Source of the DNA: Candidatus Pacebacteria bacterium CG_4_10_14_0_8_um_filter_42_14
GTDB lineage: Bacteria > Patescibacteriota > Microgenomatia > UBA1400 > PJMF01
NCBI GenBank assembly: GCA_002784625.1
Contig: PFLP01000044.1
Location: 1-39,222, forward strand
Reading direction: 5' to 3'
Length of the DNA stretch: 39,222 bases
Shown here: one piece after another, positions 1 through 39,222 of the stretch
How positions within the stretch are numbered: the first letter of the stretch is position 1
Layout of the letters: every line of letters begins with the position of its first letter
Translations under genes and position numbers: made by a program
Notes under the pieces: model-generated
Told to the model about the DNA's origin: nothing
Databases searched by the model: none
What the model saw: only the letters and a program-made list of their open reading frames with translations

Positions 1-68
1 AACAAAACGCCGTATTTTGATAGCCTACTTTTTGGCATCGAAACAAAGGTAAAAACCAACGCAAAACT

Positions 69-185
69 TTACTTAACCCGATTATTCATGCCAAAATACT
101 CTGAGGCATCTGATTTATTCCAAAATTTTTGCTCCTCCGCCTCATTAACAAATTTCGGAACTGATTTATTTTTTTTATTTTTCAT
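69..185 (-). CDS. Short CopG/BrnA-type antitoxin-like peptide (38 aa), orphan or truncated
   Basis: Hand translation of the minus strand: ATG at 185, TAA at 69-71, MKNKKNKSVPKFVNEAEEQKFWNKSDASEYFGMNNRVK. The PKFxNEAEExxFWxxxDxxxY core resembles type II CopG/BrnA-like antitoxins. Not in the ORF track. Confidence 0.45.
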   Translation of the reverse strand: MKNKKNKSVPKFVNEAEEQKFWNKSDASEYFGMNNRVK

Positions 186-211
186 AAACACTTCTCTTTA
201 TCAAGTCAAAG

Positions 212-240
212 TTGACATACTATGATATACTTATTATATT
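212..240 (+). promoter_or_regulatory. Consensus-like sigma70 promoter: TTGACA - 17 bp - TATATT
   Basis: TTGACA at 212-217 and TATATT at 235-240, exactly 17 bp apart, upstream of the ATG at 303. Confidence 0.7.
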
Positions 241-302
241 AAAAACTTTTTCAAGCTCAATTTCCAATTATATATCTAGAAAGTACGAGCAGAAAGTCAA
301 AA

Positions 303-709
303 ATGTCACGAGCACTATTAGAAGCAGCATCCAAATTTGGAGATATTCTACCCAGTTCAGATACGGCCAGTCTTGCTGATCGTTTTGCCTTTATCACGCT
401 TCCGCTAGAGGATTTTGCCCCCCCTGCTTTCTAGAACCAGACACTTCTGAAAACGCCCCTCATGATTTAAAACTAACCGCTGTTGCAGAACAAAATAGAG
501 AAATAGTGGCGTCGCTTGTTGATGCACTTTTTTCACACAGAATTGGAGATAGTACTTTGGAAGAACTTCTGGATTTAGTGGAAAAAGTAAAAAAACAATT
601 CGAAGATTACCCAGAATTATTAGAAGGTATTGATGAAGCTTTGCGGGAAACACTTGAGACCATTGGGGGAATTTACTCAGGATGGAAAGAAGTTGATAAT
701 CAGATCTAA
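303..709 (+). pseudogene. Small protein gene interrupted by a frameshift in a C7 tract
   Basis: ATG at 303 reads MSRALLEAASKFGDILPSSDTASLADRFAFITLPLEDFAPPAF*. The other frame continues CFLEPDTSENAPHDLKLTAVAEQNREIV into the listed ORF 506-709. One extra C in gattttgCCCCCCCtgc would join them. The GTG at 506 is an alternative start. Confidence 0.55.
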
Positions 710-785
710 TTGTTCTTGTCGCTGGAGATCATTAATCAAATAGTAATTGATCACATTGACTTTACTCCTCTGCTACAATACCCCC

Positions 786-3017
786 ATGGACTCACGCTAT
801 ATTCCAGAGGAACACGAAGCAGCTATCTATGCCAAATGGGAAGCGGTCGATGCCTTTAATCCTGACGCTAAAATATACGAAAAGAATCGCTCTAACAAGC
901 CTTTTTGTATTATTATGCCGCCTCCAAATGCCAATGACCCGCTTCACGTTGGTCACGCCGTTGGTATCGCCATCGAAGATACCCTTGCGCGCTTTAGTCG
1001 CATGAGAGGAATGGACACCCTGCTCTTCCCAGGCACCGATCACGCTGGCATCGAAACCCAGTTTGTCTTCGAGAAAAAACTTCAGAAAAATAAACAATCG
1101 CGCTTTAACTTTGACCGCCCCACACTCTATAAAATGATTTGGGATTACGTTCAGGAAAACTCAGAGATGGCAAATAGTCAAACAAAAGTTTTGGGAGCAA
1201 GTGCCGACTGGAGTCGTTTCCGCTTCATGTTAGATGACTCGGTCGTAAAAATCGCCAAAGAAACTTTTAGGAAAATGCATGAAGATAAATTGATATATCG
1301 CGATATTCAGCTTGTAAACTACTGCACAAAATGCGGTACCAGCTACTCGGAGCTTGAAGTAATAAACAAAGACCAAATCACCAAGCTTTACTATGTTCGC
1401 TATAGAAAAGTGGCCAACCCCGATGAATTCGTCGTTGTTGCTACTACTCGCCCAGAACCCATCTTTGCAGACACACATCTGGCCGTTCACCCTAATGATC
1501 CCAAGAATAAAAACCTTGTAGGCACCAAAGTCCTCAATCCCCTCACCGATCAACCCATGCCCATTATCGCCGATGAGTTCGTAGATCCGGAGTTTGGGAC
1601 TGGGGTGGTGAAACTCACTCCCGCCCATGATCGCGACGACTTCGCTGTCGCCACCAAACACAACTTGCCAATTGTCGAAGCCATTGATCGCTCTGGCAAA
1701 CTAACTGCTGTAGCTGGCAAGTATGCCGGCCTTTCAGTTATGGTCGCCCGCGAACAAATTGTTGCCGATCTAAAAGAAAAAGGCTTAATAGAAAAGATTG
1801 ATGAATCATACAAAAATGTCATCAAGACTTGTTACCGCTGTGGTCGAATTATAGAGCCATTGCCCCTCACCCAGTTCTTCATGGCTGTTAATAAACCAGG
1901 GAATAGCCTAACCAAGAAAACCTTGGCTGCTTTAGATTCTGGAGAAACCGTTGTCTACGGCGCCGGACGTGAAAAGATTCTCCGTCACTGGTTAGAAAAC
2001 TTGCGCGACTGGAACATTTCTCGCCAAATCGCTTGGGGAATTCAGATACCGGTTTGGTATCAAGTTGACGGGCACGAATCAGAGATAACCGCTTCATTTC
2101 TCGATGACAAAAAAGAATATAAATCTGGAGTACTAGCAGAACTTCTAAAATCACACCCTCTTGAAGAAATCACAGCTGGACTCCAAGAACTCTCTGCCGA
2201 TTTATCAGTCCCCTACTCCATTGGCGAAAAACCAGCAGGCAATGACCACCAATACCTCCCAGAAACAGACACCTTCGACACCTGGTTTTCTTCTGGTCAG
2301 TGGCCTATTTCAACACTGAAAAGCACCGAGCCCACAGACTTCGAGCGCTTCTACCCCACCACCCTGATGGAGACTGGCTACGATATTTTGCCATTCTGGG
2401 TGATGCGGATGATGCTTATGGGAATATATCTCACGGGAAAATCACCCTTTAAAGAAGTCTATTTACATGGCCTAATTCGCGATGCTCAAGGCAGAAAAAT
2501 GAGCAAGAGCAAGGGAAATACGACTAATCCCCTCGACATGGTCGCCAAATATGGCACCGACGCCGTGCGCATGGCTTTGGTGATTAGATCAACCGCGGGA
2601 CAAGATAAATCAGTTGGCGATCCTGACTTTAAAGCCATGAGAAATCTGACTAATAAAATTTGGAATGCTACCAGGTTCGTTTTGCTCCAAGAGGGGGAAG
2701 AAGAAACTGGAAGCAAAGATAAAGAAGCTCAAGAAAAGATGGCTTTGATTATCACCGAAATAACCGGAAATTTAGACACAAGAAACATCGGCCTAGCCGC
2801 CGACTCCCTCTATAATCACTTCTGGCACTGGTACTGTGACGACTGCATTGAGCAGGTAAAATCAGGCCAGCTCTCGAGAAAAAATGCTCAAGAAATTCTA
2901 AAAACATTCCTAAAGCTTCTCCACCCCTTCATGCCCTTTGTGACCGAAGCCTGTTGGAATAATCTTAAAGACAGCTCTGACTCACTTCTAATCGCCGAAT
3001 CCTGGCCAACTGTCTAA
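786..3017 (+). CDS. valS: Valyl-tRNA synthetase
   Basis: PPPNANDPLHVGHAVG (HIGH-type motif), FPGTDHAGIETQ, KMSKSKGN. ATG at 786 preferred over 747 because a -10 box (TACAAT) lies at 774-779. Confidence 0.95.
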   Translation: MDSRYIPEEHEAAIYAKWEAVDAFNPDAKIYEKNRSNKPFCIIMPPPNANDPLHVGHAVGIAIEDTLARFSRMRGMDTLLFPGTDHAGIETQFVFEKKLQKNKQSRFNFDRPTLYKMIWDYVQENSEMANSQTKVLGASADWSRFRFMLDDSVVKIAKETFRKMHEDKLIYRDIQLVNYCTKCGTSYSELEVINKDQITKLYYVRYRKVANPDEFVVVATTRPEPIFADTHLAVHPNDPKNKNLVGTKVLNPLTDQPMPIIADEFVDPEFGTGVVKLTPAHDRDDFAVATKHNLPIVEAIDRSGKLTAVAGKYAGLSVMVAREQIVADLKEKGLIEKIDESYKNVIKTCYRCGRIIEPLPLTQFFMAVNKPGNSLTKKTLAALDSGETVVYGAGREKILRHWLENLRDWNISRQIAWGIQIPVWYQVDGHESEITASFLDDKKEYKSGVLAELLKSHPLEEITAGLQELSADLSVPYSIGEKPAGNDHQYLPETDTFDTWFSSGQWPISTLKSTEPTDFERFYPTTLMETGYDILPFWVMRMMLMGIYLTGKSPFKEVYLHGLIRDAQGRKMSKSKGNTTNPLDMVAKYGTDAVRMALVIRSTAGQDKSVGDPDFKAMRNLTNKIWNATRFVLLQEGEEETGSKDKEAQEKMALIITEITGNLDTRNIGLAADSLYNHFWHWYCDDCIEQVKSGQLSRKNAQEILKTFLKLLHPFMPFVTEACWNNLKDSSDSLLIAESWPTV

Positions 3018-3046
3018 ATTCCCCATCTCCTTGGTATACTAGACAC

Positions 3047-3442
3047 ATGCGTCTATTAGCAAAGCTATTTTTTTCCCTCCGTCTTCTCTGGTCAATTGGT
3101 ATTTTTGGAGCCAGACTTTCTCTCGCTGTGGCCGCCCAAAAACAACTGGCTACAGTATCAATCGTAGCCTTTCTCCTCCTTGGGTTACTTGCAACCACCA
3201 CCCTACTCTCTCGAACCCAAGCGATAGCGAAAACAACTTCTACGAGTGGCCATTACTTAGCTAAAAATTCTGAAATTAAAAAGTTTTCTATTGATGAAAC
3301 ACAAGAACAACTTGAGTATGTGCTTGAGCAAATTAAACTCCAACCCACACACCAAGATCTTCTCTACAATGCGGCCCTGCTCTACCGCGCTCAGGGAAAT
3401 GAATCTCAAGCTGAAGTTTATTTTCAGCAATTATCAAAGTAA
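3047..3442 (+). CDS. Small membrane-anchored TPR-like protein
   Basis: N-terminal hydrophobic helix (VSIVAFLLLGLLATTTLL), then TPR-like QPTHQDLLYNAALLYRAQGNESQAEVYFQQLSK. Confidence 0.6.
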   Translation: MRLLAKLFFSLRLLWSIGIFGARLSLAVAAQKQLATVSIVAFLLLGLLATTTLLSRTQAIAKTTSTSGHYLAKNSEIKKFSIDETQEQLEYVLEQIKLQPTHQDLLYNAALLYRAQGNESQAEVYFQQLSK

Positions 3443-3443
3443 A

Positions 3444-4142
3444 TTAATCGGATTTTTTGGCTGATTCGTCGGGACTTTTTTCAGCTTCTTTGTCTCCAGC
3501 TTCCGACTCAGAGCTAGCTTCCTCACCCGCAACTGCTTCAACAACCTCGACCAGAGCCTCTTCAACTTCCTCAGCTCTCAACTCTTGAAGCAAAACTAGT
3601 GGAGCTTGAAGCTCTTCTTCACTGAGTTGGAAGGTAACGAGCGACTTGTTGTAACTGATATCAGCCACAGTCAGTGATTGACCGACTACAGTAAGTTTCG
3701 ATATATCGATCTCAAATTTCTCTGGAATGTCAGATGGCAATGCTTCGATTGGCAACTCATCACGAACAAGCAAGACATTCGAATCTGGAACAAGACACTC
3801 CCCGATCATCTCGAGAGGAACATCCATTTCAATCTTTTCTAAGAGATTAACTCTCTTAAAAACAATGTGGAGAGGCGTGTGGGTGACTGGATGTTCTTGA
3901 ATTTCCTCAAGAACAACAGGGATTTTCTCTCCCGAGTCTATTTGGACATAGAACAAACCGCTTTCGAGGTCGGAACGATGCTTTTGTACCATTCTGAGCG
4001 GACAGGCAACCATGGTGGAATCGAGAGATAAACCAAAGATATTTCCTGGTATATAGCCGTTTTTCCTTATGTCCTTATTCTTGCCACCCCTGGTACCTCT
4101 GGGGGAAACGTGAAATAAAAATGAGTTGGATTGTTTTGTCAT
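3444..4142 (-). CDS. rplY: Large ribosomal subunit protein bL25 (CTC form)
   Basis: RGTRGGKNKDIRKNGYIPGNIFG plus the TL5/CTC beta domain and an acidic C-terminal tail. Confidence 0.85.
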   Translation of the reverse strand: MTKQSNSFLFHVSPRGTRGGKNKDIRKNGYIPGNIFGLSLDSTMVACPLRMVQKHRSDLESGLFYVQIDSGEKIPVVLEEIQEHPVTHTPLHIVFKRVNLLEKIEMDVPLEMIGECLVPDSNVLLVRDELPIEALPSDIPEKFEIDISKLTVVGQSLTVADISYNKSLVTFQLSEEELQAPLVLLQELRAEEVEEALVEVVEAVAGEEASSESEAGDKEAEKSPDESAKKSD

Positions 4143-4239
4143 GAGTTATATATAGTTACAAATTGATACGGATGTCTCCTGGCATTATAGCACCACTTTC
4201 TTACAAGAACTGTAGGATCCAGAGAAATTTTGCTAAATT

Positions 4240-7014
4240 TTATCTCGAAAATTGAGCCCCATAAAAACCATGCTTATCTAATTTACCCATAAAGGTGAGG
4301 GTAAAGTCGCCAGTTTCGGCCTGAGGAGCAATCTTTTCTGGTTGATCTCCCTGGGGATAGGTCATCGTCACAGTAATTGGATCGTCGCCGGTGCCAGCTT
4401 GTTTTTGATTAAAGAAAGCGTAGGAATATGTCTGGGCGGTGACCAGGGGAGTAGAGTAGACCAGCTCCGTTGTCACCGTTTGACCAACTGGAACCTCGAT
4501 GCTTATGCCCGCAACGGTACGATTGTGTTCTGTACTAAGAGTCAGATTCTGAATAGAAATCGGCCGACCATCGATTTTCGCCGCCTTGTACTGTGAATTT
4601 TTATCAAGATAATAACGCACGTATGCCTTGTAAGGACCCTTAGGCCAAGATCCTGACTGAGCCGTGTTTAGGTAAGTGGTTCTGTGAAGGTGTTCGGCAC
4701 TATTGGTGGTAATTTCGATGGCGTGAGATAAATCTCTCTCGATATAATAATTGGCTTTATTCACCCCGACGTTCGCCTCCACTTGGAAAAATGGCTCGAC
4801 GGTGCACGACTCACTAACCAACTGGGTCGGGCAGGCTGGCTGCAACATCGCTCCAGTCCAACCAACATTTTGAATTGATGGTTGAATTTCCTCACTAAAA
4901 ACACTTAAGAAAAGGTGTTGATGGTCAGCAGCCTGGCGAAGGGCAGTAAGAAAGTCAGGATATTTATCTAGTGATATACCAATGATTTTACTCATGCTTC
5001 TCTCGAGTAAAACTCTAGAGTAATCAGTTGTCCCACTATCTGGAACTAAGACTGCTTCCGAGTGGAACTCTAGTCGCTCTGACAAATTTTTGTGGGTGAC
5101 AACCTCATTGTACTCGGGCAAATCAACTGGGCCAACAACCTCGATAATATTTGCCAATGCCTGGGTATCAATGGCCACAACCCCAGCCAGCTGCGTGTTG
5201 CGTGTTTGATCAACAAACCAGCTGATGGTTTTTGCAGTCGTTGGGAAATCAGGATCCCAGTTGCTGTCGTGGACATACCACTGTTCCTCGCCTAAAAGTC
5301 GAGTGATATCAAGTGGCGGGGCCACGGCTCCAGAGAGAGCGGCGTCGAGCTCATAACTACTCATCACCGAGTAATCAATGATTGTTCCCTGAGCAAAGGT
5401 TACAAAAACCACAGCTTGAATAAAGCCACCAGTTGGTCTTAGCTCCTGACTGTTTTGAAAAAGAAGAGCATATGTTTGTTTAGAACTAACTCCAGTCATT
5501 TCTGGGAGAAGAGGTAGTAGTTGTTGTTGCAGTACTAAAGCTGTTCGCTCTGAAACCAATCTCGCTTGAAGTTTTGAAACAATAGATTCGTCGTCTTCAT
5601 TCATAAAACTAGCTGTGGTCAACTCTGAGTCCAGCGTCGACAACAACTCATAGGCTCTCTGAGCCTGAGTCGTGACATTTTGGGCTAATACTCCAACATC
5701 GCTGTCTACTTGTCCGACCACATGCTGGAACAGCATTCTTTGGCTTTCACGAGCCCGCGGCATCACTTGTGAGTAATTGAGCAACGATTGAATAATTGAT
5801 AGAGTATGTTCCGCGTTGGTAATCATTGGTATATCAATGAAAGATCCATAGCTATTTGCTTGCAAAGTCAAAAAATCAAACCAACCAACAGACGACTCTT
5901 CTTGTGCTAGTTCTTCAGATTCAACTACGTGAAGGACAAGACTTCTAGCCGCCCGCTCGGTGAGACGAACAGAAACAACAAAAACTCCCACCAAGCATAA
6001 AACTCCCAAGGCTATGCCTGTGGAGATTAATCCTGCAAAAAAGAGAGCTGTGTTCTTACGCTTTTTCTTGCTTATTACCGCAGAAACCTTAGTTACCACG
6101 GAGGTTTTTTGTTGTTTTTCTTGCTGATGAGAGTTGGCAAACAAAGAAGTAATCTCTGAAAAAACCGACTCTTTTGGCGCAGGCCTTAAGGGCTCTAAAA
6201 CAAGTTTTTCTGTTTCTCTTGCTGGCATTTTTTTTGGCTTACTAATAGCGACTTTTTCCTCTACTGGAGCGGGCAAAGTTGCAACGGGCCAGTTGCTCAA
6301 AGAGGGCAAGCTTCGAACAAAGGCAGTTATGATTTCTGTGGGATTGCTGTGAATTTTTTGTTCGCTAACGCTCATTGGCAAAAGCTCGAGAGGAGAGAAT
6401 GAGTGGAGTTGAAGAACTAAATTGGTCTGATGATACTGATTATAAGTTGCAGCAATAAGAGATGCCGCCTCTGCGGCGGCTATTTCTGTGCCGACAAAAA
6501 TTACCCCCGCTTTTGAAGATCTAAAAAGAACAGAGCGAAGTGGTGTTACTAGATCTGAAAGAGATAAGGGAGCAATTTTACACTCTACCTGTGGAACGAT
6601 TCCTGTGGGAATTAATTTTGAAAATTGACGAAGTGGAGAAGAGCTGCTCGAAACCAAATCTCTAATAAATAAAAATTGAGCATTGGGAAAAAGGGAAACT
6701 AGATCTTGAACTGGATTTTTTTTGGTGGAATTAACCTCGATTAAGAGAACCGCCTGATTATAAAATGCCAATAAGTGCGCCAATTCTTTCAGCTGATAGC
6801 TCTTGGCCTTCCAATCCACATAAAAAACAATTTTGTAGGCACTTTGAAGATCTTGGTCTATTCCTAAAGACAGGGCGTCTGACAGTGCGAAAACAGAGTG
6901 GGTGACTTCTTCTCGACTAAATGAGGCAATTAAAGCCCTTTGAAGTTCATTGTCGCCAATAAAAACCAAGTGGGGAACTTCAGCAACAGTAGTTGTCGTT
7001 AGGGCAGCGGGCAT
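4240..7014 (-). CDS. DUF4012 domain membrane protein with N-terminal Rossmann-like region
   Basis: Single TM (TALFFAGLISTGIALGVLCLVGVFVVSV); C-terminal YALLFQNSQELRPTGGFIQAVVF and WYVHDSNWDPDFPTTAKTISWFVDQT typical of DUF4012. Confidence 0.8.
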   Translation of the reverse strand: MPAALTTTTVAEVPHLVFIGDNELQRALIASFSREEVTHSVFALSDALSLGIDQDLQSAYKIVFYVDWKAKSYQLKELAHLLAFYNQAVLLIEVNSTKKNPVQDLVSLFPNAQFLFIRDLVSSSSSPLRQFSKLIPTGIVPQVECKIAPLSLSDLVTPLRSVLFRSSKAGVIFVGTEIAAAEAASLIAATYNQYHQTNLVLQLHSFSPLELLPMSVSEQKIHSNPTEIITAFVRSLPSLSNWPVATLPAPVEEKVAISKPKKMPARETEKLVLEPLRPAPKESVFSEITSLFANSHQQEKQQKTSVVTKVSAVISKKKRKNTALFFAGLISTGIALGVLCLVGVFVVSVRLTERAARSLVLHVVESEELAQEESSVGWFDFLTLQANSYGSFIDIPMITNAEHTLSIIQSLLNYSQVMPRARESQRMLFQHVVGQVDSDVGVLAQNVTTQAQRAYELLSTLDSELTTASFMNEDDESIVSKLQARLVSERTALVLQQQLLPLLPEMTGVSSKQTYALLFQNSQELRPTGGFIQAVVFVTFAQGTIIDYSVMSSYELDAALSGAVAPPLDITRLLGEEQWYVHDSNWDPDFPTTAKTISWFVDQTRNTQLAGVVAIDTQALANIIEVVGPVDLPEYNEVVTHKNLSERLEFHSEAVLVPDSGTTDYSRVLLERSMSKIIGISLDKYPDFLTALRQAADHQHLFLSVFSEEIQPSIQNVGWTGAMLQPACPTQLVSESCTVEPFFQVEANVGVNKANYYIERDLSHAIEITTNSAEHLHRTTYLNTAQSGSWPKGPYKAYVRYYLDKNSQYKAAKIDGRPISIQNLTLSTEHNRTVAGISIEVPVGQTVTTELVYSTPLVTAQTYSYAFFNQKQAGTGDDPITVTMTYPQGDQPEKIAPQAETGDFTLTFMGKLDKHGFYGAQFSR

Positions 7015-7056
7015 CTTTCGTATTGTAGAAAACCAGTCGACGTAAGTATAGGTGCG

Positions 7057-7467
7057 CTAGGAATCAAGAGCTGAGTTAACCAAAGCATCTGCTGCAGAAT
7101 TTTGCTCTCGAGGTACGTGTCTAAATAAGCAAGGAATTGAGAACAAAGAAAGATGCTTCCAGCACTCAAGGGCTAATTCTCTAAGATGGGGTTCTTTAAT
7201 TTTCCAGCGCTTACCCAGCTGCTCAACAACTAGCTTTGAATCAAGTTTCCACTCAATACTGGTAATTTCTTTGTGCTCGGTTAAGTATGTTTGCAACCAA
7301 TTCAGACCCCTAATAACCGCCGTGTACTCCGCGACGTTGTTGGTTGTTTCTCCGATTTTTTCTCCATGCTCATAGACGAGTTGGTCTTCAACTAAAGCGA
7401 CAAAACCAATGCCCGCTGGCCCTGGATTGCCGCGCGCGCCTCCATCAGAAAAAAGCGTTATTATCAT
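7057..7467 (-). CDS. rnhA: RNase HI family protein
   Basis: FSDGGARGNPGPAGIGF, NNVAEYTAVIRGL, KLDSKLVVEQL and VPREQNSAADAL carry the D-E-D-D catalytic residues. Confidence 0.9.
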   Translation of the reverse strand: MIITLFSDGGARGNPGPAGIGFVALVEDQLVYEHGEKIGETTNNVAEYTAVIRGLNWLQTYLTEHKEITSIEWKLDSKLVVEQLGKRWKIKEPHLRELALECWKHLSLFSIPCLFRHVPREQNSAADALVNSALDS

Positions 7468-7925
7468 GCTGTTTTTAATTTAATAGTTAATCTCCGATCG
7501 CGGCCCATGCCGTCAGAAGTGCTTTCAAGTTTGTCTGCATCTGGCAGTTCAGCTAAGCTAGCGTGAACAATGTAGCGCTCATAAGCAGGAAGATATGACT
7601 GAAAAGTATGGGGGTTACCACTAGAAGCAACTCGCTCGGCGGCCTCTTTTACTAAGTCCTCAAGTTTTTCCTGACGTTGTTCACGATAATTGTTAACGTT
7701 AACCAACAGACGCTCTTCTGGGGTTTCTTGGAAAATAAGTCTAATTATGCGCTGAAGTGATTCGAGGGTTTCTCCATGGAAACCAATAAACAGACCAGAA
7801 TCTTCCTCAGGAACTGTAAGTTGAATTTTTTTGCCGTCCTCGGTATCGGTAACCTCAGCTGTAATCGCGTCAGACGCCATTCCACAGTGTTCACAGAGTT
7901 GTATTAAAAATGAATCTATTGTCAT
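7464..7925 (-). CDS. jag: Jag/KhpB KH-R3H RNA-binding protein
   Basis: KH core GLFIGFHGETLESLQRII and R3H-like HxxxxxLPAYERYIVHASL...SDGMGRDRRLTIK; overlaps yidC by ATGA. Confidence 0.9.
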   Translation of the reverse strand: MTIDSFLIQLCEHCGMASDAITAEVTDTEDGKKIQLTVPEEDSGLFIGFHGETLESLQRIIRLIFQETPEERLLVNVNNYREQRQEKLEDLVKEAAERVASSGNPHTFQSYLPAYERYIVHASLAELPDADKLESTSDGMGRDRRLTIKLKTA

Positions 7926-8668
7926 GTGGTTTTTCCTCCAAAATATGCTTTGGCTTTATTAATATACTTTTCAGCTCCACCGATTCCACCAATTCTATAC
8001 TGTTGTACCAGACTAAAGAGGGTAGTAATTACCCAATAAAGAGCTAGTCCTGATGGAAATTTTAAGGCAATAAAAACCGTCAAGAGCGGCATCATAAACA
8101 GCATTTGCTTCTGCATGGTTTGACCCATGTCGGCCATACCGGACTTTGGTGGCTCTTTTTTCTGTTTATTCGCTTTAACTTGAACAGAATCTTCTTTTGG
8201 CATCATCATTAATGAAAGCAAGAATTGTGAGGCTCCAGCTAAAATTGGCAAAATGTATGTTGTATCTGGAAAACGCACGTCCAACCAAAAGAATTTAGTG
8301 TTCATGACGATTGATTGAGCGTCGGTGTGACTTAAAAAGTCAATGAAAAAGCGATAGAGGAAAATTAAAATAACCAGCTGGACAATTTGAGGAATACAAC
8401 CAGCAATGGGATTGACTTTATGCTGTTGATAAAGAGCCAACTGAGCAGCCTGAAGGGCCTTGGGGTCTTTTTTATGTTTGGTTTTTAACTTTTCTAATTC
8501 TGGTTGTAAAAGTCTCATCTTGTTCATGGCCACTTGAGAAGATTTTGTTAAAGGATATAAAATTCCCCTTAAGACAACTGTAAAAACGATGATTGATAAA
8601 CCCAAGCTTCCGGTTAAACCGTGAAGCTGAATCATCACAAAAGTAAAAATATCTGTTAACCAAGCCAT
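7922..8668 (-). CDS. yidC: YidC/Oxa1 membrane protein insertase
   Basis: GLSIIVFTVVLRGILYPLTKSSQVAMNKM, QLALYQQHKVNPIAGCIPQIVQLVILIFLYRF, FPSGLALYWVITTLFSLVQQYRI. Confidence 0.95.
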   Translation of the reverse strand: MAWLTDIFTFVMIQLHGLTGSLGLSIIVFTVVLRGILYPLTKSSQVAMNKMRLLQPELEKLKTKHKKDPKALQAAQLALYQQHKVNPIAGCIPQIVQLVILIFLYRFFIDFLSHTDAQSIVMNTKFFWLDVRFPDTTYILPILAGASQFLLSLMMMPKEDSVQVKANKQKKEPPKSGMADMGQTMQKQMLFMMPLLTVFIALKFPSGLALYWVITTLFSLVQQYRIGGIGGAEKYINKAKAYFGGKTT

Positions 8669-8677
8669 AAATTCTTT

Positions 8678-8863
8678 CTAAATTCGACAATGAGCAAACT
8701 GTTTTAGTGCTCCTGAAAAACTACTGATTTTTCTTGACTTAACTGACTCAAATAAGAGTTCTCCACAACTGGGGGAGTGTATGCAGGGTGAAACATATCC
8801 AAAGACACTGGTTAAAATTGAAATTCTCAAAGTTCTCGTAAAAATATATAAACTTCTTAACAT
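8678..8863 (-). CDS. yidD: YidD-like membrane insertion efficiency factor (short)
   Basis: CIHSPSCGELLFESVKSRKISSFSGALKQFAHC aligns to the YidD core (CxFxPTCSxYxxEAI...RCHP); lies between rnpA and yidC. Confidence 0.7.
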   Translation of the reverse strand: MLRSLYIFTRTLRISILTSVFGYVSPCIHSPSCGELLFESVKSRKISSFSGALKQFAHCRI

Positions 8864-8865
8864 AG

Positions 8866-9201
8866 TTATTCGTTTTCATTAAGGCGCTGCAGCATTGTAT
8901 CAAGATCGGCGAGTATCTGCTCTTGATCATTGCTCCCTCTGGAGATGATAAGTGCATAATCTCCACCAGGCCATATCCCTAAATCTATTTGTTTTTGCCA
9001 GACTTCTTCGTACTTACGGCGGAGAGAATTTCTTTGGGAGGAAAGGGGAATATTTTTAGAAACTACTCTTACCATACCTTTGACTAGATCTGTCTTATCT
9101 AATCGGTAATACATTCGAGACTGTCTCGATTTTACCAGAGAAGCGGTAGAGAAAAAGGTTCGATCAGCTCTGAGCTTAAATTGGTTTAGTCGAGCCAACA
9201 T
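8866..9201 (-). CDS. rnpA: Ribonuclease P protein component
   Basis: Position directly after rpmH; FFSTASLVKSR..., SSQRNSLRRKYEE (RNR-like motif), GGDYALIISRG. Confidence 0.85.
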   Translation of the reverse strand: MLARLNQFKLRADRTFFSTASLVKSRQSRMYYRLDKTDLVKGMVRVVSKNIPLSSQRNSLRRKYEEVWQKQIDLGIWPGGDYALIISRGSNDQEQILADLDTMLQRLNENE

Positions 9202-9202
9202 A

Positions 9203-9346
9203 CTAGGCAGAAACAGAGAGTCTTGTTCGCCCCTTGTTTCGACGTCTTTTCAGCAATTTTCGACCAGCAAACGTTCTCATTCTTTTCAAAAAACCATGCT
9301 TTCGCACGCGTTTTTTTCGTTTTGGATTCCAGGTTCGTTTTGTCAT
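9203..9346 (-). CDS. rpmH: Large ribosomal subunit protein bL34
   Basis: Hand translation: [47 protein letters not shown], a clear bL34. Absent from the ORF track because of its length. Confidence 0.95.
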
Positions 9347-9378
9347 GAGGAGAATATTATACCAGAAGAATTTTTAAG

Positions 9379-10485
9379 CTATGTGGCAACTCTAAATGGC
9401 ATGACTACATACTTAAAATTTGGCAAATTTGTTGCGGTACATAGAACTGGTTTTAGCGGCTCTGTAAAAGAAAATTTGACTGAGGAATCAATAAATTGTT
9501 TAAAGATATCTAAAAGATACTGAGCGTTAAAATTCACAGTTATTTCTTCTCCCTTAATCTGAATATCATCAAGTACTCCCTCGAAATGGCCTGATGAGGT
9601 TGTGGGAGTGGTGATTAATACTTGAGAAATAAGACAAGAAAACTGGACAATATTTGAACTTTCTCTCGCAAACACAGAAGCTCTCTGTAATTGATCAAAA
9701 AGCTGAGTGCCATCACAAGTTAAGTTTGTCAAAGAGCTACTCGGCACTATTTGTGAGTATGGAGGAAATTCGCCTTCTATTAATCTGCTAAAAATCCAAG
9801 TAGCCCCAATTTGGACACAAACTTGCTTATCTTTCTGTGCAATTGATAAAAATACTTCATCTTCCTGTAATAGAACTGCTAATCTGGAAACCTCGCTCAA
9901 AGCCTTAGCAGGAAAGAGAAGTGTTGATTCTACTTCACCAGTTATATTTTCCTCAAGTAGAGATAATCTAAAGCCATCTGTGCCGACGGCTCTATAACCT
10001 GTCTTGGAGAATTCTAGGAGAACACTTGTTAAAACTGGACGCGTCACATCTTTAGAAATACTTGGTAGAACCAGATCGTTAATTTTCATTAAAGTCTCAG
10101 TTTTTAGTGGTCTAACCTCGCCGCTTGCCTCTGGAAACTCTGGAAAATCATCAACAGCCATACATTGAATTGTTGACTTAGTCGCTCTTGAACTGACAAC
10201 TAATTGTTCTTTATCAACTTCTAAGGTTAATGATTCGTCAGGAAGAGACTGGATAACTGTATTAAATAATTTTCCAGGAATTGCCGCTTCGCCTTCGACA
10301 ATGACCTCTGCGGACAGGGGAGCGATAACTCCAAAATATAAATCTGTAGCCGCGAGAGTAACTTTTGTCTTAGTGACTTTAAATCTAATTGACTGAAGAA
10401 TTGGAAGAGAAGGCTTATTGGGAATAGCCTTTTGAAGAGTTTTCAATGCTTGTCTTAACTCAGAAGTAGTAACAACGATCTTCAT
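9379..10485 (-). CDS. dnaN: DNA polymerase III beta sliding clamp
   Basis: MKIVVTTSELRQALKTLQKAIPNKPSLPILQSIRF...; ends PNFKYVVMPFRVAT (VMP(M/F)R motif). Confidence 0.95.
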   Translation of the reverse strand: MKIVVTTSELRQALKTLQKAIPNKPSLPILQSIRFKVTKTKVTLAATDLYFGVIAPLSAEVIVEGEAAIPGKLFNTVIQSLPDESLTLEVDKEQLVVSSRATKSTIQCMAVDDFPEFPEASGEVRPLKTETLMKINDLVLPSISKDVTRPVLTSVLLEFSKTGYRAVGTDGFRLSLLEENITGEVESTLLFPAKALSEVSRLAVLLQEDEVFLSIAQKDKQVCVQIGATWIFSRLIEGEFPPYSQIVPSSSLTNLTCDGTQLFDQLQRASVFARESSNIVQFSCLISQVLITTPTTSSGHFEGVLDDIQIKGEEITVNFNAQYLLDIFKQFIDSSVKFSFTEPLKPVLCTATNLPNFKYVVMPFRVAT

Positions 10486-10730
10486 AGGGGTTAGTGTAAC
10501 TTTTTTATTATTAATTAGTAGTTGTAATAGTAGTAGGTAGGGCTAGACTCGGTGATAAGAGAGCGTTTTTACTCTGGTAGAATCCTGTGAATAACTCTGT
10601 ATATAACCACTGAAAAAACCTGTGGATTGTCTGAGGATAGAAGTTGAAAAGGGTGGACAACATTAAAATTTGGGGGTGAACAAGTATCATTCTTTCTCAC
10701 ATCTTTTCACATACTGTCCACAGGATATAA
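10486..10730. other. oriC: Candidate oriC: dnaA-dnaN intergenic region with DnaA boxes and a DnaA-trio-like repeat
   Basis: TGTGAATAA (10586-10594), TGTATATAA (10598-10606), TGTGGATTG (10621-10629), TAG-TAG-TTG-TAA-TAG-TAG-TAG (10516-10536), AT-rich TTTTTTATTATTAATTAG. Confidence 0.6.
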
Positions 10731-12203
10731 TTAGTTTTTCCCCTGCCTCTGAAGAGTGCGCCTAATCGAAAGAACGTCTCTTTGTAGTTGTTCATCTGAC
10801 AAGAGGAGGGCTTCAACCTTGCGAGTTGCGTGTAAAACGCTGGTGTGATCGCGACCAGAAAACCAGCGACCAATTTCTGTTAAAGGCAAAGATAACTCAT
10901 TCTTGAGGAGGAACATGGCGATGTGACGCGCGGTTACTAATTGTTTGACGCGACTTTTTCCTTTCAAAACTGCTTGAGTTAGCTGAAAATGATTGGCTAC
11001 TAGTTTAATAATATCAGTAGGAGAAGCATTTAAAATTCGTTTTTCTTGTTGAGTAGTATGGGAGATTATTTCCGCAATTAGTTCAGGGGTTAATGAGCGT
11101 TTTTTTAACTCAACCTCAGACCTGATACTAGTGATTATGCCCTCAATTTTTCTAGCAGAATCGACTGATTCAGCAATGGTTTTTGCTAGATCAATTGAGA
11201 TTGGGATTCCCTGAGCCTTGCTTTTTAGTAACAAGATTGCTGTTCTTAGCTCAAAAGATGGTTCTTGAATATCGATCATGAGACCGGCTTCGAAGCGAGA
11301 GCGCAAGCGATCTTCAAGGAGTCTAATTTCGTGAGGAGGTCTGTCTGAAGTTAAAACTACCTGTTTCAAGTTTTTGGTTAAGGCATTAAAAGTGTGAAAG
11401 AATTCTTCTTGTACCGCAGTTTTCCCGGCAATAAACTGTATGTCATCTATAAAGAGAACCTGGGTAGATCGATATTTATCTTTAAAGTGCGAGACTTTTT
11501 TTGTTTGGATGGCTTGGACAATTTGATTAGTGAACTCTTCGCCAGTGGAGTAAATCATCTCTATTTGTGGATTTTGTTCGATAATGTTGTTGCCAATCGC
11601 GTGCATAAGGTGAGTTTTGCCGACTCCAACCCCACCATAAAGGAAGAGAGGGTTATATGACGATCCGGGCTGATTTGACACCGCTACAGCTGCTGCATGA
11701 GCCATTTCATTACTAGTGGAGACTGCAAATGTTTCAAAGGTGTAGTCGGTTCTGAGGCCAACTTTTTTGGCGTGTAACTGAGAACGATCAAAAGCTGCCG
11801 ATTCTAAATTCTTTGGAGAAAATAAATCTTCGACCCGAGGGGATTTAGAGATGCTGTTTTTTGGAATTATGTCATGGATGATTCCGTTGTATTTTGGTAT
11901 TTCCCCATTCTGAATCGATTGAGTTCCAATTACATACATGATCTCAACCTGTTTTCTGGTGATTTCTGACAGGGTCTGCCTGAGGGTTTCATCAAAATTC
12001 TTTTTGACATTGGTCGAGTGAAAAGCAGTTGGACTCATTATCGTGGCTAGAAGCGCTGTGTCACTCGAATGTTCAAGATTGGTGAGAGGATTGGCAACAA
12101 TCCAGGTATTGTAGACAGCGCTGCTGAGCTGGCCGCGCAATTTTGCGCAGCATTCATGCCAGGTGGCACGAACTTCATCGCTCGTAGGTTGTTGTGTGAC
12201 CAT
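10731..12203 (-). CDS. dnaA: Chromosomal replication initiator DnaA
   Basis: NPLFLYGGVGVGKTHLMHAIGN, VLFIDDIQFIAGK, GRDHTSVLHATRKVE. ATG at 12203 preferred over the TTG at 12278, which lies in promoter sequence. Confidence 0.93.
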   Translation of the reverse strand: MVTQQPTSDEVRATWHECCAKLRGQLSSAVYNTWIVANPLTNLEHSSDTALLATIMSPTAFHSTNVKKNFDETLRQTLSEITRKQVEIMYVIGTQSIQNGEIPKYNGIIHDIIPKNSISKSPRVEDLFSPKNLESAAFDRSQLHAKKVGLRTDYTFETFAVSTSNEMAHAAAVAVSNQPGSSYNPLFLYGGVGVGKTHLMHAIGNNIIEQNPQIEMIYSTGEEFTNQIVQAIQTKKVSHFKDKYRSTQVLFIDDIQFIAGKTAVQEEFFHTFNALTKNLKQVVLTSDRPPHEIRLLEDRLRSRFEAGLMIDIQEPSFELRTAILLLKSKAQGIPISIDLAKTIAESVDSARKIEGIITSIRSEVELKKRSLTPELIAEIISHTTQQEKRILNASPTDIIKLVANHFQLTQAVLKGKSRVKQLVTARHIAMFLLKNELSLPLTEIGRWFSGRDHTSVLHATRKVEALLLSDEQLQRDVLSIRRTLQRQGKN

Positions 12204-12248
12204 GCAAGTATTCCAATTCTGAAACGCGACTGGGGCAGCAGTGGCATA

Positions 12249-12278
12249 GTTATACACACCGTTATCCACAGGGCGCAA
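12249..12278 (-). promoter_or_regulatory. Predicted dnaA promoter with embedded DnaA boxes
   Basis: Minus strand TTGCGC-18 bp-TATAAC with an extended TG. DnaA boxes TTATCCACA at 12262-12270 and TTATACACA at 12250-12258 (plus strand). Confidence 0.6.
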
Positions 12279-12289
12279 GCAGCAAAATA

Positions 12290-14194
12290 TTATTCAGGTT
12301 CTGGGGGTTCGTAGGAGTTTAGGCCTGGATTAGCAACTTCTCCTTGAGAGGAGGCCGCTTGTCGATTGGCTAGGATCTGCTGTTTTTGAAGTAATTCTTC
12401 TGGGTCGGTAGTAATGAGATTGTGTTCTTCGTCGCTAGCCACCACTCTTAGGGCCACGTGATTTTGTCCGGCAAAGAAGATGCCCTCTCCGACGTCAGCG
12501 GTAACAAGTAGTTGTCTCTCTCCTTGAGATAGGTAAAAAGTTTGGGCTAGAATCGGAATCGAGGCCGTGGATTGTTTCATCAAAAACTGAATAGAAGCAT
12601 TGGAGATAATGGCTTTACCGTAATCGCTAGAAATAAAATCTTCCACGTCTTGAGTGATGGTAGTAATGCCAAGATAATACTTTCGTGCTCTTTTCACCAT
12701 CGAGTGAATAAATGAAGCAGAGTCTTTGCTCTTCATGAAGTACCAAGCTTCGTCGATAACGAGAATACGTCGTTTAAGAGTTTTTTTCACTCTCGTCCAG
12801 ATGAAATCAAGAATAATATACATAGCGATTGGTCTCATTTCCTCTTCCATCTCTTTGACGGAAAAAACTGTGAGTTGGTTGGTAATATCAATATTGGAAG
12901 CTTGATCAAAAATACCTCGGAATGAACCAGTAATAAATTTTTCCAGGCGGGCAGCTACGTCATCGGCGTCCTGATTTTCCATACCAATCAAGGCTTTGTA
13001 AACATCTTCCATCAGGGGTGGCTCTAGGGTTTGGGTGGCTGGGTCAGGAGTAATGCCCTTCGCCTTGTAGGCGGCGACCAGAGCTCTGTCTAGAAGCGCG
13101 TCTTGTTGAGCGCTCATTTCTCCAAGCATGACTTTAAGAAGACCATGTAGGGAAATAATTTTTTGACCTAGTTCATTCTCGCCCTCTTCGTAAACATTCG
13201 AAAGATCAAAAGGATTGATTTTTGCCTCTGAGCCAAAAGTGAAGTTTATATACTCTCCACCAACGGCGGTGGTGAGATCTTCGTACTCGTGCTCTGGATC
13301 AAGAACAATAACTTCGGCTCCAAACATTAGTTGTCGCAGAATTTCTAGCTTGACGGTATATGACTTACCAGCTCCGGACTTGGCCAAAACCATCATGTTG
13401 GCATTTTCCATTTTAAAGCGGTCAAAAATAACTAAGGAATCATTGTGCTCGTTGATTCCATACATAATGCCAGTTTCCATGGTGAGCTCGGAGGAAGTAA
13501 AGGGAAAGGTGGTCGCTAAAGAGGTAGTATCCATGTTTCTAGTCACAAGCAACTTGTCGACGCCCATAGGGAGGGTGGTTTTAAAACCCTCGTCCATCTG
13601 GAGAGTGGTGCGCTTTGAGACAATAAGGAGAGAGCCGAGAGTAGATTGAATATTTTTGGTGACTTTGTCGAGCTCTTCAAGGGTTTTGCCAGAAACAGTC
13701 ACATAAAGGCCGAACTGATAAAAGCGCTCTGATCCTTTAGCCAGTTCTTCCCGAATAAAGCGGGCGTCTTCGAGTTTAACTTCGGTGTTGATGTTGCTTA
13801 TTTTCCCAGATCGAAGGTCGGATTGAATTTCTGCCTCCATCTCGGTGATTTTGCGCTTGAGATTATCGAGAACTTCCCCAGAGTCCACAGGAAAGATGAA
13901 CATGGCGATCTGCATCTGATGTGGGTAGTTAATGAGGGGCGACAACCAGTTGGCTGGAACGGTTCTCGGATAGCCAGCCACAAACATGGTTCTGGTATAG
14001 GTGGAGTTTATTTTTTGATAGCCAAAGTCGATCTCAATAGCTTCTGGAGCAATGATGTCTTGTATCGTCACTAGACCACGAGAGAACTCTTGAATTTTTT
14101 CAAGTGTCCTTTGCTCGGCAGAAGACTGAGACTCTTTAAGAGCTTTGACTGGCTTCTTTTTGCCAAATGGTAAGAGAGAACTAAGACTGGGCAT
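12290..14194 (-). CDS. virB4: VirB4-family T4SS ATPase
   Basis: Walker A AKSGAGKSYTVKLEIL, VIVLDPEHEYEDL, Walker B RRILVIDEAWYFMKS, TQDVEDFISSDYGKAIISNASIQFLMKQS. Start 14194 set by the -10 box at 14202-14207. Confidence 0.9.
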   Translation of the reverse strand: MPSLSSLLPFGKKKPVKALKESQSSAEQRTLEKIQEFSRGLVTIQDIIAPEAIEIDFGYQKINSTYTRTMFVAGYPRTVPANWLSPLINYPHQMQIAMFIFPVDSGEVLDNLKRKITEMEAEIQSDLRSGKISNINTEVKLEDARFIREELAKGSERFYQFGLYVTVSGKTLEELDKVTKNIQSTLGSLLIVSKRTTLQMDEGFKTTLPMGVDKLLVTRNMDTTSLATTFPFTSSELTMETGIMYGINEHNDSLVIFDRFKMENANMMVLAKSGAGKSYTVKLEILRQLMFGAEVIVLDPEHEYEDLTTAVGGEYINFTFGSEAKINPFDLSNVYEEGENELGQKIISLHGLLKVMLGEMSAQQDALLDRALVAAYKAKGITPDPATQTLEPPLMEDVYKALIGMENQDADDVAARLEKFITGSFRGIFDQASNIDITNQLTVFSVKEMEEEMRPIAMYIILDFIWTRVKKTLKRRILVIDEAWYFMKSKDSASFIHSMVKRARKYYLGITTITQDVEDFISSDYGKAIISNASIQFLMKQSTASIPILAQTFYLSQGERQLLVTADVGEGIFFAGQNHVALRVVASDEEHNLITTDPEELLQKQQILANRQAASSQGEVANPGLNSYEPPEPE

Positions 14195-14215
14195 TACCCC
14201 CATTGTACGCAAGCA

Positions 14216-15280
14216 CTAGATTTCAGGCAACGGTGGCATTGTGGGTGCTGGAGCCGCTGCGACTGGTGTCTCGATAGAAGCTGCAACCACTGGTTGAGCA
14301 GGAGTTTGTCCAAGTTCTTGAAGAGTGTTGTTCAAATCTGCTTGCATGCCATCGATGTCTTCTGCGACAGGTACTGTTGGAACGTCTGGGGTTGGTGGAA
14401 CTGGAACAATTGGGGCATCGACTGCTGGTTGAGCTGGCGCTGGTTCAATCTCGGGAATTTCAACGGGGGCCTCGGTGGGTGATTCAACCGGAGGCTGAGT
14501 TGGTTGAGGCACTGGTTGAGCAACTTGATCGCTGACAACTGGGTCTGGAGCAGCTGGTGCTACTGGCATAGGTTGTTGGGTGGTATCCATGGTATCTCCC
14601 TGCATTTGTGCGCGCACTAATGGCGTGCTGTAACTATTACTTTCTGCTATGTGCTGACCCTCAGCTGCTTCTGGGTTGTATTTAACATAGAAGAGCTGAA
14701 TGATTTCTTGGGTTGTAAGCTGCCTTGAGAATAACCCAATTCGCGCAAACTGTCCAATAATGTGATCCCTTTTGGGATGAAGCATGTTGGTAGCTTTTTC
14801 AATAATTACTGATCTTTCAATGTTTTCAACCGCCGCTGGCTTGGCTCCGGGCATGACGCTGGCGGCTGACACCAATCCTAGCTCCAGGGCTGAGGCGGGT
14901 ATCACGACATAAAATTTCTTGTCTAACACATTACGTTCATGAATGAGGTTGGCGACAAATGTTCGATACTCATGAATGCGCCCTTGCATCACGGGAGAAA
15001 GAGTTTCGGCTTCTTTTTCCTCAAGAAGACGCAAATAAGCCGTCACATCTTTTGTCTGCGAATTAATGACAATTTGAATTGGATAATTGAGTGAATTTAA
15101 AAGACCAGCATAGGCATACATGATGGCATCTTGTTCTTGCTCGGCGAGGAGACCAAAATTCATGGCGTCGACAGAAATAATCAGCGACGTTGTGCCGTCC
15201 TTCATAATCAAAAGATCGTTCGTTATATCGTGTATATCGAGAAAAACTTGAGTGGTTGGTTGAGAGGGTTGGGCAGCCAT
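14216..15280 (-). CDS. TraC/VirB4 N-terminal-like protein with a Pro/Gln/Ala-rich tail
   Basis: VFLDIHDITNDLLIMKDGTTSLIISVDAMNFGLLAEQEQDAIMYAYAGLLNSL; about 140-aa low-complexity PVAPAAPDP... C-terminus; no Walker motifs; directly upstream of virB4. Confidence 0.65.
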   Translation of the reverse strand: MAAQPSQPTTQVFLDIHDITNDLLIMKDGTTSLIISVDAMNFGLLAEQEQDAIMYAYAGLLNSLNYPIQIVINSQTKDVTAYLRLLEEKEAETLSPVMQGRIHEYRTFVANLIHERNVLDKKFYVVIPASALELGLVSAASVMPGAKPAAVENIERSVIIEKATNMLHPKRDHIIGQFARIGLFSRQLTTQEIIQLFYVKYNPEAAEGQHIAESNSYSTPLVRAQMQGDTMDTTQQPMPVAPAAPDPVVSDQVAQPVPQPTQPPVESPTEAPVEIPEIEPAPAQPAVDAPIVPVPPTPDVPTVPVAEDIDGMQADLNNTLQELGQTPAQPVVAASIETPVAAAPAPTMPPLPEI

Positions 15281-15325
15281 ACTTACAGAATCATCGTATC
15301 TTGTTTAGCCTCTAGAGGCAAGAAG

Positions 15326-16489
15326 TTAGGTGGTGTTCCTTATTTCGATTGGATCAACGAGTGAGCCTCCGAGAGTAATTGTCTGACTAGGAAACTCTTG
15401 ACCATCCTTCTCGGCCTGAATAACATAGCTGCCGTCTTTCATGGGGGTGGTGACAAAAAATTGACCAAGGGCGTTGGTTTTAACGGCTCTTTCGATTTTT
15501 CCCTCAGGCGTTCTAATCTCAACAATGGCATCGGGAATTAACTCGTTGTCTTTCGATAACACCATGCCCACGAGTTTATTTGGTGTGGTTGGTTTTTCTG
15601 GAAAAGGTAGGTCGGGGTTTAGGGTGGCGGCAGAAGTGGTCGAAGATTGGGCAACATACTGATTTTGGTCGGAAATAAAGACGTGTTCTCCTAAACTTTG
15701 TTGTCCAACAACAGCTGCGTCGTCGTCTTCATCATCCTTGTGCACGACAATAGCTTCTGTTTCAGGAATTTCAATATTTTGAGCGACTTGCTCGGTGGTG
15801 AGATGACTTTTCTTCTGGGAATAGGTGTTGCTGTGTTTTAGAGATTTTATATCAAGAGACTCTTGTTGCGGTACCGCCGCTCCGCTATTTGAGAAGACTG
15901 TAAAAACTTGTCTCAAGGATGGATCCTGTCGAATTCCGCGAACTCTGGTCGATAGATTGGGTTTTTGCACCACGTTTATGTGTGGAGTTTCAAGAGGTCT
16001 TGTCTTGCTAGAGGCAAAGAGGGCCGAAATATTGTTTAGCTGCGACTCTTCAGCTGGAGTTCGATCACTTATTCCCTCGCTATATTGGGTAGAGACGAGA
16101 TATTCCTTGATTCTCTCGCGACGAATGGGGGAGAGATCGACCTCTGCTTCCTGCGGCTGAACGTTTTTTCCTTGTTTAAATAGGAATGGATCGGGAATTT
16201 TTGGTACTCGGCGCCAAAAAAACTTAGTTGGTTTGTATAAAACTTTGTAAAAAGTGACTAACCAATGATCGATTGGCCTTTCTTGAATGGGTACGAAGGC
16301 AGCCAGAGCTCCGCCTCCGAAAGCCAAAACCATAAGAGGCCACTTAATAATGGCAAAAAGATTGGTTGAGTAGATAAAAAATGCTAGGATTGCCCCGAGC
16401 GCCAGCTCGCCAAACTGCTTTAGCGTCATACTTCCTACAATGTGGAAGCGGTAGCCGGTGATATCTTGTGGTATTGGATGTTCTCGCAT
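15326..16489 (-). CDS. PrgI/VirB3-like membrane protein with C-terminal carboxypeptidase-regulatory-like domain
   Basis: MREHPIPQDITGYRFHIVGSMTLKQFGELALGAILAFFIY...FVPIQERPIDHWLVTFYKVLYKPTKFFWRR; C-term GMVLSKDNELIPDAIVEIRTPEGKIERAVKTNALGQFFVTTPMKDGSYVIQAEKDGQEF. Confidence 0.75.
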   Translation of the reverse strand: MREHPIPQDITGYRFHIVGSMTLKQFGELALGAILAFFIYSTNLFAIIKWPLMVLAFGGGALAAFVPIQERPIDHWLVTFYKVLYKPTKFFWRRVPKIPDPFLFKQGKNVQPQEAEVDLSPIRRERIKEYLVSTQYSEGISDRTPAEESQLNNISALFASSKTRPLETPHINVVQKPNLSTRVRGIRQDPSLRQVFTVFSNSGAAVPQQESLDIKSLKHSNTYSQKKSHLTTEQVAQNIEIPETEAIVVHKDDEDDDAAVVGQQSLGEHVFISDQNQYVAQSSTTSAATLNPDLPFPEKPTTPNKLVGMVLSKDNELIPDAIVEIRTPEGKIERAVKTNALGQFFVTTPMKDGSYVIQAEKDGQEFPSQTITLGGSLVDPIEIRNTT

Positions 16490-16520
16490 GGCAGGCTACT
16501 CTATTGTAGAGAGAACTTTG

Positions 16521-17483
16521 TCAGAAGCCAAGTTCAACCGCGGGAGTCAAAACCTCGCCACTAATTTTTTCCCCTGCAGAAGTAGTAAATTCTCCCTTAA
16601 ATCTATACATCGGAATGGCAGCTGACTGAGCGCCAACGCGATATTCGACAGTGACCGAGGAGAATTCTCCTGTTTGTAGAAGGGTTTTGTCGACAATATT
16701 TAGGTCGGGATGTCTAGCCGAGAGAATGCCGCCGCCGGTTTGTTTCAGATTTTCTAAGGCTGCTCCGGCCGTGATTGTTTTTACAGTGGTTGTCTGCTCG
16801 ACCGAGACAATCGGCGGAGTGATGGTAATTTTTTCAATGCCTTCAGCGCCAACATAGACTTCAAATGCTGGAAAAAAGTTGTAGCCAAAAACGATGGGGT
16901 AGTCGGCCAAGCTTGGCGAGAGAAAGATTCGGGCCAAGGGCGCTTCTGTTCTTTTCGATTCTTGTAGTTCGGGGCCGCGATCTAGCAGCATAACGTTTTC
17001 TGTTTGTGCTTTAAGGGAGAGAGTTGGATAGAGTTCTGCTAGATAACTTTCAGCTTGAGAAATGGCCCCTTCTTTGGTAACAGTTGCTTTGGTTTCCAAC
17101 GGCGCATTTAGAGATAAAGTTAGCTGCTTATTTTTGCTGTTTTGGCTCATCGAGAAGCGTGGGCCGAGCCAGATTCCAGAGTCAGCGCTTGTTTGATCGA
17201 GCCTGTAGAGTTCTTCCAGGGGTTTAATGATTTCAACGTCAAGGTTGGTGGTGGTGACAACTTTTCCAAGAGGCAGTTCTTCGGGTAGCTTGGGCGAAGT
17301 GCTGGAAAAGGTTAGGTCGGTGTAGGTAGTGGTGGTGCCATCGCTGTTTTGCATGAATGGCGTGGCGGGGCTGGGCTTTGGTGTTAAGACATTGAGTAGG
17401 GCTGCGCCAGAGAGCAGTAAGAAAGAAACGATGGCGAGTTGTTGGTACCAGGTTTTTGATTTCAAAAATCTTAAAATTTTCAT
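16521..17483 (-). CDS. Bitopic membrane protein of unknown function in the T4SS-like operon
   Basis: N-terminal TM (LAIVSFLLLSGAALLNVL) and a large extracytoplasmic region. ATG at 17483 is 1 bp after the upstream stop codon, so the listed 17522 start is probably too long. Confidence 0.6.
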   Translation of the reverse strand: MKILRFLKSKTWYQQLAIVSFLLLSGAALLNVLTPKPSPATPFMQNSDGTTTTYTDLTFSSTSPKLPEELPLGKVVTTTNLDVEIIKPLEELYRLDQTSADSGIWLGPRFSMSQNSKNKQLTLSLNAPLETKATVTKEGAISQAESYLAELYPTLSLKAQTENVMLLDRGPELQESKRTEAPLARIFLSPSLADYPIVFGYNFFPAFEVYVGAEGIEKITITPPIVSVEQTTTVKTITAGAALENLKQTGGGILSARHPDLNIVDKTLLQTGEFSSVTVEYRVGAQSAAIPMYRFKGEFTTSAGEKISGEVLTPAVELGF

Positions 17484-17484
17484 A

Positions 17485-20400
17485 TTATTCCCCACTGCCA
17501 CAACTTGATACGAAGTCACCAATTTTAGTGGTGCCAGTTTTGGCGATTAACTGATCCAGAGAAAAGTCTGAGCCCTGTTTAAGTTCATAGTGAAGATGGG
17601 GCCCCGTTGAGTTTCCCGTACTGGCCATAAGACCAATTGGGTCGCCGGCGTTTATGTGAGTCGGAGTACCACTCGGCGATTCTTTCATGTGGCCGAAGAT
17701 AAGGGTTCCTAGTTTGTCATCTGCCACCAGGCGTCCATAATTTCCATAGCCTCCGTTTGAGGCAGGATCTGTTGCGCCGGTTAAAGTTCCCGAGAATGGG
17801 GCATAGATCGGCGTACCAAGATTTCCTCCGATGTCGTATGCATCGCTGTGATATTCGGCGTGGGAGCTTTTCCCTTCACCATATGGTAGTTGCCTAATAA
17901 ATCCAGTCGTTGGCCAACAACCAATTTTGGGATCACCAATTCTGATAGGACTTGACGCTTGCAAGACCTGGTCATTCGAGATGGGGTTGTCGTATTCATC
18001 AAAAACATCAAAAGTAACTATGGCGCTATTAATTATCAGGCTGTCTTCAAGTTTAGAGCCGTTAATTACTTCTTCGTACTGTGCAGACACCAGATCTTGA
18101 TTGGGCTCAGAAATCATTGCATCAATCAAATTTTGAGATGTTTGAGAGATTGCCCGAGGATTGCTAATGTTAACTCCACCCTCAGAACTACCAGAGAAAA
18201 TCACAATCGAGTCCGCAACTTTAGTGACTTTAATTTTGTAGTTTTGCTTGGGGGTGACCTTTAGAGTATAGGTGGGGTTAATGCTCGCCGTGTTGTTGTC
18301 AAATTGACTTTCTGAAGCAGTTTTTTCAACACTAGCATATTTTGACTGTTCATAAATTGTTTTTGGGCCAATCCCATCACTTGGGACTGAAACCAAGAAA
18401 GCACTATAAATGGTGAATAAAATATGAAGGGTGAGAAGTACGGCAGCGCCAATGGCAATGATTGGTCCTGCAACGGCGGCCATAGCAACAGTTCCGCCCG
18501 CAATGAGTTCGGCCAGGGGGCCAGATGAGGCAGCGGCAGCCGCTCCGCCCGATGTGGCGGCGGGAGCAGAGTAGCTGACTTGAATTGGTTGCGAAGCGGA
18601 AAGAGCCTGAGAGGCGCTGGAGGGGGTGGCGCTAGACGGAGTCACGCTAGAGCCATGAACACTACCAGTCGCGCTAGTACTACTTGCCGTTGACCCCGCT
18701 TGTTCGGCAGCACGCATTTGAGCGAAGGAACCAGAACTAGCTCCTGAGGAAGATAGACCGCCAGAGCTGGATTCCCAGGGAGGAATTGGATTAGATAAAC
18801 CAAGAAAGTTGCTGCCACCACCACCAGTTATTCCAGCGGCAAAGTTTGCTCCGATAGCAGTTCCCAAAATGGGACTCAAAGGGCCAAAAAGTGGTATTAA
18901 AGCAGTTCCTGCAAAACCTCCCAGTGCTCCGCCAATAGCTCCGGCGGGCGTGCTCAATGCATAAAGGGTTTTGCCGATCGCGTAGGCAGCGCCCGCACCT
19001 CCAATTGCTCCCGCTCCCAATAGGATCTTGCGGCCAGTTTTAGTTTTTGCAAGATCTAGTAAAAGTGTAGTTCCTCCAGAAGCAGCTGCCTTTGCTAGGG
19101 ACACAGCTCCTTTTATGGCTTTGCCAGCGGACATGGCCCGAGAGGCAAGACCACTTCTTGCTTGACCACCGCTCTCACCTGAACTGAAGAGCGGCACTTC
19201 TTGATCGCGCATTGTTCTGCCATTTATTTCATAATTTGCAGCATCGACATCTGTTATTTGCTCAGGAACTTTTATTCCAGCCTCTGTTTGTCTAATTAGG
19301 TAAGAAACAGCCAATGGCCCCATTGGAGAGCCTTGATTTGCGACCAATGCTCGAATTTGCTGGGCTTGCACTTCATTGAGTTCATTAAGTTGCTGTGCAT
19401 GAAGAAGCATGGCTGCCGCTATTCTTTCTCTCAAAGCAGCCATAGCGCTATTTGCTTGTCTGACTGACTCAATCAGTTCTTTTCCAGATTCTTGAGATCC
19501 GTTTGTTTGAAAAGCTCCAACAACATTTGGTGCTGATCCCCACGCTCCGGCCATGCTTGCTAGCCCCACAACATGCTCTGGCGAGGCGTCCTGGCCAGCT
19601 AGTCCAGTTTTGGTAATTCCGGTCTCGTCCGCAAGAGCTAGGGATGCTTGATAAGAAACAAGGTGCTCTCCCAGAAGAGCCCTCAGCTCGCCTTTCTTTT
19701 CCGCGGAAAGTCCCTTTAGACTAATACCAAACATCAATTCCAGATTTCCATCAGAGAGCGAGCTGATAAAATCGGTGAGTTTGTTTCGTTGTTCTGCTAC
19801 AGAGACGTCTCCACCAATGGTTAAGCCTATCGTTTTGAGTGTTTCTTCAATATTTTTATTTTGAATTATTGAGTCGGTTCCAAGTATCTTTTTGACTTGG
19901 CTTGCTAGGAGTTGTTCTTGCGTCAAGCTTGGATTTACAAGGGCAACTCCTCCAACGCTTGTAATTCCACCGATGAGCTGCTCCGCATATTTCGGATCTT
20001 GTGTCAGAAAATTAAGTTTATTTTCATCGAGACCATCAACCAACTTTCTGGCCTCTGCCTCGATTTGTCCTCTAAGATGAAATGCTTCAGCGGGATCTAG
20101 GTGAAGGGATAGTTTGGCGACTAAAAGCTCTGTGGCTTTGTCTTTTATTTCACCTAGCTTCTCGATTTTAAGAGCTTCTGCTTTTTGCGTTTCTGTTGTT
20201 GCGACAGCTGGTTCGGCTTTGGGAAGCGATGCAATTGATACTTTTTGTGCAAGTTCTTTGATTTCATCTTTAGGGAAAATATCTGATAAACCAGTTTCTT
20301 CTGAAAGTTTTTTAATCCTTTCAACGATGGTATTTGCTTCTGCGATATCGCCATCCCCAATGGCTTTCTCAACCGCCTGCTCAAGAAATGATTCAATTCT

Positions 20401-21480
20401 GAGAAGAGATCCTTTGTGAGCAATATTGCTTCTAAGAAAATCCTCGACAACTCTGTTTAAGTCTTGCTGGGATGCTGTGCCGAAGAATCTATCTCTGTGT
20501 TCATACTGCTGAAGCCAGGTTATAAAATCACTGTTTATCGACTCTCTGATCTCGGGCAGGAGGTTCTGCATTTCTCTTTCAAGATTGGTGCCCTGAAGAA
20601 TGTCTGTAATTAGTCGTTCGACGACAAGTTGATTTATTAGTTGTAGGTCTGTGGTATGAGCTCTGAGGTCTGTGGTGAATTGCTCTCTAATTGCCTCGGC
20701 ATCAGCATGATTATCTCCTTCCCCATCGCCAGCATCAGAATCAAGGCGACCTTGTCCAAAACCACTTGCCTTTGCTTCTTCAACGAGAGTGTCGAGTTTG
20801 TCTCCAGGTGATTTTCCTCCAGAAATTTTGCCATCACCTGGTTTTTCTTGTTCTGCGGCTGCATATTTTTCGTACTGATCGGCGGCTTGATCTAAGTTTT
20901 TAAGTAGGTTTCTTATATCTTCTGTAGCGTTATTAAAAGCTGTTATGGTAGAAACTATTGATATTTTCCCTCCAGCCCAACCTCCCGCTCTTTTTAGTAG
21001 ATCATCATTTTTGTCCATTGTTGCTGATGGATAATCATTTTTATCATTTGCAAAAAATGTGAGGATATCTACAAATATCCGAATCATGTCGGCAGCCGTA
21101 AGATATTTACTCAACTTAGAATGATCGAGATTCGCGTATTCATTAATGTTGGATGGAGAAAAAGTGGTGAGCTGAGTGTTGCCCGAGCTGCCCCTGAGGC
21201 GCAGGATAATATTTTGGTTATCAATTATCTCGTATCCTCTGTTGTAGCGCAGAAGCTTTCTTAGATTCTTGTATGTCTGGACGACAAGACCCATCTCTTC
21301 GTGGGTAAAAACGCCAAGCTGTTTTATATCTTTAAGATCTATGTGGTCGGAAGCTAAAAAGGTTGGAGCAGGAGGAGGTGCTGTTTGTGGCGGCTCGCCT
21401 ACAACAAATTCAAGTTCTTGCCCTTCTTGAATATCAACTTTTTTTGGTTCTCTAGGATTGCTTTGCCGTAAATCAGCCAT
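17485..21480 (-). CDS. Giant (1331 aa) membrane protein with C-terminal M23/LytM peptidase domain
   Basis: C-term HAEYHSDAYDIGGNLGTPIYAPFSGTLTG...LIFGHM...GDPIGLMASTGNSTGPHLHYEL (M23 H/D and HxH motifs); Ala/Gly-rich hydrophobic region and TM (GTVAMAAVAGPIIAIGAAVLLTLHILFTIYSAFLV). Start 21480 set by the -10 box at 21489-21494. Confidence 0.85.
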   Translation of the reverse strand: MADLRQSNPREPKKVDIQEGQELEFVVGEPPQTAPPPAPTFLASDHIDLKDIKQLGVFTHEEMGLVVQTYKNLRKLLRYNRGYEIIDNQNIILRLRGSSGNTQLTTFSPSNINEYANLDHSKLSKYLTAADMIRIFVDILTFFANDKNDYPSATMDKNDDLLKRAGGWAGGKISIVSTITAFNNATEDIRNLLKNLDQAADQYEKYAAAEQEKPGDGKISGGKSPGDKLDTLVEEAKASGFGQGRLDSDAGDGEGDNHADAEAIREQFTTDLRAHTTDLQLINQLVVERLITDILQGTNLEREMQNLLPEIRESINSDFITWLQQYEHRDRFFGTASQQDLNRVVEDFLRSNIAHKGSLLRIESFLEQAVEKAIGDGDIAEANTIVERIKKLSEETGLSDIFPKDEIKELAQKVSIASLPKAEPAVATTETQKAEALKIEKLGEIKDKATELLVAKLSLHLDPAEAFHLRGQIEAEARKLVDGLDENKLNFLTQDPKYAEQLIGGITSVGGVALVNPSLTQEQLLASQVKKILGTDSIIQNKNIEETLKTIGLTIGGDVSVAEQRNKLTDFISSLSDGNLELMFGISLKGLSAEKKGELRALLGEHLVSYQASLALADETGITKTGLAGQDASPEHVVGLASMAGAWGSAPNVVGAFQTNGSQESGKELIESVRQANSAMAALRERIAAAMLLHAQQLNELNEVQAQQIRALVANQGSPMGPLAVSYLIRQTEAGIKVPEQITDVDAANYEINGRTMRDQEVPLFSSGESGGQARSGLASRAMSAGKAIKGAVSLAKAAASGGTTLLLDLAKTKTGRKILLGAGAIGGAGAAYAIGKTLYALSTPAGAIGGALGGFAGTALIPLFGPLSPILGTAIGANFAAGITGGGGSNFLGLSNPIPPWESSSGGLSSSGASSGSFAQMRAAEQAGSTASSTSATGSVHGSSVTPSSATPSSASQALSASQPIQVSYSAPAATSGGAAAAASSGPLAELIAGGTVAMAAVAGPIIAIGAAVLLTLHILFTIYSAFLVSVPSDGIGPKTIYEQSKYASVEKTASESQFDNNTASINPTYTLKVTPKQNYKIKVTKVADSIVIFSGSSEGGVNISNPRAISQTSQNLIDAMISEPNQDLVSAQYEEVINGSKLEDSLIINSAIVTFDVFDEYDNPISNDQVLQASSPIRIGDPKIGCWPTTGFIRQLPYGEGKSSHAEYHSDAYDIGGNLGTPIYAPFSGTLTGATDPASNGGYGNYGRLVADDKLGTLIFGHMKESPSGTPTHINAGDPIGLMASTGNSTGPHLHYELKQGSDFSLDQLIAKTGTTKIGDFVSSCGSGE

Positions 21481-21560
21481 ACTGACCAATTATACTGTTA
21501 ATCGGGCATGCGAAGCCAGGCGTGTTTATTTTGACTTTTTAAGAGCTAATAGCCATATAA

Positions 21561-21632
21561 TCGCCACATTTGGAGCCCAATCGCCAACTTATCACCAACC
21601 TATCGCCAACCAAAACTGATGATATCGCCAAC
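21561..21632. repeat. Phased TCGCCAAC iterons (5 copies)
   Basis: TCGCCACA 21561, TCGCCAAC 21581, TCACCAAC 21592, TCGCCAAC 21603, TCGCCAAC 21625; spacings 20, 11, 11, 22 bp. Confidence 0.7.
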
Positions 21633-21680
21633 TTGAAGGTATTGCAAAGTTACTAACTCTAAAGGGATTAGTGTGACAAA

Positions 21681-21740
21681 TGTCTCAATTTGACTAAATT
21701 GCGACATTGAGTTGTCTCAATTTAATAAAAGTGATACAAT
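21681..21740 (+). promoter_or_regulatory. Promoter plus operator-like repeats of the DUF4143 ATPase gene
   Basis: TGTCTCAATTT at 21681-21691 and 21713-21723, inverted AAATTGCGACA at 21696-21706; -35 TTGTCT 21712-21717, 17 bp, -10 TACAAT 21735-21740. Confidence 0.6.
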
Positions 21741-21762
21741 TTCAGAAAATAAAAGGTCAAAG

Positions 21763-22893
21763 ATGTTTGATAGAATTCTAGAAAAGCGCATTGAGCCGTA
21801 TCTCTTCCGGGGACGAGTTGTTATCATCTATGGACCTCGAAGGGTTGGTAAGACTACTTTGGTTAAGAAAGTATTGGCAAATCACCCTGAAAAGCGTACT
21901 TTATATCTTAACTGCGACCTACAATCTGTTCAGGAAAGTTTAGCTGTACAAGAAGCGACAATGCTCAAGTCATTTTTAGGAGAAAGAGATCTAGTTGTTT
22001 TAGATGAGGCCCAGAATGTTCCAGAAATTGGCAAAGTTCTCAAGATTTTAGTTGACACCTATCCAGAAATGCAAATTATTGCCACGGGGTCGTCTTCATT
22101 TGATTTGGCCAATCGCACTGGAGAGCCATTGACTGGGAGAGTGTATCCTTTGCGATTATACCCAATATCGCTGAGGGAATTGGCGGGAGAAGATGGCTTT
22201 AACTTAATTGAGCCGAGGCTTGAAAACTTACTTAGGTTTGGTCTTTATCCCAGCATCATCGATTTGTCAGAGAAAAATGCTCAGTTTGAACTTCAGGAGC
22301 TTGTTTCTAGTTATTTGTATCAGGACGTTCTCGCTTACCTCGGTTCAAAACAGTCAAAAATGGTTAAAGACTTGTTGCGCCTTCTAGCTTTGCAGATAGG
22401 TAACGAAGTGTCATTTCAAGAGCTGGGTGGTATCTTGGGAATTGATAGGAGAACAGTGGCTTCTTATATCGATATTTTGGAAAAATCTTTTGTTATCTTT
22501 ACCCTACGTGGTTTTAGTAGAAATCTTAGAAAGGAAGTTGGGAAAACCCAAAAGATTTATTTTTATGATGTCGGAATTAGAAACGCCCTGTTGCAGGCGC
22601 ACGCACCAATCGCCCTAAGAAACGATGTGGGCGCACTGTGGGAAAATTTCTGCGTTGTTGAAAGGATTAAAAGAAACAATCACCTAGCAATTTTTAGTAA
22701 CAAATATTTTTGGCGCACATATGATCAGAAAGAAATTGATTATATTGAAGAACGAGATGGCATTTTGAGTGGTTTTGAGTTCAAGTGGAGTCCAAAGCGA
22801 ACTATGAAGGTACCCAAAGAATTTTTAGAAACTTATCCAAACAGTAGTGTTGAAAAAATAGATAAATCAAATTATTGGAGCTTCTTACTCTAA
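21763..22893 (+). CDS. DUF4143-type AAA ATPase (copy 1)
   Basis: YGPRRVGKTTLVKKVL, LVVLDEAQNVPEIGKVLKILVD, IIATGSSSFDL, LAGRVYPLRLYPIS-like sequence, LRKEVGKTQKIYFYDVGIRNALL, IDYIEERDGILSGFEFKW. Confidence 0.85.
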   Translation: MFDRILEKRIEPYLFRGRVVIIYGPRRVGKTTLVKKVLANHPEKRTLYLNCDLQSVQESLAVQEATMLKSFLGERDLVVLDEAQNVPEIGKVLKILVDTYPEMQIIATGSSSFDLANRTGEPLTGRVYPLRLYPISLRELAGEDGFNLIEPRLENLLRFGLYPSIIDLSEKNAQFELQELVSSYLYQDVLAYLGSKQSKMVKDLLRLLALQIGNEVSFQELGGILGIDRRTVASYIDILEKSFVIFTLRGFSRNLRKEVGKTQKIYFYDVGIRNALLQAHAPIALRNDVGALWENFCVVERIKRNNHLAIFSNKYFWRTYDQKEIDYIEERDGILSGFEFKWSPKRTMKVPKEFLETYPNSSVEKIDKSNYWSFLL

Positions 22894-23814
22894 CTTCTTA
22901 TTGCTCGTCTTCAGACTCCCTACCTGATACATGGCGTAGAGAAGAACCATTCCCGCCAGAAGTTGTGTGGGCTGAAGCATCGATTTATAAACCACGGCAT
23001 CGATGGCGATGGCGAGAACCGGGAAAGTAAGCTCTAAAATAGTCGAAACTTTAGCCTGAGTTGTTTTAAGGCCACGATAATAAAACATAATCGCTACCAT
23101 ACCAGTCGAAAGCGCAATGATGCCAAGGGTGCCGATCTGTGGTAATGAAATACTCGAGAGAGTATTCATTTGTCCAATGAGAACAACTGCCATCAGGCCA
23201 AAAATACTGGTTAGGATAAAGCGTAATCCAGTACTTACCACCGTCGACTGCGTACTCACCAAACGTTTAGAAACGGTCGTACTCACTCCCCAGGCAGCAG
23301 CAGCACCCAAGGCATAAAGAGCGGTAATGGTCGTGCCAGATCCAGTGTCAAAGCGCACGATTCCTCCAGGAAAAGTCACAAAGTAAGCTGCGACAAGCGC
23401 CAAGGAAGCCCAGGCTAGATATTTTGGCGTTAACCGCTCCTTAAGAATAATAGCCGCACTGCCAGCTGCAAAGAGTGGCTGAAGTTTTTGAAGAAGATAA
23501 ACGACGCTAAACGAGATGAATTGGGTCTTAAGAAGGGCGGTTGTGAACCACATGGTGCCAAGAAGGCCGCTAACTAGAGCTACAAATCCTGCGTTTAGCC
23601 AGGATTGTTTGGAGATCGATTCTGTTTTTAGTTGTTTTAAAAACAGGGGAAGCAAAATAATAGCCCCAATTAGATGCTCATAAAAAACGATAGTGAGGGG
23701 AGACAGTGAATAAACACTGCGGCGAAGAACGCCATCGATCGCCCAGAGTGAAGCCGCGATAATAATTAGAATAGCTCCGGCGGGGAGCTTGGGAAATGGT
23801 TTTTTAGTTGTCAT
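22885..23814 (-). CDS. EamA/DMT-family transporter
   Basis: About 10 hydrophobic helices, two EamA-like repeats (IIAASLWAIDGVLRRSVYSLSPLTIVFYEHLIGAIILL; ALGAAAAWGVSTTVSKR). Confidence 0.85.
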   Translation of the reverse strand: MTTKKPFPKLPAGAILIIIAASLWAIDGVLRRSVYSLSPLTIVFYEHLIGAIILLPLFLKQLKTESISKQSWLNAGFVALVSGLLGTMWFTTALLKTQFISFSVVYLLQKLQPLFAAGSAAIILKERLTPKYLAWASLALVAAYFVTFPGGIVRFDTGSGTTITALYALGAAAAWGVSTTVSKRLVSTQSTVVSTGLRFILTSIFGLMAVVLIGQMNTLSSISLPQIGTLGIIALSTGMVAIMFYYRGLKTTQAKVSTILELTFPVLAIAIDAVVYKSMLQPTQLLAGMVLLYAMYQVGSLKTSNKKLE

Positions 23815-24212
23815 GGAAGCCTAATTTCTTTCTCTATTCGCGCCACGTCGGCAGCAATAGTGTCCCTCATTTTCTCCAGACTGTCAAAATTCTTTGGCGA
23901 TCTGATAAATAACCCGACTCTAAATAGAACAGTTTGGTCATAAATATTTTCACTAAAGTCCAAAATAAAAATCTCTAAAACATTCTCCGTTTCGTTTTTC
24001 ACCAGGCGCGGGCCGAAGTAGAGAGCGCCTTTATAAATATTTTTGTCAACTTTCACCAAACAGCCGTAAACTCCAGGCATTTCTTGTTCTGGAGGGGGCA
24101 TGAGTTTGGGATTTAGATTTATAGTCGGAGAATTTATGGTTCTGCCGGTCTTATCGCCGCTTAGAACGGTGGCAGAGATCCAATTGGAATTTTTTGAGTC
24201 AGTTTGAGTCAT
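23811..24212 (-). CDS. Stand-alone riboflavin kinase domain protein
   Basis: LSGDKTGRTINSPTINLNP, MPGVYGCLVKV, ALYFGPR, NVLEIFILDFSENIYDQTVLFRVGLFIRSPKNFDSLEKMRDTIAADV. No FAD synthetase domain. Confidence 0.75.
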   Translation of the reverse strand: MTQTDSKNSNWISATVLSGDKTGRTINSPTINLNPKLMPPPEQEMPGVYGCLVKVDKNIYKGALYFGPRLVKNETENVLEIFILDFSENIYDQTVLFRVGLFIRSPKNFDSLEKMRDTIAADVARIEKEIRLP

Positions 24213-24237
24213 TTGTGAGTAGATGGAATTATACAGC

Positions 24238-25248
24238 TTAAACAGCCTTAGTTGGAATTCTAAGTCTTCGTCTTTCTGATTCAGAAAGATTGTTGTATAG
24301 CTCGTCGACTAAGTCTTGTGAAAGTTGCAGATGATCATAAGTCCCGCTAAATAAACCTCCTACCTTGCCAAAAGATTTAGTTCCGGTCGGATCAAACATT
24401 TTTTGTAAATGTAAGGGGTCCATTTGCTCTAAGATTTTGGAAGTTGTTCTGCGCATCAAGGAATCAGCAAATATTTTTTCCATTTGTCTAGAGTTTGCTG
24501 TACTCATAAAACCGTTAAAAGCTTCGTAATTACGGCTAGCAAACTGTTCTTTTAAGAGATTAGGATCAATTCCCAACTTTTTGAGAAAGGGCGCCAAGGC
24601 GTTGTTATAAATCCATTCTTGAGTAAACGCATGAATTTGGTTTGTTCCTAAAATTGCGTCAGAAATTGACATTGTTACTAAAAGTGACCAGATGTTTTGT
24701 TCTTTTAACTTTATCTCCGTCTTTGAACCGTCTTCTGCAGCAACCGTGGTTGTGACAACGTCTCCCTCATTTTTGACATCTAATATTGTTGGGTTATCGG
24801 GCATGACCAATTTTTCATTTTCAGAGTCAAGAGAAATAGCAATATTTTTGACCGCTTCTTGTCTTTTCAGCCACTCGTTTTCCATCGCAAGCAGGGAATC
24901 ACTCAACCCCGCATCCATCTCGCTCATGGTGGCAAGCTCTTCGCGTTTTTTTTCAACCAAGTCTCGAATTAGTCTCAGTTGCTCTCCAGTTATCAAGTTA
25001 CCTGTTTTTATTAATTCTGCAATTCTTACGACCCCAACTCCAATGTCCTGCGCAGTCATTTCTTGATCTATTTTTAAAGCTAACTCGTCGGGGTTTGCGG
25101 TGGAACTATCTTGATCTGGGCCAAGAACCCATGGTTGTTGGAGCGGGTTATCTTGAGTTAAGCCAGCAGGACCCTTGTCAGGGTTAGTAACTTGCCAATC
25201 GTCGAGTTTTGTGTTGGCGGGATTATTCTGTAAATCTACTTCAGGCAT
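24238..25248 (-). CDS. Hypothetical soluble protein (336 aa)
   Basis: Long ORF with helical, charged composition; no family recognised. Confidence 0.6.
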   Translation of the reverse strand: MPEVDLQNNPANTKLDDWQVTNPDKGPAGLTQDNPLQQPWVLGPDQDSSTANPDELALKIDQEMTAQDIGVGVVRIAELIKTGNLITGEQLRLIRDLVEKKREELATMSEMDAGLSDSLLAMENEWLKRQEAVKNIAISLDSENEKLVMPDNPTILDVKNEGDVVTTTVAAEDGSKTEIKLKEQNIWSLLVTMSISDAILGTNQIHAFTQEWIYNNALAPFLKKLGIDPNLLKEQFASRNYEAFNGFMSTANSRQMEKIFADSLMRRTTSKILEQMDPLHLQKMFDPTGTKSFGKVGGLFSGTYDHLQLSQDLVDELYNNLSESERRRLRIPTKAV

Positions 25249-25392
25249 TATGAGATAAAGGTATCACAACATTTTTTTGACGTCTACATGCGGACGCGCT
25301 GATTAATTGTGTTTTTGATCTATTTTGAATACTTTATGAGTAGAAGGAAGCAAACATGAACTTGTCTGGTGAGTGAGGTATAATTTGGAGAT

Positions 25393-28300
25393 ATGGTTAG
25401 TCCAGAAGAAGTAGCTAATAGTCAAAATGACACAGCAATTCAAGATCCAAAGAAGGATCATGAGGCTGTTGTGGATTTTAGAGCTGAGCTTGGAACAATA
25501 TTGCTTAAGGTAACAGCCGGCGCCGCCGGGTATGACACCAGAAAAAAAGTTCAACTAAAAATCAATAGAATTATCAAATTAACCCACGGTAAGCTTTCCA
25601 CCACTGATTATACAGAATTCTCAGATATGGTAGAAAGAATATTGACAAGTCCGTCATTGAACTCGATGGTGTCAGAAGTTGTTGTAGCTCCGACTCCATC
25701 TGTTTTGCAAGTCGCTGATAATAATAGAGCTGATCAAGATGCGCCACCAAATAGAAGAATTTTCGACATCAAAGGTCCTCAGGCATTCATTTTACAAAGA
25801 ATTAGTCACTATAATTCGTTACTAAGTACTATTTCCGGAAGCTTGGCTCAAGACGAGAGGAAAAAAATAGAAGCCGAGATTCAAGAGCAATTTCCTGTAG
25901 ACACCGAATTACGAGATTCGGTTTCCAAGCTAAGAGAGCTCAGGGAAGAAATTGAAAGTGAAATAACGTTAATTGATTCTGTTTCTCCGTCTAGTGTTGA
26001 TTCGGCAAGAGATAAAGCAGCTGAGATATCCAAGCTAAATAGTGTGATTAACGCTGCTAGTGATGTTATTTCACAATTTGAACTGCTCGAAACAGAGGTG
26101 TGGAAAATATCAGCAGCGAATGATATCGGCGAGTCTGCGGGAATGGAAATAATCAGTCGCAAAACTCCAGATGTTGTAGGGCTTAGTCCAAAGGATTCAA
26201 TTAACGCAATTATTAACTTTTTAGAAGAATTGCAGGCTGCACGAAGTAGTCTTATTGGTAAGATAGAGCAGATGCGAGGCTCCGATGGCCAGGGTCAGGA
26301 TAGAGCAGCCTTTATTGAAGAAAAATATCTTGTTGAAATAGAGGCAAAAATTGAGGAAGCAGAGGATGTAGTGGCATCTTTCTGGAAACAGCATGCGGCA
26401 GATCTTTATGAACAATTAAATCCATCATCTCCAGAATCGTTGCTCTCGACAATTAATAACATTGAAAAGGGGTTGAGAATAGAAGAAATAAATTCAGCAA
26501 AACAAGCTGTTAGCGCCGCGACGCGAGAATTATCAAGATTAGCTGAAGCCAAAAGTAACGGAGCCTCAGTGACAGATAGCGAAATCTTAATTGCTCAGAA
26601 GAGATTGGATGAGGTTCAGAAATTATTAGAAAGTGTCGACTTGAGAATGGCTGTTGCAAGGCAGGTGGGAGAAGTTAATCGTTTGGCATTAGAACTAGAA
26701 GAAGGCGGGTTAGCTACGGCAGAAGAACTTGATCAGGCAAAGAAGATTTTGCAAGAACTGGAGATAAACCTAAAACAGAGTTCTATAAGCCCACAAGAGT
26801 TCTTGGTGATATATAAAGACTTGTCTGAAAAATGGAACCAGCTTCAACAAGAGGTTGACGACACTTTTAGTAGAACTGAATTTGCAAGTGGTGAGAATAG
26901 AATTCTTAAATTGGTTAACAGCGAATTGATAGCTATCCAACTAAGATTGGAGGCAATCGCATCAAGACTTGACCTTACTAAAAATGTTGATTTTAGACTG
27001 CATCGAGAATCTTTAATGAAATCATCGGCGGCATTTGCTATAGATTTTTTTAATAGTGGCCAGGCCGCAACAAAAAGAAGAATTCCTGAATATAGGGATA
27101 TGGCGTGGATGAATTACACTCCGGAAAGACTTGCTTGTGCAGTTTGGGATTATGCAATGCATCTCATTGACGTTAATGCTAACGGACAAAATGTATTTGT
27201 GCCCTTATCACTTTTTGACAAAACAATTCCAATTAATGACAAACCGAATATAGATGTTTTAATCAAAGGGTTTGGAAATCTTGGAGTTGTTTTCCCAGAT
27301 GATCCCGATAGAGCTGCAAAATTTGCGCCCCTCGCTGGAAAACTCGCCGTAGATTTTTCTCGCATGGAAAAAATTCATGCTTTCGGCTGCGGCGTCTCGT
27401 CGGCAGATTCATCTAATGATAGCGCGACTTTAATAAATTTTCTTTTAAGTGATGCGGGAAGAATGACTGCGCAAGAGTTTCAGAGAATTTTTGAGATTGG
27501 TAGTGGTTATTTAGATGTTGAAGGATCGGGAGTGACTCATGGTTCATTAATATTAAGCGGCTTAAAAATGTGGGAGTTTATTAATGAACCAACGCGGTAC
27601 GACGCTGGAATTTTTGCTGGAACGCGGCCAGGAGAGAAGCCCACTGTTTTGCGCCACGTTTTAGAAAAGAATCCTCTTACCGATCATCCGGCCGTGGTCG
27701 AGGGAAGAGTTGGCGCCCGCGGAAGGTCTGTAAGAATTTTTGCTAAGCGATATCTGCAGAGATTAATTCTTGGAAAAATTAATGATGGGGAGAGCATTCC
27801 TTGGGAAGTCGAATTTGCAGCCGAAATAGCGAGAAAGAGAGATGCTCAGGGAAGACCAACTGAAACTTTATCAGAGCAAGCAGCTAGAAAGTTGAAAATT
27901 GGCACAAAATGGTTTACTCGGGAATTATACGGAACAGAAAAGCCAGGAAAAAATAACATTGGAGAAATAGTTGGTGAACCTGGAAGTTTTTACGAGAAAT
28001 TTTTGATGACCGATGTCGTTGGTGGAGGACACAGCACTACGGAAATATTCGGAGCGGATTCTAGGCATTTTGATAATTATGACGTCATCTATGCTCAGCA
28101 CCACTCTGAGTTGTTGGCAACTTATTGGGGCTTGCATTACAAAGCAGAGGGACAAAAACTAGTTAAAAGAACTGGGAAAACCGAACTAGATGCGTGGTTC
28201 CCTATGGTTGATAGGGCCAGCGGACCAACTTCGGCAACAACTGGTGGGATTCCAAAAGGGTTTACGTCAGCAACTTGTTATAGTGGAAAGTTGTCAGAGA

Positions 28301-29475
28301 ACACTCTGGAGGGTTTTCAAGGCAGCGATGGTAGCGTTGCTCCGAGAAATACCTGGGATCTATTTTTTGCCTTCTTTCAAACTATGTTGGACAGATATTG
28401 GTATATTCCAGATGGAGAAAGAGAGGGAATTACGCTTAGGGAGAGGCTATTGTTGTCACCCGACGTCAAAAACTTTTTAAAAACTCAATTTAAAGATGCA
28501 ATAAGCGCTGAAGAAAATATTCTGCCGTGGCAAGAACAAATCGAACTCTCATACAATCTATACAAGTTATTCTGGTATGGTTCTGGCAAAAATTGGCACA
28601 CAATAATTCGACAAGCTAAACATGGTGCAAGCGGAAACGAGTTTGATCCATCTCTTGCTGATTATGTAAAAAAAATGTTTTCAAGGAACGCAAACTATGT
28701 TCTCACAAGAGACAGAGGAAGAGAAACATTTACTTGGACAAACGATGAAGAATACCAGAAATTTAATGCCGTTAGAATTTGGCTAGAAAAGTGGTGGAAA
28801 AGTGGCCCTGATAATGATATTTCTAGAAGAAAAAAATTGTACGTCCCTCCAAAACCAAAATCTGTGCCCGCGAAGACCACTGGTGGCGAGATTTATGATT
28901 TGCCCGTTACGGATTTACTTTGGGAGCAAGCAGTTGAGTTTACCAAAAAACCAACAAAGTATCATAGACACGTAGATGGAAGGAAACCAGGACCAACAAG
29001 GCCTCAGTCAGTGACTAGAATTGCCACCAACATTGATGAATTTATGTATGTTCCAGATGACGTGGCTCGCATGACCCCGCTACAGAGGTTGATATTAGAG
29101 AGTCCAATGAATAATGAGATTATGAAGTTACAAAAATTGTTCATTGCTTATTTCTTTATTGGAGATGTATACAGAGAACAAAATACAAAGCAAATGTCAG
29201 ATCAAGATATTCTGGCATTCTACGCATTGTTTTCATTTAGATTTTGGAAGGAGAGCGAAGAATTTACTCACCTTAAAGTTCCAAAAATATACAAGAAGAT
29301 GCTTATTCAGCTTAGGGACTTTATTGAGTCTAAGGCTGCTGACCCGATATATAATGGATTGGGATATTTTAGCGTTGAGGAAGTTACCGAGATGCTTAAG
29401 GCAGCTGGTATCCCAATGGGACTTATGCAAACAGTGAATGCATTTCAAGAGGTGGCAAAAAGCATGCGAACTTAG
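25393..29475 (+). CDS. Giant (1360 aa) protein of unknown function, coiled-coil-rich N-terminal half
   Basis: Continuous ORF; TATAAT at 25379-25384 is 8 nt before the ATG; no signal peptide or clear TM; no family recognised. Confidence 0.8.
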   Translation: MVSPEEVANSQNDTAIQDPKKDHEAVVDFRAELGTILLKVTAGAAGYDTRKKVQLKINRIIKLTHGKLSTTDYTEFSDMVERILTSPSLNSMVSEVVVAPTPSVLQVADNNRADQDAPPNRRIFDIKGPQAFILQRISHYNSLLSTISGSLAQDERKKIEAEIQEQFPVDTELRDSVSKLRELREEIESEITLIDSVSPSSVDSARDKAAEISKLNSVINAASDVISQFELLETEVWKISAANDIGESAGMEIISRKTPDVVGLSPKDSINAIINFLEELQAARSSLIGKIEQMRGSDGQGQDRAAFIEEKYLVEIEAKIEEAEDVVASFWKQHAADLYEQLNPSSPESLLSTINNIEKGLRIEEINSAKQAVSAATRELSRLAEAKSNGASVTDSEILIAQKRLDEVQKLLESVDLRMAVARQVGEVNRLALELEEGGLATAEELDQAKKILQELEINLKQSSISPQEFLVIYKDLSEKWNQLQQEVDDTFSRTEFASGENRILKLVNSELIAIQLRLEAIASRLDLTKNVDFRLHRESLMKSSAAFAIDFFNSGQAATKRRIPEYRDMAWMNYTPERLACAVWDYAMHLIDVNANGQNVFVPLSLFDKTIPINDKPNIDVLIKGFGNLGVVFPDDPDRAAKFAPLAGKLAVDFSRMEKIHAFGCGVSSADSSNDSATLINFLLSDAGRMTAQEFQRIFEIGSGYLDVEGSGVTHGSLILSGLKMWEFINEPTRYDAGIFAGTRPGEKPTVLRHVLEKNPLTDHPAVVEGRVGARGRSVRIFAKRYLQRLILGKINDGESIPWEVEFAAEIARKRDAQGRPTETLSEQAARKLKIGTKWFTRELYGTEKPGKNNIGEIVGEPGSFYEKFLMTDVVGGGHSTTEIFGADSRHFDNYDVIYAQHHSELLATYWGLHYKAEGQKLVKRTGKTELDAWFPMVDRASGPTSATTGGIPKGFTSATCYSGKLSENTLEGFQGSDGSVAPRNTWDLFFAFFQTMLDRYWYIPDGEREGITLRERLLLSPDVKNFLKTQFKDAISAEENILPWQEQIELSYNLYKLFWYGSGKNWHTIIRQAKHGASGNEFDPSLADYVKKMFSRNANYVLTRDRGRETFTWTNDEEYQKFNAVRIWLEKWWKSGPDNDISRRKKLYVPPKPKSVPAKTTGGEIYDLPVTDLLWEQAVEFTKKPTKYHRHVDGRKPGPTRPQSVTRIATNIDEFMYVPDDVARMTPLQRLILESPMNNEIMKLQKLFIAYFFIGDVYREQNTKQMSDQDILAFYALFSFRFWKESEEFTHLKVPKIYKKMLIQLRDFIESKAADPIYNGLGYFSVEEVTEMLKAAGIPMGLMQTVNAFQEVAKSMRT

Positions 29476-29661
29476 TCCAATTTATGCGGATAAAGATTCG
29501 AAGTCGCTTTTTCCGGAGGTTGAAACTCGGATCCAGAGATCGAGGTGTTTAGAATTGAATTATTTATTTTTTTATTCGATGGATCCTTTTTTCTTGGAAC
29601 CATTATTTTCTTTATCGTAGAGATAATTTGTATATATAATTTACTCATAAATAATAGAATG

Positions 29662-31494
29662 CTACTCGGCTCCCAAATCGTCTGGAACGGTTCCGTCTCT
29701 TTGAGCAGCTGATTCGGGTGGTTGCTCTCCCTTAATCTTTGTTGAGTCTTCCTTGATTGCGTCTTTTGATGTGCCTCGCTTCTGAGTATTCATTAGCCCA
29801 AGCCTATTAAGCGCTGCAGAAACTGCTGCCGTACCCCTAAGGACATTCTCTCCTTTAGCACCCAATTTTTCGACTGCACTTACTCCCTTAAGAATAAGTG
29901 GTGATGCCATTGCTCCAGCGGATAAGCCAGTTCCCCAGGCCATGCCACTCTTCGCACCCTCGGACACATCTTCTCCTTTTCTGCGTGCACGTATCGCGCC
30001 AACGCCAGCTCCTAATGCCCCTCCAAGTCCGATTGCAACTGGAGCGGCCGCTATTCTCGCCCCTGTGTTCACGATATTCTTAGCATTCATCCCCAACGGC
30101 ATCTTACCACTCCATGCATTTTTCATTCTCCCCCCAGCCCACCCAGCTATCTCTCCACCAATCCCATCGTTAGCTCCAAGAGATGTTTTGATCTTTTTCA
30201 CTAGTTCTGGCAGGGCTAAAAGAAGCGCAAACCCAAGAAGTGGTCCAGCTACTCCCGAAGCACCATTGCCAACTAAGAAAGGAGGCATAAAACCACCAGT
30301 CTGAACTGATGAACCAGTTTTTTTACCAGCCTCAGTGAATTCGTAAAAAAGCACAACGACGAGGAGAACGGCGGGGAAAGCTGCAAGATTTCCAACCAAG
30401 TTTTTAAACCAGGGCATAAAGGCATTTTTTCCAGGGATGGCTCCAAGCATAAGAAATATTGGCGCAGTGACGACGCCAATGATTATGGAAGCATATGATT
30501 TCAGCAGTTCAAAAAAGAGGCGAAAAATTCCAATGACTACGGCAATACCTAGAACGACAGCCAGAGTAAGACCGCCAATAAAAGAAATAATTCCTTGAAC
30601 AGAGTCATTTACGTTGGCCAAGGAATCAATCAGCACATTAATTAGATTTGTCACTTGACCATCTTTGTATAAGCCTATGATGGAGCCGAGCAGGTTGCCG
30701 CCCAACTGAAAAATATTCATACTAATAATATCAGCACCTATAGCCCCAGATTTTGTCAGATCAGAAAAAAGTCCAACGATCATAAACATACTTAGATACA
30801 TGAGATCGATAAGAAAGCCCGCGATAGCATAGGAGAAAGTCACAAGGATAAGACTAATGATGATAGAAGGAATGGCCTGTTGGGCTGTAATAGCTGCTTG
30901 ACCGCCGATTTTTTGGCGAAACATAATCATAAAGCCAATGACGATGAAAATGATGATGAAGAAATAATAAGAGATGTTACGGAATTTTTTCCAGAGATCG
31001 AGGATTGGGTCTAAGGAAGCGAAACCAAGTCCTTGGGCGTAAGCAGGCTGAACTCCGGCGGTTTTCATAACGTCAGCTACATAGCGACTCGTCTGGGCGG
31101 GTGGATAAGCATACATGCCGACGATGGCTCTGGTTAGGCCGTTAACTGCGCCACTGCCTGTTGAGAAGGATACGGTTGAGCTTGATGGAAGTGAATCTAG
31201 AGTTGATGGGAAACTATCAGATTTTTTTGGAGGAGCCGCTTCCCCCATGATGTCATACACCCACTCCATGGCGACGAAACGAGTGGTGTTTTTGACGAGA
31301 CATTCTAGAGAAGGTGATTCGCAGAACTCAGTAGCAGCTCTGTAAGCATCTAGCTCTTCGCTGAAGATGCCGTAGCTATTTCCAGTTGGATCAATGGGAT
31401 TTCCTCCATCGCCTTCTGCAGCTTGCACTGGCGCCACCGAAACAATCAGAGCAACCAACAAAAACAAGACGGTAGTGAGGAGCCGTTTCCACAT
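29662..31494 (-). CDS. VirB6/TrbL-like polytopic T4SS membrane protein
   Basis: Signal-like N-terminus (MWKRLLTTVLFLLVALIVSVAPVQAAE), multiple TMs (ISYYFFIIIFIVIGFMIMF; AIPSIIISLILVTFSYAIAGFLIDLMYLSMFMIVGLF; LTLAVVLGIAVVIGIFRLFFELLKSYASIIIGVVTAPIFLMLGAIPG), Gly/Ala-rich C-terminus. Confidence 0.7.
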   Translation of the reverse strand: MWKRLLTTVLFLLVALIVSVAPVQAAEGDGGNPIDPTGNSYGIFSEELDAYRAATEFCESPSLECLVKNTTRFVAMEWVYDIMGEAAPPKKSDSFPSTLDSLPSSSTVSFSTGSGAVNGLTRAIVGMYAYPPAQTSRYVADVMKTAGVQPAYAQGLGFASLDPILDLWKKFRNISYYFFIIIFIVIGFMIMFRQKIGGQAAITAQQAIPSIIISLILVTFSYAIAGFLIDLMYLSMFMIVGLFSDLTKSGAIGADIISMNIFQLGGNLLGSIIGLYKDGQVTNLINVLIDSLANVNDSVQGIISFIGGLTLAVVLGIAVVIGIFRLFFELLKSYASIIIGVVTAPIFLMLGAIPGKNAFMPWFKNLVGNLAAFPAVLLVVVLFYEFTEAGKKTGSSVQTGGFMPPFLVGNGASGVAGPLLGFALLLALPELVKKIKTSLGANDGIGGEIAGWAGGRMKNAWSGKMPLGMNAKNIVNTGARIAAAPVAIGLGGALGAGVGAIRARRKGEDVSEGAKSGMAWGTGLSAGAMASPLILKGVSAVEKLGAKGENVLRGTAAVSAALNRLGLMNTQKRGTSKDAIKEDSTKIKGEQPPESAAQRDGTVPDDLGAE

Positions 31495-31608
31495 ATGCGA
31501 TTATTATAACAGGATTTCAGCCTGCAGCAGCCACGCAGCTATTGATCACTTTTGCTATACATGCTATACCAATGATACTATTTCTCTGCCTCCCGCGAAG
31601 TTGTCTAT

Positions 31609-32463
31609 ATGATTGATGCAGCCAAGATTACTCAGGTTTCAGAGCTTTTTGCCCAAGCTAAAACAATTTTTGTAATGGTTCCTAGCCAAATTTCTGCAGA
31701 CCAGCGTGCGGGAGCAGAAGCCTTGGTTTCTAGCTTTGTTGGCGCGGGCAAGGAAGTCCAGTTTTTTTCACCAGAAGAAATTCACCACGAGTCGTTTCCT
31801 GAGTCGGAGGATGTTATTCCGCTTCACGAGCTTGGCAACCAAAATCTTTGCGTCAGTTTCGAGTATCTTCCCGAACAAGTTGATAATGTTAGCTACCACA
31901 TTGGGGAAAAAACTGGTCGATTTTATCTGACCATCCGTCCACAGAAAGGGCAGAAGCCCCTAGATCCTAAGACAGTGGAATATTCCTATACAGGTGCCGA
32001 AGCAGATCTGATTTTTACAGTTGGGGTGAAAGATCTAACGGAATTAGAACAGCTATATTTAGAGTATGAAGATTTTTTCAACAAGCTACCGATTATTAGC
32101 ATTAATTCTTTTGATCCAGAGTTTGCCGCTGCATCAGTGAACACGGGCAGCAGTCCCAGTGTTAGTCAGGAAGTGGCGCGGCTAATTTCTGATCTTGGCC
32201 TGGATATATCTTCTGATTCAGCCACGAAGCTGTTATTTGGTATCGAGTCGGCCACCAAAAATTTCTCTTCACGAACTGCCAATGCCGAGACTTTTGAAAC
32301 AGTTGGCAGACTTATGAGAAGTGGGGCCAGAAGAATTTCTCAACCAAATCCTCCTCAAGCGAATATTCCAGGAATTAAAACTCCAGCTACAATCGCTCCA
32401 TCAGGAGAAATTAAGGTTCAGGAAAAGAAGGCTGTTTCCAAGAAAAAAGTGGCTAAGGGATAA
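31609..32463 (+). CDS. DHH-phosphoesterase-like protein with degenerate catalytic motifs
   Basis: Order of DHH-like elements: AKTIFVMVPSQISADQ..., EADLIFTVGVKDLTEL, PIISINSFDPEFAAASVNTGSSPSVSQEVARLISDLGLDISSDSATKLLFGIESATKNFSS. Expected DHH and GI..DT..F residues are substituted. Confidence 0.55.
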   Translation: MIDAAKITQVSELFAQAKTIFVMVPSQISADQRAGAEALVSSFVGAGKEVQFFSPEEIHHESFPESEDVIPLHELGNQNLCVSFEYLPEQVDNVSYHIGEKTGRFYLTIRPQKGQKPLDPKTVEYSYTGAEADLIFTVGVKDLTELEQLYLEYEDFFNKLPIISINSFDPEFAAASVNTGSSPSVSQEVARLISDLGLDISSDSATKLLFGIESATKNFSSRTANAETFETVGRLMRSGARRISQPNPPQANIPGIKTPATIAPSGEIKVQEKKAVSKKKVAKG

Positions 32464-33613
32464 GATTTGACGCTGATTTCCAATTAATCAATTTAGTTTT
32501 CTTTATTTTGTCGGTTTCTCCTGTATAAATAATTGCACTCTCAGTTATGTTTTCTTGCAGTTCGTCCCAAACCTTAATTCCTTTTAGATAATCTGAACTG
32601 AAGGTACTTCCAGCCTTAATCTCAATTGGGAAAATTTTATCTGCATCTTTAACCAGAACATCTATCTCATTTTTTTCACTATCTCTCCAGAAATACAATT
32701 TTGAGCTGGATCTCGAGTTGAAAATTTGCTTTTTCAGATCTGAAACAATCATGTTCTCAAAAATACTGCCGATTGCGGAGTGAGTACTTAGTTCTTTTTC
32801 ACTATCTATACCCAATAGGCTGCAAACCAAGCCAGTATCATAAAAGTAAACCTTGGGGGATTTGATTACACGTTTACCAAAATTTTTATAAAAAGGCTGA
32901 AGTCTAAAAGCAATATAAGTGGACTCTAATAAAGAAATCCAAGAATCAATCGTTTTATGGTTAACTCCAACGTCATTGGCTAGGTTTGAAAGATTTAAAA
33001 TTTGCCCAGTGCGGCCTGCTAATAGCTGCAGAAATCTCTGAAAATTAGTAAGATCACCTATATTTTTCACTTGCCTGACGTCTCTCTCTGTGTATGTGGC
33101 AATATAATCAGGATACAGATCTTTTGGATCTAAGGATTGGTCATAAATACGCGGATAAAAACCATATCTGAGTTGTTCTAGGTAATTTTCTTTTAGATTT
33201 TTAGATTTGACTAATTCACTAATACTTAGAGGCAAAAGGCTAAAAATTGCTACTCTTCCAGCTAACGTTTGAGATACCTTTTCCGAGAGGAGTAAGTTCT
33301 CGGAGCCAGTTAGCACAAAGCGAGCTGGTTGAAAATCCTCATCAATTTTAATCTGAATATATGATAATAAATCTGGATACTTCTGGACTTCATCTAGAAT
33401 AATGCCGGAATTATGCCCATCTATAAACTGTTTAGGGTCTTGGGCTATTCTATTTCTGAGTTGGATATCTTCTAAATTGTAATATTTGTGTTTGGGGAAA
33501 ATTTCTTTTACAAGAGTTGTCTTACCCGATTGCCTAGGTCCCATTATTGTGATAACCCCAATTTTTTTTGAGGCCTCAGTAATCTTATTCTGCAGATCTC
33601 TCTTGATTTTCAT
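32453..33613 (-). CDS. DUF4143-type AAA ATPase (copy 2)
   Basis: IMGPRQSGKTTLVKEIF, SGIILDEVQKYPDLLSYIQIKID, FVLTGSENLLLSEKVSQTLAGRVAIFSLLPLSISEL, KVYFYDTGLVCSLLGI, FWRDSEKNEIDVLVKDADKIFPIEIKAG. Confidence 0.92.
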   Translation of the reverse strand: MKIKRDLQNKITEASKKIGVITIMGPRQSGKTTLVKEIFPKHKYYNLEDIQLRNRIAQDPKQFIDGHNSGIILDEVQKYPDLLSYIQIKIDEDFQPARFVLTGSENLLLSEKVSQTLAGRVAIFSLLPLSISELVKSKNLKENYLEQLRYGFYPRIYDQSLDPKDLYPDYIATYTERDVRQVKNIGDLTNFQRFLQLLAGRTGQILNLSNLANDVGVNHKTIDSWISLLESTYIAFRLQPFYKNFGKRVIKSPKVYFYDTGLVCSLLGIDSEKELSTHSAIGSIFENMIVSDLKKQIFNSRSSSKLYFWRDSEKNEIDVLVKDADKIFPIEIKAGSTFSSDYLKGIKVWDELQENITESAIIYTGETDKIKKTKLINWKSASNLIP

Positions 33614-33634
33614 AACTACATACTATCACAAAAA

Positions 33635-33669
33635 CCTGCAAATTAGTAATCCAATTCCTAATTTACAGG
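33635..33669 (-). terminator. 12-bp inverted repeat followed by a T-tract; terminator and/or operator
   Basis: Minus strand CCTGTAAATTAG-11 nt-CTAATTTGCAGG-TTTTTG (one mismatch), between the giant secreted protein gene and ATPase copy 2. Confidence 0.5.
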
Positions 33670-33719
33670 AATTCTTAATATGGTATAGACCATTTTTTTG
33701 TGTAAGTCATATTTGCTAT

Positions 33720-36700
33720 TTAAGCAGGCGTATCACATGGATACGGGTAGTTGATCGGCGGAGCTACGGCATCTTTCTCAGTTTCTTCGCGTAGTCTCTG
33801 CCAGAGTCTCCACACATAATCAGCTTGGGGTTTATGACCGTTCCAAATCTGACCATAGCTATTTTCACCTTTTACTGCGAAGGCGTTTACAAAAGCAGAA
33901 TTGTCGTTCGGATGATTTTGCATACCAGTCCACATAATAAGCCGGCAGGCGGAGTCTGCTGCAGCCTTGATATTGGTGGGGGATGAAAAGTCGAGACTAT
34001 TCTTCACAGATTCAGTGAATGTTGGTGGTTGGCTCAAGCCTTGGGCACATTTTTGTTGGGGGGTGATCGTAGTTACAGCTGCGGGTTGATAGGTCTTCCA
34101 TACGTTCCAACTCCCTGGTGTAAATTGGAAAACTCCGAGTGCGCCAGCGCCGTTTGCAATTTTATGATTTGTGTATGTACGACTTTCTGAATGTGCTACT
34201 GCAAGCACAAGTAGGGGATCGCAGCTATGCCTTGCCTCAGCATCTTTAATTGTGCTCCAGAGTTCCTGAGAGGGCAATGAAAATGTTGTCATCTCTTCGT
34301 TCCAGTATTCAATATCAAATGAAACATCTTTGCCAAAATTAGCAACGCTGCCGACAGAAGTGTTATTTACTTCATCGCACGGCACTTCTTTAATAACATT
34401 GGGAAACAAGTTTTCGCAGGTTTGATCATCTGATGGTATTCCTGGTGGTATTGTAAATGGCTTGCCAAAAAGTTTTTCATACAGTTTTAAATTTAGTTTA
34501 TCTGAATCTTTCTGTTCACTCCACATCGAGAATGAGCCAGATCCGTTGTTTCCTCCACAGCTATTGTTAAGTGCTAGGTTGTATCCAGGCTTCTCGAGTT
34601 TGCACCACGCAGCCCCTTCTACTACAAGTTGTTCATTTAAGCCCTCGCTGCCACCAGGCATTCGTGAGTTTTTAGTATTTATTGCACAGTACTCAGTGCG
34701 ATCAGTGCTACCCATGCCGATTGGAATCAGGGATACACCAACCTTGCCACTTGGGGTTCCAGAAGAGCTTTCTTTGGATGTTTCTTGTTTATAATTAATA
34801 TATTCAGTTAAGTTCATCAAGCAGGCATTGCCTGGGTTTTTAAGAACGTAGTATCCAGGCTTTACTTGCAAGCTCGCCACTACATTAGTCCAGTTGGATT
34901 CGGGGGCAGTGATGATAACCAATCGAGTGCCGTGGTTAGACCAATATCCTTCGTTTTTAATCATATCTTTTGGTGTATTTGCTGGTAAATGCCACAGCTC
35001 AACTGACGCTGCTTTCTCTAGGAAAGGACCTGTACAACGACCCATTTCGTTATACTCATTTTTTCCTTGACCTGGATTGACGGCTACCACCTCGTTGGTT
35101 GTCAGCAAAGTAGCGCCATCGATAAATCTAGACGCAAATTGAATACGATATGGAGATTTTCTATCCAGGAAATAGCCCTCAGCTCCAGTCGGCAGTTCTT
35201 TGCATTCGCCATCCCTTGCCATGCAAATTCTTATGTTTGAAAGAGTGCTGTTGGTAACACTGAGCTCGGGGGTGCGACAATATGTAAGTGATTGCTGTGG
35301 CTCTACTTCGCCGACACCCGCACACCTGTCAAGTAAAAATTCTTCAACTGTTTCGCAAGAGGCCAAGTAGTTTTGGACATTGCTGGATTTTTTGGCGAGA
35401 GTTCGTTGAATAGCTCTCAAGTAATAACCAAACTTCGCTCCAAGAACTTGAACAGGTTTGGCTGCATACTCCAGAGAGGTGGTCATACATTTAGTGAAGC
35501 TCCCATTTTCTCTTCCACATATTGACCCATCATCTGAAAACCACGGGAATCTGGACTCATGAGAGTCTTTGCTAAGACTTGAGACCCCGTTATACAGTTC
35601 AAATCTTTTATTATTATCTTCATCTTTCTCAAGCTCAGCAATTTGATCCTTAGTAAGAAAGCTCGCCTTAAGAACATTTGTCACGCTCTCGAGCTCATAT
35701 CCAACGGGATACACCAAATACATTTTTACACTTGCAGATTGTGAGTCCTTTCCGGAGCGAGTCTGACCATTTACCACAAACAAGCTTTCAAAGGATCTTT
35801 GAGCGCTGTCTACTTCAGTACTTTCAGATATTGTCGAAAATATGCTAGAAAGCAGCTCATTTCCAAATTGAGTTTGAAATTGAGAGCGCGGAGATTGGGT
35901 GAGGGCAGCTGCGCTATCAGCAATGGTGTTCCAGTTATCAATTTCACTATCAAGAACACACGAGAAGTCTTCTTTACCTGCTTCTGCGTTAATGATATCT
36001 GTCAATGCTTTTACTAGATCATCTCGACATCCTTCGCTTTTGTTTTCGCCTTCGGCACAAAATATTTCTAACTCATTTTTTTGGACACTCATTTCTGCGC
36101 TCTTATCTAGTAGAACTTGTCTTGTATCATTTTTGGTTAAGTTCCAAGATGTTTGTTGTTCTGTTGAAAGAAGTGAGTCACGCGTCAGCATCGCGCCGTC
36201 AGAAAAAACTGGATATGCTCCAGACTCATAAGAGCCTTCAAGAGGTTTATTAGTAATAACGTCTGGAATCCGAAACGCGACAACCAAAACCTCGTCACGA
36301 GGGTCTGATTTATTTGCAAAGAAACTAAACAAGGGATTTATATCCTTGATCTCTTCAATTGAGATGACTACAAATCCGAGTCGATATCCTTTTTCAATTG
36401 TGAGTGGAACCTGGGTAAAATCACGAAAAAGTTGTTTTTTTATTTCTACTTTGGATTGCTGAAGGCCACTACATATTTCTCTAGGAGTTTTATCAAAAGG
36501 ATTAGAAGAGGAGTACGCTTCTAAGAGCTCCTTCAAGGCGTATGAGGTATTGGGTATTTTTTGCTCGTAGAGGGCGCAAGTATCAGGATTTACGAGCTTT
36601 TTACACATCTCGTCTTGAGCTAGCAAGTTATTTATTCCTTGTGCACAGCGCTGGTCTTCAGTTAGGAGTGACTCAATTGGAGCAGAACCAAGCTCGCTAT

Positions 36701-38105
36701 GAGAGTACGTTTGGCCGCTATCTTCTTGAAATGTCCAATAGCCTTCATAGTCGCTTTTGAGCTCATATTTTCTTTGGGTATCTCGAAACATGGGGTACTC
36801 GGAAGATCCTAAGTTGAGGCTGAAGATAGGACTTAATTTAAATTCATCATTGTTGCTTTGCTCGAAGTATTTCTCAACTTCTCCAGAAAACTCAGCAGAA
36901 ACAGCGCGCTCAGGAGATGCACAGTAGGCTTGGTAGCCTTGGCGGATTAGGTCTTCACGAATTTTGTCTACCGAGCGACCTTCGACAAGATTTGAAATAG
37001 GTGAGACGTGAAATGTGCTAACCGCTTCTTTGCTTCCTCTACCAACTCCACCACATAAGTCTTGTTTGCTCTTGGGGGCATATCCGCAACTTTCAGAACA
37101 TTCAACCAATTTGTTTTCATTCGCTGACATCCACTTCTGAAACTTACTTCCATCTTCCATGATTTGGTCTTGCGAAATGGTTGTTCTTTGAACAGATCCA
37201 CCTTCACATTTGTTTCGATAAAAGTTAGTCACTTGAGGAGCGGTATAGAGATTCCAGTCTCCTGGAACATGCGGGTCATACGAGAAAATCGCAAACATCT
37301 CAAACTTAGAATCTCCAGCCCAGTCACCCCACGATTTATTAAGCATTTCTATGAGTTCGTTATCTCGATAATGTAAATTTCCACCCGGGTTGGTGCCTGT
37401 GACGCCGGATTCTAGAGCGTAGATTTGATTTGGGAGATTTAGTTCGCCGTAGCGACAGTTGTTGTCGTAGGAACTGTTGGCGACACAAGCCTTATAATCT
37501 AAACTCAGTGCTTGGTCATACTCATTGATGGAACTACCACTAGCTAGTCCATAGTATTCATCCCTTGTTAGTCCGCCATTGGAAAAGAACTGCTCATAGT
37601 TTGGGTGCAATTTATTAACCATCGGGGATAACAGTACAACCTTTGTATTGAGCAGGCCTGAGGCCTCAAGTTGTTCTTTGAGAGTGTTAACGTACATGTA
37701 TGACTCTCGTGCAGCATTGTCACCTCCACCCTCGTTATCATGATTTGGCTCGTTCCAAGGCATAAAGAAAACTTTTTGACCCTTGGTATCAAGTTTTCCG
37801 AGAGTTGCTACCCAAGCAAATGCCTCATCTTTGGTAAATGGACGACCATTGTTATAACCACGAAGTACTACGTTGAGACCTTGGCCAAAAACGTTATTTT
37901 CGATTTTTCCGCAGTCACCATTGGTGCCAAGCGCCACAAGCCAGCCACCCTCTTGGGTCAGATCGTGGACGCGAGGGGCTTCTTCGTAATACGGTCCAAC
38001 ATTGATTCCGCATTTATTCTGCGCTTGTACAAGAGAAGGAGCTGAAAAAGAGAATACTCCAGCAAAAAGAACTACAACAACCAATGAAAGAATTCGAAAT
38101 TTCAC
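33720..38105 (-). CDS. Giant (1461 aa) secreted protein: clan-A glycosidase-like N-terminus and SLT/VirB1-like lytic transglycosylase C-terminus
   Basis: Signal peptide MKFRILSLVVVVLFAGVFSFSAPSLVQAQ; FFMPWNEPNHDNEGG and QIYALESGVTG; C-term LVLAVAHSESRTYTNHKIANGAGALGVFQFTPGSWNVW. GTG start. Confidence 0.75.
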   Translation of the reverse strand: MKFRILSLVVVVLFAGVFSFSAPSLVQAQNKCGINVGPYYEEAPRVHDLTQEGGWLVALGTNGDCGKIENNVFGQGLNVVLRGYNNGRPFTKDEAFAWVATLGKLDTKGQKVFFMPWNEPNHDNEGGGDNAARESYMYVNTLKEQLEASGLLNTKVVLLSPMVNKLHPNYEQFFSNGGLTRDEYYGLASGSSINEYDQALSLDYKACVANSSYDNNCRYGELNLPNQIYALESGVTGTNPGGNLHYRDNELIEMLNKSWGDWAGDSKFEMFAIFSYDPHVPGDWNLYTAPQVTNFYRNKCEGGSVQRTTISQDQIMEDGSKFQKWMSANENKLVECSESCGYAPKSKQDLCGGVGRGSKEAVSTFHVSPISNLVEGRSVDKIREDLIRQGYQAYCASPERAVSAEFSGEVEKYFEQSNNDEFKLSPIFSLNLGSSEYPMFRDTQRKYELKSDYEGYWTFQEDSGQTYSHSELGSAPIESLLTEDQRCAQGINNLLAQDEMCKKLVNPDTCALYEQKIPNTSYALKELLEAYSSSNPFDKTPREICSGLQQSKVEIKKQLFRDFTQVPLTIEKGYRLGFVVISIEEIKDINPLFSFFANKSDPRDEVLVVAFRIPDVITNKPLEGSYESGAYPVFSDGAMLTRDSLLSTEQQTSWNLTKNDTRQVLLDKSAEMSVQKNELEIFCAEGENKSEGCRDDLVKALTDIINAEAGKEDFSCVLDSEIDNWNTIADSAAALTQSPRSQFQTQFGNELLSSIFSTISESTEVDSAQRSFESLFVVNGQTRSGKDSQSASVKMYLVYPVGYELESVTNVLKASFLTKDQIAELEKDEDNNKRFELYNGVSSLSKDSHESRFPWFSDDGSICGRENGSFTKCMTTSLEYAAKPVQVLGAKFGYYLRAIQRTLAKKSSNVQNYLASCETVEEFLLDRCAGVGEVEPQQSLTYCRTPELSVTNSTLSNIRICMARDGECKELPTGAEGYFLDRKSPYRIQFASRFIDGATLLTTNEVVAVNPGQGKNEYNEMGRCTGPFLEKAASVELWHLPANTPKDMIKNEGYWSNHGTRLVIITAPESNWTNVVASLQVKPGYYVLKNPGNACLMNLTEYINYKQETSKESSSGTPSGKVGVSLIPIGMGSTDRTEYCAINTKNSRMPGGSEGLNEQLVVEGAAWCKLEKPGYNLALNNSCGGNNGSGSFSMWSEQKDSDKLNLKLYEKLFGKPFTIPPGIPSDDQTCENLFPNVIKEVPCDEVNNTSVGSVANFGKDVSFDIEYWNEEMTTFSLPSQELWSTIKDAEARHSCDPLLVLAVAHSESRTYTNHKIANGAGALGVFQFTPGSWNVWKTYQPAAVTTITPQQKCAQGLSQPPTFTESVKNSLDFSSPTNIKAAADSACRLIMWTGMQNHPNDNSAFVNAFAVKGENSYGQIWNGHKPQADYVWRLWQRLREETEKDAVAPPINYPYPCDTPA

Positions 38106-38137
38106 AAACTTATTATACCTGTGAAACCCAGTGGAAG

Positions 38138-38563
38138 TTAGGGTGCTGTTGGAGCAACGGGAGTTGGTGTTGGCTCAGATCTTGGAATCTTGAATTCGGT
38201 CACAGAAGTTATGCCTGTGAAATTGGAGATCAGATTTAGAATGATGAAGGCAGAGAGAGAAACCACGATGCCCACTACAGCGTAAGTAATTGTTTTTCTG
38301 GCATCTTCGACATTTTTGCTATTACTACCAGCTAGCATCCACTTGAAGGAAGCGACGATGAACATCACGAAAGCCGCCAAGCCAATGATCGAGATGATCA
38401 CGGTAAAAGCGTTGGCGATCAGGCACTCCAGGCCTTGTAGGGTTGCTACGCCATCGACTCCTCCATAAACACAAACGGGAGTCCATTCCTGAGTTTGTGC
38501 CATAGCAGGGGTTGCGCTCATTGCGAGAGCAGATAAGAAGAAAACAACTCTGGATTGCGACAT
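38138..38563 (-). CDS. T4SS pilin-like protein (VirB2-like), copy 1
   Basis: Signal peptide, two TMs (AFTVIISIIGLAAFVMFIVASFKWML; ITYAVVGIVVSLSAFIILNLIS), NSKNVEDARKTI motif. Confidence 0.75.
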   Translation of the reverse strand: MSQSRVVFFLSALAMSATPAMAQTQEWTPVCVYGGVDGVATLQGLECLIANAFTVIISIIGLAAFVMFIVASFKWMLAGSNSKNVEDARKTITYAVVGIVVSLSAFIILNLISNFTGITSVTEFKIPRSEPTPTPVAPTAP

Positions 38564-38600
38564 AGAGTATTAGTATACCCGAAGCTGACTGAATGCGGAA

Positions 38601-39101
38601 TTAGACGCCGCTAATTGGTTTGACGTTTTGAAGTAAATCATCAAATGATTCAAAACCGAGGAAGCGAATAACTAAAAGGAAAATCGCCCAACTGGCTGCA
38701 ATGATGACAAGACCAATGATGGCATGCATTATTTTTCCTCTAGCATCAGTAATTTTTCCTTGGTCTCCGCCAGAGCTAAGCCAGGAAAAAGCTGCGGTTA
38801 TTAGTTGTAATAGTGTAATCAAAGCGGCAACCAGCATGACGATGGTGAGCACAGAAGTGATTAGCCCGCCAAGAGTGAGGGCATAGCCCTTATAGATGAT
38901 AACTTGTCCGAAAGCGTTTGAACTCATAGTGGTTGTTCCTGAATTAGTGGCAGTAGTAGAAAGATACAGCGTATTGCCGTCTTGCACAACGCCCACTGTT
39001 CCTGAGCTTAGTCCGGTCGTGCTCCCACTAGCTTGAGCTGTGGATATTATCACGAAAAAACTCAATATAGCTAATGATACTATTTGTATTCTTTTGATCA
39101 T
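38601..39101 (-). CDS. T4SS pilin-like protein (VirB2-like), copy 2
   Basis: Signal peptide MIKRIQIVSLAILSFFVIISTAQASG, two TMs, SSGGDQGKITDARGKIMHAIIGLVIIAASW. Start 39101 set by TATAAT at 39109-39114; listed start 39206 probably too long. Confidence 0.75.
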   Translation of the reverse strand: MIKRIQIVSLAILSFFVIISTAQASGSTTGLSSGTVGVVQDGNTLYLSTTATNSGTTTMSSNAFGQVIIYKGYALTLGGLITSVLTIVMLVAALITLLQLITAAFSWLSSGGDQGKITDARGKIMHAIIGLVIIAASWAIFLLVIRFLGFESFDDLLQNVKPISGV

Positions 39102-39161
39102 GTAATACATTATATATCTAACTTGAGAAAAGAAAAGACCTCGAATTGACTCACTAAAAAA

Positions 39162-39221
39162 GTACTCCAAGCATAATCGTTGCCTCAGTAGGAAAATGTA
39201 CTCCAAAAAGATAAGGAGTAC
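39162..39221. repeat. GTACTCC repeats, including a perfect 7-bp inverted pair
   Basis: GTACTCC at 39162-39168 and 39198-39204; inverted GGAGTAC at 39215-39221 (10-nt loop). Confidence 0.5.
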
Positions 39222-39222
39222 C

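Follow-up and report, generated by a model that had tools for sequence, protein, structure and literature searches.

A modular secreted protein with a predicted GH-A barrel and a diverged lytic transglycosylase domain in a type IV secretion locus of a Candidatus Pacebacteria genome

Introduction

What might a secreted protein of 1461 residues contribute to a type IV secretion system (T4SS) when its gene lies between pilin genes and a VirB6-like gene? For Saccharibacteria, which have been studied most among the ultra-small Patescibacteria, what the T4SS does has been described as completely unknown (PMC11665869). According to a survey of 2025, VirB1 was inferred to be lacking in most Patescibacteria with pilins, and the adhesin PrgB was not found (PMC12102498). 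The locus examined here lies on a contig of 39,222 nucleotides (contig C53, the window) from a Candidatus Pacebacteria genome of 0.98 Mb that is 90%-complete. In the literature, mainly openly accessible papers, we found no account of the 1461-residue protein. An original prediction, made from the sequence alone, had described it as a glycosidase-like barrel paired with a lytic transglycosylase.

Results

The Gene and Its Surroundings

The gene (33720..38105) is defined by its open reading frame and by synteny and lies on the minus strand, as do all features below unless stated otherwise. It starts with GTG and comprises 1461 codons with 0 internal stops. Relatives with the same domain layout were found in other genomes, so an artefact and a chance reading frame are both excluded. 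Contamination or misassembly was ruled out, because the middle domain and the order of pilin and large gene recur in four species of the genus.

Hydropathy assigns a signal peptide to about residues 1–28 (38022..38105), ending by inspection in a VxA-type signal peptidase site (VQA followed by QN). The N terminus is the only stretch in the Kyte–Doolittle profile that would fit a signal or membrane anchor, in line with the secreted nature proposed originally. Beyond residue 40 the best 19-residue window averages just 1.07, and no membrane anchor beyond the signal peptide was seen by hydropathy. The protein contains 34 cysteines, compared with 0–9 in each of the other genes of the window; 12 of them fall into residues 361–930 and 10 into residues 931–1245. 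A search of NCBIfam with the protein returned nothing, and sequence searches of the PDB with the whole protein, a head profile, and a middle profile gave no usable matches; the best PDB sequence match, a tail-fibre assembly protein (0.024), was taken as chance.

Directly upstream lie two pilin genes, both of VirB2 type (PF18895). The first (38138..38563) was assigned by Pfam, and the second (38601..39206) scored just under the cut-off with its reading frame and over the cut-off in the genome scan. Further PF18895 matches are located on contig C55 of the same genome, and the pilin array therefore probably continues there. The downstream border is formed by a VirB6-like polytopic membrane protein (29662..31494), which has no Pfam match and is named from its position and synteny. 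A convergent gene on the plus strand (31609..32463), conserved by synteny, is inserted between the large gene and VirB6.

Domain searches located further members of the T4SS cluster, a VirB4-like ATPase with a TraG P-loop (12290..14212), a PrgI/VirB3-like protein (15326..16489), and a 1334-amino acid protein with a C-terminal M23 peptidase (17485..21489), which is a second wall hydrolase of the cluster. By inspection, this part of the cluster adjoins an apparent dnaA gene.

The N-terminal Head Is Predicted to Be a GH-A Type Barrel

Residues 30–300 (37206..38018) form the head of the protein. Its AlphaFold2 model, computed from a five-sequence alignment, alternates strands and helices in a (β/α)8 arrangement (mean pLDDT 75, pTM 0.80). 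When compared with the PDB by Foldseek, the model matched GH26, GH128, PslG (GH39), GH5, and GH113 at a probability of 1.00 (best E 2.5e-7), all of which we take to be families of clan GH-A.

The original prediction had read two glutamates, in WNEPN and ALESG, as the catalytic pair of such an enzyme. In the model, Asn-118 and Glu-119 of the MPWNEPN motif (residues 115–121) come after strand 4 (residues 112–115), and Glu-232 of the ALESG motif (residues 230–234) lies inside strand 7 (residues 227–236). Glu-119 (37749..37751) is the putative acid/base and Glu-232 (37410..37412) the putative nucleophile. Both are invariant in 14 of 14 heads of this type (type A), which come from several families, as are Arg-82, Asn-118, Pro-120, Tyr-196, and Gly-234; Trp-284 is nearly invariant. 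As read from the alignment, an active site of clan GH-A would be expected to carry residues of this kind. The head combines a predicted (β/α)8 barrel with a conserved Asn-Glu pair closing strand 4 and a conserved Glu at strand 7, and both the TIM barrel and the conservation of the two glutamates came out as had been anticipated.

Residues 1–360 have no sequence match in Pfam, NCBIfam, or the PDB, and the head could be assigned by profile to none of the named families GH26, GH39, and GH128, to which it shows no significant sequence match. The profile PF11790 is matched solely by heads of another type (type B) that are unrelated to the head of the 1461-residue protein. The best fold matches, the endoglycosidase PslG and the GH26 and GH128 glucanases/mannanases, resemble the head in the GH-A barrel with paired glutamates; the head differs from them in its low identity (under about 17%) and in being fused to a T4SS-linked protein.

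The C-terminal Tail Is a Diverged Lytic Transglycosylase Domain

The tail (residues 1246–1461; 33723..34370) carries the motifs AHSESRTY (residues 1304–1311) and GAGALGVFQF (residues 1319–1328), with Glu-1307 (34185–34187) as the putative catalytic residue. It scores 16.5–20.1 bits against Pfam SLT, depending on the stretch searched, and stays below the cut-off of 21.3; a close relative (L031) reaches 23.9 bits and passes it. The best fold match of the modelled C terminus is MltE (Foldseek probability 0.98, but an E-value of 0.06), and all seven sequences compared retain the Glu of AHSES, so the SLT core first proposed from the motifs is supported by fold and alignment in spite of the sub-threshold Pfam score. 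With the MltE/Slt70-type lytic transglycosylases (GH23) the tail has in common the predicted lysozyme-like fold and the conserved Glu; unlike them, it falls under the SLT cut-off and forms the C-terminal part of a much larger protein.

The tail is the sole SLT-like match in the whole genome at its 90% completeness and lies between the pilins and VirB6, which makes the originally suggested VirB1-like role plausible. Sequence and model suggest what such a role would entail, namely an SLT/lysozyme-type domain with a conserved Glu encoded in a T4SS cluster. The VirB1-like hydrolases of Gram-positive systems (PrgK of pCF10, TraG of pIP501, and Orf14 of Tn916) are likewise T4SS-encoded, multi-domain, extracellular proteins with an SLT/muramidase-type domain (PMC12857230). 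However, these carry further CHAP or LytM domains and are membrane-anchored, whereas the 1461-residue protein has no Pfam match to a CHAP or LytM partner domain, and its only hydrophobic segment is the N-terminal signal. It has instead a GH-A barrel head, a family-specific middle of roughly 570 residues, and the SLT domain at the C terminus. The likeness to the Gram-positive classes therefore does not extend to partner domain and anchor.

The Middle Domain Is Family-specific

Alignments and distribution define a middle domain (residues 362–930; 35316..37022) with conserved cysteines. It occurs in 28 of the 382 sampled genomes of the class, 27 of which belong to the same family as the source genome; the relatives that share it are “Candidatus Pacebacteria,” “Candidatus Microgenomates,” and unclassified Patescibacteria metagenome-assembled genomes. 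In an alignment of 15 sequences, 36 positions are invariant, and 7 of these are Cys. The adjoining Cys-containing segment (residues 931–1245; 34371..35315), delimited by alignment and Cys counts, is present in some relatives only.

The middle, left without assignment by the original prediction, has no relative in the PDB by sequence or by fold. When a model of middle plus tail (pTM 0.50) was compared with the PDB by Foldseek, matches were confined to the SLT part; at this pTM, the absence of the middle from the match list is a weak hint that it might adopt a new fold. A Pfam match to Nse4_C within the middle (E 0.11) was dismissed as noise.

Heads Are Exchanged between Related Proteins

In the genus of the source genome (g1), the middles of the 1461-residue protein, L031, and L032/L033 are 46–67% identical (z 197–401). 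Between the heads of the same proteins there is no relationship (z −0.2 to 1.8), with the exception of the L032–L033 pair (73%). The head of L031 instead resembles those of two proteins in other genera, L034 and L038 (45–47% identity); the middles of these two share just 36% with that of L031. A second genus (g33) offers a comparable pair, L114 and L115, in which both flanks are common (37% and 35% identical) and the same position is taken by a GDSL hydrolase, located by motif, in L114 and by a barrel of type C in L115. In the L115 barrel the half with strands 5–8 precedes the half with strands 1–4, as in a circular permutation.

The head is absent in L037 and L045, though it is present in L041 of the same genus. 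L047 and L050 likewise lack a head, which is therefore dispensable. Judged from the sequences, the differences within g1, within g33, and between L037/L045 and L041 are domain replacements. In L033 the acid/base Glu is lost (WNKPD, with an AAA codon), and some heads may therefore only bind.

The Pilin–VirB6 Slot Holds a Large Secreted Protein in Most Sampled Genomes of the Order

Of 93 genomes of the order, 81 yielded VirB6-like genes, and most sampled genomes encode a large secreted protein between the VirB2-type pilin array and VirB6. From the loci fetched, we obtained 64 usable large secreted-type proteins beside pilins and/or VirB6 on the same strand. The position is kept across the order despite strong divergence of the proteins. 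The two-enzyme architecture had originally appeared to be an unusual case; that view finds no support, since a large modular protein fills the slot in most sampled genomes and a barrel-type head was assigned in 18 of the 64, some by motif alone. The exchangeable head, the conserved middle family, and the wide occurrence in the locus are additions to that first reading.

The 18 barrel assignments differ in their basis. One, that of the 1461-residue protein, relies on a predicted structure, and two (L043 and L044) on sequence kinship to its head. Two type B heads (L032 and L033) were assigned through PF11790 and mutual identity and L036 through a sub-threshold Cellulase match, so that Pfam carries the barrel assignment for type B and L036. 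Profile links to type A or C account for six (L031, L034, L038, L042, L108, and L115), and motif plus mutual similarity alone for the last six (L035, L041, L046, L049, L101, and L116). By hhalign, types A and C are linked at about 90% probability, and the links of type C heads reach 98% for L115, 65–88% for L042, and 70–85% for L108. Type D heads are linked at 97% (L101) and 67–80% (L116); type D is unlinked to type A, and its identity as a barrel therefore rests on motifs.

By Pfam, a minority of the slot proteins have a tail matching SLT, SLT_3, or M23, and many other tails may be too diverged to call. In the family of the 1461-residue protein, the middle with its cysteines is the conserved part of the large slot protein, and both the head and the lysozyme-like tail vary. 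Type A heads in other families occupy the same slot between pilins and VirB6 or adjoin PrgI/VirB4. Specificity of type A heads for the T4SS was considered and rejected, as they also occur outside T4SS loci, for instance beside glycosyltransferases (L157–L160).

Discussion

On balance, we favour, with some reserve, the reading of the 1461-residue protein as a modular VirB1-like wall opener belonging to a T4SS of Patescibacteria, with a glycan-active head that can be exchanged. The sequence, the predicted folds, the conservation of catalytic residues and of the gene slot, and the exchange of domains were obtained directly; from these we infer an enzymatic activity, an association with the pilus, and a target in the glycan of a partner cell rather than of the own envelope. 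The gene product would be exported by Sec and act as one modular part of a monoderm-type T4SS in a Patescibacterium of “Candidatus Pacebacteria”/Microgenomates affinity. Its tail, as a VirB1-like lytic transglycosylase, would open the peptidoglycan locally for passage of the VirB2-type pilus or channel, and the conserved Cys-containing middle, as a scaffold, would fasten both enzymes to the pilus/VirB6 assembly. The head would be a retaining clan GH-A glycosidase that trims surface polysaccharide in the path of the pilus. As a cassette exchanged among related lineages, it would differ in substrate between strains, and partner specificity through head exchange is an attractive idea.

Phage tail spikes and tail-associated lysins sit at the tip of a translocation device and pair an exchangeable head that cuts glycans with a module that cuts the wall. 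As a functional analogy only, in which homology is not claimed and the slot protein is part of a cellular T4SS, the slot protein might be a tail-spike-like component: a pilus-associated scaffold with an enzyme cassette that can be replaced (several types of GH-A barrel or a GDSL hydrolase) and that strips the partner glycan ahead of the wall-cutting tail, with cassette exchange shifting the partner specificity of episymbiotic Patescibacteria. We put this extension forward as tentative.

Alternatively, both enzymes could be directed at the producer itself. The tail would make way for the pilus through the peptidoglycan of the producing cell, and the head would trim the exopolysaccharide or capsule of that cell, much as PslG acts on Psl, so that heads change with the own polysaccharide. 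PslG is among the top fold matches of the head, type A proteins of family f170 (L157–L160) adjoin glycosyltransferase-like genes, and VirB1 proteins classically act on the wall of the producer (PMC12857230). However, within the window no glycosyltransferase or polysaccharide gene was recognized beside the large gene, and the replacement of heads within a genus, elsewhere including a GDSL hydrolase, would demand an equally frequent change of the own polysaccharide. We consider this explanation possible but doubtful.

The loss of the acid/base Glu in L033 would also suit a protein whose head, and perhaps tail, mainly binds glycan or wall, gripping the partner cell and taking over the part of the absent PrgB-type adhesin. 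Among the PDB matches, GH128 subgroup VII entries carry the description of oligosaccharide-binding proteins; PrgB was not detected in Patescibacteria (PMC12102498); and for some Gram-positive systems an adhesin role has been suggested for VirB1 homologues that are inactive (PMC12857230). Pure binders, however, usually lose the very residues that are invariant here, the GH-A active-site set in all 14 type A heads and the Glu of the SLT domain in all seven tails, and we regard an adhesin as unlikely. A fortuitous fusion of a nutrient-scavenging glycosidase with a wall hydrolase, playing no role in the T4SS, could draw on the many glycoside hydrolases of Patescibacteria thought to feed fermentation (PMC11665869) and on the type A heads and distant cousins outside T4SS loci, but is highly improbable given the position between pilin array and VirB6 kept across the order despite strong divergence and the persistence of middle and tail without a barrel head.

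Since the 1461-residue protein does not reach the Pfam cut-off, divergence of this kind may account for some of the VirB1 absence reported in the 2025 survey (PMC12102498). A divergent wall hydrolase with an exchangeable glycan-active head beside the pilins is a candidate for the missing VirB1-type component. The same fusion is a candidate for how Patescibacteria handle the surface of a partner cell, and host specificity would then become a question of which glycan each head recognizes and whether it is cut or bound.

Exchange of the head domain

The large genes of two relatives from one genus, L115 (9270–12134, forward strand) and L114 (9082–11889, forward strand), have homologous flanks, whereas a GDSL hydrolase in L114 stands at the exchangeable position that a GH-A-like barrel occupies in L115. 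In the L115 barrel, strands 5–8 are located N-terminal to the first half. Because the second half thus stands ahead of the first, the barrel, apparently an insertion, also appears to be circularly permuted.

A further, non-barrel head type is common to the large genes of L089 (7094–11494), L039 (6859–10236), and L097 (4274–6493), and crosses genus borders with the slot unchanged. Residues 573–645 of the L089 protein weakly match NAGPA, a phosphodiester glycosidase. At L056, in a genome from another family of the phylum, a single protein (7230–10529, forward strand) combines a type A head, as in the window's protein, with a segment resembling an M23 peptidase and a tail that may be lysozyme-like; its gene adjoins PrgI and VirB4.

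Distant kinship to the type A head was found for secreted proteins of about 380–600 amino acids with the motif NEPNHASEWGG (L164–L170), a family that is widespread in the same class and is for the most part encoded outside T4SS loci. These proteins, whose Pfam matches are sub-threshold at best, are apparently GH-A glycosidases.

Organization of the T4SS cluster

The 1334-amino acid product of 17485–21489 (reverse strand), with its C-terminal M23 peptidase, is a predicted second giant wall hydrolase of the cluster. Between the large gene and VirB6 lies a conserved gene (31609–32463, forward strand), whose convergent orientation is kept in nearly all family relatives. Two look-alike P-loop ATPases (21712–22893, forward strand, and 32453–33613, reverse strand; motifs GPRRVGKTTL and GPRQSGKTTL) interrupt the cluster, and one relative, L033, carries a similarly placed copy (12852–14012). 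Since contig C53 terminates within the pilin array and at least seven further T4SS pilin matches open contig C55 of the same genome (198–3462, reverse strand), the two contigs probably adjoin.

An altered acid/base motif

The head encoded by the large gene of L033 (6735–11042, forward strand), from one species of the same genus as the window's protein, features WNKPD (AAA codon) in place of the acid/base motif WNEPD and retains the nucleophile motif TEIG. Judged from these motifs, this head may be catalytically dead and serve only in binding.
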